Shown: positions 1 to 57,908 of the stretch, in pieces
How the letters are laid out: every line of letters begins with the position of its first letter
How positions within the stretch are numbered: position 1 is the stretch's first letter
Source of the DNA: a virus
Reading direction: 5' to 3' (one strand)
IMG/VR virus record: IMGVR_UViG_3300033148_002172
Coordinates: 1 to 57,908 of that record
Length of the DNA: 57,908 nt
Translations under genes and position numbers: made by a program
The notes under the pieces: generated by a model
Databases searched by the model: none
Told to the model about the DNA's origin: nothing
What the model saw: the letters and a program-made list of their open reading frames with translations, nothing else

Positions 1-126
1 GGACCACCGCGTTACCCCTATCCGGTTAGCTAGAGTCTCCAGCATGACTGGAAGTTCGGCTATGGCCTTACCATACTTTGTGTATAGTATGCGTTGGTGC
101 GGGCTTAGTAGGTGAGTCTTAGGCAT
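1..126 (-). CDS. N-terminal part of the metallophosphoesterase (rest at 57186-57908)
   Basis: Reading the minus strand from an ATG at 124-126 gives 42 codons (beginning MPKTHLLSPH) that stay open to base 1 and continue in frame from base 57,908 into the metallophosphoesterase. The ATG comes directly after the TAG of the preceding gene, with GGGAG a few bases upstream as ribosome binding site. The whole protein would be 282 aa. Residues about 24-48 (ELPVMLETLANRIGVTRW and following) look like a small helical, possibly helix-turn-helix, N-terminal segment before the phosphoesterase domain. That domain idea is weak. The in-frame continuity is directly visible. Confidence 0.8.
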   Translation of the reverse strand, partial: MPKTHLLSPHQRILYTKYGKAIAELPVMLETLANRIGVTRWS

Positions 127-378
127 CTAGCATCTCCCGCAGCCAGCGCTAAGCTGGTACACCTCATCATCCAGCTCCTCTATCTCCTTTTTCAGCCCCT
201 CCAAAGAGGGTCGTAAGGTAGCTGCCTCCTTCCTTATTACGGCTAGTATAGCGTGGATGCCCGCAGTGTATAGTGGCCCAGGGGATTCGGCTATAGTTAC
301 GGAGAAACTCTCCCACCGCTCAACAAAATCCTGGATGTTCTTGAGGTGATCAACTTGTTCTTGCTCTTGTTCAGACAC
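127..378 (-). CDS. hypothetical protein, 83 aa, coiled-coil-like
   Basis: I do not recognise this protein. It is rich in Glu and Leu, with a likely helical coiled coil near the C-terminus (SLEGLKKEIEELDDEVYQL) and ends in Cys-Gly-Arg-Cys. I chose the GTG at 376-378 because AAAGGAGG lies six to seven bases upstream; the frame stays open to a TTG at 420 but that start has no such site. It overlaps the end of the RuvC-like gene by 8 bases and its stop abuts the ATG of the metallophosphoesterase, so it lies within the leftward operon. Confidence 0.7.
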   Translation of the reverse strand: MSEQEQEQVDHLKNIQDFVERWESFSVTIAESPGPLYTAGIHAILAVIRKEAATLRPSLEGLKKEIEELDDEVYQLSAGCGRC

Positions 379-979
379 GGGTTCCTCCTTTCCGGGTTCT
401 AGCGGTAGCGAATAGGCCAATACCTATAGCATCCCACAAATCATGACTCTCTTCGCTATCTAAATATTTCTGGGCTTTCTCCTCGGTTAAGTCTAATGTA
501 GTAGCTACCTGTTTTTGTAGGCTAGCTTTCTCTTGATGTGTAAGTTCTCGAACCAATCTCCGTTTGTGTGCCTTTTTGGGTACGTTGCCTTTCCATTCTG
601 ATGGGGTATATGTCTCTGCCCAGGATGTTTTGAATAGCCTAACGATGGAGTGCCCCACCTTATGCAGGCTATCTATATCCTTGTGGAACTTCCTAGCAGT
701 CACATATTTCTTGGGCCACTCACATACTAATACAAACGGCATGAACTCAGAGAAGGCTATAAGTTTTTGCAGGGAGGTATGTACGGCCTTAGCTGTCTTA
801 CCGGGTGACCACTGGCCTTCTACGATCACTACCTCCGCACCTACTAATCTAGAAGCGGCACCGTTGCATAAGAACACAGCAACCCCCACCTTCCTCTTGC
901 CTAAGTCTAGGGAGATAAGTAGGTGAGCTGGTACCTTAGGTGCCATATATTTCATCTCATCTTTAGTATAGCGTCTCAA
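371..979 (-). CDS. RuvC-like Holliday junction resolvase (putative)
   Basis: This 202-aa protein has the pattern of an RNase H-fold resolvase. A first strand carries an acidic residue in LISLDLGKRKVGVAVF (D about 26). A central strand ends in a glutamate in VLVCEWP (about residue 88). A C-terminal helix reads SHDLWDAIGIGLFA, whose Asp residues match the last RuvC carboxylates. Such enzymes cut branched DNA before packaging. The start is a TTG at 977-979 that overlaps the upstream TGA as TTGA and has GGAG nearby; in-frame ATGs at residues 9 and 12 are alternatives. It lies two genes downstream of the DNA polymerase, which fits recombination or debranching work. The assignment rests on motif layout only. 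Confidence 0.6.
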   Translation of the reverse strand: MRRYTKDEMKYMAPKVPAHLLISLDLGKRKVGVAVFLCNGAASRLVGAEVVIVEGQWSPGKTAKAVHTSLQKLIAFSEFMPFVLVCEWPKKYVTARKFHKDIDSLHKVGHSIVRLFKTSWAETYTPSEWKGNVPKKAHKRRLVRELTHQEKASLQKQVATTLDLTEEKAQKYLDSEESHDLWDAIGIGLFATARTRKGGTRV

Positions 980-1188
980 TAGTTCTCCAGATAGAAATCT
1001 AATCTAGCTACTCTTACTAAGGCTTCCTCTAACTCTAAAGCCAGGGCCTCTCTAGCCTCTTTCTCTTGGTCATACATCTGTTTAAACAGATCTCGCTCTA
1101 TTGTCAACTCCCCTACAACCACTATCATGTCCTCTAAAACCTGGGTAATGCCGTCTATCTCATCATCATCCTCCAAAGAACACCCCAT
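976..1188 (-). CDS. hypothetical acidic protein, 70 aa
   Basis: An unrecognised small acidic protein, with DDDEID near the N-terminus and a long helical, heptad-like stretch (LTIERDLFKQMYDQEKEA onward) that could form a coiled coil. Its start lies inside the 47-aa membrane-protein gene upstream, and its stop overlaps the TTG start of the RuvC-like gene by 4 bases, the same tight coupling seen throughout this strand. No strong ribosome binding site is visible, so translation may depend on the upstream gene. Confidence 0.6.
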   Translation of the reverse strand: MGCSLEDDDEIDGITQVLEDMIVVVGELTIERDLFKQMYDQEKEAREALALELEEALVRVARLDFYLENY

Positions 1189-1309
1189 AAAAACACATTA
1201 CAATTAGTACCATTGGTGTAAGGGTGACCGTTAAAAACAAGGATGTGTAGGCGGCGAACTCGGCACAGTCTACCAAGTTAACTATAAACGGACTATCCCG
1301 CCACTCCAT
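1166..1309 (-). CDS. small membrane protein, 47 aa
   Basis: A short gene between the polymerase stop and the next gene. The protein starts MEWRDSPFIVNLVDCAEF and then has a hydrophobic run (about residues 19-45, including SLFLTVTLTPMVLIVMCF) long enough for one transmembrane helix. The ATG is preceded by GGGAGGG with a five-base gap, partly inside the end of the polymerase gene. It overlaps the next gene by 23 bases. Function unknown; a membrane-acting early protein or a holin-like protein are both possible. Confidence 0.6.
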   Translation of the reverse strand: MEWRDSPFIVNLVDCAEFAAYTSLFLTVTLTPMVLIVMCFYGVFFGG

Positions 1310-1310
1310 A

Positions 1311-3392
1311 TCATCCCTCCCACACCACCAGTTTTCCTGTCACATCATACACAGCCTCGGCGTCCTTTAGCCACCGCCTCATAAGGGCAGGCTCTGCTTT
1401 TATAGGGATATCAGGGGTATACTTTTGCATCTCGTTAACCATAATAACAGATGCAGCGGGTGCCCACAAGTGGGCAGTTTCCTCAGGCCCTTCAAATATG
1501 AACTCATCGTGGATGAACGCCCAACATCTGACACCATAGAGGGGTGATGTCTCGTCACTGTACATTGCCTTGGTCAGAAACCACATGGCACTTTTGCAGC
1601 CGTCGCTGGCCAAACCTTGAAAAAATGTGTTCGCTCCACTAGTATAAGAACACCCACCCCTTAACCTATCTGACCCCATATGTTTAACGGTGAACCTTCC
1701 GGTCTCTGAGGTGTCACTTGCGTGGGCTATCATCTCGAAGTAGTTCTTCATCTCCGGCCAAGTCTCCATCCATTGGTCCTTCAGGTCCTGGGCGCGGTTA
1801 AAGGTTATGGGGATACCCATAGAGGCTGCGTAGTCTACAAAGGCGGCAATCCCGAGTCCCCCAGGGAAACCGAAATTCCCAGCCTTGGCGTCCTGTCTCG
1901 CCTTCTTAATAGCCTTATCTCCCTGAGCGCGTCGGGCCACGGCTTCTTCATAGGAGATGTTGAGTAGCTGTGCGGCAAAGGCTAGGTGCAAATCCAAGCC
2001 CTCTCTAAGGGCTTCCGCCATCTTACTGAAATTAAATAGGCGCAGATTAACCTGAGCCAATGTACACAACTCCAAGGAGGAGTAGTCAATAGAGGCGAAC
2101 ACCTTACCCGGACGAGGTATGAAGCACTCCCGGAAGCCTCCTTTCCTGGGCGGGTTCTGGAAGTTTGGCTTACGCCAACTGGTGCGCCCACTCCGTACCA
2201 ACACATTAGGGGAGGAGGTGATAGGCTTATTAATGCCTGACTGCAGGATGGGCAGGTAGGTGGTGAGTAGCTTCTTGTATTCCATACCCTCCGCATACGT
2301 TATAAGTTGTGCGTTACCGCTACCCTTAAGTGTATCCCCATCTGTCTTTACCTGACCAAGCGGGAACCTGGACGACGGATCAGTCAGGGGTGGGTCTCCC
2401 CCATAGGAGATGCTGACCAAGGTTTGTAGTTTACTCTTGTGAATACCGGACTTCTTCAGAGGTACCTTACACCTTTTGGGTAGGTAGCCTACTTCGCCAC
2501 AACACTCATAGCATTTAATAGACTCTAGTATACCCGTTCCCTCACAGGTCTTGCACTTGTTTATACGCAGGAAGCCCGCCAGTTGGGCCGCTGCGTCAGC
2601 CTGCAGGGCTAGGCGAGTTACCTGCTGCTTAAAGGCTTCTACTGCTTCAGGGTCCGTTATAACCCCCTCACAGGCCATCCAGTGTAGGGACAGGGCAGCG
2701 GCTGTCTGCTCTATCTCATTGGTGATGGTGCCCGTATGGTCTACGAGTATCCCCTCTGGCAGGCTGCGCTCTTTGGCCTGCTGTAGGTATACCTCTCGGC
2801 ACCAATAGGCGTCATCCATAGCGTAGGTTTGTGCCTTCTCTGGCCACTCATGGATAGGTATCCCGTCCAGTTCCGAATAACGCAGACGCCAAGAGGTGGG
2901 GTCTTTCTTGTCCTCATAGAGGTTAGCCCCTAGATACACCTCGGCCACATAAGCCAAGGAAAAGCCAGCGGGCTTCTTGTTTATACGTTCGTCGAAGTTA
3001 AAGTTATCCTCTGCTATGGTGATTAACTTCTCTCTAACTTGCGTATCCCTAAGGCGTCCCTCCTCCATTAGGTGTAGTATGATGGGTATTAACTCCGGGC
3101 ACTCGTTAGAGAGTACGCCTAAATCAAAGGGGGAGTGGTGTGCTACAAGGGTATACCCCTCCTGTATGAAATAGCACCAAGCATCTACGGCCTTATCCGC
3201 GCTAACAAGTAGCTTCCAGTCTTTCTTTCCGAGAAGCAGACCAACAGTCATATCCAGGTTGTACTCTTGGAAGTTCTTCGCGGCATCCAGGGTATTGCCC
3301 CCTCCGGCAAAGGTGGCGCATACTAGCTTTGGGGTGAGGTTGCCGTCTTCTATTAGGTGGGTTTCCGTATCCCATCCGATGATATCCTGCAT
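1311..3392 (-). CDS. DNA polymerase I (family A) with 3'-5' exonuclease domain
   Basis: A 693-aa replicative polymerase. The N-terminal exonuclease motif is WDTET (D8, E10). The polymerase domain has motif A FASIDYSSLEL (D436), motif B around RQDAKAGNFGFPGG (K503) and motif C AFIHDEF (D629, E630). These are the hallmark residues of family A enzymes, and the length is close to T7 gp5. Unusually, a zinc-ribbon-like insertion with two CxxC pairs (CKTC and CYEC, about residues 280-310) sits between the exonuclease and polymerase domains. The ATG is preceded by GGAGG with five bases between. An intrinsic terminator lies just upstream, so it is probably transcribed by readthrough or from its own promoter. 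Confidence 0.95.
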   Translation of the reverse strand: MQDIIGWDTETHLIEDGNLTPKLVCATFAGGGNTLDAAKNFQEYNLDMTVGLLLGKKDWKLLVSADKAVDAWCYFIQEGYTLVAHHSPFDLGVLSNECPELIPIILHLMEEGRLRDTQVREKLITIAEDNFNFDERINKKPAGFSLAYVAEVYLGANLYEDKKDPTSWRLRYSELDGIPIHEWPEKAQTYAMDDAYWCREVYLQQAKERSLPEGILVDHTGTITNEIEQTAAALSLHWMACEGVITDPEAVEAFKQQVTRLALQADAAAQLAGFLRINKCKTCEGTGILESIKCYECCGEVGYLPKRCKVPLKKSGIHKSKLQTLVSISYGGDPPLTDPSSRFPLGQVKTDGDTLKGSGNAQLITYAEGMEYKKLLTTYLPILQSGINKPITSSPNVLVRSGRTSWRKPNFQNPPRKGGFRECFIPRPGKVFASIDYSSLELCTLAQVNLRLFNFSKMAEALREGLDLHLAFAAQLLNISYEEAVARRAQGDKAIKKARQDAKAGNFGFPGGLGIAAFVDYAASMGIPITFNRAQDLKDQWMETWPEMKNYFEMIAHASDTSETGRFTVKHMGSDRLRGGCSYTSGANTFFQGLASDGCKSAMWFLTKAMYSDETSPLYGVRCWAFIHDEFIFEGPEETAHLWAPAASVIMVNEMQKYTPDIPIKAEPALMRRWLKDAEAVYDVTGKLVVWEG

Positions 3393-3414
3393 GGTATCCT
3401 CCTATATGTGTATG

Positions 3415-3443
3415 TAAAAAATGCCCGATATAGCACCTCGGGC
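3415..3443 (-). terminator. intrinsic terminator after the SSB-like gene
   Basis: On the minus strand GCCCGA pairs with TCGGGC across a nine-base loop and is followed by ATTTTTT. This is a standard rho-independent terminator shape, placed just after the SSB-like gene and before the polymerase gene. Confidence 0.75.
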
Positions 3444-3481
3444 CTGGGAGTCAATCTATGTGAGGTAGACTAAACTGCTAG

Positions 3482-3982
3482 TTAGCTAGTTGCGGCTCTC
3501 CAATATACATTAGTAAAAGGTTTCCCGCTCTTAGATGACACGGTGGTTTTGGCCTCTGCTACAAGGCGTACACCCTTGGTCTCTTCTCCAGTGAAGCCCT
3601 CTGCTGCACCGAACAACTGTTCACACACCTCCTCGGTGATGTCTGCATCAGTCACCCCCTCAGTATCTCCACCCAGTAGCTCAGCAATGAAGGTCTTGAG
3701 TCGGGACATCCCTCTCTTACCGCCATCTGTAAACTCCCCATCTGGCTTACGACCAAGGTCGTTGAACCACGCTACTTTATCTCCCTCTGCATTTGAGCCA
3801 CCTTGTGGGGTTAATACCTCCACTACATAAGCCTCTACAATGGCTATAGGTTGCCCATTCTCTCGCTTGTTTCTAGCCTCCAGCTTGTTAATTTCTACAA
3901 GATACTTCCCATCCTGGAAGTACTCACCTTTTGAATTGGATTGATTGCGTTGGACGCCACTTACACCTGTAAAAAATCCCAT
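3482..3982 (-). CDS. single-stranded DNA-binding-like protein (putative), 166 aa
   Basis: The protein begins MGFFTGVSGVQRNQSNSKGE and contains YLVEINKLEARN..., IAIVEAYVVEV and FTNVYWRAA, beta-strand-rich segments like the phage OB-fold/DUF669-type single-strand DNA-binding proteins found beside replication genes. I set the start at the ATG at 3980-3982 because AAGGAG lies six bases upstream; the frame is open 20 codons further but without such a site. It has its own candidate promoter and is followed by an intrinsic terminator, so it may be expressed at a higher, independent level, as expected for an SSB. The family assignment is by resemblance and context. Confidence 0.6.
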   Translation of the reverse strand: MGFFTGVSGVQRNQSNSKGEYFQDGKYLVEINKLEARNKRENGQPIAIVEAYVVEVLTPQGGSNAEGDKVAWFNDLGRKPDGEFTDGGKRGMSRLKTFIAELLGGDTEGVTDADITEEVCEQLFGAAEGFTGEETKGVRLVAEAKTTVSSKSGKPFTNVYWRAATS

Positions 3983-4025
3983 CGGATTCTCCTTGATTGA
4001 TTGATTGTTGTTAATGGATTCAAGT

Positions 4026-4052
4026 TGTATAGTACTCTGCAAGAACTGTCAA
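4026..4052 (-). promoter_or_regulatory. candidate sigma70-like promoter for the SSB-like gene
   Basis: Minus-strand TTGACA (4047-4052) and TATACA (4026-4031) are separated by 15 bases, a somewhat short spacer. It lies in the gap between the helicase gene and the SSB-like gene, upstream of the 3982 start. Confidence 0.5.
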
Positions 4053-4062
4053 TACTTTTTAT

Positions 4063-5769
4063 TTATTCAATGAACGCCTCCTTGTTTGCTAGTAATAATA
4101 TTTGCGGTTGGTTAGTATTGTCCTCTATATAGCGGGACCTTTGTAGTGCCCTGCGCATAGCCTGTTCGTAGGGATAAACGTGATAGTACACGCTGGCTTT
4201 TACATGGGCACTGGTCTGGCCGGGGCGATAAGTTCTACCCAAGAGCTGTTCCCAGGTGGCACCGCTGGATGGCGGCTCTAGTATTAGCTGGTCATCCCAA
4301 ACACTCAACATGTTTTTCCCTTTATGGAATACGTTTATGGAGAGAGCTACAGTTCCTGTGGCCTTTCTGTCCGGGACACCTTCCCAAAAGGTAGGTACTC
4401 CAAAGGCTTGGAGCATTTCCCCTACGGCCCTAGACCGGAACCAGAGTATAGCACCATCCCTTTCAGCAGCCCACTTAAGAGACCATAGAAGAGGCGTGTA
4501 GTCTAACCATACGGCCTTAACGGGCGGTGGTGCTTTGTGTCTTTGGGCATCCCACTCACCCAATGCCCTAACTAGGGATACAGGTTTCTGGTGACTTCGT
4601 ACATACTCCTCCACCAGGAAGGGAGAGTCGCACCCCTCCCTAGCATAGCTCTTTAGGTACTCTCTACACGCCTTCCACCATCCCCGCCTAGCCTCTACCC
4701 ACTCCTCATCTACCTCCCCATCAGGCCAGTCCCACACATAGTAGAAGCCCATTGATATCTGGTTAATCACCCTAGAGAAATGCAGAGCATCTACTATCTC
4801 TATACCATTAGGGAGAGTGTACTCCTCCTCTAGCATATGTAAGGCGTCTTGTATAACCGGGTCATAGTCTGGCCGTACTGCAGTTACCGTAATCTCCGCA
4901 TCACAACTAGGGCTGGTAGTACATACCACCCCTGGTGCTGACTTGAACCTGTCATTAAAGGCCTGTCTAGCTCCCCGTATATTATAAGAAGCTGGAGGCT
5001 GGGACCAATCGTATAGCCTCCTCAACATGTTCCAAGCGTGGGCGTCCGGGTGTCCGTCACTGTCGAGCACAGAGCACCAGATGTTTAGGATGTCCTCCAC
5101 TAGGGGAAGCGGTGACCTATCCCTAAGAGCCAGCTCACTTAGATGAGCGAAGTCTTTTAGGGAAGAGGTGGTTAGTGTTCCACTCATAGCAGCGAAGCGG
5201 GTCCCTGGGTTCTTCTTCATGTATCTCATAAATCTAGTAGTACGAGCTGTACCCGCACTCTTCAACGCTTGGCACTCATCAGACATGATTAGATCTGGGG
5301 CTAGCTCCCTAAGGAGCGCGGTGCTCTCTGGCCTGGATAGGGTGCTGTACGCCACTATCTCTGGAGGCTCGAACCAGTAGTGCTGGCTCCACTCCCAATG
5401 CTGCTCCTCTGTTTCCCGTCGCATATCAGGAGGTATGAGTAGGACCGGGCGCTCCGCGCCAAACACCCTGGGCATTAAAGCGAACGCCAGGGTCTTGCCT
5501 TTACCTACACCTACATTAGCTAGGAGTCCTATAGGCTCCTCCTGTTGGGCTGACCTGTGACAGGTTTCTAGGATGATACCCTGCTCGGGTCTAAGGGTTG
5601 GCGCATTGGGATGCTTACGAAAACGCTTAGTCCACTCTTCGGCGAAGAAGGTAGCGCGGTCCTCAAGCTCCTCTTTAGGTAGCTCAAGGATGCGCTCCAT
5701 CTCTGTCTTAATTCCTAGTTTCTTCCTGTCACCTGCAGCCCTATCTAATAGGTTCTGCAGTAGGGTCAT
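4063..5769 (-). CDS. SF2 (SNF2/DEAD-like) DNA helicase
   Basis: A 568-aa superfamily 2 ATPase. Visible motifs are motif I ANVGVGKGKT (K92), motif II SDECQ (D164, E165), motif III AAMSGT (196-198) and motif VI GRTYRPGQ (511-518), the last typical of the SNF2/Rad54-like branch. It probably unwinds or remodels DNA during phage replication or recombination. The start overlaps the end of the nuclease gene by 29 bases and lacks a clear ribosome binding site, suggesting translational coupling. It sits in a compact replication cassette with nuclease and primase-helicase. Confidence 0.88.
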   Translation of the reverse strand: MTLLQNLLDRAAGDRKKLGIKTEMERILELPKEELEDRATFFAEEWTKRFRKHPNAPTLRPEQGIILETCHRSAQQEEPIGLLANVGVGKGKTLAFALMPRVFGAERPVLLIPPDMRRETEEQHWEWSQHYWFEPPEIVAYSTLSRPESTALLRELAPDLIMSDECQALKSAGTARTTRFMRYMKKNPGTRFAAMSGTLTTSSLKDFAHLSELALRDRSPLPLVEDILNIWCSVLDSDGHPDAHAWNMLRRLYDWSQPPASYNIRGARQAFNDRFKSAPGVVCTTSPSCDAEITVTAVRPDYDPVIQDALHMLEEEYTLPNGIEIVDALHFSRVINQISMGFYYVWDWPDGEVDEEWVEARRGWWKACREYLKSYAREGCDSPFLVEEYVRSHQKPVSLVRALGEWDAQRHKAPPPVKAVWLDYTPLLWSLKWAAERDGAILWFRSRAVGEMLQAFGVPTFWEGVPDRKATGTVALSINVFHKGKNMLSVWDDQLILEPPSSGATWEQLLGRTYRPGQTSAHVKASVYYHVYPYEQAMRRALQRSRYIEDNTNQPQILLLANKEAFIE

Positions 5770-7552
5770 CGGCGCCGGAACGGTGAAGGGCAGCCAATAC
5801 CTTACCGGCTACTTTACCGGGTCCCTTACCAAAGTCTATCAGTCCGTAGTAGGGCAGCGGCTGCATGAACTTCTTATCTACCATCCCTCCCTCTTCCTCC
5901 ACTACCATCTCGAACGGGCGGATGAAGTCGGTGAAGCTGTAGACACCGGCTGGGTCCTCGGGGATGCAGTCGATGTAGATGGTGGGTGTAGCTACCTCCT
6001 TAACGATGCGGCCCAGGGGAGTATCCTCCGGCTTGGGAGGCAAAGCATTAGACTCGGAGGCTGGAGAATGTGGGCGGCTAACCCTTACAACCTCCGAGTC
6101 TTTTGCTGGTAAGATTAAATTCTTCATGGTCTTACCTATACCAACCTCTACCTTACCCTCTGCCCTTGGGCCGTCAGCACATATACGCTGCCGCAGGGTC
6201 ATGACGTTACCCTGTAGTATGATAGTCTTGTTAACATAGGCCTCATTGAACTGTTCTATGTAGTGTAGGAGTCTCTCCTTGCGCACCCGCTGCGCCCCGG
6301 TGGCATCCCGGACAATAGCCTGTGCGTTCTTCCTAGACATGCGATTGCTATTTCTCTCCAGGTACTCATTCCACTGGGTAAGTACCTCCGCAGCCCCCTC
6401 TCCCCTACTGACAGTAAATAGTTCAAGGTCGGTGGGTTGCTCGTCTGTGTTTGTGGGCGGTACCTGAGGCTCCCCGTCCTTCCTAACCAGAAAGCCTCCT
6501 GTGTTTTTGAGTTGTACTGCTTCCATAGCATCATGTAGATATACATCCGCAGACTTGGCCATAGCCTCTGCTGCTGTTATAGGGATGGCTGTCCCTCCCT
6601 CCAGGATTTCATGGAGCTTAAGGCCTAAGCCGTAGGCATCTCCTTGGGGGTCCTCAACTGGCTTACGCTCTCGCTTGGGTTCCGGCTTTAGTGCTGGTAC
6701 CTTGGGCTTGTTTAATAGCTGTGCTCTTAGTGCTGTTAGTCGTTCATTCATTTCTGGCTCTCTCTTTATGGTAATGGTTGTGGGTTTAATCTTGTCTCTA
6801 TTTAGGGGGGAGGCTGCACACCTATCATTGTATGGACATCCTCCGAACTTCTTACAACTGCTGGTAGTCGCCTCCACTTCTTCTGGTTTTACTATACGCA
6901 GAGCTGTCTCTGCCATTTTCTCTGCTATAATCTCTAGCTTTCTCCATGTCTCCTCTATAGATGGCCAAGGTACGCCGGGTGCCCGCACCTCCATAGCCTT
7001 GGGTGGTCCCTTTGTCGCATAATAAATGTGCCTAAAGTCCACGGACTCTGGAGGTGTGAGTCCGTGGACTTGTATAAGGGACCATGCGTAGGCATGGGGT
7101 TGGATTAGTTTGGCTAGTTGGTTAGGTGTTTTGGCCCAACGCCAACTACTGTCCCCAGTGGTCTTATGATCATCAATCTGAATGTTAGCAAAGTCCTCCA
7201 AGTTATACAAGTCTATTTTTCCTACGAAGGGGAGAGGTCCACACTTACACTCTACCCATTCCTCTACTTGCCAGTTACCCGATACGCCGTCGCTTCGTAC
7301 CTCCGGCAGGAACTGCAGCCCAGGCTCGGCTATACGCCAGTACCTGTTGTTGGGGTCCTCGGGCTTTTCTCCTGTCTTGAGCCAGTGCTCTAGTACATCG
7401 TGTACCTTGTTGCCTGTCTCTGCTGCGGGGCTACTCACCCTCTCCACCCTCCAGTAATAGCTATAGGCCCACTTGCGTTTGCAATCAAGCCACGTTTCAA
7501 CAGCAGATGCGCTGCTCCTTAAAGGTTTTCCTTTAGCGTTCAGTATATCCAT
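5741..7552 (-). CDS. PD-(D/E)XK nuclease of Cas4/AddB type with Fe-S cysteines and long C-terminal extension
   Basis: About 603 aa. Numbered from a GTG at 7565-7567 (five residues more), the nuclease core shows GKIDLYN (D119), IDDHKT (D133, K135) and QPHAY (Q156-Y160), the RecB-family D, DxK and QxxxY motifs. A cysteine at 29 in WLDCKRKW and three in CKKFGGCPYNDRC (about 254-266) match the four-cysteine iron-sulphur arrangement of Cas4 and AddB. Residues about 270-608 form an extension I do not recognise. I prefer the ATG at 7550-7552, next to a G-rich ribosome binding site; the GTG is an alternative. It is likely a 5'-end-processing exonuclease for recombination. The gene overlaps the primase-helicase end. 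Confidence 0.85.
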   Translation of the reverse strand: MDILNAKGKPLRSSASAVETWLDCKRKWAYSYYWRVERVSSPAAETGNKVHDVLEHWLKTGEKPEDPNNRYWRIAEPGLQFLPEVRSDGVSGNWQVEEWVECKCGPLPFVGKIDLYNLEDFANIQIDDHKTTGDSSWRWAKTPNQLAKLIQPHAYAWSLIQVHGLTPPESVDFRHIYYATKGPPKAMEVRAPGVPWPSIEETWRKLEIIAEKMAETALRIVKPEEVEATTSSCKKFGGCPYNDRCAASPLNRDKIKPTTITIKREPEMNERLTALRAQLLNKPKVPALKPEPKRERKPVEDPQGDAYGLGLKLHEILEGGTAIPITAAEAMAKSADVYLHDAMEAVQLKNTGGFLVRKDGEPQVPPTNTDEQPTDLELFTVSRGEGAAEVLTQWNEYLERNSNRMSRKNAQAIVRDATGAQRVRKERLLHYIEQFNEAYVNKTIILQGNVMTLRQRICADGPRAEGKVEVGIGKTMKNLILPAKDSEVVRVSRPHSPASESNALPPKPEDTPLGRIVKEVATPTIYIDCIPEDPAGVYSFTDFIRPFEMVVEEEGGMVDKKFMQPLPYYGLIDFGKGPGKVAGKVLAALHRSGADDPTAEPIR

Positions 7553-10163
7553 GGTCCCCCCACTCACATATCATGGCATCAACGAAGGACCCAAAGGATA
7601 TGGGCCAACATCTCTTCCTAGTGTCTCCGAATCTCAACTGTTTGCACTCTCCTTCAGCCAGCATCTTTACAGTGTTAGTAATGGTTGTGGCTTTGGGTCT
7701 ACTTATACCTGCGTATTGGTCCCAGTGATCATAGATTGCGCCAGCATTTACCCACACAACATTACTATCTACATCTTTCTTCACCCATAGATTACTAGCA
7801 GCGTAGTTCCCTTCTACCATTCCTAGCAACCGGTGTATCACTGTTAGTACTGCGGGTTTGTATCCCTGGTCTGCCACAAATTGGCGGTGCCAAGGTGACA
7901 TCTTACCTGATACTAAGAAGCGTCCTTGTCCCTCTAGCTTGCGGGTTTCTCTAAGCCACAACAGATGTTCAGCAAACCTACCCGGCTGGTTACTAGGCCT
8001 AATCCAATCCCGCACACCTTTACGCCCGCCCAACTTATCTAGGTAGTTGCGTGCTCCTGAGCCTGTGTTGATGTGTAGGATACGCTCAACAATGGCGTCG
8101 ACGCCATCCTTCCCTAAGGCCTTACGGAAGGGTATGCCATTCTCATCATTGGAACATACCAGGACCCGCAGGCTGGCGTTCAACGTGGCTGGTCCCTTGT
8201 GCTTCTGGTTAATAAAGTGGCTGGAGTTAGCTACATAATTCCTAAACACCTCACTAGCATTATGCTCAGCAAACTTACTATAGGTGATGCCTTCATCCGC
8301 ACCCAACAATGGGCACGTTAGTAGGCCCCCGTTGTGGCTACCCGTAATATGGTTGTAGTCACAGGGGGCACTACCCCATAAGCTAGCTATGCCGTGTATT
8401 AGTAGAGACTTCCCAGTACCCGGAGGTCCTTCCAAGTACAGGGCACAGATAGGTTCAGACCCCGTATAGGTTACAGCGGCTAACCAATTAAGCAGTCCCT
8501 CCACATCATCGCCACCGAGATGGTGCAACCACTCATCTATATCTTTGTGGTATGCTGCCTTGGTTGCAGCTAGTCTATGCACTCCCTGCATGATGATGCC
8601 TGCATCCGCTTCATACAGTGTACCCTCCTGTCCTGAAACAAACACCGTCTTATCTACGGCAGCACCATAGTTATTAAGGATGGTAGCCAGGGGCGTGCCC
8701 GCCTCGTACTCCGCAGCGAAGGGTAGGTTAGGTTCAGTGTACTTCTTATAATGCAGCAACAGACAATCACTGTCGGATGCTAGGTACCTGTAAGGGGATG
8801 TGGTAGTATCTAACTGGAATAGTCTACCGCCCTTCCCTACCTGCTTAATGGTTAGGGGATGCTCCGCACAGAACATGGTGCGTACTGCATCCTCATCTGC
8901 CTGCCTGTCGTCGATGACCTCCTTACACTTATCCCATACTTGTTGGGGTGTAGGACCCCGGCCCTGGGTAGAGAACACGGCTTGGTGTATGTATTTATAT
9001 AGGGTGGGGGCATCGGGTACCCGCCCCTTCTCAGCCAGCACACGGATAACATGGTAGGTACACTCCGCTAGCCTGTCCTTGTGTGGAGTGAGGGGTACAC
9101 CATCCCGCAACCTGTTGAAGTATGAGGAGTTGCGCCCCTTGAAGGCAACCTTTACTCTCTCCCACTCATACTTATCTGGTGTACCTGGGTTGGGGGGTGG
9201 TACATTACCTGAGTACTTGGCCTCTTCCTTGGTTTCCTGTCTATCACATACCCAAGCAGCCAGCTTCCAAGCATCCTCTAAAGATAGGTTGGGGGTAGCC
9301 TCTACACTTCTCCAGATGTAAGCTACTAATACTTCCGGGTCTCGGACATCCCCCATAGCTGCAATGCTTGCAAGCATGGAGCGGAGCACAGGGTAGGTGT
9401 GTCCATCCTGATCTGGGATAGGTCTGCCTAGTTTTAAGTAGGGGTACTTCCAGGCAGCTAACCATTGCTCGAAGGTTAGTTCCATAGGCTCATCCGGCAG
9501 GGTACCTGTAGGTGTAGTAGTGTTTGATATTGTTTGCAAGTCCCACTTATTCTTTGTGGATAGTTGTAAAGGGTTCAGGCTTCTGCCCTCCTCAATAGGT
9601 CCTAAGTCTACATAGGAGGCAAGCACTGTGCCATCCCGCTTAGCCCTTGGTAGTCTGAAAAATCTAGTCCACTCATAGCTGGCAGCATCTACCTCGATAC
9701 CTCTCTCTTCCAGAATAGACCCCAGGTTTCTTAAAAAACTATTAGCCATACCCACGGGGAGGGCAGGTTCCAGCTTCCACATGAGTCGGAAACCTGCCCT
9801 AGTGGTGTACCCTCCTACACTTAGGAACAGTGCCTCTGGTAGCGCATCAAACGCTTCCAGCACTGCGTTCTCCGCTACCTCTAACCCTTCCCACTGCGTG
9901 TGGTTGGGGTTGTCAATGTCGAAGATAGCCCAGTGTAGTTCGGGTTCTTGTCCTGCTGCTTTGAGAGCAGCAAGAGCGGGGATATTTAATCTAGGTTGTC
10001 TAGTTTCCTTAGGTACAAGGTAGCTCACGGCCATGGCATCTGTGCCTTGTGCCTCTTGAAACTCTTCTAGAGTTTTGTGTTCTGCAAAAAGGAGGTTGTT
10101 TAGTTTGTCTGGGTTACCATCCCATCCCCCGACTTTAACATCAGGGAAGATAGCTATCCTCAT
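7533..10163 (-). CDS. primase-helicase: archaeo-eukaryotic-type primase plus VirE/D5-like SF3 helicase
   Basis: About 876 aa. The N-terminal third has primase-like motifs: WAIFDIDN with a DxD-like centre, GYTTRAGFRLMWKLE and WTRFFRLPRAKRDG, the usual order in AEP primases. The C-terminal half is an SF3 ATPase with LYLEGPPGTGKS (K589 when counted from an ATG at 10175), a following acidic strand LLGADEG, and VLVCSNDENGIPFRKA. It would prime and unwind at the replication fork. I chose the ATG at 10161-10163 because GGAGGG lies just upstream; the ATG at 10173-10175 contains that site within its own codons. It is the first large gene of the replication cassette. Confidence 0.88.
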   Translation of the reverse strand: MRIAIFPDVKVGGWDGNPDKLNNLLFAEHKTLEEFQEAQGTDAMAVSYLVPKETRQPRLNIPALAALKAAGQEPELHWAIFDIDNPNHTQWEGLEVAENAVLEAFDALPEALFLSVGGYTTRAGFRLMWKLEPALPVGMANSFLRNLGSILEERGIEVDAASYEWTRFFRLPRAKRDGTVLASYVDLGPIEEGRSLNPLQLSTKNKWDLQTISNTTTPTGTLPDEPMELTFEQWLAAWKYPYLKLGRPIPDQDGHTYPVLRSMLASIAAMGDVRDPEVLVAYIWRSVEATPNLSLEDAWKLAAWVCDRQETKEEAKYSGNVPPPNPGTPDKYEWERVKVAFKGRNSSYFNRLRDGVPLTPHKDRLAECTYHVIRVLAEKGRVPDAPTLYKYIHQAVFSTQGRGPTPQQVWDKCKEVIDDRQADEDAVRTMFCAEHPLTIKQVGKGGRLFQLDTTTSPYRYLASDSDCLLLHYKKYTEPNLPFAAEYEAGTPLATILNNYGAAVDKTVFVSGQEGTLYEADAGIIMQGVHRLAATKAAYHKDIDEWLHHLGGDDVEGLLNWLAAVTYTGSEPICALYLEGPPGTGKSLLIHGIASLWGSAPCDYNHITGSHNGGLLTCPLLGADEGITYSKFAEHNASEVFRNYVANSSHFINQKHKGPATLNASLRVLVCSNDENGIPFRKALGKDGVDAIVERILHINTGSGARNYLDKLGGRKGVRDWIRPSNQPGRFAEHLLWLRETRKLEGQGRFLVSGKMSPWHRQFVADQGYKPAVLTVIHRLLGMVEGNYAASNLWVKKDVDSNVVWVNAGAIYDHWDQYAGISRPKATTITNTVKMLAEGECKQLRFGDTRKRCWPISFGSFVDAMICEWGDHGYTER

Positions 10164-10198
10164 CCCACCCTCCATAGTTAGTTAGTTAAGTTGTGCGG

Positions 10199-10477
10199 CT
10201 ACGCATCTGCTATAAAGGTAGACTGTGGTTTATCTAGAGAACATACCTCCATAACATCCACTACCAGTTGGATAAACTTACGGGGAGGCATCCCCTCTAC
10301 CGCCGCTATAGATATAGCCGTGGTGATTATTAAGGATAAGGCAAAGGGTGTGTTGCCTAGTTCGGATAGCTTCTCTACAAAGTCTTCATGGGCTGCTACT
10401 AAAGTAATAGCCGTGTCCCTTGATATGTTTAACTCTTTCACTAGCTGATCAATTTCTAGTCCTTCTATGTCTACCAT
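10199..10477 (-). CDS. hypothetical protein, 92 aa
   Basis: Unrecognised. It is mostly helical and amphipathic (MVDIEGLEIDQLVKELN, AHEDFVEKLSELGN), with a hydrophobic stretch ALSLIITTAISIAAVEG that could be a buried helix rather than a membrane span. GAGGAG precedes the ATG by seven bases. It overlaps the zinc-ribbon gene upstream by 7 bases and sits just before the primase-helicase. Confidence 0.75.
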   Translation of the reverse strand: MVDIEGLEIDQLVKELNISRDTAITLVAAHEDFVEKLSELGNTPFALSLIITTAISIAAVEGMPPRKFIQLVVDVMEVCSLDKPQSTFIADA

Positions 10478-10710
10478 TTTGTACTCCTCGCTCTGTGTCC
10501 GTTACTTGTTATTACTACCTCTACCGTACTCCACTTATCCTGGCAATCTAAACACTTCCTCTTTCTGAAAATGTAATTGGTGCCCCACCTCTTCTCTACA
10601 CATACGGGGGTTTGCCTGAGCTTCTTGCCCGATGGTGTAAGCCGGGCGCTCCCTGCTGCCCGGCTATCCGCTACATTAACCTGCATACTACCACACTTCG
10701 GACACCTCAT
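10471..10710 (-). CDS. NrdR-like zinc-ribbon protein, 79 aa
   Basis: The protein begins MRCPKCGSMQVNVADSR and later has RKRKCLDCQDKWSTVEV, which together resemble the N-terminal zinc ribbon of the ribonucleotide reductase repressor NrdR (MxCPxCG ... SR ... RRREC..C...F.T.E). The ATP-cone domain of NrdR is missing. A roughly 30-residue insert separates the two CxxC pairs. The ATG overlaps the upstream TGA (ATGA) and has GGAGG four to five bases upstream. It might bind nucleic acid or a host transcription component. The resemblance is by motif only. Confidence 0.7.
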   Translation of the reverse strand: MRCPKCGSMQVNVADSRAAGSARLTPSGKKLRQTPVCVEKRWGTNYIFRKRKCLDCQDKWSTVEVVITSNGHRARSTKW

Positions 10711-11306
10711 GAGTCCTCCAATAGGGTATAGGTAAACTTCTCCCACCCGGTATGCCCTATCTGCTTCTGGCATAGGTAGATGAGTTCCCTATAATCTTTA
10801 GTGTTCTGAAACACTTGACATCCTGCACTCCAATTTCCTATTAACTCGGTAGACTTATTCTCTGTGTAAGGATTCATACTAGATGCGTGTATATTAATAC
10901 CAAACATTCCCCTCTCTGCCGCAACGTGGTCGTACTTGTTATCCCTGTTAGCATCCCTGTACACAGACACTATGCTCTTCTGCACCAAGGCTAAGTACTT
11001 GGTACTCCCGTGGTTGCCCAGCTTGTATGCGCTGCGGTATTGTCCGGGTACTAGGATAGCGGTACCACTTGCATTGAAGTCCTCGCTAGCTGTCTCCAGG
11101 TAGTACTTACCTGGGTCCGTGGTTATCGGCCAGTACCTGCCTACCCACTGCCCCTCTACCTTATAGATACAACAGAGCATGTCATCGAACTCATTAGTTA
11201 GTTGCCAACCTGCTCGCCTAATAGCTACGATGTTCAGGTCATAGTCTCCCTGTGTGAATACCTCATATCCCTGGGCCTTAACTCGTTGTAGTACGGGTGG
11301 TAGCAT
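10707..11306 (-). CDS. L,D-transpeptidase-like (YkuD-type) protein, possible cell-wall enzyme
   Basis: A 199-aa protein containing FGINIHASS (His about 140), then 22 residues later WSAGCQVF (Cys about 163). The H...SxGC pattern is that of L,D-transpeptidase-fold enzymes and related phage cell-wall hydrolases that act on peptidoglycan stem peptides. No signal peptide is visible, so export would need a holin or another route. The ATG at 11304-11306 has AAGGAGGGG upstream, which decides the start. No other endolysin candidate is obvious, so this is the best one, though it sits in the leftward block and not next to a classic lysis cassette. Confidence 0.55.
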   Translation of the reverse strand: MLPPVLQRVKAQGYEVFTQGDYDLNIVAIRRAGWQLTNEFDDMLCCIYKVEGQWVGRYWPITTDPGKYYLETASEDFNASGTAILVPGQYRSAYKLGNHGSTKYLALVQKSIVSVYRDANRDNKYDHVAAERGMFGINIHASSMNPYTENKSTELIGNWSAGCQVFQNTKDYRELIYLCQKQIGHTGWEKFTYTLLEDS

Positions 11307-11514
11307 GTGCCCCTCCTTGGGTTGGTCCATCTATATACCCTAACCTTATTAGGTTGGCGGCTGTTCTTCCGTAGTGTCCCTGTAATTTCCAAGCTAGCCC
11401 GGTGTTTACCAGCTCTTGGAATAGGTTTAGTAGTTCCGTTTGGTCTGCTAGGGGCACGGTGCAGTCACCTATATCCCCTTGCTCGTATGCTATTATCTTA
11501 CTTACATCTAACAT
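11278..11514 (-). CDS. conserved-type phage protein, 78 aa
   Basis: The sequence LLNLFQELVNTGLAWKLQGHYG followed by RTAANLIRLGYI is a pattern I recognise from small hypothetical proteins scattered through many phages, with no known function. GGGAGG lies six bases before the ATG. The gene overlaps the L,D-transpeptidase-like gene by 29 bases and the basic 50-aa gene by 7. Confidence 0.8.
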   Translation of the reverse strand: MLDVSKIIAYEQGDIGDCTVPLADQTELLNLFQELVNTGLAWKLQGHYGRTAANLIRLGYIDGPTQGGAHATTRTTTS

Positions 11515-11660
11515 ATCTTACCTCCCTTGTGTTTCTTATGGCGTTGCCTTTTACCCTTACCCTTCTTACCCTCTCCTCTTGTACCCTTGTTTTTATGAGC
11601 ACCCGCACCGGCCCCTCCCCTAAGAGAGTGGGCTTCCGCGCACACGTTTCTCCTCTTCAT
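11508..11660 (-). CDS. very basic microprotein, 50 aa
   Basis: A short gene filling the gap between the FmdB-like gene and the 78-aa gene. The protein starts MKRRNVCAEAHSLRGG and its second half is almost entirely Lys, Arg, His and Gly (GEGKKGKGKRQRHKKHKGGK). AGGAGG is placed five to six bases before the ATG, and the stop overlaps the next start, so expression is likely. It resembles a disordered nucleic-acid-binding or ribosomal-protein-like tail. Function unknown. Confidence 0.65.
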   Translation of the reverse strand: MKRRNVCAEAHSLRGGAGAGAHKNKGTRGEGKKGKGKRQRHKKHKGGKIC

Positions 11661-11661
11661 C

Positions 11662-11844
11662 TTATCCTCCTTTACTGTATCCATCTTTATACCAGCCGCC
11701 CCCCACCAGGATGAAGGAGCTGCGGCTAATCTTCTTAGTCATAGAGACCTTGCACCTATCACAAGTAGGTGCCGGGTCTTTGTGTTGTTGCATTACTTCT
11801 GTATCTTTGGCGCATTGAGGGCACCGGAACTCATAGATAGGCAT
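11662..11844 (-). CDS. FmdB-like zinc-ribbon protein, 60 aa
   Basis: It starts MPIYEFRCPQCAKDTEV and has a second pair PTCDRCK, giving the CxxC...CxxC ribbon and the characteristic MPxYEFRCxxC opening of the FmdB/CxxC regulatory family. The C-terminus ends in a flexible GGGWYKDGYSKGG tail, also common in that family. Function in phages is unknown, and nucleic-acid or protein binding is likely. The stop is one base from the next ATG. Confidence 0.85.
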   Translation of the reverse strand: MPIYEFRCPQCAKDTEVMQQHKDPAPTCDRCKVSMTKKISRSSFILVGGGWYKDGYSKGG

Positions 11845-11846
11845 GG

Positions 11847-12068
11847 CTACTCCACTGGTAGTATGAGCACACCCGGTGATGCCGCGTTCATTAACATGGG
11901 CACACCGAATTCGTTAATGTATAAAAAGGGTAGGGTGTCTACCCTGCCTAGTGTGGTGATGCCTGTTGGTAGTCGCACAAACACCAGCACAGTATCATCT
12001 TGTATGATGTGTTGACCTGCCCTCCAATACCCATCCTCTCCCAGGCTAAGAGGGTTCCACCTACTCAT
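11847..12068 (-). CDS. hypothetical protein, 73 aa
   Basis: Unrecognised, probably beta-rich (DDTVLVFVRLPTGITTLGRV, FLYINEFGVPML). The ATG at 12066-12068 lies inside the end of the upstream gene, with AAGG as a weak site; a TTG fifteen bases earlier is the alternative. Confidence 0.65.
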   Translation of the reverse strand: MSRWNPLSLGEDGYWRAGQHIIQDDTVLVFVRLPTGITTLGRVDTLPFLYINEFGVPMLMNAASPGVLILPVE

Positions 12069-12354
12069 ACTTAACCTTACCAAAGGCTCGCATTTGTAAG
12101 GCCTTGTCTGTATTCTCTGTGGGTTTAAGGGTTTCTAACCACTGCACAGGTACAAAGTGAAACCCCTCTGGTAGGCCCTCTACCCCGTATAGTTTATATG
12201 TCATAGCGGCATCGCACAAATGATAACTAGAGCATGGGTCTACTTCAGCTAGTAGTATCCCCTCCTTACTATATGTTATAAACTGTGCCCAGTAAGAGGA
12301 CTCCCTTACTAGCTTATCGACTACACCCTGTAATTTTGTACCGAAATCTATCAT
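12061..12354 (-). CDS. hypothetical protein, 97 aa
   Basis: Unrecognised. An N-terminal helix (MIDFGTKLQGVVDKLVRES) is followed by a mixed region with FHFVPVQWLETLKP. A strong AAGGAGG site precedes the ATG, which overlaps the upstream TGA as ATGA. Member of the early leftward gene string. Confidence 0.75.
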   Translation of the reverse strand: MIDFGTKLQGVVDKLVRESSYWAQFITYSKEGILLAEVDPCSSYHLCDAAMTYKLYGVEGLPEGFHFVPVQWLETLKPTENTDKALQMRAFGKVKYE

Positions 12355-12623
12355 AATCCTGCCTCCTTAGGTAGCACCTTTATGTGTGGTGAGGGGGGAA
12401 CTTCTATACTAACAATGAATAGCACACTAGGCAACCGCCATCCTCTGGGCCTTGCCTGTGTACTTATCCGTCTAACCTGCCCCTCGTTATACCCCTCATA
12501 CAATCCCCAGGCTGCATCCAGGGCCGCATCCCTACTATCAAACATGTTGGGGTAACGCATCTGTGGGTATCCCATAACGCGCCACTCGTTTTGCTCCCAC
12601 TGTAGTAGGATGTACCTAGTCAT
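12351..12623 (-). CDS. hypothetical protein, 90 aa
   Basis: Unrecognised. It opens MTRYILLQWEQNEWRVMGYP and contains FDSRDAALDAAWGLYEGY, a strand-then-helix pattern. GGGGAGG is close to the ATG. It overlaps both neighbours by 4 to 8 bases. Confidence 0.75.
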   Translation of the reverse strand: MTRYILLQWEQNEWRVMGYPQMRYPNMFDSRDAALDAAWGLYEGYNEGQVRRISTQARPRGWRLPSVLFIVSIEVPPSPHIKVLPKEAGL

Positions 12624-12939
12624 CTACCTCCCCGTGTAGTTTGTCCAATGCACGGCACCCATCCGCTTCCGCATCCCTAACAATACCCCAGAACTCCTTC
12701 TCGGTAAAGGGGAAACTTATAGAGCGGGGCGTTAGCTCTCCCACATACCCTTTGAAGTCAGTATACCCAGCCACATGTACGGTAGTGGTGACCCAGAATG
12801 TAACACTACATGCCGTATCCTTTTGTAGGGTGTTAGTTATGGAGACCTCCATATCTACCTGTCGCCCCGTAGTACCATCCTCTCCTAGCTCCTCGCATAG
12901 TTCCTCTAAAGTATATATATCCCCTCTATCATTGCTCAT
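12616..12939 (-). CDS. hypothetical acidic protein, 107 aa
   Basis: Unrecognised. It is acidic at both ends (RGDIYTLEELCEELGED, DKLHGEVDD) with a beta-rich middle (CSVTFWVTTTVHVAGYTDF). GGGAGG lies five bases before the ATG, which overlaps the upstream TGA. Acidic early proteins of this size sometimes mimic DNA or inhibit host enzymes; here that is only speculation. Confidence 0.75.
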   Translation of the reverse strand: MSNDRGDIYTLEELCEELGEDGTTGRQVDMEVSITNTLQKDTACSVTFWVTTTVHVAGYTDFKGYVGELTPRSISFPFTEKEFWGIVRDAEADGCRALDKLHGEVDD

Positions 12940-13376
12940 ATCTGCCTCCCCTCATCTAACCCTAATGCTTTGGACCACTCATCTGTCCAGCTTATCCTGC
13001 CCTTGCACATACCTATGAGCATAGCGAAGGTGTCTAACCTATCGAACGTATCGCTGTCCACCTTCCAGGTAGAGCTAAGGGCACTACCTAACCAGCCCGT
13101 ACCTCCGGGGATGACTCGGTGCCAGCGGAGCCGCTCGAATAGTACACTACCTTCCTGACCCTCGCTCTTCCTGGGTTTAGTTATGAACCTGAAGCGGTTA
13201 CCTCTAGTAGTGGTACATAGGTCTACCATCTCCACGATAGTATCCTCTTGGACACCCTCGCTTAGCTTTAGCTTACCCCACAGCTCGGCAAGTCCTTTAA
13301 TGAACCGCTCCCTAGCCTTTGCAGACTCTTGGTTGTTGTGTGCTCTGCCTATACTGTGTCGTTTGCGTGTAGTCAT
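12936..13376 (-). CDS. hypothetical protein, 146 aa
   Basis: Unrecognised. It has a basic N-terminus (MTTRKRHSIGRAHNNQESAK) and a central charged region (RFRFITKPRKSEGQEGSV). AGGAGG precedes the ATG by six bases, and a 52-base gap separates it from the next gene upstream, one of the few non-overlapping junctions here. Confidence 0.75.
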   Translation of the reverse strand: MTTRKRHSIGRAHNNQESAKARERFIKGLAELWGKLKLSEGVQEDTIVEMVDLCTTTRGNRFRFITKPRKSEGQEGSVLFERLRWHRVIPGGTGWLGSALSSTWKVDSDTFDRLDTFAMLIGMCKGRISWTDEWSKALGLDEGRQI

Positions 13377-13428
13377 ATCAATCCTCCTGTGTATTTGTAA
13401 CCTTTATTAGCTTAGCTATCAACTTCTA

Positions 13429-13923
13429 TCAGTAGTCCCTCCAATCGCCCCTTATACACTCGTAATACTGGCGCGCTTCCCGCTCGGACCAGAACTGGTG
13501 CTTGTATTCCTGGTATCCTTCCGGGCACCGCCATGGTGTAGGGTAGTTCTCTAGGGGGGTAGGTACTGCATCCTTCCCTAGCATATCCCTAAGTTTCCGG
13601 GATGGGCGCGGGATGCCTTCAGGTTTATAGTAGGATACACCCCATACCCTGGGTGCCTGCTGGTCATACCCTACAATAGAGACCAGTGCGTACATCCTTA
13701 CAAGTAGGATTAGCTTAGCCTTATTGCCTCCCGTAGGTGTGTCATGTTCTAACCTGCCTACTCGGTACTCCCTCTGCACCCTCCTGTTGGTGCCCTTTAG
13801 TACGGGGGTGTCAAACCTACCCGCACCCAGCACTGTCTCGGCCATGTGTGCCGTCATGTTATTGCGGGTAGTCCAATCATACTCAAAGTCCCTGAAGCCT
13901 TGCTCGAATAGCTTATTATGCAC
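13429..13923 (-). CDS. hypothetical protein, 164 aa
   Basis: Unrecognised. It contains AKLILLVRMYALVSIVGYDQ, probably a buried strand-helix, and a C-terminus rich in aromatic residues (CPEGYQEYKHQFWSEREA). It starts at a GTG with GGAGGT six bases upstream, inside the end of the preceding gene. Confidence 0.75.
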   Translation of the reverse strand: MHNKLFEQGFRDFEYDWTTRNNMTAHMAETVLGAGRFDTPVLKGTNRRVQREYRVGRLEHDTPTGGNKAKLILLVRMYALVSIVGYDQQAPRVWGVSYYKPEGIPRPSRKLRDMLGKDAVPTPLENYPTPWRCPEGYQEYKHQFWSEREARQYYECIRGDWRDY

Positions 13924-14242
13924 GTTTCACCTCCACTCTGGTTACTAATACTAGATACATTAACTCTCCACCTCCGGGTACACTGGTATCATACACCGTA
14001 AAGGATGCACCCACGTTACCCTCCCCTGCCTGGTCTGCATACAGGGATACATCTGATAGCATCCAATCCTCTCCTCCTAATACCTTCTTAATTACAGGGC
14101 CATCCTTATCCTCAACAGCTCGGATACCCTCATCCAGGCTAGCGTATAGGCCATACCGCTTGCGGTCTACACTATACTCACACCCACAATACTCCACATC
14201 ATTATGTACCTCTACCTCTACCTCGTAAACATACTGCAGCAT
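13916..14242 (-). CDS. hypothetical protein, 108 aa
   Basis: Unrecognised, acidic and probably beta-rich (YEVEVEVHNDVEYCGCEYSV; TVYDTSVPGGGELMYLVLVT). I chose the ATG at 14240-14242; the GTG immediately before it is the alternative. GGAGG lies six bases upstream. It overlaps the upstream gene by 41 bases. Confidence 0.7.
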   Translation of the reverse strand: MLQYVYEVEVEVHNDVEYCGCEYSVDRKRYGLYASLDEGIRAVEDKDGPVIKKVLGGEDWMLSDVSLYADQAGEGNVGASFTVYDTSVPGGGELMYLVLVTRVEVKRA

Positions 14243-14705
14243 CACTCACCTCCACTGGTTCATCATCATCACACATACAACCATGATGCCCTGCCACCCT
14301 TGGCCTCAAGCAATACGAACAGTCTGCTGGTCCGGTGAGCGGTGAGCCGATAGCCTCGTTGTATGCTGCGCATCCACCTGCCATCCCTGCCATCATAGCT
14401 TCCTCACTGGCCTCTTGAAATTCCCCTCGTGTTAATGTCAGGCATCGCTGAAAGGCATCTGCGTCCAGGGGTTTGTTTAGTGCCCGCCAATACTCATCCC
14501 AATGCCTATGCCTAGCGGTCATTAGCTTAGCATGTCCTGGCTCGTATTGGGCATCTGCTAGGTAGCCGTACTGCCTTTCGGTTACATCCTCTAGTATTTT
14601 GATGACTGCTATAGAGTCGGATGCTTCCTCAATCCTATCCCATATAGCCCTAAGGCGGGCGGCCCTGCTTTGGGAAGCCAGCAATCTGTGTAGTCGGTTA
14701 CCCAT
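14202..14705 (-). CDS. hypothetical protein with a small Cys/His cluster, 167 aa
   Basis: A mostly helical protein with a C-terminal cluster CSYCLRPRVAGHHGCMCDDD that could hold a metal ion (four Cys and two His). Function unknown. The ATG at 14703-14705 is inside the end of the upstream gene and follows AGAGGTGG; an ATG fifteen bases earlier would add five residues. Confidence 0.7.
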   Translation of the reverse strand: MGNRLHRLLASQSRAARLRAIWDRIEEASDSIAVIKILEDVTERQYGYLADAQYEPGHAKLMTARHRHWDEYWRALNKPLDADAFQRCLTLTRGEFQEASEEAMMAGMAGGCAAYNEAIGSPLTGPADCSYCLRPRVAGHHGCMCDDDEPVEVSDAAVCLRGRGRGT

Positions 14706-15072
14706 ATACCACCTCTCCATATAACCCTACCTGTACAATGGCATCGGCATCCCCTGCATCGAAGTCCCAGTCATAGGTAGCGCACCCCTCATAGGCCTCC
14801 TTCCATTTGTCCTTCCACCACTGCGGTGTCTCCTCATACCGCCCTCGGTCGGCATCATAACCCCCACCCTTGGCTAGTATGTTTATCCCCTTACGCACCG
14901 TAGCTACCGTGATGGTATGCTTAGCGGGCTTATCCTCAGACGCCTCAATCTCATACCCTACCGCCGTGCTGCCATCCCATCTATCTATCTGGAACCAATA
15001 ATTAATGCCTCCCTCTACCGCTGTTACTAAAATATCCTCATACGCCTCTAACCTTGGTGTTCTCTTTGCCAT
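14698..15072 (-). CDS. hypothetical protein, 124 aa
   Basis: Unrecognised. Contains INYWFQIDRWDGSTAVGYE and HTITVATVRKGINILAKGGG, followed by an acidic tail (ATYDWDFDAGDADAIVQ). GGAGG precedes the ATG, which overlaps the upstream stop (TGATG). Confidence 0.75.
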   Translation of the reverse strand: MAKRTPRLEAYEDILVTAVEGGINYWFQIDRWDGSTAVGYEIEASEDKPAKHTITVATVRKGINILAKGGGYDADRGRYEETPQWWKDKWKEAYEGCATYDWDFDAGDADAIVQVGLYGEVVYG

Positions 15073-15611
15073 CACTTACCTCCTGTTGTATACACTGGTT
15101 TACCATTTGTCACCATCATCTGCACCCCTGCACCTGTTACTATCACACAGAACGCTCCGCTTATCGGCTTGCCTGTATCGCTCAACACAAATGTGTCGTT
15201 CTTATACGGGTTGTACCGTATCCGTGGTCCCTTACTAATACCGTTACCCCCCTTGTTATGCCTACTCATAAGCCAGTCATCCCCATTTGTATATCCCTCC
15301 GCTGCCCAGGGGGGTATAACCCTACCCCGTACCCACGCGTGTACGTTCTTCCTATTGGTACGTCGTACCCTATCCCTACCCGCAGGCTGCACCGTAAAGG
15401 TTACATCCTCTAGCGCTACTAGAATAGTGTGGGCGAATACCTTCTTAGTCTTAGCATCCCTAACGCTAAGCATCCCCCGGTGTACGTTGTAGTATACCTC
15501 TACCACCTTGCCGATATGCTCACCCCTATCACTCTCGAATAGGGTGCTATCCTTAAGGTCATCCCCCTTAGCCTTTAGCTTAGCCTTCGCTATGTGTTCA
15601 CTATAATCCAT
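15072..15611 (-). CDS. hypothetical protein, 179 aa
   Basis: A basic, beta-rich protein with VEVYYNVHRGMLSVRDAKT, RVRRTNRKNVHAWVRGRV and IRYNPYKNDTFVL. The RKNVHAWVRG type of segment recurs in uncharacterised proteins of lytic phages as far as I recall, but I cannot name a function. AGGAGG precedes the ATG and lies at the end of the 27-aa membrane peptide gene. Confidence 0.75.
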   Translation of the reverse strand: MDYSEHIAKAKLKAKGDDLKDSTLFESDRGEHIGKVVEVYYNVHRGMLSVRDAKTKKVFAHTILVALEDVTFTVQPAGRDRVRRTNRKNVHAWVRGRVIPPWAAEGYTNGDDWLMSRHNKGGNGISKGPRIRYNPYKNDTFVLSDTGKPISGAFCVIVTGAGVQMMVTNGKPVYTTGGK

Positions 15612-15614
15612 TAC

Positions 15615-15698
15615 TTACCTCCTATTGCGCCACACTATTGCATACACCATTATTACTATACCTCCCCATATTAGTAGGGTCATACCCCCACTAATCAT
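15615..15698 (-). CDS. single-helix membrane peptide, 27 aa
   Basis: A tiny gene translating to MISGGMTLLIWGGIVIMVYA and ending in WRNRR. It is one hydrophobic helix with a positive C-terminal tail, so it should insert in the inner membrane. AGGAG lies a few bases upstream, the ATG overlaps the previous TGA as ATGA, and its own last codons form the ribosome binding site of the next gene. Role unknown: a membrane toxin, superinfection factor or regulator are possibilities. Confidence 0.6.
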   Translation of the reverse strand: MISGGMTLLIWGGIVIMVYAIVWRNRR

Positions 15699-15943
15699 AG
15701 TTCTCCTGCCCTTTTCTGCCGTAACCGTATGTACCCGGCGGGGTACTCCTCGGTAGGTTCGCGGTGTAGCTCCACTAGCCTATACTCCCCGGCCAGTAGT
15801 AGGCCAATGCCTAACCAGAATGGTTCTTCATCATGTATAGGCATCTTAGCGGCGGTGCAGTTGAAGTCATCGCATACACCTTGCACCTCCTTCACAAAAG
15901 CGTATGCCTTCGCTGCCATATCCTTTGCTTGTCGGTCTATCAT
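15695..15943 (-). CDS. hypothetical protein, 82 aa
   Basis: Unrecognised. It starts MIDRQAKDMAAKAYAFVKEV and includes EPFWLGIGLLLAGEYRLVEL. The ATG at 15941-15943 is preceded by GGAGG and overlaps the upstream TAA (TAATG). Confidence 0.7.
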   Translation of the reverse strand: MIDRQAKDMAAKAYAFVKEVQGVCDDFNCTAAKMPIHDEEPFWLGIGLLLAGEYRLVELHREPTEEYPAGYIRLRQKRAGEL

Positions 15944-16221
15944 TAGTCCCTCCAATAATCGTTCAAGTGTTCATCGAATATACCCTGTATCTCATCCTCC
16001 TCTATCTTGATTTCCTCCTCATCTAGATGCTCCCCACATTCCTGTCGGGCGTCATCCACTTGCTTCGCAAGCCAGACATGGGTTTTATCCCTGGCCTGTG
16101 CCAAGGCATGCTTGGCATCAGTTACCGCACCTCTAGGGTATGCCCGCTCCTCATCAAAGTAGACATCCCCATCTAGGCTTTGGCCTTCAATCCATATGAA
16201 CGCATCATCTGCGCTATTCAT
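15943..16221 (-). CDS. hypothetical acidic protein, 92 aa
   Basis: Unrecognised and strongly acidic, especially in the second half (CGEHLDEEEIKIEEDEIQGI). GGAGG precedes the ATG by about six bases. A DNA-mimic type of inhibitor is conceivable from the charge alone, without other support. Confidence 0.7.
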   Translation of the reverse strand: MNSADDAFIWIEGQSLDGDVYFDEERAYPRGAVTDAKHALAQARDKTHVWLAKQVDDARQECGEHLDEEEIKIEEDEIQGIFDEHLNDYWRD

Positions 16222-16777
16222 TACCCACCTCCTTTAGTTTAACTCGTACTTCCTTTAACTCTAACCTTGCCCACCACTCGTTATTCGCCGTGCGCGGTAT
16301 ACATTGCGTACACCTACACACCCTCCCGTCTTTATTACTTTCTGCGAAGTCTTTGGTTCCCTTCTCATCATAGCCTAGTAGCACGCCCGTTCTTATCTGG
16401 TACTCTTTAGCGGTTATATGAGACTCAAGTGACGCCTGCCAGTTAGCTAGGTGTTCATCCACCTTATCGGGTGTACCCACTATCCACTCCATAGTTATCC
16501 CTGTTTTCATTAGGTGGGGGTACTCCTCTTCGGCCTCCGCACTCGGACCATAGGCGTGGCGACAGACTACCTTGAGTGTATCGGTAAGAGTACGCCCGTA
16601 GGCGTACGCCCCTCCTTCCAAGGCAACATGCCTTAGCTCATCATAGTCCCCAAAGCGGAACCGTTGCATTAGGTAAGGCCAGTCCTCACCCAAATCATTC
16701 CACACCTTGTTTTCCATCCACATTCCTAACTGGCGATGTCCGAATAGGACATCATCCAGCTCCTTAACATATCCCAT
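16214..16777 (-). CDS. hypothetical protein, 187 aa
   Basis: Unrecognised. The sequence includes MGYVKELDDVLFGHRQLGMW, a GRTLTDTLKVVCRHAYGPSA helix and a CRCTQCIP cysteine group that may bind metal. GAGGAGG precedes the ATG closely. Confidence 0.75.
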   Translation of the reverse strand: MGYVKELDDVLFGHRQLGMWMENKVWNDLGEDWPYLMQRFRFGDYDELRHVALEGGAYAYGRTLTDTLKVVCRHAYGPSAEAEEEYPHLMKTGITMEWIVGTPDKVDEHLANWQASLESHITAKEYQIRTGVLLGYDEKGTKDFAESNKDGRVCRCTQCIPRTANNEWWARLELKEVRVKLKEVGNE

Positions 16778-16786
16778 GTTACCTCC

Positions 16787-17380
16787 TCAAAAGTAAGTAT
16801 GAATTCCGGGCGCTTTTTGCGTATGGTGTTGTTCATATGTTGCCGTCCATACTGCGGCCTGCACCTGTGCGGGTTCCCACCCTAGTTGTTTGGCTACGGT
16901 TCGGATACGCAGGGCTGCTTTGTGTCTCACCTTAAACTGCGTATTATACAGTTGGCGGTTAAAATCTGCTTGGTCCCAGATTCTAAACGCTCTCGCCATC
17001 CAGACATCTAGCACTACCTGGGATAGGTCACCCATACAAGCCCCCGCGAAGGCCGATGTCTTAGGACCGCGTATGATGCCGGTCCTTTCATAGTGCACTA
17101 AGCCACTACGCACCATCGGCATCAGCCCCTCAAGTTTATCGTGGGTCTGGATACGTGGGCACTTCACCCACTCCCGCATGTACTGCTTAGTTATCCTAAC
17201 ATTGCGTACTACATGTACGCGGGGACTTGTTATCCCCAACACCGCTGCGGTATGCACTACCGGCCAGCCTTCCTTAACGCACATGGTACGAAGCGCTAGG
17301 TCGCACTCCTCGTACCAGTGTTTATTGTGTTGTCCCTCAAGGGCAAGCTCCTTCAGTTTACTTACACTAGCCATCCTCAT
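16787..17380 (-). CDS. hypothetical protein, possible helix-turn-helix, 197 aa
   Basis: Two segments look like DNA-binding helices: WPVVHTAAVLGITSPRVHVV (about 40-60) and AALRIRTVAKQLGWEPAQVQ (about 155-175). Overall basic. It may therefore be a regulator, but no family is recognised. The ATG at 17378-17380 overlaps the upstream TGA (ATGA). Confidence 0.65.
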   Translation of the reverse strand: MRMASVSKLKELALEGQHNKHWYEECDLALRTMCVKEGWPVVHTAAVLGITSPRVHVVRNVRITKQYMREWVKCPRIQTHDKLEGLMPMVRSGLVHYERTGIIRGPKTSAFAGACMGDLSQVVLDVWMARAFRIWDQADFNRQLYNTQFKVRHKAALRIRTVAKQLGWEPAQVQAAVWTATYEQHHTQKAPGIHTYF

Positions 17381-17649
17381 GCCCACCCCCAAGTGGTTAG
17401 GGTTAGGAAATAACTCTGCCCGCTACGACATCGTAGCGGAACGTGGCTAGCCTTAAGGCTAAACCTCGTACCACCTAAGTTCACTAGGAAGTAGACATAA
17501 GGCTCCATCACCTTCATGTCTACTTTAGCGCCCGCCTTTAGGCTGCACTCCACTAGCTCCGCTAGTGTGTGACGCCCCTTAAGGGCGTCCTTTAGCGCCT
17601 TTACTCGCGCGGTATGCGTGGTAAAGGCTTCGGTTTGTGTAGAACCCAT
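17377..17649 (-). CDS. hypothetical protein, 90 aa
   Basis: Unrecognised. Starts MGSTQTEAFTTHTARVKALK. Its leader (hairpin GGCAATGAAGCC then TAAAGGAGG) is nearly the same as that of the 78-aa gene at 17871-18107, and both proteins begin MGS, so the two genes probably share translation control or arose by duplication of the upstream part. Confidence 0.7.
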   Translation of the reverse strand: MGSTQTEAFTTHTARVKALKDALKGRHTLAELVECSLKAGAKVDMKVMEPYVYFLVNLGGTRFSLKASHVPLRCRSGQSYFLTLTTWGWA

Positions 17650-17690
17650 CGGTCCTCCTTTACAGGCTTCATTGCCTGAAGTAGAGAGTC
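17650..17690 (-). promoter_or_regulatory. leader hairpin plus strong RBS, copy 1
   Basis: Minus-strand CAGGCAATGAAGCCTG can fold as a short stem-loop immediately followed by TAAAGGAGG and the ATGGGT start. The same arrangement recurs at 18108-18150. Confidence 0.55.
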
Positions 17691-17818
17691 AAGAGCTACT
17701 GGCCAGTACCGTCCACAGTTTACCGTCCACAGTTCTAAGAGGAGCTAACTCCCGTATGCTGTAAACATCGCCCGATGCGGCGTCGTCCAAGGGCTTACCC
17801 TTGACTCTCTACTTCAGG
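17675..17818. repeat. 19-bp perfect inverted repeat, 106 bp apart
   Basis: CCTGAAGTAGAGAGTCAAG at 17675-17693 is exactly the reverse complement of 17800-17818. Between the arms are no plausible genes, only a 12-bp direct repeat CCGTCCACAGTT present twice (about 17709-17732). The element overlaps the leader of the 90-aa gene and could form a long-range RNA stem or be a mobile or recombination remnant. Confidence 0.75.
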
Positions 17819-17868
17819 GAATAAATCCCTTACCTTATTCCCTACTGCAGGGAATAAATCCCTTACCT
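17815..17868. repeat. two 21-bp direct repeats with internal hairpin
   Basis: The 21-base segment beginning CAGGGAATAAATCCCTTACC occurs at 17815-17835 and 17848-17868, 33 bases apart. Each copy contains the dyad AGGGAATAAATCCCT. They lie between two leftward genes and are probably regulatory. Confidence 0.7.
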
Positions 17869-17870
17869 CC

Positions 17871-18107
17871 TTAATTATGTTTAGCCTTCGCCAAATGATA
17901 TAGTAACTTCTCTGTGGCGAGCAATTGCTCGCTACGCGCTGGCCCGCGCTCGGCGGCGATGAGGTCTTGAAGCTCCCTAACCATGTCCAGGGCTTCATCA
18001 ATCTCTTCTTTCTTCTTCCATACCTTATCCCAAATCCTTAGGTTATCGGTGTGAGCGGCTTCGAAGCTGACCATTTTAACCCCATCTATTATTTGTACAG
18101 AACCCAT
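17871..18107 (-). CDS. hypothetical protein, 78 aa
   Basis: Unrecognised. Starts MGSVQIIDGVKMVSFEAAHT followed by charged helices (KVWKKKEEIDEALDMVRELQ; ARSEQLLATEKLLYHLAKAK), so probably a helical coiled-coil protein. A strong TAAAGGAGG site precedes the ATG, in a leader shared with the 90-aa gene. Confidence 0.7.
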   Translation of the reverse strand: MGSVQIIDGVKMVSFEAAHTDNLRIWDKVWKKKEEIDEALDMVRELQDLIAAERGPARSEQLLATEKLLYHLAKAKHN

Positions 18108-18150
18108 AGGTTCCTCCTTTACTGGCTTTATTGCCTGCAGTAGGGAATAA
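18108..18150 (-). promoter_or_regulatory. leader hairpin plus strong RBS, copy 2
   Basis: CAGGCAATAAAGCCAG stem-loop followed by TAAAGGAGG and ATGGGT, matching the leader at 17650-17690 with only a few changes. Confidence 0.55.
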
Positions 18151-18647
18151 GTAGGGGACGGGCAGAGTAGGTTACTAGCCTACCCGTCCCCTAATTAAAG
18201 GTTTGCGACATCGCATGTGTCGTCATTACCCCGCTAGCGCGCTTAATGGTAGTCCCTACGATTTTCGTTCGTAGGGAGCCACGCGCTAGCGCTTGACTCG
18301 ACACCCGGCCCGTTCGTTATACGTCGGTTAGCCCGTTCACGGTGCTCCACTTGTCAAGCGGCACACTCGCTATCGGCTATTATTGCCTATCGCTATATAG
18401 GGGACCGTCGCCCCGTTTTAAGTCGACCTCGCATACTCCGCTTCCGCTGGTTACTATATTGTGTCAGTAAAGCCCTGTACTACACTTCACAAGTGAAGGA
18501 CTGACACACACACTAGAGGGCATGATAGGTCATGTGACGGAGATAAGGCGTCAACCTACCTGTACGTTCTAGCGTACCGCTACGAATAGCATCATATACA
18601 AGATATCAAAGAATAGTTGAGAATAAAACAGAATAAGGAGGAAAAGT
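18151..18647. other. non-coding stretch with several hairpins
   Basis: I find no convincing gene here. Dyads include an 11-bp stem TAGGGGACGGG/CCCGTCCCCTA (18152-18162 with 18183-18193), a nested structure around 18230-18300 where GCTAGCGCG pairs with CGCGCTAGC and encloses the hairpin TCCCTACGA/TCGTAGGGA, and GTGTCAGT/ACTGACAC around 18461-18507 enclosing CTTCACAAGTGAAG. They could be transcript leaders, terminators or protein-binding sites. Confidence 0.6.
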
Positions 18648-18671
18648 AGCCGGGAGCATAGGCTCCCGGCT
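18648..18671 (-). terminator. strong stem-loop, probable terminator of the 18677-18965 gene
   Basis: A perfect 10-bp stem AGCCGGGAGC/GCTCCCGGCT with a four-base loop. On the minus strand it is followed by ACTTTTCC and lies 5 bases after the stop codon of the reconstructed leftward gene, as expected of an intrinsic terminator, although the T-tract is short. Confidence 0.6.
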
Positions 18672-18676
18672 ATGGA

Positions 18677-18965
18677 CTACTTGCGCGCCTTTCGGCGCAG
18701 CGTAACCGCGACAAACGGTCGTTTGTGGCCGTACGATGACACGCGGTGCGTAGGATGTTCATTCCTAACACAAGCTGTGTTAGGGATGTTCACTTGCCAC
18801 TGTGTTAGGGATGTTCACTTGCCAGTCACCGATGGCAATGCTATCGTGTCGCAAGTCCTGTTTAGGAACCTGATTAACAATGCGTCGAACTGACGCCCCG
18901 CTTTGACGGGGAACGTTATATACGCGCCCCCTAACGCCCGTCTGGGCGTTCCATGAGTTACCCAT
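18677..18965 (-). CDS. small basic leftward protein interrupted by a 25-bp tandem duplication
   Basis: From the ATG at 18963-18965, which has AAAGGAGG seven bases upstream, translation begins MGNSWNAQTGVRGRVYNVPR and as written stops at 18780 after 61 aa. The stop falls in a perfect tandem 25-bp duplication (18775-18799 and 18800-18824). Removing one copy makes the frame run on to a TAG at 18677-18679, giving 87 aa with a very basic end (FVAVTLRRKARK), exactly divisible by three, and stopping just before the terminator stem. Function unknown. It would be the first gene of the leftward block. Confidence 0.5.
18775..18824. repeat. perfect tandem 25-bp duplication
   Basis: Two adjacent identical 25-base copies, each containing TGTGTTAGGGATGTTCACTT. 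A partly inverted copy lies just before (CCTAACACA/TGTGTTAGG, about 18764-18785). The duplication shifts the frame of the leftward gene at this place. Confidence 0.9.
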
Positions 18966-19166
18966 AGGGCAACCTCCTTTATTCGAGATAGGAAAGAACG
19001 ACCCACAAGGGGCGACCGGAGCAAAGCACCGATGCCAAGGTATATTGCGAGCATCGTGCCAACATTTCCAACGGTCGAAAATCCCCTTGCAATGCCGATA
19101 GTTGAAATAGGACCACAGTCAAAATACAGGTTTCAGGCTGAAATCGCGACATTCATGCCGTGGTTA

Positions 19167-19317
19167 GGCTAATTGAAAACGAGGGACATAGAGCCTATTG
19201 CAGAGGCGTCTAGCGTTTCCAAACCACGACATTAATGTCGTGGTAGCAGGTCCGATGTAGAGCCGTCTAGCGTTCAGTACCACGGCATTCAATGCCGTCT
19301 AGCGTTTTCAATTAGCC
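19167..19317. repeat. 15-bp inverted repeat enclosing palindromes
   Basis: GGCTAATTGAAAACG (19167-19181) is the exact reverse complement of 19303-19317. Between them are a perfect 20-bp palindrome CCACGACATTAATGTCGTGG (19224-19243), the dyad CGGCATTCAATGCCG near 19283-19297, and three copies of GTCTAGCGTT (19208, 19265, 19297). Confidence 0.85.
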
Positions 19318-19344
19318 GCCGGACGCACCTTAGCGTAAACACTG

Positions 19345-19434
19345 TTCACTTAATGAACCTTATTCACTTAGCTAAACTTGTTCACTTAACGAACCTTGTT
19401 TACTTAGTGAACCTTATTCACTTAGTGAATGGGA
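19345..19434. repeat. five tandem 18-bp repeats with internal dyad
   Basis: Consecutive units TTCACTTAATGAACCTTA, TTCACTTAGCTAAACTTG, TTCACTTAACGAACCTTG, TTTACTTAGTGAACCTTA and TTCACTTAGTGAATGGGA. Most contain the dyad TTCACTTAGTGAA or a close variant, so each is likely a protein-binding site. Confidence 0.85.
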
Positions 19435-19501
19435 TTCACGTACCCTTCTCGCGCTAAAGGTACTCGCGATTGCAATAATCGTGCCAGCTTTCTCCTCGGG
19501 A

Positions 19502-19576
19502 GACCGTGACAGCGGAGACCGGGACAGTGGGGACCGTGCCAGTGTGGACCGTGCCAGTGTGGACCGTGCCAGTAAA
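19502..19576. repeat. five tandem 15-bp iteron-like repeats
   Basis: Units GACCGTGACAGCGGA, GACCGGGACAGTGGG, GACCGTGCCAGTGTG (twice) and GACCGTGCCAGTAAA lie end to end with no gaps. They are degenerate at defined positions, like binding-site iterons. Confidence 0.85.
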
Positions 19577-19715
19577 CACTGCAAGGGTTGACATGCCAAT
19601 AGGGTGGGTGGTGTCTCCCATTAGGGGTGTTGTGTCGTCGTTAGTCCGGGGAGGTGCTTTAAACCAAAAAGCGTTAGCTAAGGATTTTGGGGGGGGTGTG
19701 CTAAGAGCACCTAAT

Positions 19716-19742
19716 CTTAGCTAACTTAGCTAACTTAGCTAG
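19716..19742. repeat. three tandem 9-bp repeats CTTAGCTAA
   Basis: CTTAGCTAA, CTTAGCTAA, CTTAGCTAG directly in tandem. Related TTAGCTAAG and CTTAGCT words occur close by (about 19674 and 19756). Confidence 0.8.
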
Positions 19743-19771
19743 TGGGGGCTAAGTGCTTAGCTCTGAGGATT

Positions 19772-20050
19772 TGTCACACCCCGACACCGAATGTGTGACA
19801 GAATGTGTGACAGAAATAATCACCTTTCCACCTACCTTTATCTCTTAGCTACTATCTTTGTCACATGTCACAGTAAAAAAAACTCCTCCACAGAAGTATG
19901 TGTGTTTATACACACACACTTTATATATATAAACTTCTCCCTAAAACCCTGTGACACTGTGACAAATTAATAAGGAATCGAGGTTGAAGCGGCGTAATTC
20001 TTGTCACACCTCGTCTATTTTGTCACAAATAGGGGTTTTTTTCTGTGACA
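19772..20050. promoter_or_regulatory. cluster of ten TGTGACA/TGTCACA boxes
   Basis: The same 7-mer, read on either strand, starts at 19772, 19794, 19806, 19859, 19866, 19950, 19958, 20002, 20021 and 20044. Several are paired back to back or spaced 8 to 12 bases apart. They lie directly upstream of the first rightward promoter and are probably operator or initiator binding sites. Confidence 0.8.
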
Positions 20051-20117
20051 AAGGGGTGACCTTTTTTAAATCCTTAAGGGACCCGGATAGGGTGGGTTGT
20101 ATTTTTTTGGGGGGGGT

Positions 20118-20146
20118 TTGCCTCGTCTAGGGAACGGTGCTATAGT
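20118..20146 (+). promoter_or_regulatory. sigma70-like promoter for the first rightward gene (leaderless)
   Basis: TTGCCT (20118-20123) and TATAGT (20141-20146) are 17 bases apart. The predicted transcription start would coincide with the ATG at 20153, which has no ribosome binding site, so the mRNA is probably leaderless. Confidence 0.6.
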
Positions 20147-20152
20147 GCCCCC

Positions 20153-20926
20153 ATGCGTAGAGAGCTTTTAGCCGAATACTTTATAAACCACCCACTTTCC
20201 CCTGGAGAGCCTCCAGGTATCAAGCTGCCCACTACGGCTATTGGCCTATATGTACTGGCAGGGTACGCCCGCACGGCCAATAACAACCCCAATGTAGCGA
20301 ATTACGGCGCTCTAGCCCATGGTGCTGAGCCGGGGTGGGAGAGGTGGACGGTGTTTGCCCGGACTTTCCCGCAATTACGCAGGTGGTTGAGGTCGCCAGC
20401 CGCCTTTATGCCCCCGAATACATGGCCCCCGGCTATAGCGGGCATATTGCCTCGTCATATTACACCTCGCAGTTTCGCATTGGGGGTGCTTCCCTGTGAC
20501 AGGCAGCAGGTTAGGCACTCGCCTTTTTATAGGGGTGCCTCGATGCGTGGCTTAAGGGCGCTAAGCGCATATGCACATGGTTGGCCTACCCGAGAGGCCG
20601 AGCTTGTCGATATGGCATTAGCCGCCTATGAGATACAAACTATACCCCAGTTCGTAGTGTGGGCACACAACCCGTTATTAGATATAGTGCCTCTACCCTC
20701 TGGACCAGACGGAATCCTAGAAAGGTCTAGGTGCCGTACATATCTAAACCTAAATCCACTAGGTGTAGGTAGAAATACCTTAAATAAGGCCCTACCTCCT
20801 TGGGCTAGGAACGCTGCTTACTTAAGAGACCTGCCTAGACAGCAGTTCAACCCCCGGCGAAGCTCTAGAAAGCCAGTTATAGCGGAGGTAAGTGTGGTGC
20901 CTCGCCAGCTAAAGTGGCAAGTATAG
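20153..20926 (+). CDS. hypothetical protein, 257 aa
   Basis: Unrecognised. It is Pro- and Arg-rich, with an N-terminus MRRELLAEYFINHPLSPGEP and a basic C-terminus (LPRQQFNPRRSSRKPVIAEV). It may bind nucleic acid. It is the first gene rightward from the control region, reads from a predicted leaderless transcript, and is followed by a second, stronger promoter, so it may be regulated apart from the packaging and capsid genes. A regulatory role or a protein acting on the nearby repeats is an inference from position only. Confidence 0.7.
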   Translation: MRRELLAEYFINHPLSPGEPPGIKLPTTAIGLYVLAGYARTANNNPNVANYGALAHGAEPGWERWTVFARTFPQLRRWLRSPAAFMPPNTWPPAIAGILPRHITPRSFALGVLPCDRQQVRHSPFYRGASMRGLRALSAYAHGWPTREAELVDMALAAYEIQTIPQFVVWAHNPLLDIVPLPSGPDGILERSRCRTYLNLNPLGVGRNTLNKALPPWARNAAYLRDLPRQQFNPRRSSRKPVIAEVSVVPRQLKWQV

Positions 20927-20927
20927 C

Positions 20928-20957
20928 TTGACATACTAAAAACAAATAGGTTACTAT
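20928..20957 (+). promoter_or_regulatory. sigma70-like promoter for the packaging/capsid genes
   Basis: Consensus TTGACA (20928-20933) and TACTAT (20952-20957) with an 18-base spacer, just after the stop of the 257-aa gene and upstream of the GGAGG/ATG of the next gene. Confidence 0.65.
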
Positions 20958-20974
20958 GTCACGCGGAGGATAAT

Positions 20975-21187
20975 ATGGATAACGAAGCCCTAATAATAGA
21001 GGTATCTGCCCGGATAACCATCTTAAATGGTCAGGCAACTACTACGCAGACCTATTTACTAGAGAGGGTTAGGGAAGAAGACTGGTCTTCTGTGATGGTA
21101 GCAGCTAGTCACCTATCTTCTATAAGCCAAGAGCTGGAAAGCCTGTCAGTAGTACGGGACACCTTACAAGAATCCTATTATGAGTAA
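20975..21187 (+). CDS. hypothetical protein, 70 aa
   Basis: A small helical protein (MDNEALIIEVSARITILNGQ; AASHLSSISQELESLSVVRD). GGAGG precedes the ATG. First gene after the strong promoter; its stop overlaps the next gene by 8 bases. Function unknown. Confidence 0.75.
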   Translation: MDNEALIIEVSARITILNGQATTTQTYLLERVREEDWSSVMVAASHLSSISQELESLSVVRDTLQESYYE

Positions 21188-21587
21188 GCATAAGCCTTCT
21201 TCTGGGTCTACCCTAGCAGACTTCTATAAGCATGTACCGGCAGAGGTACGGGAGGAGATACGAGAACAGCTTCTAAAGGCCCACGCTGATGGCATGGACG
21301 GGTTCATAGAGGCCACTCAGTACATCCTAGCCCAGCTAATCTCCGGGAACATAGCCCCCGGCATTGCAAAAGCGGCCCAGGGGTATATGGAATTGCTGTT
21401 TACGGCGATATCTGCTAAGATGATACATGAGAAGGAGGAGAAAAATGCCAGCCCATCCAATGTAATGGCGCGGGTCGCAGAGGCACACAAGCGTAGCAAA
21501 AAAATGATACCTCAATATACATTAGATGTGGAGGAAGATGGTACAGTAACGGCCACCGCAGAGCTAGTGAGGGAGGGGGACGTATAG
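21180..21587 (+). CDS. hypothetical protein, possible terminase-associated, 135 aa
   Basis: Mostly helical, with YKHVPAEVREEIREQLLKAH and a long charged helix MIHEKEEKNASPSNVMARVA. Position a few genes before TerL makes a packaging role possible, but no terminase small-subunit motif is certain. Confidence 0.75.
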   Translation: MSKHKPSSGSTLADFYKHVPAEVREEIREQLLKAHADGMDGFIEATQYILAQLISGNIAPGIAKAAQGYMELLFTAISAKMIHEKEEKNASPSNVMARVAEAHKRSKKMIPQYTLDVEEDGTVTATAELVREGDV

Positions 21588-21594
21588 ACATAGC

Positions 21595-22197
21595 ATGAAA
21601 AACACGTTAAACCTATACAAAAGCGAAGGTACCATGTATACCAGTGGTGGCATCGAAGGGCTAGAAGCTATTATATTAGGAAAACCTAGAGGGGATAATA
21701 CTGCTAGGTATTCTATATTTTTAACAGGCGCTATGGGAGAAGAGAGCCTACCTTCTGACTATTTAATAGAGCTTTTACTTATATTTGATAGCGAGAAATA
21801 TGATGCGGAGACAGTAGCTTACTTATTTGAGGTAAGTCTAGAGGATGTATTACTATTCACAGAGAGGTACCCAAGGTACGGGGCTAATTGGAAAGATAGT
21901 ATTGCTACAAAGTGGACAAAGTTCTTTAATTTCTACGAAGATGACCTAGAAGACCTGTCTTGGATATCAAAATACGCTATAAAGAGGGCAGCTTTAGCTA
22001 TAAAAATGGATAAAACCCTATTAGAGGCCACAGAGGAGATGAGAGAAGAGCTAGCAGAGGATGATGGGTGGACAGACGATACATTTATTCTAAGAACAGA
22101 AGGGCTAATAGCCCAGGACAAGAGGGCACACATACTACAGTTTTGGCTAGACAGGTCAGAAGAAGAGGAGGACCATGACAACAGCGAGGCAACGTAA
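21595..22197 (+). CDS. hypothetical protein, candidate terminase small subunit, 200 aa
   Basis: Contains YDAETVAYLFEVSLEDVLLF (about residues 65-85), which looks like a helix-turn-helix of the sort that recognises the packaging site, followed by acidic helices (MREELAEDDGW; WLDRSEEEEDHDN). TerS candidates typically sit just before TerL. The first ATG has a weak site; an ATG at 21634 with AAGG upstream would shorten it by 13 residues. Confidence 0.6.
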   Translation: MKNTLNLYKSEGTMYTSGGIEGLEAIILGKPRGDNTARYSIFLTGAMGEESLPSDYLIELLLIFDSEKYDAETVAYLFEVSLEDVLLFTERYPRYGANWKDSIATKWTKFFNFYEDDLEDLSWISKYAIKRAALAIKMDKTLLEATEEMREELAEDDGWTDDTFILRTEGLIAQDKRAHILQFWLDRSEEEEDHDNSEAT

Positions 22198-22423
22198 ATT
22201 ACAGGTAGATTTGGGCTATGTACCAGCATTGGTCTATATATCAACACCCCACGGGGACTCTACTGTCACGGTATGGTGCGTACATCAGCAAGAGTTTGAA
22301 GAACTTAAGAAAGCAGCAGTGAGCAACACCCCATTCGAGGGCAAGAGCTTTGCTTTGCCTAATGATGCCGCTAGTAAGATAGTAATGGTCGCCATGAAAC
22401 GTCCAGAGCATGTAGTAGCGTAG
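22175..22423 (+). CDS. hypothetical protein, 82 aa
   Basis: Unrecognised small protein (LVYISTPHGDSTVTVWCVHQ; NDAASKIVMVAMKRPEH), likely a compact alpha/beta fold. GAGGAGG precedes the ATG. The stop overlaps the GTG start of TerL, so the two are coupled. Confidence 0.75.
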   Translation: MTTARQRKLQVDLGYVPALVYISTPHGDSTVTVWCVHQQEFEELKKAAVSNTPFEGKSFALPNDAASKIVMVAMKRPEHVVA

Positions 22424-24234
22424 TGGACGATGACCTCCTAAGAAAACTGAGAGACCCAAGGCTAACTGTGCCGGAGTTCGGCTCAGTGGTGGACCAGCGT
22501 ACTGAGGACATAATTAGATATGACGCAGATAGGGTATGTCCCCGTCTGCAACATTCTATATTATCCTTCATGGGAGATACTCCAAGGGACTCAGATGGCA
22601 TGACACAGTGGCTCATAGTTAACGCCAGCAGGCAAACAACCAAGTCTACAACTACAGCTCTAGCTATGGCTAATCTGGCGGAGTATACACCCGGTGCTTT
22701 CGCGGCCATTATTGCAGATAAGAAAGAGAGAGCAGAAGACCTATTCCGCGCTATTGATATATCCTATGAGTATAAACCGGACGAAGTTAAATACCCCACT
22801 ATTGCTAACAGGGAGAGTAGGCAGCTAACTTTTACCCACAAAGGTAAAATCCGTACCTTGGCAGCCAATCAGGAGAACGTAGGTATTGGGAGGGGTGCTT
22901 CCTATTTACACATGTCAGAGGTGCCCTTTTGGAACGACCCAGCAGATGTGTGGTTTAAGATGGGACCAGCCTTTCGTAATAGAAAGAACGCGGTTATAGT
23001 AATGGAGAGCACCCCGGCACCTATGTCGGAGCCAGGGGCAGAGTGGTATAGGGACATGTGTGCGGAGGCCCGCAAGGGCCATGGTAGGCTTAAGTTTTTA
23101 TTTGTACCCTATCATGAGTCTAAGTTAAATGAGAGAAACTGGCATCCATCTTGGAAGCCCGACAGTACAGAGTTTAAGCTACTAGAGAAATATGGACCAC
23201 CAACGGGTATGGAGCCTATATCTAATCCGGGATCTAGCTACTTAACTCTAGAGAATCTAGCCTTTAGGCGAAGGGTAATGGAGGAGGATAAACTTATCCG
23301 CCGATACCCAGAGCTATTCTTCGTATTCTATCCTGTGAACTCTATATCCTGTTGGCAGCAACCCGGCGGGGGAGCTATACCTGTACATGTATTAGAGAAG
23401 CATTTAGAGGCAGACTTGGAGCCATGGGAACCTCTAGATAATATGTACATGGAGTACTCGGAACCCCATCCAGATGGTGTATATGTTATAGGTGTAGACC
23501 CTGCAGGATTTGGCTCAGGCGACCAAGCGAGTTTTCAAGTATTAGAAGTCTGGTCGGATGAATGGGTACAAGTAGCAACCTTTAGTTCCAACGAGCCTAA
23601 CCCTCCAGAGGTAGCACGTTATGTATTAGAGGCGGCAAAGAGGTATAATGACGCAGAGGTAGTAGTAGAGAACAATGGGGTAGGGGCTGGTATTTTATCA
23701 GTATTAGAGCTGGCGTCAGATTACAACGGGGTGGTACTAGTCAACACTCAAGGTGTGGAAAGGAAATACCATCTTAAGAACTTATACTATCATAGGAGAG
23801 GTTCGGTCAGAGCAACCCCAGGAATACCAGCCAGCAAGAGGACTAATGCGGAAGCCATGGCTGCCATGATAGATGCTCTTATGGACAAATTAGTATTGAA
23901 AGACGCCGAGACAGTAGAACAACTAAGATCTTACAGAAGGGATAAGGAATTAGAAGATAGTGAGAAATTTAAACTATTAAAACCAGGCAAGGTAGGGAGA
24001 GGTAGGCGCTCTAAACACCACTGGGATAGAATATCGGCTCTACTATGGGCATGTTTAATTGCCCGAGACCTGCCTGTGAGATATAGGCCAAAGACCCAGA
24101 AGCAGATACTAGAAGATAGAGATAAAATAAACACAATGTTAGATCTCCCCTTTGATGAGTGGACGGGCGAGCAACAACAAGAATATTACAAAGCCCAAGA
24201 GGCTGCTAATAAAAAGAAAAGGAAGGCCAAGTAA
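22423..24234 (+). CDS. terL: terminase large subunit (ATPase and nuclease)
   Basis: 603 aa. The ATPase has a Walker A variant NASRQTTKST (K74, with Thr where Gly-Lys is usual) and Walker B AVIVMEST (about 186-195). The nuclease domain shows VIGVDPAGFGSGD (D359), EVVVENNGVGAG (E416) and HHWDRISALL (D535), the three acidic positions of the RNase H-like terminase nuclease. It pumps DNA into the prohead and cuts it. The start is a GTG overlapping the TAG of the previous gene (TAGTG) and has no strong site, so it is probably translated by coupling. Confidence 0.95.
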   Translation: MDDDLLRKLRDPRLTVPEFGSVVDQRTEDIIRYDADRVCPRLQHSILSFMGDTPRDSDGMTQWLIVNASRQTTKSTTTALAMANLAEYTPGAFAAIIADKKERAEDLFRAIDISYEYKPDEVKYPTIANRESRQLTFTHKGKIRTLAANQENVGIGRGASYLHMSEVPFWNDPADVWFKMGPAFRNRKNAVIVMESTPAPMSEPGAEWYRDMCAEARKGHGRLKFLFVPYHESKLNERNWHPSWKPDSTEFKLLEKYGPPTGMEPISNPGSSYLTLENLAFRRRVMEEDKLIRRYPELFFVFYPVNSISCWQQPGGGAIPVHVLEKHLEADLEPWEPLDNMYMEYSEPHPDGVYVIGVDPAGFGSGDQASFQVLEVWSDEWVQVATFSSNEPNPPEVARYVLEAAKRYNDAEVVVENNGVGAGILSVLELASDYNGVVLVNTQGVERKYHLKNLYYHRRGSVRATPGIPASKRTNAEAMAAMIDALMDKLVLKDAETVEQLRSYRRDKELEDSEKFKLLKPGKVGRGRRSKHHWDRISALLWACLIARDLPVRYRPKTQKQILEDRDKINTMLDLPFDEWTGEQQQEYYKAQEAANKKKRKAK

Positions 24235-24305
24235 AAGGCCTAGTAACTACAGCTAACTTGCTGTATACTTTTCATCGTGTTACCCTGAGCATTACCGGAG
24301 GCTTT

Positions 24306-26150
24306 ATGGCTAATAGTACCAAAGATATCACGCCACAGGATCGTTTTAGATATAAGGTCATAACGAACCATAAAACCAAAATGAGAACCCAGAGGAAGAG
24401 ATGGAAGCGCGCTGCCGACATGTACAGGACGGAGTATTATAGTAGATCCTATTCAGATGGGTCGGATAACGGCGATTATTTATCAGAAGACGAAAGCATA
24501 ACTTTTGAGAACAACTGGCTATTTGCTTTTGCAGACACAATGATAGCGAATATAGTACCACCTAACCCAGAGTGTACTATTATCCATAGGCGCAAAGAAC
24601 TGAAAGAGGCAGCCAAACTTAGAGAACTATTAGTAAATGATTTATTCTACAGAGAAAAAGCCCACAGTAAACTATGGAAACTAGCTACCAGGGCTACCAT
24701 TTTTCCTAGATCTTTTATTAAGTGTGTATGGAATGAGAAAAAGGGAAGGCCAGTGCTTAGGGTGCTAAACCCGGAGTACATCTTTTTCGATGCCATGTCA
24801 GAAGATTGGGAGGACATCAGATACATATGCGAGGTTACTGTACTAACTCGTGGAGAGTTTGAGAAGAGGACAAAGAAGAGAGGGAACAAGCACGGAGTAT
24901 ACCGGAGCGATGCCCTAGAAGACGCTACCTTTGGCCCATACCCAGACTGGTTACTAGATGATGATAGCTCAGACCAAGACGATCATCATATAGTTAGAGA
25001 GGGTTTTGAGTGGATAACCATCTATGAGTATTATGATCTGGTAGCTAAGGAATTCTTTCATTATATGGAAGGAGCACAGAGACCCCTAATTACAGCACAG
25101 CTACCCTACGATAATTTACCTAATCCTTATTATATGCTATCCTTTAATGACAACCTTAAAGATTTAGGTGGCCTATCTGACGCTGAGTTGGTGTTTCCTA
25201 CCATAGAACGCTTGAATGAAATGTCCTCTCTAGAGCTGTGGCACAATAAGTCTAGCATCCCCGTAACAATTATTCACTCGGGATTAGTAGACGACCCAGC
25301 AGAGTTTGAGGATGCCCTAGAGAATGTCGATGGCCCAGGCCAAGTGATTACCATTGCGGCAAAACCTAAAGTAAGTGTTAATGATGTTATGGGAACTACG
25401 CCTATGCCTACACTTCCCATGGAGTGGCAGAGCACTAAAAATGCTCTAAGAGAGCAGATAGAATTTGTATTAGGAATTGCTAGCTACCAGAGGGGAAGTT
25501 TGGGCCAGTCCGACGTAGCTACTGAGCTGGCTCTAGCTGATACAGCTATTAGAACTAGAAATTCCAGGAGACAGAAGGTTATATATGATTGTATAACTTG
25601 GTTAGCTAAAGCTATAATAGCCCTGTACTCACAGTTTTTGCCAGAGGATTCTGAGATACCAGTAAAGCTAGGAAGTGATGGTAAGGTAGGGTCTCTAAGT
25701 AGAAGTACTATGAACCTAGATGATGAGAAAGAAGCAGATTTTGATTATGATTATGAGGCTCGGCCCTTCAATGCTCAGGAAGGTAACTCTGTTGTACAGC
25801 TAAAGACTCTAACAGAATTCATACCTATATTCACACAGAGCCAGAATATAGATCAGAGAAAGTTAGTAGAGAAACTATTAGAGCTACTTCAGATGCCCGG
25901 ACTACTAGTTGAGACTCCTCCAGGTCCTCCAGGTGGTATGCCTCCAGGTGGTATGCCTCCAGGTGGTATGCCTCCAGGAGGAGGTGGGGGGATGCCCGCT
26001 CAAGGAGTTCCTCCAGAGCTAGAAGCCCTAATGCAAGGAGGCCAGGTAAATTCCGGGGATGGCTCACAAGCAATTACGGGGAACATGGAAGGAGGTATGC
26101 AAGTAGGTGGTAAGGTATTAGCGGGTAGCGTACCCCCGGTGAAAGTCTAA
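24306..26150 (+). CDS. portal protein
   Basis: About 614 aa from the ATG at 24306 (MANSTKDITPQDRFRYKVIT), chosen because GGAGG is five bases upstream; a start at 24258 would add 16 residues. The length, the position after TerL, and segments such as YDNLPNPYYMLSFNDNLKDL and PTIERLNEMSSLELWHNKSS match podovirus-type portals that bind head, DNA and tail. The C-terminus carries a collagen-like Pro-Gly tail from a 15-bp tandem repeat. Confidence 0.88.
   Translation: MANSTKDITPQDRFRYKVITNHKTKMRTQRKRWKRAADMYRTEYYSRSYSDGSDNGDYLSEDESITFENNWLFAFADTMIANIVPPNPECTIIHRRKELKEAAKLRELLVNDLFYREKAHSKLWKLATRATIFPRSFIKCVWNEKKGRPVLRVLNPEYIFFDAMSEDWEDIRYICEVTVLTRGEFEKRTKKRGNKHGVYRSDALEDATFGPYPDWLLDDDSSDQDDHHIVREGFEWITIYEYYDLVAKEFFHYMEGAQRPLITAQLPYDNLPNPYYMLSFNDNLKDLGGLSDAELVFPTIERLNEMSSLELWHNKSSIPVTIIHSGLVDDPAEFEDALENVDGPGQVITIAAKPKVSVNDVMGTTPMPTLPMEWQSTKNALREQIEFVLGIASYQRGSLGQSDVATELALADTAIRTRNSRRQKVIYDCITWLAKAIIALYSQFLPEDSEIPVKLGSDGKVGSLSRSTMNLDDEKEADFDYDYEARPFNAQEGNSVVQLKTLTEFIPIFTQSQNIDQRKLVEKLLELLQMPGLLVETPPGPPGGMPPGGMPPGGMPPGGGGGMPAQGVPPELEALMQGGQVNSGDGSQAITGNMEGGMQVGGKVLAGSVPPVKV
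25926..25970 (+). repeat. 15-bp tandem repeats coding for PPGGM
   Basis: CCTCCAGGTGGTATG is repeated three times and partly a fourth, giving the portal a PPGGM repeat. It is in frame, so length variation would not disrupt the gene. Confidence 0.85.
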
Positions 26151-26626
26151 TGCCTATATGGAAGATAGAGTGTAAGTGTGGATGTGATACATCTAAGAGA
26201 TTAACCTTTGCTTGTAGAGAGGAAAAGTATGGAGGCCTTGCTCCTTGTCTTAATTGTGATACTCCTAATAAGATTTTACCTGCTATTCGGGCGGTAACAG
26301 GAGTAACAGATATAGAGATAAAGCAGATAGGTAAAAAGTTTTCCTCCTCTGCAGAGCTGGATAGGTATTGCGAGCAAAATGATTGCGAGGCCATATCTAA
26401 AAATAGTAGTAGGTGGAGAAACTTTAAGGACGGGGCGAGGTCGGCGCACCAAGAGCAAGTACAAGCAGAAGGCTATAGGGACATAGCTGACAAGCGGAAC
26501 AAGTGGAAGGGTCAGAAAGAGGACAGGGTTAGAGCTAACCAGGAAAAAGCCATAAAAGGATATCACGATACGCACGGAAGCAGTGACAAACAGACAGTAG
26601 AGAAAGCGTATGGTAGCGTAGATTAA
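26150..26626 (+). CDS. zinc-ribbon-containing phage protein, 158 aa
   Basis: Begins MPIWKIECKCGCDTSKRLTF and has CLNCDTP, an FmdB-like metal-binding opening, followed by a highly charged helical region (QVQAEGYRDIADKRNKWKGQ). Such proteins often sit between portal and scaffold in related phages; function unknown. The start overlaps the portal stop (TAATG). Confidence 0.75.
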   Translation: MPIWKIECKCGCDTSKRLTFACREEKYGGLAPCLNCDTPNKILPAIRAVTGVTDIEIKQIGKKFSSSAELDRYCEQNDCEAISKNSSRWRNFKDGARSAHQEQVQAEGYRDIADKRNKWKGQKEDRVRANQEKAIKGYHDTHGSSDKQTVEKAYGSVD

Positions 26627-26667
26627 ATGAACGTGTTAGTAACTTTTTATATTTTATTGGAGTAATT

Positions 26668-27051
26668 ATGCCTAAAGATCCCGAAACCGGAGAAGCCTAC
26701 GACAGCCCTAAAGATGCCCTAGCTGCAGCCTTACCAGAAGGCACAAGTGCCGAAGAGGTGCTTAGCAAATTGGAGGACATGGGTTATAGCTTAGAGCCGT
26801 CCGGTGACGCTACCATGGATGTAGCTATAGATATAGAGGCGGAAGATCAAGCATTGCCTGAAGAGGAGATCATAGATTCCGCTCTTGCTGAAGAGGATGT
26901 AGCATTGGACCCTGGAGGCGCTCCTAGTATAGGAGAAGAGGATCCTGAAGGACTCTCTATGGGAATGATGGGTCCCCCAGAAGGCATGGCCAAGAAAAGA
27001 GATAAGGTAGCAGAAGGCCTTATGGATAGGTTTAAGAAAGGGATGGTATAA
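26668..27051 (+). CDS. hypothetical acidic protein, 127 aa
   Basis: Acidic and probably disordered (AIDIEAEDQALPEEEIIDSA), ending in a basic helix DRFKKGMV. Lies immediately before the scaffold gene, so it may assist head assembly. GGAG precedes the ATG. Confidence 0.75.
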   Translation: MPKDPETGEAYDSPKDALAAALPEGTSAEEVLSKLEDMGYSLEPSGDATMDVAIDIEAEDQALPEEEIIDSALAEEDVALDPGGAPSIGEEDPEGLSMGMMGPPEGMAKKRDKVAEGLMDRFKKGMV

Positions 27052-27071
27052 GTTTTATAGAGGAGGGAGAT

Positions 27072-27989
27072 ATGGAGATGGATGCAAATGAGGCAATGGA
27101 AGCACCTACAGCAGCAGCAGAACCTACCGCAGCAGAACCTACAGCAGCAGCAGAACCTATTGCAGCAGAACCTATTGCAGCAGAACCTATTGCAGCAGAA
27201 CCTACCGCAGCAGAACCAGCGCAAGAGAGTTTTCCTGACGTAGATTCTTTCTCATGGGACGAGTGGGATGGGAAAAGCTATGAGCAGTTTCCAGAACAAG
27301 TACGTTCTTGGGCGGATAAAATAGGATCTAAACACGCTAAAGATGTACACAGTTTGCAGAGTAGTCATGGCACGGAGCTGGACTACTGGAAGAGAATGTA
27401 CGAGGCTATGCAGTACGGGGACGAAGATCCTAGAATAGGAGATATGACATCCCAACTAGAGAAGATAACTAGTGACAAGCAGGACATGGAGCAGAGATAT
27501 GCACAGCTTCAAAAGACAGTAAACGCCGAAAGAGAAGAGGAGAATGGTAGGTATTTCACATGGTTTGAGACTAACTACCAAAGTAAGCTAGAAAGTCTGG
27601 CCTCCACTTACGGAGTAGAAAAAGCAGAGCAGATGGTTTTAGAGCTTATGGACATGGATATGGATGTCCATATAGCTGTTGAGGTGTCCTTACTAGGAGA
27701 GCAGGCTTACAATACAGCTAAGGAATTATCAAAGAGAATACAAGATACAGATCTTATCCTAGAAGTAGTAAAGAGCCGCTATGCTGGTGCCCAACCGCAA
27801 GCACCTGTGAAAGAGGCGGAGAAACCCAAGAATCCAGCTACCCAGGTTATAGCGGGAAGTGCTCCAGTATCCAGACCCGTACAACTATCTAAAGAGAAGG
27901 CTCCCTCATATGGAGCAGATAGGAACCAAAGGATGGCATCTTTAATGTCAGCCGCAGAGAACGCGATAAGGAAATCTAAGCGTAGATAA
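27072..27989 (+). CDS. scaffolding protein (putative)
   Basis: 305 aa with an N-terminal Ala-Glu-Pro repeat (about residues 10-50), a long charged coiled-coil centre (MTSQLEKITSDKQDMEQRYA onward) and a basic C-terminal tail (AENAIRKSKRR) like those that bind capsid subunits. Position directly before the major capsid gene fits a scaffold. GAGGAGGGA precedes the ATG. Confidence 0.75.
   Translation: MEMDANEAMEAPTAAAEPTAAEPTAAAEPIAAEPIAAEPIAAEPTAAEPAQESFPDVDSFSWDEWDGKSYEQFPEQVRSWADKIGSKHAKDVHSLQSSHGTELDYWKRMYEAMQYGDEDPRIGDMTSQLEKITSDKQDMEQRYAQLQKTVNAEREEENGRYFTWFETNYQSKLESLASTYGVEKAEQMVLELMDMDMDVHIAVEVSLLGEQAYNTAKELSKRIQDTDLILEVVKSRYAGAQPQAPVKEAEKPKNPATQVIAGSAPVSRPVQLSKEKAPSYGADRNQRMASLMSAAENAIRKSKRR
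27108..27222 (+). repeat. 15-bp coding repeats, AAEPT/AAEPI
   Basis: Seven to eight units of GCAGCAGAACCTAYY type, encoding AAEPT or AAEPI in the scaffold N-terminus, with occasional extra GCA codons. Confidence 0.8.
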
Positions 27990-27991
27990 GG

Positions 27992-28020
27992 TTGCAAGTT
28001 TTTTAAGTGCATGTTATAGG
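27992..28020 (+). promoter_or_regulatory. candidate promoter upstream of the capsid gene
   Basis: TTGCAA (27992-27997) and TATAGG (28015-28020), 17 bases apart, moderate matches to sigma70 boxes. Downstream in the leader are hairpins GACCGAAGTGGTC and TAGGTGG/CCACCTA before the GGAG site of the capsid gene. Confidence 0.45.
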
Positions 28021-28093
28021 GACCGAAGTGGTCTAACTTTTTAACCGCGTAGTCACCATAGGTGGCTTAAACCACCTACTGTGGAGAATCGAA

Positions 28094-29184
28094 ATGGCTT
28101 TTAGCCCAGACGTACTAACTACCGCTCTCCAGGAACTGATGCCCGGTTTCTCGGAGACTTTTACTAAGTTTCACCCCGCTTTTGACGCCATTATCATGAA
28201 GGGCAATAAGCGTCAAGCACAAGGTCCTTACATCCAGTTTGCTCTTGTACCTGATGGTCCCGGTTTCTTAACCCAGATCGTCTCAGGTAACGAGGTAATT
28301 GCTGGGGGACGTAAGCAAAACGCGATTCGAGCTACTGAATTTGCAGCTACGATGATTTATGCTTATGATGTTCCCGGACAGGACTTGCGAGAAGCTAACA
28401 ACAAGATGGATCTTGTTGAGATCTTGTTGAGCTTATCCGACGTTACCCAGAGCGCTCTCTTGCAGAGTTCCACGAGCTTATCGCTCGTCAGCTTGTTATG
28501 GGCGACGTTACCGACGCTAATAACTTCCTTACATGGAACGGCGATGCCCAGTATGACCCTAAGGGTCTAGGTGGACAAGATGGAATTTTCTCCTTCGTAG
28601 CTCCAGCAGCTCAGGCTACTTCGGTATTTGGCGTAGTCAAAAACTCCATTCCAGGATGGCATAACCAATACCAACATATCGCGTCTTTCACGGCTGAAGG
28701 CCGACGACAGATGCGCGCAGCTTACTACGATGCTAGCCAGGAAATGGCTAACACCGAGGGCGATGTTGACTTGATGTTTGCTGACCGTGGAACCTTCGAT
28801 AACTACATTGACGACTTGGATGACCAAGTTCAAATCGTTACTCGTAGTACTCGCGACGGTGATCGCGCTCCAGGTAAGATGCGAGAAGGGATCAAGTTCC
28901 TTAACGCAGTTGTGTACCCAGAGCAGTACATCGTCCCTGCTAACTTTACTACAGCTAACGCCCAAGAGGGTGTATGCTACGGCATCCACTCTAGCACATG
29001 GAAACTGTTCACAATGGGCGGTTCTATGAGTGGTGCGGATGCTACCAAGGGATTCTTCGATAGCCGTGGACCCGTTCGATTACCTACACAAGACATGTGG
29101 CGTTATGAGTACGTCCTTTCCTTGGGTATGTACTGTGACCAACTTCGTTGTAACTTCGCTGTAACAGGCGGCGGTAACCCATAG
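28094..29184 (+). CDS. major capsid protein, frame-interrupted by an 11-bp tandem duplication
   Basis: The first part begins MAFSPDVLTTALQELMPGFS and the second ends RGPVRLPTQDMWRYEYVLSL and beyond, together the size and context of a podovirus major capsid protein. GATCTTGTTGA is duplicated in tandem at 28409-28419 and 28420-28430, which shifts the frame by minus one. Without one copy the sequence reads MDLVELIRRYPERSLAEFHE and then LIARQLVMGDVTDANN without a break, giving 359 aa. As written, the first frame stops at 28570. The codons are unlike those of the neighbours, with Arg mostly CGN rather than AGA/AGG, as expected of a highly expressed protein. GGAG precedes the ATG. Confidence 0.9.
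28409..28430 (+). repeat. 11-bp tandem duplication inside the capsid gene
   Basis: Two adjacent perfect copies of GATCTTGTTGA. Deleting either copy restores one uninterrupted capsid reading frame. Confidence 0.95.
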
Positions 29185-29205
29185 ATCTTTTAAGGAGATA
29201 TTCTT

Positions 29206-29819
29206 ATGTCAACTAAACTTTCATCCGAGCAGCATCAGCATCCGGCGCTTTAGGTGTATCCCAAGGGGGGCCTCAGGCAGAGCTAGGTGCTAAAGTAACA
29301 GCAAACGCCCAAGATGGGTCTACTAGGGTATTATACTATGTAGACGCTGCCGGAGACGCTATTACAGCAAGCGGTCCATTGTACCAACCTGAAGCTACAG
29401 ATGTTGCAGTAACGGTACCGGAGGGGTCGGGCGACCAAACTTGGGCGTACGTTCAGGTTGGTGCTGTAGCTATCACTAGAGGAGAGACCGTAGCCCTAGT
29501 CAATGTCGCACCTGCAATCGTTAGTGGCTTCCCGGTTCCTCGGCACACTAGCTACGGCGGAGTGCTTACGGGTACGGCAGTGGCAGCCAATATGATTGCG
29601 GGCGTTGCTCAGCATAACATTCCCGCATTGCACTTTGGCTGGATCTTAGTCAAGGGTGTGGGCATTGCCAAACTTGATGTCACGGTAGCTGCTGGCGAAG
29701 AACTTGTAGCAGCAGCAGCGGGCGCATTTGCCGGTATTGTTGCTCCTTTATCTGGGGGACTCGGAGTTGCCCTCGTTGCAGGTGTTGCGGCAACTGGAGC
29801 CGTTAAACTAGATATCTAA
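29206..29819 (+). CDS. capsid decoration/head-stabilising protein (putative), with a one-base frameshift
   Basis: A strong AAGGAG site precedes the ATG at 29206, but that frame stops after 15 codons. The neighbouring frame is open from 29217 to 29819. Adding one A in the AAA run (29215-29217) gives MSTKTFIRAASASGALGVSQ and then a continuous protein of 204 aa. The repeated small-residue strands (AAGEELVAAAAGAFAGIVAP) resemble DUF2190-like decoration proteins encoded just after major capsid genes. An intrinsic terminator follows at 29848, and codon use is like that of the capsid gene. Confidence 0.65.
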
Positions 29820-29847
29820 TACACTTTATTTCTGTTGTGTTGTGTTT

Positions 29848-29891
29848 AGGCCCCTGGCCCCGTAAGATAAGGGGTTGGGGGCCTTTTATTT
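29848..29891 (+). terminator. intrinsic terminator after the capsid genes
   Basis: AGGCCCC pairs with GGGGCCT, with an inner CCCC/GGGG stem, followed by TTTTATTT. It lies between the decoration gene and the tail adaptor gene. Confidence 0.9.
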
Positions 29892-29900
29892 GGAGATAGA

Positions 29901-31433
29901 ATGGCTGGATTGAAAACGTATAATTTAGCTGGTATTAGAGCAGCCATATTCTCTCAAGCAGATTGGGCACCTAGTAATTCTCCGGTAGCACAAGACAGGG
30001 TAGATGAGTTTATTAATAGAGCGTACTTCCGCATGTCGGAGGAAGCGCCTTTTCTTTTCTTTGAATCTCAGATTAGAATGGCTATTGACCCAGATGTTAA
30101 TAAGGGGTCATCCACAGATCTGCTGAAAATTATGGACGGAGACGCATGGACCCTGGAAACAGAACTCGCAGAGGGTGCTGCCGGAAGTACTGTATGGAAT
30201 GAGGACAGGCTTTGGGATGGCAGGACCATACAGCTCTATGACGATGATCAACAGAGGTGGGTAAAGTATACAATTAGGGAGGTAACCCCTAAACTTAGTT
30301 TTCTGGGAGCCGTTATAGGCCATATAATTACCCTAGATAGGCCGTGGAAAAACTCCACGGATACGGGTATTGATTGGTTCATAGAGACCCACGAGTTTAA
30401 TATACCCCAAGATGTTATAGAGGTAAGGGCTATGACCTTACAAAGAAGCAATTCTATGTACCCACTATCTATACTGGGCCAAGACTCCGCCGAGTGGTCT
30501 AGCTTGTCGAATAGTGGCAGAATTGTATCTAAAGGTCTACCAAGGTGGGCTTTTCGTAGAGAGCATAAGTCACTAAGAGCACCCACGTTTGAGCCGGTAG
30601 CCAGCACTGTAGCTCAGTGGCAAGGGCCAGAACCTACTGGAAAGTTTGAGTATAGATTTACTTATATTTGGGGTAAACAGGAAGTATGGTTTCACAACCC
30701 TGGACCTATTAGGCAGTCCACAACGGACCCCAACGAGTCTAGATATCAGCCGTACCTAGAAAGCCCGCCCTCTACTAAAACAGCACAAATAGATAATACA
30801 GAGGATATAGGCGGAGGGACTTATAGCGCCATACGGATAAGCCTGCCCAACATAGATTTCACTTTAGGCTTTGATGATAGCACTACAGCCAGATACCAGA
30901 GGGCCGGTATTAAGAAGAGGGTCTACAGACGGCGCATATCGGAAGGTCCCCCCGTAGGAGCAGGAGGTGGATTTAGTCTAGAGACGCCAGACGACTTCTT
31001 CCTACTTGCAGAAGTAGATGGACACCTTACGACCTTTACAGACACAGGAACAGACACCCCAGACTACGGAGTACCCCTACAGCCAGTACACGGCTACCAG
31101 ACGGTACGCCTGTGGCCTACACCAGACACCAACTACACAGTAGAGGTAAGGTGTGTGAGACGCCCTAAGGCCCTAACTGACGCACAGGACTACCCCCTAA
31201 TTAGTGAAGACGCTATAGACTGCCTTATTACTAGGGCTATCGCGTACCTGTACGAGTCTCAAGGTAATGCAGCCATGGCTCAATTTGCCCTAACGGCATA
31301 CCAAGAGAACCTATTTGCTTTAGGGAAGAGGTACGGAGACTTGCGTTCTAAGTCTAGGCCTAGAAGGAGAAGGCCAGCTAGAGTTAGGCGTAACATTAAC
31401 CTGAGAAGGCTTTTGACAATTTCAGAGGGATAG
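29901..31433 (+). CDS. head-tail adaptor/connector protein (putative)
   Basis: 510 aa. The N-terminus DRVDEFINRAYFRMSEEAPF and the C-terminal helices (YPLISEDAIDCLITRAIAYL; AQFALTAYQENLFALGKRYG) match the usual layout of podovirus adaptor proteins that join the portal to the tail. The middle looks like an inserted beta-rich domain, making it longer than simple adaptors. The C-terminus is very Arg-rich. GGAG precedes the ATG. Confidence 0.65.
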   Translation: MAGLKTYNLAGIRAAIFSQADWAPSNSPVAQDRVDEFINRAYFRMSEEAPFLFFESQIRMAIDPDVNKGSSTDLLKIMDGDAWTLETELAEGAAGSTVWNEDRLWDGRTIQLYDDDQQRWVKYTIREVTPKLSFLGAVIGHIITLDRPWKNSTDTGIDWFIETHEFNIPQDVIEVRAMTLQRSNSMYPLSILGQDSAEWSSLSNSGRIVSKGLPRWAFRREHKSLRAPTFEPVASTVAQWQGPEPTGKFEYRFTYIWGKQEVWFHNPGPIRQSTTDPNESRYQPYLESPPSTKTAQIDNTEDIGGGTYSAIRISLPNIDFTLGFDDSTTARYQRAGIKKRVYRRRISEGPPVGAGGGFSLETPDDFFLLAEVDGHLTTFTDTGTDTPDYGVPLQPVHGYQTVRLWPTPDTNYTVEVRCVRRPKALTDAQDYPLISEDAIDCLITRAIAYLYESQGNAAMAQFALTAYQENLFALGKRYGDLRSKSRPRRRRPARVRRNINLRRLLTISEG

Positions 31434-31473
31434 AATATACTATCCAGCATAACTATTATCCTGGGAGGATATC

Positions 31474-31965
31474 TTGGCAAACCGTAGCTTATACACAACT
31501 AATCTAAAAACGGCACCCATTATAGCGGGCGGCGTATATTGCAAAATTACACAAGAGGGTAACAAGCAGTACGCCACCGTGCTTTGCTGCTCAGAGCGTA
31601 ATGATGGTCGGCTAGAGGGATGGCTTCAGTCTTACGGGTACCCACAGGAGCGTATTTTAGAAGGAAGTGAGTCTATGGCTGGATGGGACTTGATTGCAAC
31701 TCCTAAAACTTTAACAGAGCCTATCAGAAGTGAGAAGTTTGAGGACGAGATTACGACACTTAAGCGTGAATTGTCAGTCCTTAAGAAGCAGCTAGATACT
31801 AAGGAAGAGGCAGAAGCTCAAGGCTTCACACCAGACAAGATTAAAGAGCTTAGAGACTCAGGCCTTAAGTGGACAGAAGTAGGAGAAACACTAGGGGTGC
31901 CTTGGCAGACAGCTAAAAAGCAACTGGTAGAGTGGGAGAGAACACAAGCCAGTGCCGTGGGGTAG
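31474..31965 (+). CDS. protein with C-terminal helix-turn-helix, 163 aa, TTG start
   Basis: A beta-rich N-terminal part (VYCKITQEGNKQYATVLCCS), a coiled coil (EITTLKRELSVLKKQL) and a C-terminal IKELRDSGLKWTEVGETLGV, a textbook helix-turn-helix. It starts at TTG with GGGAGG five bases before. In the middle of tail genes, it could be a structural protein with a DNA-binding tail or a late regulator. Confidence 0.7.
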   Translation: MANRSLYTTNLKTAPIIAGGVYCKITQEGNKQYATVLCCSERNDGRLEGWLQSYGYPQERILEGSESMAGWDLIATPKTLTEPIRSEKFEDEITTLKRELSVLKKQLDTKEEAEAQGFTPDKIKELRDSGLKWTEVGETLGVPWQTAKKQLVEWERTQASAVG

Positions 31966-31968
31966 TGT

Positions 31969-34248
31969 ATGGCGTGGGAAAAGAACAGGATAAAAGCTGG
32001 ACCCCTGGTATTTCACGGGGAGTCGGGCAGTTTAATTGCACCAGATAAGCTAGCTGGTGAGATTAAGAATATGAACATGACTACTGCAGGCTCATTGCGT
32101 TCTGTACATGGTCCTGTGGAATACGTCCCGTCTAAATACCAAGGGGCGCCCACTACCAAGGTATACAATGATCCACTACTGGGCATTTTCCATTGCACAA
32201 TAGAGGGAGGGGCTAGAGATATACTCCTGGCACACTTTACGGCACAAGCTGGATTACTAGGTAACCAATCGTGCATCAGAGAGTACAGGGGATGGAACCA
32301 AAGTTGGAAAACTATTATAGGGCACGATGCCGCCGCAATATATCAAATAAGGATAGCCCAAGCAGATGGAAGACCTCAGTTCTTAACCCAATTTGAGTCC
32401 ACTCCTACTGGCGTAGTAATTGTACCGCAAGGTGACCGTGCTTATTTCTATGACGGCTATGCAGCAACACCTCTCGGCTATTCGGAGATACCCGGACCTC
32501 CAAGTGGTCTAGGTCCCATAAAAAATACCGTGGCCGATGGTGCCGATAGCAAAGATGAACCTAATAAGTTAGGGTATAGCCATACTGGGCAAAACATGAG
32601 TCAGGTAATGGGCACATCCAGGATAGGCAGTGTTAACTATGATGGCGGAGGTTTCAGTAACCAAAACCCCCTTGGTGGTACTTTAGAGGAGGGGGAGTGG
32701 AGAGCATCCGTGCAGTGGTTAGATAGGTGGGGTAACGTATCTGCCCTGTCTGGACCATCAGAACCCGTTAAAGTAGACAAGCAGGACAATTACGGTGAAG
32801 GCTGGGGCGGCCCTGTGGTTCAACAAACTGCGGAAAGGCAAAAGGTGCAAGTGTGCTGGACAGGCATACCAGCAGGTAGGGACGGAACTATAGGTAGGGT
32901 TTTATGTAGGACTAGGGACCTTAAGTGGTCGGGATCTACGGATATGTACGAGATACCTAACTATTCTGGTACGGGTATTTTAGCTTTATCTAGTATACCC
33001 GATAACACTTCAGAGATATTCCCAGACAATGTACCTGATAGCTGGCTACTGAAGGTACCTATGGACCCCGTACCTGTACCCAATTTCAAACTATGCCGTA
33101 TGGCCTTTGGTAGATTATGGATTGCAAACTGGGATGGGGGAGAGGGTGTAATACGCCCCTCTGCTCCCCTGTTTTGGGGCACATTCCCTAAAAATGAAGA
33201 AATTATTCCAGATCCTACCGGTGCCCATATTACGGGTATGTGGAACTCCAAATTTGGTTTGCTTGTGTTTACAGAAAGCTCTACATTTCTAATAGAACCC
33301 AATGCAGAAGGTACGGGTTTCAGAGCAGCTACCCTAAATAGGGAGATAGGTTGTGTTTCTCCTGACTCTATAGGTACCCTACCTAATGGAACGGCTATAT
33401 GGCTAGGGGATACGGGGTTTTATGCTTATGATGGGAAAGATGTAAAGCTAATATCTTCAGATATTACGGATAAGGTAATTCGCAGGATTAACCGGGGATA
33501 TAGGCTTCAGTCTTGTGCAGCGGTAGATATGGTTATGGGGGAGTATAGGTGCTCCATACCAGTAGATGGCTCTATCAAGAATAACTTAATAGTCATATTT
33601 GATGGGGTAGGTTGGCGAGAGCGCGACGACGTTAAGATGCAGGCTGTTTGTGTTACTAGAGATCACAGGTCTTACATGCTAGCTCTAGGGTATGCAGACG
33701 CAACAAACACGGAGACAACTAATCCTGTACTAGACAAGCCCTCTGTGTGGCTTTTAGATCACGATGGCAGAGGAGTGTATGAAGCAGACCAGCATGAGGG
33801 CGTAATAGAGTCCCACTGGCTTAAGCCTTCTAAATCTTTTAGGCGCACATCTCCCTTGAGGGTCAAGATATGGCTGAGAGAGACAATTAAAGGTGCCTTA
33901 TCTGTAGAGGTATACAGGGACTGGAGAGTACATCCAGTAGTAGAGACAGCAGTATCCCCGAAGCTATATCCCACAGATGATCCACCTCCTTTCTGGGACG
34001 AGACAATACTGGGTGGAACGCATGTAGATAACATGAGGCCCAATGCAGAGGGTACGGCTATAGACAATTTTTGGACTAAGCGAAGGCCACACTGGGTAGT
34101 AGCGGATGTTATGGTGCCAGCAGCAGAGGTATATAAGTTCAAGTTTAAGTATACAGGGGACTGGGATTTCATAGGTATTATATTTGAAGAGATCGACAGT
34201 GACGGCGGGGGAGAGAAGATACCATCTGGAGGATATAGTGGCTCTTAA
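31969..34248 (+). CDS. tail nozzle/tube protein (P22 gp10/T7 gp12-like, putative)
   Basis: 759 aa, beta-rich, with repeated blade-like segments (GIFHCTIEGGARDILLAHFT; IWLGDTGFYAYDGKDVKLIS) seen in podovirus nozzle proteins that extend the tail tube. It lies directly after the adaptor and the HTH protein and before the tail appendage genes. The assignment is by size, order and sequence style. Confidence 0.65.
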   Translation: MAWEKNRIKAGPLVFHGESGSLIAPDKLAGEIKNMNMTTAGSLRSVHGPVEYVPSKYQGAPTTKVYNDPLLGIFHCTIEGGARDILLAHFTAQAGLLGNQSCIREYRGWNQSWKTIIGHDAAAIYQIRIAQADGRPQFLTQFESTPTGVVIVPQGDRAYFYDGYAATPLGYSEIPGPPSGLGPIKNTVADGADSKDEPNKLGYSHTGQNMSQVMGTSRIGSVNYDGGGFSNQNPLGGTLEEGEWRASVQWLDRWGNVSALSGPSEPVKVDKQDNYGEGWGGPVVQQTAERQKVQVCWTGIPAGRDGTIGRVLCRTRDLKWSGSTDMYEIPNYSGTGILALSSIPDNTSEIFPDNVPDSWLLKVPMDPVPVPNFKLCRMAFGRLWIANWDGGEGVIRPSAPLFWGTFPKNEEIIPDPTGAHITGMWNSKFGLLVFTESSTFLIEPNAEGTGFRAATLNREIGCVSPDSIGTLPNGTAIWLGDTGFYAYDGKDVKLISSDITDKVIRRINRGYRLQSCAAVDMVMGEYRCSIPVDGSIKNNLIVIFDGVGWRERDDVKMQAVCVTRDHRSYMLALGYADATNTETTNPVLDKPSVWLLDHDGRGVYEADQHEGVIESHWLKPSKSFRRTSPLRVKIWLRETIKGALSVEVYRDWRVHPVVETAVSPKLYPTDDPPPFWDETILGGTHVDNMRPNAEGTAIDNFWTKRRPHWVVADVMVPAAEVYKFKFKYTGDWDFIGIIFEEIDSDGGGEKIPSGGYSGS

Positions 34249-34927
34249 GTTCCCAAAACGTAGGGTGAGGCCCTCAGAGGCCCACGATATACAAGACATG
34301 AACGATAGTCTACTACCCGTAGTAGAGGAGATGGGGAGGCTAAACGAGCACAACTTTTCGGGTGTTATGGGTGGAGAGCTGGATATTACTGATATGGATC
34401 TCAATGTAGCGTTTAAGACCGTACACAGCGAAGTCTTTATAGATGTATCTACAAATAATGCTGCGGGGCTGCTCGCGGTAACCAATATACCCCAAAATGA
34501 GCTATGGACACCTATCCACGCAGACACGCTAACCAAAACCTTCACAAGTACAGACGGCGGAATGTTCCGGCTTATCGCAGGAGGGCAGTACTCTATAAAA
34601 AGCACTCCATCGGGTCCTGACTATGACTCCTCTCCATATAATTTATTTGCTTTTCGTATAGATGGGGCGGTATTGCCCGATTGTATTATAGGGGACCAAG
34701 ACTTTTATAACTCCGATCCCCACATGGAGATAGGGGCAACAGGAGCACACGATAGCTTTTTACTAGATTTTATAGTACACCTATCCCCCGGAATACATAC
34801 AGTAGAAGTGGTATGCCAGACCAGGAATATACTAGGGGTTAAGAGAAAAGATTTAGGTGCTACTGTACGGCCTATACCCCTACCTATATTTACGGCGGAA
34901 GCTCTTTATTGGGAGATGTCTAGATAA
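34238..34927 (+). CDS. tail appendage protein, 229 aa (GTG start)
   Basis: The start is the GTG at 34238-34240 because GGAGG lies five bases upstream. The protein opens MALKFPKRRVRPSEAHDIQD, an N-terminal pattern I associate with proteins that dock on the podovirus tail, followed by a beta-rich C-terminal domain (SFLLDFIVHLSPGIHTVEVV) like a jelly roll. It overlaps the nozzle gene by 11 bases. Confidence 0.65.
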   Translation: MALKFPKRRVRPSEAHDIQDMNDSLLPVVEEMGRLNEHNFSGVMGGELDITDMDLNVAFKTVHSEVFIDVSTNNAAGLLAVTNIPQNELWTPIHADTLTKTFTSTDGGMFRLIAGGQYSIKSTPSGPDYDSSPYNLFAFRIDGAVLPDCIIGDQDFYNSDPHMEIGATGAHDSFLLDFIVHLSPGIHTVEVVCQTRNILGVKRKDLGATVRPIPLPIFTAEALYWEMSR

Positions 34928-34928
34928 C

Positions 34929-35714
34929 ATGCCTATTAACTATAATAAACTGGATGAGGGAGATAAGTTAGACGCGGCTAGTTTAAACAGCCGCTTCGAC
35001 GCTATAGGTGGTGCAGGCCAGGGGGTAAATAGTTTAGGGCAAGAGGACTTAGAGAGGAACGCTTTAAGAAATGCTCATACGCCTTCGCTAATTACCTCTT
35101 CGGACTTCCCAAATGGTCTTAGTAAGGTAGGCTTTGCTGGTGTAGCTGAGACGTATGCAACAACTCTGAACCCAGGAGTAGTAGGTGTACCAGCAGGATA
35201 CCTAACAACCTTCGGAGCAGCGGCCCCCAATGCACCTTATGGGCCAGTTGTGGGAGACACGGGCTGGAGAATACCAGCTACAAACAACGTAATAGCTGAC
35301 GCTGCGGAGATAACATTCCCTACTATAACAGTCACACCTACCTATATAGGAGATTACGAAGGCTTTCTAGTGCGGCTAGGTATAGCTCTGGATGGTATAG
35401 ATCCCACGGACGACGTACAAAATGGCCACAGCCCTTCTGTAGTTATAGGCATAGGGTGGATGGATGGGGGAGGAACTCGTAGGGTCATAAATAGGAGTAT
35501 ACGGTGGTGCCACATCCAAAATAGGGTTAAAGGAAGTCTAGATACTTTTACTTTTATAAAGCAGGAAGATATCGGAGCTGGCGTAGATATACAAAGCGTG
35601 TTCGGCGTAATAGCTGGGGCGAATAAGAACATAGCTGTTGCCACATCGCCTGCTCCGAAAATCACATTTTACAATCTAAGCCTTATCCCTATTAGATCTG
35701 GAGCATTAGAGTAA
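34929..35714 (+). CDS. tail appendage/collar-type structural protein, 261 aa
   Basis: Begins MPINYNKLDEGDKLDAASLN, a short helical docking segment, followed by a beta-rich body. Its N-terminus shares the idea of the next gene (MP-I then a helix with DxAS/DGAAS-N), so the two may be paired tail attachments. No strong ribosome site before the ATG. Confidence 0.65.
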   Translation: MPINYNKLDEGDKLDAASLNSRFDAIGGAGQGVNSLGQEDLERNALRNAHTPSLITSSDFPNGLSKVGFAGVAETYATTLNPGVVGVPAGYLTTFGAAAPNAPYGPVVGDTGWRIPATNNVIADAAEITFPTITVTPTYIGDYEGFLVRLGIALDGIDPTDDVQNGHSPSVVIGIGWMDGGGTRRVINRSIRWCHIQNRVKGSLDTFTFIKQEDIGAGVDIQSVFGVIAGANKNIAVATSPAPKITFYNLSLIPIRSGALE

Positions 35715-36556
35715 TGCCCATCATTACCATACCTAATACTTTTGTAGACGGTGCAGCGTCCAACGCTGAACAGGTTTCTGAGAATACCTATTTACCTAAA
35801 AGTACACCAGACAACCTAGAGGTAATTAACGGTAGACTCACTAATCCTAATCGGGATGGGTGGTCTATTGGTAGAGAGGATGTCAGGAGAGGACACTTCT
35901 CACAGTCTACTATGGTCGCAGCCACCGCCAATCAAGACTTCTTTGATAACACCTTTATAGGGGTAGACGGCGACCCATCCGTATTTCCCGCACAGGAAGC
36001 TCTTGAGGAAGCCAAAGCTATACCGGGATGCGGGATATCTTTTTATGTACCGTGGACTGTGCAAGCCACTATTCTGACTTGGCATATATCTTTAATTGTA
36101 GATGTAAACCAAACAGCGCCAGAGTACAAATATACAATACCCTATAGTATCATGGGCGGAACAGGATCAGTCCATCCAGGGGGAGGTCCTGAGATATATC
36201 AGGACGGGGAAGTAGTTCTTATGCTATACATTAACGGGCTACCCATATACCCCATACGGAGAACAATACTAAACGGCGCGTCATCTATGGCTTACAATCC
36301 AGCGACCCCAGGTGTATACAATAACAATATGTATACACCAGATACTAGAGATTGGACGGGAAATTTATTATTTGATAGTACTTTAGGACCTGTGTTCTCC
36401 GCAGGGTTTGCTTTCCACCAAGATAATTGGCCTATATATGAGGGCTGGCACACTGCGGATATACGGATTGTATTCCCTCCGAATAGCGGAGCAGGCTTAG
36501 GCGTAAAGCAGGTGCGTGTCAAAACCCGTAGAATGGGTTATACATTAATTCGTTAA
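35714..36556 (+). CDS. tail appendage/collar-type structural protein, 280 aa
   Basis: Begins MPIITIPNTFVDGAASNAEQ and continues as a beta-rich domain (GISFYVPWTVQATILTWHIS; VVLMLYINGLPIYPIRRTIL). The start overlaps the previous stop (TAATG). Probably a virion protein on the tail. Exact role unknown. Confidence 0.65.
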   Translation: MPIITIPNTFVDGAASNAEQVSENTYLPKSTPDNLEVINGRLTNPNRDGWSIGREDVRRGHFSQSTMVAATANQDFFDNTFIGVDGDPSVFPAQEALEEAKAIPGCGISFYVPWTVQATILTWHISLIVDVNQTAPEYKYTIPYSIMGGTGSVHPGGGPEIYQDGEVVLMLYINGLPIYPIRRTILNGASSMAYNPATPGVYNNNMYTPDTRDWTGNLLFDSTLGPVFSAGFAFHQDNWPIYEGWHTADIRIVFPPNSGAGLGVKQVRVKTRRMGYTLIR

Positions 36557-36566
36557 GGAGTTTATT

Positions 36567-37808
36567 GTGGCTAAAAATACAGAAAACGTAGCTCAGCGAG
36601 GCAAGTCTTCCGATAGTAAAGGCAGAGTTAGCCGTCTTTTGCGCAGACAGGGCAGAACAGAAGACAAGATCGTGAAAGCCAAGGGCAAAGACGAAGCCGA
36701 AAAACCGCCGGAGAAAAAACCGCGAAGCAGCGAAGACCTTGCTCAGAGTGCGAAATTAGACCGCTTTCAAGAGAGTAGTCGTCAAGCAGAAGAGAAACAA
36801 AAAACTGAGGGGGTTAGCCATAGGCGTGCGCAGGCTAATCTTGACGCCGATGACCGCAAGCGGGAGTCGGCGGATGAAGCCACTCGTGAAGCCACTCTCG
36901 ATCAACATCCCCGCAGCGAGGGTCGGGCACCGGAGTTTGATGAGTCTCTTCCTCCGAGAAGTAGAGCCGGACTAAGGGACAAAGCTGCAACTCTGTCGCT
37001 GATGAAGAATAACCCTAAATATGTGGACAATTTAGACGAACCTTTAGATCCCCTCACAACCTCTTCCTGGATAGGGCGCGGAGGGTACAACTTTAAATAT
37101 AATCCCGGAACTCAAACGAATCTTCCTTATATAGAAGTATCAGGAGGCTTAAGCGGTAAATTAGGTGAGGGAGAAGTCAGAAAACACAGCTACGGCGATG
37201 CGGACGACATATTTAACATAATTATGAAGAGGAGAGATCCCACTTTCGAACCCAGCAGAGACCCTGCTGACGCTGCCCCTGCTGACGCTGCCCCTGCTGA
37301 CGCTGCCCCTGCTGCTGCCCCTGCTGCTGCCCCTGCTGCTGCCCCTGCTGCTGCCCCTGCTGCTGCCCCTGCTGCTGCCCCTGCTGCTGCCCCTGCTGCT
37401 GCCCCTGCTGCTGCCCCTGCTGCTGACGCTGCTGCTGCCCCTGCTGCTGCTGCTGCCCCTGCCCCTGCCCCTGTTATTGATCCTGATAGTATGGATGCGG
37501 CTATCAAGTCAGAACCCGGCGTCAGGATCGGCTCAGACACTATCAAAAGGATGGAGACAGAGCAGGCGGAGCTAAGTGCGGATAAGCAAAAACTAATAGC
37601 GGATCTAAATGCGTTACCAGACAATCCTGCGTGGTCCACTGAGGATAGAGCACGAGCTATTGCTGAGTACGAGAGGAAGATAGAGGGGCTTACAAAAGAA
37701 ATAGAGAATAAACAAAACGCGATGAACGCGATAGCCAAGGTTTATGGCATAGCTTTAGAGAAAGCAACCAGACAAGCTAAAGCCCAAGAAGCCAGACAAT
37801 ATCAATAG
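36567..37808 (+). CDS. virion protein with Ala-Pro repeat region, 413 aa
   Basis: A highly charged N-terminal third (SRLLRRQGRTEDKIVKAKGK), an Ala-Pro low-complexity stretch (about residues 233-305) and a coiled-coil C-terminus (AIAEYERKIEGLTKEIENKQ). It starts at GTG with AAGGAG upstream. By position it is one of the internal virion proteins of the ejection machinery (inference). Confidence 0.6.
   Translation: MAKNTENVAQRGKSSDSKGRVSRLLRRQGRTEDKIVKAKGKDEAEKPPEKKPRSSEDLAQSAKLDRFQESSRQAEEKQKTEGVSHRRAQANLDADDRKRESADEATREATLDQHPRSEGRAPEFDESLPPRSRAGLRDKAATLSLMKNNPKYVDNLDEPLDPLTTSSWIGRGGYNFKYNPGTQTNLPYIEVSGGLSGKLGEGEVRKHSYGDADDIFNIIMKRRDPTFEPSRDPADAAPADAAPADAAPAAAPAAAPAAAPAAAPAAAPAAAPAAAPAAAPAAAPAADAAAAPAAAAAPAPAPVIDPDSMDAAIKSEPGVRIGSDTIKRMETEQAELSADKQKLIADLNALPDNPAWSTEDRARAIAEYERKIEGLTKEIENKQNAMNAIAKVYGIALEKATRQAKAQEARQYQ
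37263..37470 (+). repeat. 12-bp coding repeats, (AAPA)n
   Basis: Three units of GCTGACGCTGCCCCT type are followed by about ten units of GCTGCTGCCCCT, encoding Ala-Ala-Pro-Ala repeats. The minus strand is also open here only because of the repeat. Confidence 0.85.
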
Positions 37809-37822
37809 GATGGAGAAGAGTA

Positions 37823-38149
37823 ATGGCGTATAGCAAAGCGGATATAGCTGCGGCGGAAGCCCAATTAGACACTTACGGAGCTGCTGCAGATACGGCTTTA
37901 GCAAAACAAGACCCAGACCAAGGCATAGCTTTAGAGCAGAAAGAAAAGAAGACCTTTAAACAAGCAATGTCAAATCTAGGGGAATCCATTAAGCAGGACC
38001 CTGCTGGTACCATAGGTGCTGCAGTAGGAGAAGCAAGACAGCCCTTAGTGGATTATGCCAAAATGCAGAGAGAAATACAGTCCCAGGGCGTACCTACTGC
38101 AGAGGAGCTAGTGGGAGAACCTATAAACTTAGCCGACATATACCTTTAG
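37823..38149 (+). CDS. hypothetical protein, 108 aa, likely internal virion
   Basis: Helical and Ala-rich (MAYSKADIAAAEAQLDTYGA; AGTIGAAVGEARQPLVDYAK). GGAG precedes the ATG. One of a row of Ala-rich helical proteins before the giant gene. Function unknown. Confidence 0.7.
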   Translation: MAYSKADIAAAEAQLDTYGAAADTALAKQDPDQGIALEQKEKKTFKQAMSNLGESIKQDPAGTIGAAVGEARQPLVDYAKMQREIQSQGVPTAEELVGEPINLADIYL

Positions 38150-38158
38150 GAAATCAAC

Positions 38159-38671
38159 ATGCTATCTACAACTACCCAGGGGCCAGCCACACCACCCTCA
38201 CAAGATTCCCCTTATATGAGAGAGAGCGGGAAACCTAAACGAATAGGGGCTATGCACAGAGAGAAGGTTAAGGACATGTTCCTAAAGTCTGCTCAAGGAA
38301 ATACTGTAAGTGACAGGGAGAAGGGGGCAATGGAGCAGAAGTCCCTTGAGTCCTCTCAGCAGGCTCAGGGCGCGTTGGACGTAGCCCTCCAAAGAGCTTC
38401 TTTAGCTTTTGGTGGAGGTAATCCTCTAGTAGCCGGTGCCATGAAAGGTACGGCACAGGAGATCGGAGAAGCCTCACGGCAGGCAGCAGCTAAGGCCTCT
38501 TCCGATGCTAGTAGATTAACGGCAGCTCTTAAAGACCACAGAGATGCTGTGGCCATGGCGGAAGCCCAGAGGCTTAAGGCTGGTAATAAGGCAGACGTTG
38601 CGATGGGCGTAGAGTCTGTCCTGAAAGTGGCGGAAATTGGTGCACAAATAGCTGGCATTGCAATGGCTTAG
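38159..38671 (+). CDS. Ala-rich helical protein, 170 aa, possible internal virion protein
   Basis: The N-terminus is Pro-rich and disordered; the rest is a long Ala-rich amphipathic helix (GEASRQAAAKASSDASRLTA) ending in the hydrophobic VESVLKVAEIGAQIAGIAMA. That pattern is seen in podovirus ejection proteins that enter the envelope. Context supports this, but no homology is certain. Confidence 0.6.
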   Translation: MLSTTTQGPATPPSQDSPYMRESGKPKRIGAMHREKVKDMFLKSAQGNTVSDREKGAMEQKSLESSQQAQGALDVALQRASLAFGGGNPLVAGAMKGTAQEIGEASRQAAAKASSDASRLTAALKDHRDAVAMAEAQRLKAGNKADVAMGVESVLKVAEIGAQIAGIAMA

Positions 38672-38680
38672 GAGAGGAAG

Positions 38681-40240
38681 ATGGCGTTAGATACTTCAGG
38701 CAGGACTCAATTATCCCCCAAGATGATGGAGGCTTTCAGGGAACAGCGAAAGCTAAGGAGGCAGCAAATAGGGAAGGATGTGGCTGCTGCGGCAGGCGCA
38801 AGTGCGGAGTCTTTTAGAACTGGTGCGCCCACTACAGGCGTCTTCGATAGGTGGAAGCCCGACTATAGCGATCAGATGATGTCTAAGCGGGAGAAGATGA
38901 AACGCTCACAGGGTATATACGAGAAGCAGCAGAGGGACGAGACCGCTCGTCACGGAAATGCCTTGCAAGTGGCCTCCAACCGTGCGCGCACCCTAGCTCA
39001 GAACCGCACAGCTCAACAGCAAAGAGCTATGGATACAGCCCGAAGAATAGATACGGCCACTGTGAATAGAGTTAGGGAAAAAATACGCGCTCAAAATAAC
39101 ACGGTAAGTAATAACAACATACAGCGAGAGCTATTAGAGAAGCCGAGCGACGGAGCGCAGGCATACTTCGCAGATATGCCTACATACGAACAACGCCTAG
39201 ACACAGAAGCCCGACTTCAGTATGAGCTACTCCAAGAGGCTGACCCAGGATATGCGGCGGAGCTGGAGAACAAGCATGGCAGCGAGAAGGGAGTTATAGC
39301 GGCACTGAGAGAATCGCCCGTTACTAAAGAAGTCGCAACGGATAAGGCAAAAAAAGATGCGAAGCATCGTATAGAGCGCATGTCTGAAGGCAATCCAGAA
39401 GACAAAGATTTGGTTTGGGCCGTTAATGAGGCATCAAAAAAGAGCAACGCTAGCCCCGCAGAGATACACGATTCCTTAGATCCCAGTGCTAGAGCTAGAA
39501 CCAGGGATGCGGAGATACAGCACGCGGCAGATCTAGAGAACATAAATGATGAGAACGAGGTAATAGATGGCAAGTTTGAGAGGGAATACATCCAGATGGG
39601 GGATGGCCAAGAGGGAGGAGAGCAAGGGGCGCGTTTTGAAGAGGGCAGAACCCCAGGCTCAGCGGAGCGAGAAGCCGGAAAAATCGGAGCATCCCGTCTA
39701 GAGGAAATAACGGACGTAGATCCCACAGCATCGGATGTGGTAGCCAGAGATTATGGGTATGAAGAGCAGGATAAGGCCCTTGCAGCAGAGGTAGGGGAGA
39801 AGGTAGCGGCCATCGGGGTAGACGGCCAGCCCGTAGAAGAACAAGGCTTTCTAGGCACCGATGTCAAACAGCCGAAACCCGGAGCACGGGCACACTTCAG
39901 AGCACTATTAGAGGTTATTGAGAGGTTCCCGGAGTCTAAGCCTGCTCAGCACGCCAAACAGGAAATAATGAAAACTCAGGAGTTTAAGGACTATCAAGCC
40001 AAGCACTTCCAAGGGGTAGAGGGCGGAGATAGCCAGATAGTGTGGAAAGAGATGGTCCGAGATTGGCGAAAACAAAACCAAGAAAAAAATCAACTTCTAA
40101 GAAAGGCACGGGTAGCCAAGAGGAGTAAGGAGAAGACCGAAGCAGTAGCGTCTTTATCTCGGCCTCTGAGGCCTAAGCCTCCACCGGTACAAGGATCATC
40201 TCCAGCTACAGAGCCTACAACCGACAGCCCCATAGTGTAG
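38681..40240 (+). CDS. coiled-coil internal virion protein (putative), 519 aa
   Basis: Nearly all charged, helical sequence (MMEAFREQRKLRRQQIGKDV; ARTLAQNRTAQQQRAMDTAR; DWRKQNQEKNQLLRKARVAK). No enzymatic motif. Its place in the row 36.6-48.8 kb suggests a core or ejection protein. AGGAG lies upstream of the ATG. Confidence 0.65.
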   Translation: MALDTSGRTQLSPKMMEAFREQRKLRRQQIGKDVAAAAGASAESFRTGAPTTGVFDRWKPDYSDQMMSKREKMKRSQGIYEKQQRDETARHGNALQVASNRARTLAQNRTAQQQRAMDTARRIDTATVNRVREKIRAQNNTVSNNNIQRELLEKPSDGAQAYFADMPTYEQRLDTEARLQYELLQEADPGYAAELENKHGSEKGVIAALRESPVTKEVATDKAKKDAKHRIERMSEGNPEDKDLVWAVNEASKKSNASPAEIHDSLDPSARARTRDAEIQHAADLENINDENEVIDGKFEREYIQMGDGQEGGEQGARFEEGRTPGSAEREAGKIGASRLEEITDVDPTASDVVARDYGYEEQDKALAAEVGEKVAAIGVDGQPVEEQGFLGTDVKQPKPGARAHFRALLEVIERFPESKPAQHAKQEIMKTQEFKDYQAKHFQGVEGGDSQIVWKEMVRDWRKQNQEKNQLLRKARVAKRSKEKTEAVASLSRPLRPKPPPVQGSSPATEPTTDSPIV

Positions 40241-40257
40241 GCGTAATGGAGTAAGTC

Positions 40258-41403
40258 ATGGCACCGAACGAAGACCTGGATGAGATGCTGAGGAGCTTAA
40301 ATAAGGGAAAAAGAGAAGAAGAAGAAGAAGAAGAGGGAGATACACAACAACCCACTTACAGTCGGCCACCCACACCTGTTTCTCCTGCACCTCCTCCCTC
40401 CGCAGGTGTGGGTGGTTCGACTTCTACTAAAAGCGATCCAGGCGACCTAGATGCCATGCTTAGGGAGATAAATGCTAGGAATAAGGAACAGGAACAGGAG
40501 AAGAGCGGCAACCTCAATGACTACACGGGTGATACGTTTGAGGACATAGGTATAGAACTCTCCGACAGGGTAAAGAAGGATTTAGGGGAAGGGTATCAGG
40601 TGCCCTATACTAGAGTAGAGAAAGAATACCTATCTAAGTCTCTACCAGAGTTTAGACCTTTCGGGTGGGAGGGTGGAGGACGCGGAGGTCAAGAAGCTAT
40701 TGATATGGTGAAAATGAGGAATGACCTTGCTAAGGCTAGACAGGTAAACTGGATAAGGGATTTTAGAGAGACCAACGACAGAGCGCCTACTCGTGCGGAG
40801 ACTAAATCTGCTTGGGCTAATTTCCACAATGATGCTAACCAGGACATATATAGAGAAGCCCAGAGATCTAGAGGGCAGAGACCCAGCGCCCTGATAGGCA
40901 GCTCAGGTCAGCCCAATAAGATCTTTTGGTATGATTATGATACAGAGGGACATCTGCACGGAGGACTAGGCCCTGTGCGGTTTGGGGGAGAAGATCGGGG
41001 ATGGGTTGAGAAGATGGTGTCTCCGGCACTACTAACTATTGTAGGGGGAGCAGAACACACTATTGTAACAGACGAGGTAGATAAGGACGGTAAGCCTACT
41101 GGTAAGTATGTGATGCCCGTATACAACGAGGCTCACGCTTTAGGGTGGCTAGACTGGGTAGGCAGATTATCTTTAGTAAACACCGCGCTAGTGGCAGGGG
41201 TAGCAGGTGGGGCAGATAGCCCTCTTGATTTCTTAAAACCTTTTGGTTTTATTCCGGGAAACCTAGAGAACTATGTAATACCAGATAGCTGGATAAACCC
41301 CATAGTTAAGGGTTGGGGCACGGATGAACACCTAAAGAGGACAAAACGCGGAGAGGACTATGTGAGCGTTTCCGGGGAGCTTGCCTTAGGTGGTGGCTAT
41401 TAG
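40258..41403 (+). CDS. virion protein, possible N-terminal part of the giant protein, 381 aa
   Basis: The first 70 residues are acidic and Pro-rich (EEEEEEEGDTQQPTYSRPPT). The remainder contains RVEKEYLSKSLPEFRPFGWE and ends with VSVSGELALGGGY. Its stop overlaps the GTG of the giant gene, and the sequence just after the stop in the other frame (AIRAGIWGAEETGAISEESG) continues naturally from GELALGG. So the two may be one protein separated by a one-base shift, or two coupled genes. Confidence 0.65.
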   Translation: MAPNEDLDEMLRSLNKGKREEEEEEEGDTQQPTYSRPPTPVSPAPPPSAGVGGSTSTKSDPGDLDAMLREINARNKEQEQEKSGNLNDYTGDTFEDIGIELSDRVKKDLGEGYQVPYTRVEKEYLSKSLPEFRPFGWEGGGRGGQEAIDMVKMRNDLAKARQVNWIRDFRETNDRAPTRAETKSAWANFHNDANQDIYREAQRSRGQRPSALIGSSGQPNKIFWYDYDTEGHLHGGLGPVRFGGEDRGWVEKMVSPALLTIVGGAEHTIVTDEVDKDGKPTGKYVMPVYNEAHALGWLDWVGRLSLVNTALVAGVAGGADSPLDFLKPFGFIPGNLENYVIPDSWINPIVKGWGTDEHLKRTKRGEDYVSVSGELALGGGY

Positions 41404-44400
41404 AGCCGGTATATGGGGAGCAGAGGAAACAGGAGCTATCAGTGAGGAATCGGGAAACACTCTTAGGGGTATTACAGACTTTGCTGCCGGTATGGGAGTA
41501 GCTCTTAATGATCCCGACATACTCACTTTAGTTACGGGAGGCGTCGGGAAGCTGACAAAGCTAAAGGCACTAGGCAGGGTAGGGGACGCTATGGGGGTCT
41601 CTGCTGCGGCTAAAGCGGCCACCAAAGAAAAAGACTATGTGGCGGCAGCAGACGAGCTTATGACAATAATAAGCACCCCGAAGACTACAGATAAAGAGCT
41701 AATAGCAGCAACTACGGACGCTCTTAGGAAATTCAGTCCCATTGACAGAATAAATATAACTAATGCCGTCAAGCTCAAACTAGCGTCAGATCCAAAACTG
41801 TCTGAAATCTCTAAGCAAGTCTTAGACCAAGCCATTAAGCATGGAGGAAAGCCTATAGAGAACAAGGCCCCCAGTGCGCAGGTACTAAAAGGAGAGACAG
41901 TGGCGCAGCGAGCTACTGAGAAACCGGGTATTAGTAGGGGAGCGGTGGCTAGGGGAGAAACAAAAATGCTAAAAAAGGGGGCAAAGCAAGTAAAAAAACT
42001 TAGAAAGCAGGGAAGACCCCAGGCGGCGAAAACGCTAGCCAAGGCTATGGCTAGCTACAGAACTCTCCAGCTAACTAACCTGTCTAAAGCTACCATCCTA
42101 GCAGACTTAGTGGGACAAAAAAGAGCCATAGGCATACTTAGAGGCATAACTAGAGCGTCTAGAAAGGCACCAACTAAGACCGTACAGCAAATGCAGCTAG
42201 AGCTTGGTCAGGTTACTAAGGCATTACAGGAAGCAAGACAGAAGATGTTTAAGGCTTTCGATGAGACCGCAGTGCCTAGAGGAACAAGAAAAGGGGATAG
42301 GCCCGCTACTAAGCTCTACGCTGAGGCAGAGGCGGCATACGAGTCGGCCATGGCAAAGTGGCACAACCTATCTATGGAACTATCTACGGCCATGTCAGAC
42401 GACGCGGAAAAGTTCTTAGATACCTTAATAGTGCGGGCGAATAAGCAGCTAAAAGCGTCGAACAAAAGATTAGCTGCTAGAACTAAAGCTATAGATGGCC
42501 TGGGGCATAAGTTTAGAGTAAACCCAAAAGAGCACGCAAAGATCGTAAAAGCCGTAGTGGAGAGCGCACCTAAGCAAATGCAGGGGAAGATCGTATCATC
42601 TGCGCTAGCTGTTACACTTAGAGATATGGGCACAGTGTTTGGAAAGCTGTCAGCCTTTGCAGAGGAGACGCGGCCCGGAGGAATTACCGGGTCTTTGAGC
42701 AAGACTATGGATGAGTACGAGAAACTAGCTGACGATACTTGGTTTAGGCCCGATATTGTAGACTTGGCTTCAAAAGCTGCAGGAGACATACGACCCGTAG
42801 GCATAAAGGGTATGAACGCGGAGCAGTTCGGGGAGAAGCTAAAACAAATCAAGACCGCAAGAAAGGCCGCAGAGTTCATAGCTGAAAACGCAGAGGACGA
42901 ATCTTATAGAGAGATAGCTAAAAGGATACTGGATGAGATACCGGACAATGTGCTTATACATGTAGTAGATGAGACTCTCCAGCCTAGCGCCCTAGTAGAG
43001 GCCGGACAAGCATATCCCTCTACGGCACTTAATGAGCTTGCCGGTGGCTGGGCGAGCGGGCTGCACCAAATCCGTGGGGGTAAAAGCGTCTCTGTTCTTA
43101 TTAGGGGTATGAATACGTCGGATGGTAGAACGGCGCAGACAGTCCTGCATGAGCTTCTACATGTAGCAACTCATGCTAAAATAAGGGAGTCGCGTAAGCT
43201 ACCTGGCAGCCCGGAGTATAAGGCAATATTTAAGGAGTTAAATGCCATAAACGATGCAGTAGTTAAAGATCTTAACGCTAAACTAAAAGCCGGAACTAAC
43301 ACAGCCACAGAAGCCTTCTGGGGTAGAGAAATAACAGGAAACCCCGATGAAATAGTAGCATGGGGTTTCACAAACCCGGAATTTAGAGACTTCTTAAAGA
43401 CGATAAAGATGCCGGGAGAGCTAGACCAAAGTGCCTGGAGTAAGTTCGTAGCGAGCATAGCTAGGATTTTGGGGTTAGGTGTACTCACACCAACAAAAGA
43501 AGGAAAGGTAGGACTAGAAGGCAAAACAGCCTTAGATAGTCTACTAAAGGCGGTAGATGACCTGATAGATTTACCGGCACCCGCACCTAAGGCCCCAACT
43601 AAGGCCCCAACTAAGGCCGCAACTAAGGCACCAGCGCGAGCTATACCTATAGAAGCGGCGGTTAAGATGTGGGGTCTACCTACCAGCCGAACGGGATCCC
43701 CCAAACGAGACTATAGAATGGGTATAGAGGATATAGCCTACGAGGATCCCGGTGAGGCATTTAGTGTAGTGGCCAATGTCGTAAGGCGTAGAGGAAGGCC
43801 GGTGCGCGAACCCGGTGCGCCGCACAACAAGTTTTATGGTGGTTACTTCTTCGTCAGGCCAAGAAGCAAAGATCACCTGCGCAGCCTGGGCAGCAGATTC
43901 TCACACATTAATAACCCTACAAATCTCCCTGTTTACACAGTAGGCACTCACTTTCTTGAGGAAATCCCGGAGGTGCCTGTGATGGCTCATATAAAGGAGG
44001 CGTTAACCTTCCTTACTAAAAGACATCCAAAAGGGTTTATACTAGGTAGTAACCTCAAGGATGCGCAAAGGTGGAGATATCCACCCAGTATTACGGTAGT
44101 AAACGGTAAGATAGTAGACGAAGTAGACGAAGTAGGCAAAGTAGCATCCGACAGGCATTTAACCTCTTTAGCCTCGGACGCTAGGGGCGGGGTGCCTGCT
44201 GGTTTTGCATCTGGGTTTGAGGGTACCAGTGACGCCGCGCTCGCCGACGAACTCTATAGAATGGATGGTATACAGGGTACACCGATGATCGATCTAATGT
44301 GGAGGTTGCAACACCGCATAGAAGATCCCGTTCTTGCAGCAGTCTTCTGGAAACTACGAAAAAGCCCCCAATTAGAGCATGGTAAGGGTGCGATGAGTAG

Positions 44401-47400
44401 AGTATATATAGTAACTGATGAGATGCTGGAAGATCTGGGTGGATTGCATGATGATGCCGCTGTCAGGGATATCCGCTGGATGGCCGAAAATTATTCTGGC
44501 GTGGCAGGAGCGGCTACTTATAGAAAACGCTGGACGAAAGCTTCGGATATCCTGGAACAAGTAGTCAACATTCCAAAGACTCTAAAGGAAGACGCCGCAT
44601 GGCTGCAGCGCGAGCTGAGGAACCCTTCAATTTTGGATGTCATTGGGAAGTACGCACACAAAGCGGAAGTTAATATGCTTGAAGAGGCTTTTGATGACTT
44701 GCATGATGTTTATAGCCGAACAATCGGACATCCCGACCTGTTCATCGGTTCGATTGGGCGAAAGGCGTTTTATGAGAACGCATTTGAATCCCTTCTGGAA
44801 AAGATTGGAGATTTTAAACAAAATCCTGGATATAGATCAATCCAAGAGATAAATGAAGGACTAATAACAAAGATAGCAACGGAGCTAAGAACTGACCTGC
44901 TTGACTCCAATCCCCTTTCTAAACTCTTGGGGAGAAAGGGCATATTCCTTAATGCGCTATCTACCGGTCCTGATGGAGAGAAATTACCCGACTGGCTCGC
45001 ATATAAAGGTATGAACGCAGAAACAATAGTTCACGAGATTCTGCACTCAGTTACTATGGAGCAGATAGGAATTGCCGCCAATATGGGGAAGGGGTTAAAA
45101 AAGAGCACCCCTTTAGGTAAAGCATATACAAGGCTTCATAGAGTAGGCTCCGATGTGCTGCGTAATATCCCCCGGCTAGCAGACAAATACATAAAAAGAG
45201 CCGCTAAATTAACCGAAGAGTATGACAAAATAGTGGATGCGTGGCTGAAGGCAGAGGAGAGGGTTTTGTCCGGTCCTGATATGAGTAAGGTCCCCTTCAT
45301 AAAAAGCCAAGACGGACGCGCTGCGCTGCAGGCTAAAGCAGATGCTCTAGCAAAACAGATGGATGATTGGCAAAAGCTGCACCCTCAGAGGCTGGAAGAT
45401 GCCTTTATATTGCAAAAAGAGGCCTTGTGGTTACATGGCATGACGCGCCGCCTCAAAAGCGACGACGGCACTCTGAGTGTACATGAGTTAGTAGCTTACG
45501 GAATGTCCCACAAAAAATTTATGGAGCTTTTAAAAGATGTAAAACTCCCCGGTGCCCAAGGTAAGGTAAGTCTATGGACGGCTTTTGTACACTCTATAGC
45601 ACAAGTTCTAGGTATGCGGAAGGGGGAGTCAGCCCTTTCCGAGCTTCTTAGTGCTGCCGAAGAGGTTATGGACACATCTCTATCTGATGCGCTGCTACAG
45701 GCGGGACCGGATATAGCGGGGAAATACATTAGAGGAGAGCTAAATCTAAGTCAGACGTTAAAGATGACCCACGGAGGCGGGGGAGGCAGAGGAGGTATAG
45801 GAGACGCTGCACGAGGTATGGGTGAGGAGGTATCTAAAGGATTCTCTAGGTCCGAAGAGATCTACTTGGTGAGACAGCTATCCTTAATGAGTGGGTGGAC
45901 CGCCAACAATGACGGCGAATTAATGAAAACGTGGCTGGCCGTACAGAAGGATCTGAAAAATATGTGGGACCCCGCTCAAGCCATCCTGGGTCCTGCTTCT
46001 GAGAAGATACAACAAATCGGGGTAGCTATCTTTTCTCAAATTAAGGTGATGCAAAAAGACCTAGTAAAGAGGGTAGATACGGAGGCTATACGCAAGGGAC
46101 AAGCTGCTATTAAAGAAGCACAAAAGGCTGGAAAGTTTGCAGGATTAGACCCAGAGGAGGCCTTAAAAAAGAAGAGGAAGATTAAGAAAGATGCAGAGGC
46201 GGCAGTATTCTCGGAATACATAGGAGGAGATAAAGATGGAGTAATAAAGTCCATCAACGGAAGCATAATAAATACTATGTTTGCCGGTAAATCCTTGTGG
46301 ACACAAGCTAAGCCTATGCTTAGGGCTGGCCTAAACCGGGGTAAAAAGGGCGCACATAGCATGCCCTTTAAAACCCTGGCTAAAATGTGGTTCGGTGGCC
46401 AGTATAGAAACGAGGGGGAGCTTGGTGCCCTTTATACACAGGTAGAAAACCTTTTACTGTACGGGCACAAAGGCGGCAAGGCGGGCCTGGAGAAAAAGCT
46501 GGAGGTGACATTAACAAAAGAAGAGGCTTTACACATAGGGGCTGCTCTAAAATGGGAGGATTTCTCTGAAGAGGTAAGAAATATAACCAAAAATCAATTT
46601 AATATAGCAGGCATGGGAGAGGTAGAGTCTTCTCCCAAGAAGGCTCAGGCTTTCGCAGCACAGGCCGTAACTCAAATGGCGCTCCTAAACCATGCCTCTA
46701 CTAGAGTAATGAAAGAGTTGGCGGATTTCCCAGAAGACGCAATAATTGCCGCAACTAGGCTAGTGTCAGGACATTCCCAAGACCCCGGCACGGATATAGC
46801 TAAAGCCTTTGATGTGTTAAATAGGCTTAAAATGCCCGCTTTTGTTAGGGAGGCAAAAAACGAGGCAGATACCTATCTTAAAATAGGGCTTGAAATGTAT
46901 GCCGATCCCTCTGGAGATTTCAAAGCATTTATACCTAGACAGTGGATGGATGAGACACTCAAGAGGTTATCCAAGGTAGAGAAGGTTGCGGCAGAGGCAC
47001 ACTTCAGTGCTAAAAGCCCCGGAATTAAAAAAAGCATAGCAACTATTCAAGGTTTTTACAGACTTTGGCAGACCTCTATCCTTACGGGAGCGTTTCTACC
47101 TAGACCCGCTTATTGGACTAACATCTATATAGGGAACGTATCTCAGCTAATAGGAGAGGGAAGGTTTGCAGAGGCGGCAACCATGGCGGCATCTCCAGTC
47201 AGAGACATCATATGGGCGTCCCAAAGGCTGGCATCCCACACACGCCTGGGTAAGTATGTAGATGCCACCCTAGACCATGTAGCTACTAAGTATGGCACAG
47301 ACCACCCACTAGCATCCCTAACTAACGCTTTACTCAATAAAAACATTAGTCAAGTGCTGGATCCCCGGTTGGCGGATGACTCGGCAAGAATAGCAGGAAC

Positions 47401-48793
47401 TGCTTACACCATGGGAGACATACGAAGGATGGCCCTAGATCAGGGGGTGCTTACTTCTTTTGTGTCTAAGTCCGGCTTAGCGAACATGGTACAGAGAGCA
47501 GATATAGGAAAGCGGCAAGCGTTTGTGGATAAAATACAAGCGCCTATGCAGCAGTGGGCAGAGTTTGCAGATGTTCTGGAGCAGAGACAGAGGATTGGGT
47601 TATTCACTGACCTAGTAATCAATAGAGGAGTAGACCCAGAGGAAGCGGGGAGAATAGTAAGGGAAGCCTTATACGACTGGGAATACCCCATGACCCACTA
47701 CGAGGCCAAACTAGCGAAAAACATTTTCATGTTCTACAACTTCCATCGAAGGGCCATGGGCCAGGGTATGAGGATTCTTTTAGACCCCTTCGTTAAAGGG
47801 CAAGATGATAGCTTTAGTGATGTAGTACTGAAGTCTTCGCCTGTACTAGCGACTATGGCGGGCAAAAGGGCCTACAAGACTTCTTATGTGATGGCCATGG
47901 AGGAAATGCTCCACCAGAGCAGGCAAGCCATGATAACGCCTGGAGAGGTACAGAGGGATGGTAGCGTTGAAGGCGGTACAGATCCCGCGTACCCTTGGTG
48001 GAGCTGGAAAGCCACAAATAAGGTGTTCCTACCTAACACACCCATGAGTGCAGATAGAGGGGCTAACTACACAAACAGTGTAGGTAAGGAGAGAAAGGAT
48101 CCCGGCATTACTCATAAGGTGATGACCATGCCGTCTTTCACACCTATAGAAATGATAAACAACTGGGCAGACATTATAGGAGTCCTGGCGGCCTACGGGG
48201 TCTCTTGGCTAGAGGCTTCAGGAAATATCATACGCGGTAAGGGGCTATCTGAGGGGGTAGGATATAGGGATGTAGGAAATACCCTAGCTAAACATGCGAT
48301 AGCCATGGGGGGACCGGTATCTGAGCATGCTCTAGAAGGAGTAGCAGATGAGTATCTAAATGGAGGTAGAGAGTCCTATCAGCAGTCTGGCTACGCTGTG
48401 AAGAGGCGTTCAGACAAACTAATTTTGCAGGGGCTTAATGCTATTCCGGGGCTTTCGGAGATGATGGGTGAGGATTCTGGCCTTATCTGGCGTGACCGGG
48501 AGAAAGAAGGAGATGCTTGGAGAACGGATGCAAAAACAATGGCGCTCCTAAAAGTTATACCAGGACTGGCTAACGAGATTAACACCTACTACGGGCCGTT
48601 GTTAGAGAACAATGCAGAAGGGGGAGAGATCTCAGAGGGGATAAAAGATACCGTCTTAGGCATACTAGGCTTTAAAACGTATAGGTATAGCCCCGAAAAG
48701 GTTAGGAAGGACGACATGTATAAACTAAAGAAAAAGTTTTCTCGTAAGAGGCGAGAGGAGGAACGGGAGAGTGGCACTAAGAAGAAGCGGTAG
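41390..48793 (+). CDS. giant virion-associated protein with two zincin-like metallopeptidase domains, 2467 aa
   Basis: The largest gene here. Residues 587-591 are HELLH followed by HVATHA-like sequence, with a downstream Glu in DEIVAWGF (E654). Residues 1215-1219 are HEILH, with HELVAYG downstream (E1366). The two regions also share an ending pattern (FRDFLKTIKMPG...WSKFVASIARILGL versus FMELLKDVKLPG...WTAFVHSIAQVLGM), so the domain was duplicated. Basic coiled coils fill the N-terminal 500 residues. Around 1888-1920, RLWQTSILTGAFLPRPAYWT and IGNVSQLI match a segment common in very large phage polyvalent proteins. It is probably ejected with the DNA. The start is a GTG after a TAG with a poor site. 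Confidence 0.8.
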   Translation: MVAIRAGIWGAEETGAISEESGNTLRGITDFAAGMGVALNDPDILTLVTGGVGKLTKLKALGRVGDAMGVSAAAKAATKEKDYVAAADELMTIISTPKTTDKELIAATTDALRKFSPIDRINITNAVKLKLASDPKLSEISKQVLDQAIKHGGKPIENKAPSAQVLKGETVAQRATEKPGISRGAVARGETKMLKKGAKQVKKLRKQGRPQAAKTLAKAMASYRTLQLTNLSKATILADLVGQKRAIGILRGITRASRKAPTKTVQQMQLELGQVTKALQEARQKMFKAFDETAVPRGTRKGDRPATKLYAEAEAAYESAMAKWHNLSMELSTAMSDDAEKFLDTLIVRANKQLKASNKRLAARTKAIDGLGHKFRVNPKEHAKIVKAVVESAPKQMQGKIVSSALAVTLRDMGTVFGKLSAFAEETRPGGITGSLSKTMDEYEKLADDTWFRPDIVDLASKAAGDIRPVGIKGMNAEQFGEKLKQIKTARKAAEFIAENAEDESYREIAKRILDEIPDNVLIHVVDETLQPSALVEAGQAYPSTALNELAGGWASGLHQIRGGKSVSVLIRGMNTSDGRTAQTVLHELLHVATHAKIRESRKLPGSPEYKAIFKELNAINDAVVKDLNAKLKAGTNTATEAFWGREITGNPDEIVAWGFTNPEFRDFLKTIKMPGELDQSAWSKFVASIARILGLGVLTPTKEGKVGLEGKTALDSLLKAVDDLIDLPAPAPKAPTKAPTKAATKAPARAIPIEAAVKMWGLPTSRTGSPKRDYRMGIEDIAYEDPGEAFSVVANVVRRRGRPVREPGAPHNKFYGGYFFVRPRSKDHLRSLGSRFSHINNPTNLPVYTVGTHFLEEIPEVPVMAHIKEALTFLTKRHPKGFILGSNLKDAQRWRYPPSITVVNGKIVDEVDEVGKVASDRHLTSLASDARGGVPAGFASGFEGTSDAALADELYRMDGIQGTPMIDLMWRLQHRIEDPVLAAVFWKLRKSPQLEHGKGAMSRVYIVTDEMLEDLGGLHDDAAVRDIRWMAENYSGVAGAATYRKRWTKASDILEQVVNIPKTLKEDAAWLQRELRNPSILDVIGKYAHKAEVNMLEEAFDDLHDVYSRTIGHPDLFIGSIGRKAFYENAFESLLEKIGDFKQNPGYRSIQEINEGLITKIATELRTDLLDSNPLSKLLGRKGIFLNALSTGPDGEKLPDWLAYKGMNAETIVHEILHSVTMEQIGIAANMGKGLKKSTPLGKAYTRLHRVGSDVLRNIPRLADKYIKRAAKLTEEYDKIVDAWLKAEERVLSGPDMSKVPFIKSQDGRAALQAKADALAKQMDDWQKLHPQRLEDAFILQKEALWLHGMTRRLKSDDGTLSVHELVAYGMSHKKFMELLKDVKLPGAQGKVSLWTAFVHSIAQVLGMRKGESALSELLSAAEEVMDTSLSDALLQAGPDIAGKYIRGELNLSQTLKMTHGGGGGRGGIGDAARGMGEEVSKGFSRSEEIYLVRQLSLMSGWTANNDGELMKTWLAVQKDLKNMWDPAQAILGPASEKIQQIGVAIFSQIKVMQKDLVKRVDTEAIRKGQAAIKEAQKAGKFAGLDPEEALKKKRKIKKDAEAAVFSEYIGGDKDGVIKSINGSIINTMFAGKSLWTQAKPMLRAGLNRGKKGAHSMPFKTLAKMWFGGQYRNEGELGALYTQVENLLLYGHKGGKAGLEKKLEVTLTKEEALHIGAALKWEDFSEEVRNITKNQFNIAGMGEVESSPKKAQAFAAQAVTQMALLNHASTRVMKELADFPEDAIIAATRLVSGHSQDPGTDIAKAFDVLNRLKMPAFVREAKNEADTYLKIGLEMYADPSGDFKAFIPRQWMDETLKRLSKVEKVAAEAHFSAKSPGIKKSIATIQGFYRLWQTSILTGAFLPRPAYWTNIYIGNVSQLIGEGRFAEAATMAASPVRDIIWASQRLASHTRLGKYVDATLDHVATKYGTDHPLASLTNALLNKNISQVLDPRLADDSARIAGTAYTMGDIRRMALDQGVLTSFVSKSGLANMVQRADIGKRQAFVDKIQAPMQQWAEFADVLEQRQRIGLFTDLVINRGVDPEEAGRIVREALYDWEYPMTHYEAKLAKNIFMFYNFHRRAMGQGMRILLDPFVKGQDDSFSDVVLKSSPVLATMAGKRAYKTSYVMAMEEMLHQSRQAMITPGEVQRDGSVEGGTDPAYPWWSWKATNKVFLPNTPMSADRGANYTNSVGKERKDPGITHKVMTMPSFTPIEMINNWADIIGVLAAYGVSWLEASGNIIRGKGLSEGVGYRDVGNTLAKHAIAMGGPVSEHALEGVADEYLNGGRESYQQSGYAVKRRSDKLILQGLNAIPGLSEMMGEDSGLIWRDREKEGDAWRTDAKTMALLKVIPGLANEINTYYGPLLENNAEGGEISEGIKDTVLGILGFKTYRYSPEKVRKDDMYKLKKKFSRKRREEERESGTKKKR

Positions 48794-48885
48794 CTTGCTC
48801 TTGAAGTCCTTACATGTTAGAGACCTATTACCCGGTTAACTACCGGCCCGTCCAAATACCTGGGCGGCGATGAACAGGTGAAATT
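48794..48885 (+). other. short leader with dyads before the second decoration-like gene
   Basis: A 92-base gap with dyads CCGGTTAACTACCGG and GCCC/GGGC near 48833-48866. No gene, and no convincing promoter or T-tract terminator is visible. Confidence 0.4.
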
Positions 48886-49350
48886 ATGGCTATTAAGTCA
48901 AGACGTATTGGTGAACAGGTAGACCGCAACACACTCGGTCGTATCCGTGTCCTTAACAACTCCGGTGTGGCTATTGCTAAAGGGGACATCCTTTCTGTTA
49001 CGGGGTCCTCGGCAAGCGGTGGACACTTAACCGTGATTAAGGCTGACGCCGACTTCAATGCGGGCGTTAGGTGCGATGGAATGAAGCTCGTTGCAGACCA
49101 CGATATTGCTACCGGAAGTACCGGCATTGTGGTGGAGTGGGCTATTGTAGACGGCAACACTAACGGCATGGCCGTTGGGGAAGAACTGTATTTAGGTAAT
49201 GGCGTCGGTGCCGGAGGTTGGGTACAGGTGGGGGGCAAAATGGCAGCAGGGGCTACCAATTACACGGCCATTGTAGGGCAGGTGCTTACTGCGGCTGTTG
49301 CCGGTAAAGTTCTCTTAGCTCCACAGAAGTGGCGCGAGATCGCCACTTAG
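48886..49350 (+). CDS. DUF2190-like decoration/head protein (putative), 154 aa
   Basis: Small, beta-rich protein with VLNNSGVAIAKGDILSVTGS, HLTVIKADADFNAGVRCDGM and AAVAGKVLLAPQKW, the style of capsid decoration or head-fibre proteins. Codon choice (Arg mostly CGT) resembles the capsid and first decoration genes and contrasts with its neighbours, suggesting high expression. Confidence 0.65.
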   Translation: MAIKSRRIGEQVDRNTLGRIRVLNNSGVAIAKGDILSVTGSSASGGHLTVIKADADFNAGVRCDGMKLVADHDIATGSTGIVVEWAIVDGNTNGMAVGEELYLGNGVGAGGWVQVGGKMAAGATNYTAIVGQVLTAAVAGKVLLAPQKWREIAT

Positions 49351-49359
49351 GAGGTAGCT

Positions 49360-50367
49360 ATGGCGGATTACCCTGGAAAACAATATGTGGACCGTATAGG
49401 GGATGCCGCTGACTCTGCTATTAAGTGGGCGAAAGATAAGGTTAACGTGCCCGACGACGCTAAAGGGTTTGAAGATTATTTACTGAACACTAGATCTTCC
49501 CCCGATGATGAGCCGTGGGGTAACCCCTATTTTAAAGAAGACCCAGAAAGACCAGGGGATATAGTATCCTCTGACGAGGATTATGATGGGCGTTATGACC
49601 ATATCTATGAACCTAATGCACCGATTCCACCACCGCATGGAAAATGGGAAAGGTCTTACGCCCCTCCATCTAGCGGCGATGTAGCCAGGATGGACCAGGC
49701 GAAACTTAAAGGTTTCGCAGATAACGTAAAGGACCTGAATCCCTTCAGCCCGGTAAAAAATATAAAAACTCGGCGAGCTATAGCCGAAGACCTGAATATG
49801 AATCCCTACGATGTAGGTAGCTTACCTAGAGCAGCTATTAGAGAACTAGTGAGACAATACGGTCCCAGCGCAAGACCTTACCCAGGAGATAGCCAGCTCA
49901 AGTTCCAGAGAGGGTGGGCTGCTGATGGCTCGCCTAAAATGCAGGAATTTGACCACTCGGAGAAACAGAAAGCTAGAGAAGAGTGGGACTACGATAAAAT
50001 GATGGAGAACCATGCAGAGGGGGTTAGGTTAAATACAGATGCAGATCGCCTAGAGGCTCGCCATCACGCTAATTACAGGGGCGAACCAGCACACGGTCGG
50101 CAGCGATCTTCCCTCCCACACCTACTGCATGGGATGTCGGGATTTGAGAAACAGTTGGACACAGGCGACGGAGATGGCGTAACTGACAGCGAGGCGAGAA
50201 GTATACGATACAAAGACGATTACTGGGATGAGAAGCAACCTCCCTGGCCAGCACCTAAGTCTTATGAAGATGAGCTGCTCAGCTCGATGCAGGAAGATAA
50301 TGAGCTGCTAGCTATAGAGGCAGGTATGGGGCGGTCAGATAAAGACTTTAGAGTGGAGCGTGACTAG
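49360..50367 (+). CDS. hypothetical protein with calcium-loop-like motif, 335 aa
   Basis: A hydrophilic protein with many Asp, Pro and Tyr. Near residue 270 it has DTGDGDGVTDSE, like an EF-hand or dockerin-type calcium loop. No other domain is recognised. AGGAGG precedes the ATG. The stop overlaps the next GTG, and the junction sequence is repeated at the end of the next gene. Confidence 0.65.
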   Translation: MADYPGKQYVDRIGDAADSAIKWAKDKVNVPDDAKGFEDYLLNTRSSPDDEPWGNPYFKEDPERPGDIVSSDEDYDGRYDHIYEPNAPIPPPHGKWERSYAPPSSGDVARMDQAKLKGFADNVKDLNPFSPVKNIKTRRAIAEDLNMNPYDVGSLPRAAIRELVRQYGPSARPYPGDSQLKFQRGWAADGSPKMQEFDHSEKQKAREEWDYDKMMENHAEGVRLNTDADRLEARHHANYRGEPAHGRQRSSLPHLLHGMSGFEKQLDTGDGDGVTDSEARSIRYKDDYWDEKQPPWPAPKSYEDELLSSMQEDNELLAIEAGMGRSDKDFRVERD

Positions 50368-50792
50368 TGGACGACGACTACAGATATAGCCGGGACGAGG
50401 CAGCCAAAAACGCAATACTCGGAGAGCTACTTGAGACACACAAGGGAGTACCATTCGTTGATCGCATATTAGCTCCCAATAGATATCCTATTAGGCAGAA
50501 CCCAGACGGAAGCACCTCAACCCACCTCCTAAGTACAATAGGAGGAGGACCAGGAGAACCGCTGCATGTGGCTCCTTCTCTGCAGTTGATTGACGGAAAA
50601 TGGGTGGAGGGAGATCCTTGGGATGCAGTCAAGCGGAAAAATTCTATTCTCTTTCCAAGCACTCCAGAGGGGAGAAAAAGCGCAGAGGATCTTGCTGGAG
50701 GCTCTTGGAAAACCCTTCCGTCTGTTAAAAGAGCGGCAGGAGACCGAGGCCTTCTACAGAATCCTATGCCCCCCAAACCGGAGCGTGACTAG
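50367..50792 (+). CDS. conserved virion-type protein, 141 aa (GTG start)
   Basis: Contains FVDRILAPNRYPIRQNPDGS, STHLLSTIGGG, DAVKRKNSILFPSTPEGRKS and GGSWK. This series (NPDGSxSTH...F.t...A...GGWK) is a domain I recognise from tails and internal proteins of many phages, of unknown function. Starts at GTG overlapping the previous TAG. Confidence 0.7.
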   Translation: MDDDYRYSRDEAAKNAILGELLETHKGVPFVDRILAPNRYPIRQNPDGSTSTHLLSTIGGGPGEPLHVAPSLQLIDGKWVEGDPWDAVKRKNSILFPSTPEGRKSAEDLAGGSWKTLPSVKRAAGDRGLLQNPMPPKPERD

Positions 50793-51025
50793 TGGACGAA
50801 GTAAGTTTCACAACCCTGCTACTTGAGCTAGCTGAGAGTAGTGGTACCTGGAAAGCCCTGGCCATCGGCTGTTTGGTGTTAGCGTGGCGATGGTGGAAGA
50901 GTATGCAGAAGCACCTATGTCAGGCTATACCAGATGCTTTGGCTATCGGAAGAAAGGTAGCTGACGACGGTATAGATGTACGTCTTAGAGTGCATATGTG
51001 TGATGAGGAGGAAGAAGGGGAGTAG
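50792..51025 (+). CDS. small membrane protein, 77 aa (GTG start)
   Basis: One transmembrane-like helix (WKALAIGCLVLAWRWW), then an acidic C-terminus (CDEEEEGE). It follows a junction identical to that before the 50367 gene. A holin or other membrane role is possible but not shown. Confidence 0.6.
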   Translation: MDEVSFTTLLLELAESSGTWKALAIGCLVLAWRWWKSMQKHLCQAIPDALAIGRKVADDGIDVRLRVHMCDEEEEGE

Positions 51026-51093
51026 AGTAGCGGAACCTAGCCCAGCGTGTTATGGTCAACTTAATACACACACGCACTATACAGGAGACTTTT

Positions 51094-51468
51094 ATGATGT
51101 TTGCTCAGATTATAACATCCGTTATGCGCCTACTTTTTCCTAAAGCCCCTGCTTGGATTGCACAGCTCGTATCTTTAGCTTTACCTGCCACTATTGAAAT
51201 GGTTAGGGAGCTTAACGAGATTAAGATGGAAGGCAGCCTAAAGTTTAATATGGCGGTATCCGAGATTTCGGAGCTACTAGACGACGCCTTTGATGATTTA
51301 CCAGAGTGGTCCGAGCTTTCAGAAGAGCAGCGAGATAGGATTATTGGAGGCTTAGTAGAGCTTGCAGTATTCCTAGAAGGCCTAGTAGGTAAGATGGGCA
51401 AGAAAGAAACCCTTAGGTCTGCTAGGGGTGTTATGCGCTCTCTGCGTCGATCTGCCCGTAGTAACTAG
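51094..51468 (+). CDS. possible membrane-associated or holin-like protein, 124 aa
   Basis: The ATG at 51094 has AGGAG six bases upstream. The first 35 residues are hydrophobic (MMFAQIITSVMRLLFPKAPA; IAQLVSLALPATIEM), followed by acidic helices and a basic tail (MRSLRRSARSN). This layout could fit a phage holin, but one clear span only is seen. Function unsure. Confidence 0.55.
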   Translation: MMFAQIITSVMRLLFPKAPAWIAQLVSLALPATIEMVRELNEIKMEGSLKFNMAVSEISELLDDAFDDLPEWSELSEEQRDRIIGGLVELAVFLEGLVGKMGKKETLRSARGVMRSLRRSARSN

Positions 51469-51476
51469 GAGACCCC

Positions 51477-51974
51477 ATGCCCACTAGCAATTTCCCCCGT
51501 CTTAAATTTACTGACATAACAGAGGTAGAAGTACTGGACCACTCAGCTTCTTTCTTTGCGACCGGTACCGACCCAGTCGCGGCGGAGGGGGCTGGGTCAG
51601 CCCAAACCTCGGCAGTGTCCGTAATAGGTGTCAAACAGTTAGACATTTTCATTAACCTAACTACTAATCCAGGAAACAAACTATACGTTAAGGTACGCTT
51701 CTCCGGTAAGGAGGCACCAGATGTGACGGTGCCTACAGATTGGGGCTACGTCCAGATTGATAATATAGATGGCGCTACCGGCATTAGCACAGTACAAGAG
51801 TACATGGTAGAGATAGATCTAGCAAATGTTAACGGAACGGCATCTGCAGCAGCTAGACGTTACTTAGTGCGTATAGATCAGATATCGGGAATGTGGGCCA
51901 GTGCTATTGTGTGGGTTTTCGGCGGCAATGCCCAAGGTACAGTAGAATTCCAGAGACAAGGTGGGGGTATGTAA
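51477..51974 (+). CDS. structural protein, 165 aa
   Basis: A beta-rich protein (TDITEVEVLDHSASFFATGT; LYVKVRFSGKEAPDVTVPTD) of virion type, leading the tail-fibre set. AGGAG precedes the ATG, and its stop overlaps the next start (TAATG). Confidence 0.65.
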   Translation: MPTSNFPRLKFTDITEVEVLDHSASFFATGTDPVAAEGAGSAQTSAVSVIGVKQLDIFINLTTNPGNKLYVKVRFSGKEAPDVTVPTDWGYVQIDNIDGATGISTVQEYMVEIDLANVNGTASAAARRYLVRIDQISGMWASAIVWVFGGNAQGTVEFQRQGGGM

Positions 51975-52207
51975 TGGCGATTTATTTGACACCAGGCGTG
52001 GAGACTGATGGGCAGTATGACCCGGCCACAAATGTGGACGGTACGATGACTGTGTTCACAGTTCCAGGTATGCGTTCACCGCACTGCGACAGAGATAACC
52101 TCTTGTTCGTGATTGTTGCGCCAGCAGATATGGTTGCTCCCGCAGATTGGCAGGAGAAAACCGAGGCCGAGATTAACGTGCTCTATCCTGGCACATTCGG
52201 AGGTTGA
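51974..52207 (+). CDS. hypothetical small structural protein, 77 aa
   Basis: Beta-rich sequence with YLTPGVETDGQYDPATN and FVIVAPADMVAPADW. Starts at the ATG overlapping the previous stop. Probably part of the tail-fibre assembly by position. No family recognised. Confidence 0.6.
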   Translation: MAIYLTPGVETDGQYDPATNVDGTMTVFTVPGMRSPHCDRDNLLFVIVAPADMVAPADWQEKTEAEINVLYPGTFGG

Positions 52208-52208
52208 T

Positions 52209-53289
52209 ATGGCAGTTAAATGGTCATGGGCGTGGGGTTCGGAAACCGCATTGGTTTTAGAGACTAGCGCAGGGTGGGATTTCTCGTCGACAGCGGCTAG
52301 CAACGTAACATCGTACCCGACGGGTGGACTACCGGCCGGAGTGCCAGAGTTCACTTACGCGGGATCCCCCACGCGATACACGATCAACCTCAAAAGCTCG
52401 TCCACAGCCAGAACACCGCTAAATATTGGCGCCCCGCAGGGGTGGATCTGTGGTCATTTCTACCTAAATTCGGCTGGAGGGTTTTCAAATTATCAGGCTT
52501 TAACCGTGCTAGCGACCAGTAACGGGCGAGCAACCTATGTTGTCGCCAATGGACCGGATACGCTTAAATTGTACTGTCGCCAATGGACCGGATACGCTTA
52601 AATTGTACGTTGATCACGTGTTTAAAGAGCAGACCGTGGCGACGTTTCCACCCCTAACGTGGCATAACATAGCTTTAAAGTACGATATGAGCACCACCAC
52701 TTGGAGCGGGCAGCTCTTTATGAACGGGGTAGCCGTCACGGCTGCCTATACTGATCCGGGGGTAGCCCAAACGTCTAGCTATTTCAGAATTTCGGGGCTT
52801 CTTAATTCCTCTCTGATTACGGGCGGATACTGGGCGGGGCTAGTCCACTATGACGATCTAGCCGACGCTGGCGAACTAAGCCGCCATGTCACAAGGGTAT
52901 CACCCACAGCCGATGTGTCAGAGGTCGGCACATGGAGTCCAGCCAGTGGAGGAACGACCCAAACCACAGAACTGGCCAGCCCCTTGAACACTGCCACAAC
53001 AGTTACGGAAGCGGCACCCCTCAGCGGTGAGAATGTAGTACTCAACGTCAATAATCTGGCCACCCAACTGGGTATCACGCCGAATATATATGGAGTGAGC
53101 GCTCATGCGTATGCCGATGGCGTGGGCATCAGCGTGGAGGCAGCAGTGGGCGAGGGCCAGACCTATACCACAGGGACTAGCGTGGTGGCAGGTTCAGCAA
53201 CGTACGCCACGGCTACAGCTCCCAATAAACCAGGCGGCGGTGCATGGGCAGCCACGGATACAGTGCTGTTGAAATTCGAGGTTAGCTAA
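52209..53289 (+). CDS. tail-fibre protein with LamG/ConA-like domain, frame-interrupted by a 34-bp tandem duplication
   Basis: The ATG at 52209 has GGAGG five bases upstream and the protein opens MAVKWSWAWGSETALVLETS. As written the frame ends at 52601. A perfect 34-bp segment, starting TGTCGCCAATGGACCGGATA, is repeated head to tail at about 52540-52607. Removing one copy joins the halves into one 348-aa protein. The central part (LTWHNIALKYDMSTTTWSGQ, LFMNGVAVT) is typical of LamG/concanavalin-like sugar-binding folds, and the C-terminal part looks like a beta-sandwich. A receptor-binding role is likely. Confidence 0.7.
52540..52607 (+). repeat. 34-bp tandem duplication inside the LamG-like gene
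   Basis: Two adjacent identical 34-base copies, each containing TGTCGCCAATGGACCGGATA and CGCTTAAATTGTAC. 34 is one more than a multiple of three, so the copy breaks the frame. Confidence 0.92.
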
Positions 53290-53537
53290 TGGCTGTAGAC
53301 GCGCAGGGACTGTTTGGGAGCGTGGTCCATGACGCAGACCCAAATCCTATAGCGGCACGCGGGCTATTCGCATCTGTAGTACATGACGCCAACCTGAATC
53401 CTATAGCGGCACGAGCATTATTCGCCAGCGTGGTACACGAGGGTACAGCAGCAGGTGGAGGAGGAGGCTCGACTGCGCAAGGTAAAGTGTTACAGGGCGA
53501 CGGCTTCCAGGGCGGTTATAACCAAGGGGATGTCTAA
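53289..53537 (+). CDS. small tail-fibre-associated protein of three 18-aa repeats, 82 aa
   Basis: Three near-identical units, GLFGSVVHDADPNPIAAR, GLFASVVHDANLNPIAAR and ALFASVVHEG, followed by a Gly-rich linker and a basic-neutral tail. It overlaps the stops and starts of both fibre genes (TAATG). It may be a linker or assembly factor between two fibre proteins. No family recognised. Confidence 0.65.
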   Translation: MAVDAQGLFGSVVHDADPNPIAARGLFASVVHDANLNPIAARALFASVVHEGTAAGGGGGSTAQGKVLQGDGFQGGYNQGDV

Positions 53538-55810
53538 TGGCCCAACCTATACTAAAAGTAGAGATTGTTGCTCCCATCCCAGGGAGCGGGGGTGGCACAG
53601 TTACCCAGGTAGATACAGGGACAGGCCTAAGCGGCGGGCCGATTACCACTACTGGGACAATCGACCTAGATAATACGGCAGTAACACCCGGCGCTTACAC
53701 CGCTGCTGATATCACAGTTGACGCCCAAGGGCGGATAACAGCGGCAGCAAATGGGGGCGGAGGAGGAGGGATATCAACCCTCCCGGTCGGCAATGTCATC
53801 TATGTTGACAAGCTGGGCAATGATGGCACCGGGCTAGTAGATAGGTTCGACTTACCGTTTTTAACTATCGCGGCAGCTATTGCGGTAGCAGGCACTGGGG
53901 ACACCATACAGATACGTCCCGGTGTCTACCCCGAGTCCGGGTTGACCATCCCGCAGGGTGTAACCCTGGTGGGCATTGGAGGGTATGAGGTCACCTCCAT
54001 CACAGGCGCGGCTGCAACCGGCGTGCGTGTAACTATGGGAATAGATACTACCCTCCAGAACATTAGCGTCACAGTACCTACGGATGCAGCGGGAGCAATC
54101 GAATGTGCTATCGGCGGTGGAAACGTCTGCGGCGTTAGGTTTATGAAGTTCCTGGGAGCGGGGGGTTCTGGTCGAGGCATACTGGTCACCAGCGGCAAGC
54201 TCATCGGCCTGGAGTTGCGGCAAGGCTCTGGCGTGGCAGACTCCATGTTGGAGGTTAACGGCGGGGTGCTGGCCTGTCAGGCGGTACATATCCCACCCGG
54301 AGCGACGTTAGCTGCGGGGGCAAAGTGTACAGCAGGCAGACTCCAGGCACTCGATTTCAATATCGGCTCTTCTACAGTAACCACTGGTGTGATTGCTACG
54401 GCTGGGACAGCTGTCCTAATAAGCCTGAACCTATTTAATTGTACGAATGGTATCCGTGTGAGCGGTAATACTGTAACGGTCGAGGCGTATGGCGGGAAAA
54501 TTCAGGCGTCTGCTTACAACCTGCTGGTGGACCCAGCTCTTACGGGCGTAGGGGGTCTGCTACGAATCACTGCGCAGATGGATAGGAAGTTCAGCATCCC
54601 CTCCACATGGATAGATAGCGATCACGCTTGGTGGGGAGCGGATAGCGTGGTTGGCCACCCGGAGAAGGGCAGCGGGATGTATGTGGGTGAGGGTTCGGCG
54701 TATGCCACACTGAATACCGTGTTCACTACAGATGCGACAGGAGCAGCAGGCTACATAGATATCAGCACCGAGGCCAGCTCGAAGGACGGGTCTACATTCT
54801 CCTTCCAGACAGGGGCTGTGGGTGAAACCATCATGTGGTGTACGAACCGAGTGGATTCTTCTGGAGCTAAGCTCAAGCACTGGACAGCCCAGTTTGCCCA
54901 GGTGGTTGCAGCGACTGCACGCACACATGTGTTTGAAATCTATAGTGGTGCCGCTTGGGTCGAGGTGGGCGTCCAGTCTGTACAGGTAGCAAATCAGTAC
55001 AGGTATGGCGACCAAGCGTTTCTTAGAGCAGCTAACTTAGAGGATTACAGGCTGGGAATTGACGGAGCCACAACCTGGGCTAGCTCCACGATTAACGGGG
55101 TGGCAGGCCATTGGGCCAGAGTGCGTGTCGCTACGTTAGCAGTGCCTAATATAGTCCCCACATTCGAGCAGCTAAAGCTCGTGCTCGTGCCGTCGCAGTT
55201 CGGTGTGAACGACCGGGGTCAGCAGCTAGCGCAAGGGCTGGCCATGTGGAAGCAGACATTGTTCGGTAGCGGAAATATGTGGGGAGAGGGTGCGGGGGCT
55301 AAGGATTATACACAGCGCCTCGGCGTCGCCATAGCCGCAGCGAGTCTAACCGGGTGGAGCCATAAGGTAAAGAAGGGCAAACTCGACACTATAAATGACT
55401 TTATCACATGGCAGCTAAACGTACCCGGTGGGCTATGTACAGCGTTCCCAATTAAATTTACGCTAACCTACAGTCATGATACCGCGCAGACACTGGACCT
55501 CGCATGTTGTGTAATTCCCCAGCCCGTTGCGGGAGTGCTGGTGGCAGACCCAGCAGGAGGGGTAACGCCCACTGCTCGATTGATAGCCGACACCCCTGCG
55601 TATGATACCATTGCAGCATTGAATACCACTAATACGATCGTCACTACTGTAGACACGCTAGACACCACCTCCTACGAGTTTGACATCTCAAATATGTACG
55701 AGGGCGACATCCTGATTTTGAAAATTCACATGGTGACAAACCATGATATTTTCATCTGGAGTCTACAGGTTGAGGGTGTGTCGTTTAGTGCGGGTAAAGT
55801 TATCGGTTAG
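53537..55810 (+). CDS. tail fibre/spike with beta-helix domain
   Basis: 757 aa. The N-terminus (GTVTQVDTGTGLSGGPITTT; DITVDAQGRITAAANGGGGG) is the typical fibre stalk sequence. Residues about 90-330 (TIAAAIAVAGTGDTIQIRPG, then GLTIPQGVTLVGIGG) match the pectate-lyase-like right-handed beta-helix of spikes. The C-terminus is a beta-rich domain that likely binds the receptor. It is the last rightward gene. Its stop codon overlaps the stop of the opposing lipoprotein gene. Confidence 0.8.
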   Translation: MAQPILKVEIVAPIPGSGGGTVTQVDTGTGLSGGPITTTGTIDLDNTAVTPGAYTAADITVDAQGRITAAANGGGGGGISTLPVGNVIYVDKLGNDGTGLVDRFDLPFLTIAAAIAVAGTGDTIQIRPGVYPESGLTIPQGVTLVGIGGYEVTSITGAAATGVRVTMGIDTTLQNISVTVPTDAAGAIECAIGGGNVCGVRFMKFLGAGGSGRGILVTSGKLIGLELRQGSGVADSMLEVNGGVLACQAVHIPPGATLAAGAKCTAGRLQALDFNIGSSTVTTGVIATAGTAVLISLNLFNCTNGIRVSGNTVTVEAYGGKIQASAYNLLVDPALTGVGGLLRITAQMDRKFSIPSTWIDSDHAWWGADSVVGHPEKGSGMYVGEGSAYATLNTVFTTDATGAAGYIDISTEASSKDGSTFSFQTGAVGETIMWCTNRVDSSGAKLKHWTAQFAQVVAATARTHVFEIYSGAAWVEVGVQSVQVANQYRYGDQAFLRAANLEDYRLGIDGATTWASSTINGVAGHWARVRVATLAVPNIVPTFEQLKLVLVPSQFGVNDRGQQLAQGLAMWKQTLFGSGNMWGEGAGAKDYTQRLGVAIAAASLTGWSHKVKKGKLDTINDFITWQLNVPGGLCTAFPIKFTLTYSHDTAQTLDLACCVIPQPVAGVLVADPAGGVTPTARLIADTPAYDTIAALNTTNTIVTTVDTLDTTSYEFDISNMYEGDILILKIHMVTNHDIFIWSLQVEGVSFSAGKVIG

Positions 55811-55817
55811 TCGATAA
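55800..55817. terminator. weak stem-loop at the convergent gene ends
   Basis: TTATCG pairs with CGATAA across six bases, right over the two overlapping stop codons. It lacks a clear T-tract, so a terminator role is only possible. Confidence 0.3.
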
Positions 55818-56037
55818 AGCACTTAAGCTGCTTATACTCTTCCGAGTCGCAAGCTAGGCCAGAGGACAGGTCTAGTCTATCTGCTATAGACTCTAGCTCA
55901 CTATCCACGGTAAGCCAGCCCTCTAATACGGTAAACCCAGAGTATGTGCAGGTGAAGGGTAGGCTATAACCCTCCGGCATTTCTGGCCTTGGAGGAGATG
56001 AGCAGGCCATAACTACGGCTAGTAAAACAAATCTCAT
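55807..56037 (-). CDS. small lipoprotein, 76 aa
   Basis: From the ATG at 56035-56037 the protein has a signal sequence MRFVLLAVVMAC with a lipobox-like VMAC, then a Pro-rich start (SSPPRPEMPEGYS) and three more cysteines. It overlaps the metalloprotease gene as ATGA. An outer-membrane spanin-like or surface-exclusion role is possible, but no family is recognised. Confidence 0.65.
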   Translation of the reverse strand: MRFVLLAVVMACSSPPRPEMPEGYSLPFTCTYSGFTVLEGWLTVDSELESIADRLDLSSGLACDSEEYKQLKCFID

Positions 56038-56573
56038 AGTCCCCACCCTCGGAAAGCTCTCCTTACCCCTGACCAATCATCGCCTATGCAATCTACATAA
56101 GGGCATAGTACATGTCCTCGTTTGGCAGCGTGGCCTTGAAACCAGATATGTCCCAGCTCGTGTCGCAGTACAGCCATGTTCCCATCCGGTACCATTATTA
56201 GCCCAGCCTCTGGTATGTCTGGCCATACTACTGTAACAGCAAAGGCCCCTAGTATCTGAAGACGCCACTCTAAGCGCCACATATCTATTTGGATAAACCC
56301 CTTGTCGGGCATATCTCCTGCACACTTGGAGTCTACTACCGTTAGCTTCGGTGCCCCCTGTGCCTCCCATTGCGCTAAGAGCATCCTAACCTCGTCACTA
56401 GTAACCGGTGCCGTATCGCACACTTGCACTACTGGAAGAGCTGCCCACTTAGTAGGCTTAGGTAATTTAACTTTAACGCGTGCTTCATATAGCTGCTCTA
56501 CAGCAGCACATACACGGTTGGTACATCCCAGCGGCATTGCCGCTAGGATTACTAGCATGATTAATCGGAACAT
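56034..56573 (-). CDS. secreted lipoprotein metalloprotease, HExxHxxxxxH type
   Basis: 179 aa. The N-terminus MFRLIMLVILAAMPLGC is a lipoprotein signal with a good lipobox (PLGC, Cys17). Residues 138-148 are HELGHIWFQGH, the zinc-binding HExxHxxxxxH of metzincin proteases such as matrixins (with Phe in place of the usual Gly). Cys52, Cys84 and two later Cys could form disulphides outside the cytoplasm. It probably cleaves a periplasmic or surface target of the host. It lies in a run of small envelope-directed genes at the end of the leftward block. Confidence 0.75.
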   Translation of the reverse strand: MFRLIMLVILAAMPLGCTNRVCAAVEQLYEARVKVKLPKPTKWAALPVVQVCDTAPVTSDEVRMLLAQWEAQGAPKLTVVDSKCAGDMPDKGFIQIDMWRLEWRLQILGAFAVTVVWPDIPEAGLIMVPDGNMAVLRHELGHIWFQGHAAKRGHVLCPYVDCIGDDWSGVRRAFRGWGL

Positions 56574-56619
56574 GTCTACCCCACACTAGATGCGTATCCC
56601 GTTTAGGGCCTTACGTCAA

Positions 56620-56883
56620 CTAAGTGTCAGCCGGGGGTTCTCTGTTGGGGGCGGTGTTTTTCTCCTCGATACCTTTAAATGCGTCTATTAAGGCATCGAA
56701 CCGTTCTTGTGTTATATTGGTTAGGGTACATGTCTTTGTTGTTCGATCATACATCCACGGGTCTGTAACCTCTATTAATATCTTGTCTCCTATAGACCAC
56801 TCTAGATGTAGTAGTATTTCGGCATCTATCTCTAAATAGGTGTTACCTCTTTTATTTATTTTTAAAGTGTTCAGCTTTTTCAT
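56620..56883 (-). CDS. AbrB/MazE-like (SpoVT) DNA-binding protein, 87 aa
   Basis: The N-terminal LKINKRGNTYLEIDAEILLH, then LEWSIGDKILIEV, is the swapped-hairpin pattern (vtkrGn...iPaeil..l.w..GDk..iev) of AbrB-family regulators and antitoxins. The C-terminal half is hydrophilic. It may regulate the late leftward genes. No toxin partner is recognised next to it. Confidence 0.75.
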   Translation of the reverse strand: MKKLNTLKINKRGNTYLEIDAEILLHLEWSIGDKILIEVTDPWMYDRTTKTCTLTNITQERFDALIDAFKGIEEKNTAPNREPPADT

Positions 56884-57022
56884 TTACTCTCTGTAATTGG
56901 TCAGCGTCTAAAGCCGCCACTATCAGAAGACCTGCCACTGTAGATGCTATAACACTGCCTACAACTACCCCTAGCCCGAAAAGAATATAGCCGGTAGTAA
57001 GTCTCTTTAATAGTTTTATCAT
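56852..57022 (-). CDS. small membrane protein, 56 aa, holin candidate
   Basis: A gene between the AbrB-like gene and the 56-aa gene. The protein MIKLLKRLTTGYILFGLGVV continues VGSVIASTVAGLLIVAALDA and ends in a charged tail (EKAEHFKNK), so it has one long or two short membrane helices with a positive N-terminus, as in small holins. The ATG overlaps the previous TGA, and the gene overlaps the AbrB-like start by 32 bases. Confidence 0.6.
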   Translation of the reverse strand: MIKLLKRLTTGYILFGLGVVVGSVIASTVAGLLIVAALDADQLQRVNEKAEHFKNK

Positions 57023-57189
57023 AAGTCCAGCTTTAGGCGTTTAAAAAGTTCTTCTATGTTTGACAGGATATCCACCTCCAGGTTGTCGGCATAGACAACT
57101 CTTAATATCTCTGCTAATTGTTCTAAGGCTTGTATGGTCTCTGTGAGTTCTTGCCTTAGTCCATCTATAATCTCCGCATCTGAAGTCAC
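57019..57189 (-). CDS. helical protein, 56 aa (GTG start)
   Basis: An amphipathic helical sequence (IIDGLRQELTETIQALEQLA; IEELFKRLKLDL). I use the GTG at 57187-57189, which overlaps the TGA of the metallophosphoesterase (GTGA), with GGAG upstream. Function unknown. Confidence 0.6.
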   Translation of the reverse strand: MTSDAEIIDGLRQELTETIQALEQLAEILRVVYADNLEVDILSNIEELFKRLKLDL

Positions 57190-57908
57190 TGTCCATATCT
57201 CCGTCGTAGTTCTGTAAGAGGTACAAAGGCTGGGGTGTAGGACCAATCCTTTAGATTAGTTAATACCACTATACCTCGATCATAGCTAACATTACTCATA
57301 AGACCTGCCCACTCATGAGCATGCTCGAAAGCACAACCTACTGAAGTACCTACTAGCTTTCTACCATCTGCAGAGGTCACGGTATCTGTTTTGTATAGGT
57401 GATTGTGCCCCACCACAACACTACACATGGTTTTCATAACGAGCTGCCGTCCCATATTTACGGAAGATATAGCCCTACCATTACCAGGGGAGGCAAAGTA
57501 GTGGGAGAACATAACCCTGTCTATCTTCTTAGGTGTTAGGAAGGGTACCTGCTCAAAGCCATGGCTTTCCCAACCAAGAACGTGCATACCTAGAAACCCA
57601 CTAAGGGCACCGTTGTCTCGCACCGTGCGGCTAATCCTATCCTCGTGGTTACCCAGGGTAACAAACTTTTCCTCGGCGTAGTTCCACACATCCTCAGCTA
57701 TATTCTTACGCATTAAAGCTATAGCTTTATTCCCTGCGTTTATATCATCTTGGATGAAACGTCCCCACTCATCCATGGTTCCCTTATCATAGTGTGATAA
57801 GGATTGCATATCATGCCAGTCGCCGATGGAGCAGAAAGCAAAACGCTCTCCATTCTCCATGGCGGCACGGCCTTGTCGGGTAATCTCCAAACCAAATAAA
57901 CGAGCGCG
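57186..57908 (-). CDS. metallophosphoesterase (C-terminal part; starts at 126)
   Basis: The frame is open to the window end and continues in frame at base 1, where the gene starts (ATG 124-126). Motifs are FCSIGDWHDM (GDxH), VTLGNHEDR (GNHE), MFSHYF and VVVGHNHLYK (GHxH), the metal-ligand series of calcineurin-like phosphoesterases. The substrate could be nucleotide, phosphoprotein or DNA ends. Full length is 282 aa. It is the first gene of the leftward block after the wrap and overlaps the next gene by 4 bases. Confidence 0.85.
   Translation of the reverse strand, partial: RARLFGLEITRQGRAAMENGERFAFCSIGDWHDMQSLSHYDKGTMDEWGRFIQDDINAGNKAIALMRKNIAEDVWNYAEEKFVTLGNHEDRISRTVRDNGALSGFLGMHVLGWESHGFEQVPFLTPKKIDRVMFSHYFASPGNGRAISSVNMGRQLVMKTMCSVVVGHNHLYKTDTVTSADGRKLVGTSVGCAFEHAHEWAGLMSNVSYDRGIVVLTNLKDWSYTPAFVPLTELRRRYGQ

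Follow-up and report, generated by a model that had tools for sequence, protein, structure and literature searches.

An 11-bp tandem duplication splitting the major capsid gene of a metagenome-derived phage contig is probably a local assembly error

The window, which is the whole stretch of 57,908 nucleotides analysed here (IMG/VR virus record IMGVR_UViG_3300033148_002172, positions 1 to 57,908), carries a major capsid gene (28094..29184, + strand) that is divided over two frames because of an exact 11-bp tandem duplication. This raises the question of whether the split gene belongs to the phage or was introduced when the contig was assembled. In the original prediction, a non-functional capsid gene was held to be impossible in a viable phage, a statement that takes the contig to be a single viable genome; this need not hold for a contig from a metagenome.

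The duplicated stretch, GATCTTGTTGA, is present twice back to back at 28409-28419 and 28420-28430 (28409..28430, + strand) and is out of frame, with no third occurrence in the window and a single copy in the nearest relative. Shuffled sequences gave an expectation of zero GATCTTGTTGA matches, and Tandem Repeats Finder lists the 11-bp repeat at 28409-28430 as well. The frame starting with the ATG at 28094 follows the capsid sequence as far as ...NNKMDLVE and then continues off-frame to a stop at 28570, leaving a shortened upstream frame of 158 aa (28094..28570, + strand). From the second copy onward, the frame DLVELIRRYPERSLAEFHELIARQLVMG... holds the remaining capsid coding sequence, ending at the stop at 29184 (28420..29184, + strand). 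The same division is apparent by tblastn with the capsid protein of the nearest relative, contig L002, as query, its residues 7-118 matching 28091-28426 in frame 2 (96%) and its residues 113-366 matching 28420-29181 in frame 1 (93%). That a duplication of exactly two copies breaks the frame is thus as originally described, and the residues then quoted were correct. The duplication falls at residues ~105-109, by position the start of a long helix (residues 104-131), so the truncated product would be without about two thirds of the capsid fold.

What the duplication interrupts is a genuine major capsid gene with the HK97 fold, as the original prediction of its function had it. The PHROG family phrog_9953 ('major head protein') was matched by 60 of the 72 distinct capsid relatives, with a best E-value of 2.5e-13. 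The window's own two capsid fragments gave no PHROG match above noise, because their frame is broken. An AlphaFold2 model of the 359-aa capsid protein of L064, which is the same contig as L002, was built from 72 sequences and has a mean pLDDT of 74.8. Foldseek searches with this model returned phage capsids as all of the top matches, with many HK97-fold capsids among those in the PDB (E-values down to 2.5e-11), as well as capsid matches among the predicted viral proteins of BFVD (E-values to 9e-27). The position of the gene also fits a virion gene block, with the large terminase subunit (22423-24234) and the portal (24258-26150) lying upstream. While family and structural matches are thus shared with the phrog_9953 and HK97-fold capsids, the protein differs from these in a sequence too divergent for matches in Pfam (in which only the window's two fragments were searched), among PDB sequences or among isolate phage records, and in the window its frame is split.

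Relatives of the capsid were drawn from a collection of viral contigs, initially 19 and later 80, and in 80 of 80 the capsid frame is uninterrupted (354-379 aa). L002 shows 92% identity to the window over the C-terminal 245 residues. Its capsid protein is 359 aa in length, in agreement with the ~359 aa originally proposed for the unbroken protein, and it has one copy, ...AACAAGATGGATCTTGTTGAGCTTATCC..., at the site of the duplication. Between the window and L002 there are 2 amino acid differences and 43 synonymous codons to the left of the duplication, and 19 amino acid differences and 85 synonymous codons to its right. The changes on either side are overwhelmingly synonymous, so selection was acting on the capsid until very recently. 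The comparison of L038 with the left portion of the gene carrying the 34-bp duplication was excluded, being out of register. Isolate phages gave no DNA or protein match to the window, no near-identical contig with either one copy or two was found among the viral contigs, and among genome contigs there was no match for the stretch immediately right of the capsid duplication, in collections from which the window's closest records may be missing.

The capsid gene is not the only conserved gene of the window to be broken; three such genes, close together or far apart, each have a single medium-sized indel. The original prediction was correct that its break is real, but missed two further lesions. 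An exact 34-bp tandem duplication of two copies (52541..52608, + strand), also out of frame, disrupts a conserved virion- or tail-region gene of ~350 aa (52209..53289, + strand) that is intact in the relatives L021, L038, L039, and L062. The gene following the capsid (29206..29819, + strand) has a 22-bp deletion relative to L002, identified by DNA alignment and three-frame translation, with the gap at ~29225/29226, and this leaves its ATG at 29206 off-frame relative to the rest of the gene. When the reading frames of all relatives, whose proteins span ~34 kb of the window, served as queries in a tblastn scan, the frame of a well-matched gene switched at two places, in the capsid and at 52541-52608, both coinciding exactly with exact tandem duplications. 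The scan overlooked the 22-bp deletion because the first fragment is short; it was the DNA alignment with L002 that revealed it. The few remaining rows of the scan are antisense frames or cases where the relatives themselves are fragmented, and no other frame breaks, premature stops or single-base frameshifts were found in the ~34 kb comparable with relatives.

Two more exact tandem duplications, each of two copies, are intergenic and lie between the two gene blocks, one of 25 bp (18775..18824, + strand) and one of 14 bp (17707..17734, + strand); no relative could be aligned at either, the region being too divergent. The window therefore has four exact two-copy duplications whose periods are not divisible by three (11, 14, 25, and 34 bp). 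In ~828 kb of related contigs there are only six such repeats, two of them in the related contig L061 and three with a period of 10 in simple sequence. Between oppositely directed gene blocks lies a long intergenic region (18000-20150) that is rich in short repeats (TTCACTTAGTGAAC, GACCGTGCCAGTGTG, and TGTGACA) and may have a role in control or replication. One uninterrupted frame of 2467 aa (41390-48793), situated downstream of the virion genes, is without a PHROG match.

Contig L061, a separate IMG/VR record, possesses exact two-copy duplications of its own, of 11 bp (159-181), 27 bp (1386-1439), and 34 bp (2486-2553), the last of which disrupts its gene as well. To the left of this 34-bp repeat, L061 is 100% identical to the window over 114 bp, while to its right identity to the window drops to ~80%, after which the sequence resembles that of L063. 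The 27-bp repeat likewise sits at a change from near-identity with the window to divergence. In L061, then, both duplications mark a seam between two strains, as would be expected if an overlap shared by the contigs of two strains had been kept twice. Genuine recombination accompanied by duplication could give this pattern too; an artefact is the simpler reading because conserved genes are also frame-broken. At the window's own duplications, including that of 34 bp, no strain switch is clearly visible against the relatives compared. The short contig L041 seemingly has a frameshift of its own in the portal gene (~4725-4973).

The reading best able to accommodate these observations is that the capsid duplication is a local error of assembly in a metagenome-derived phage contig, which we infer to be very probable, strongly though short of proof. 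Assembly would have been uncertain locally, probably on account of co-occurring related strains, and two pieces overlapping by 11 bp may have been joined end to end with the overlap left unmerged, so that the stretch was written twice. The 34-bp duplication may stem from the same kind of join, and the 22-bp deletion from one in which the spacing was wrong in the opposite direction. In the capsid gene an exact two-copy tandem repeat stands at the presumed join and is absent from relatives, and the contig contains several such lesions that ignore reading frame (the 11-bp and 34-bp duplications and the 22-bp deletion). That the latter two break two more conserved genes points strongly to assembly. 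Comparable errors have been described by Chen et al. (2020, Genome Res 30:315; PMC7111523), who report scaffolding joins in which the overlap of the flanks is kept as duplicate sequence as well as local assembly errors lacking read support, and who warn that public databases acquire incorrect protein-coding genes in this way. The window resembles their cases in having a short flank overlap kept twice and incomplete or incorrect protein-coding genes. It differs in that theirs have Ns between the copies, whereas the window contains no N; for this reason the precise joining step is something that we infer, and the reads would likewise be expected to carry one copy.

Assembly error was listed first among three causes in the original prediction, beside a mixed population and a bypassed event, and is the one supported; the three are not equally likely. 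Programmed ribosome bypassing or frameshifting that restores the capsid, with the identical codons in the two copies serving as take-off and landing sites, calls to mind gene 60 of phage T4, where there is also a coding gap between identical codons with a hairpin nearby. In its favour, matched codons come with any tandem copy and a hairpin is present just upstream of the capsid site, but none of the 80 relatives has a gap here, and L002 has the hairpin without any gap. Moreover, there is no conserved signal, and the contig's other breaks could not be rescued in this way, since a duplication of 34 bp and a deletion of 22 bp require quite different rescues, three in all with that of the capsid. 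Bypassing is consequently rejected as scarcely credible. It is also very unlikely that the duplications are real, the contig deriving from a minority variant or from phage genomes that are defective or in decay, with several recent small indels acquired in vivo. Fresh tandem duplications would likewise show exact copies with 0-1 bp of additional match, but decay that breaks three essential or conserved genes and leaves no stops or single-base frameshifts in comparable regions would be odd. Strong purifying selection is still visible in the capsid on both sides of the duplication, and a genome without a capsid cannot propagate alone.

Misassembly has against it the lack of Ns between the copies, the lack of a clear strain switch at the window's own duplications, and the finding that three of these four begin within or next to a hairpin, a feature that is no obvious consequence of assembly. 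Hairpins are found at 28399-28418, 18764-18784, and ~52524-52547, each with its 3′ arm at or adjoining the start of a duplication. In the capsid gene, the inverted repeat CAACAAGAT-GG-ATCTTGTTG (28399..28418, + strand) has the duplicated stretch as its 3′ arm; as it is also present in L002, it was not made by the duplication. The sequence flanking the 11-, 25-, and 34-bp duplications on the left folds unusually well, falling in the lowest 2.2%, 1.3%, and 1.2% of random window positions, respectively, and the 11- and 25-bp duplications begin at a loop whose 9-bp stem is perfectly paired. Such unusually good folding, with 9-bp stems at two sites, would suit hairpin-promoted slippage in which the 3′ arm was copied twice, whether during library PCR, whole-genome amplification or replication. 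This explanation is very unlikely, however, being post hoc and offering no microhomology for re-priming. The left flank of the 14-bp duplication has a fold quantile of 0.80 and no strong hairpin, the three duplications of L061 (fold quantiles 0.77, 0.23, and 0.71) show no hairpin pattern, and there is no comparable fold at the site of the 22-bp deletion. Hairpin-templated duplication was accordingly set aside, having been noticed post hoc in three of the four window duplications and having failed on the three of L061. It is less probable again that the duplications are real, that hairpins in this phage cause their 3′ arms to be duplicated exactly and in tandem, and that a large share of the population has broken capsid genes which intact genomes rescue in co-infected cells. 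Hairpin adjacency is the sole hint of a physical cause and is not relied upon here.

With misassembly as the preferred reading, the contig has at least three gene-breaking errors and its gene list is untrustworthy without the reads. Gene losses, splits or bypassing events that seem to follow from it should likewise be distrusted unless the reads are consulted. In the contigs compared here, exact two-copy, out-of-frame tandem repeats are apparently a cheap flag for such errors. As for the phage itself, it most likely has one copy of the 11-bp stretch and an ordinary full-length HK97-fold capsid protein, and the split capsid gene is to be regarded not as a biological feature but as most likely meaningless for its biology.
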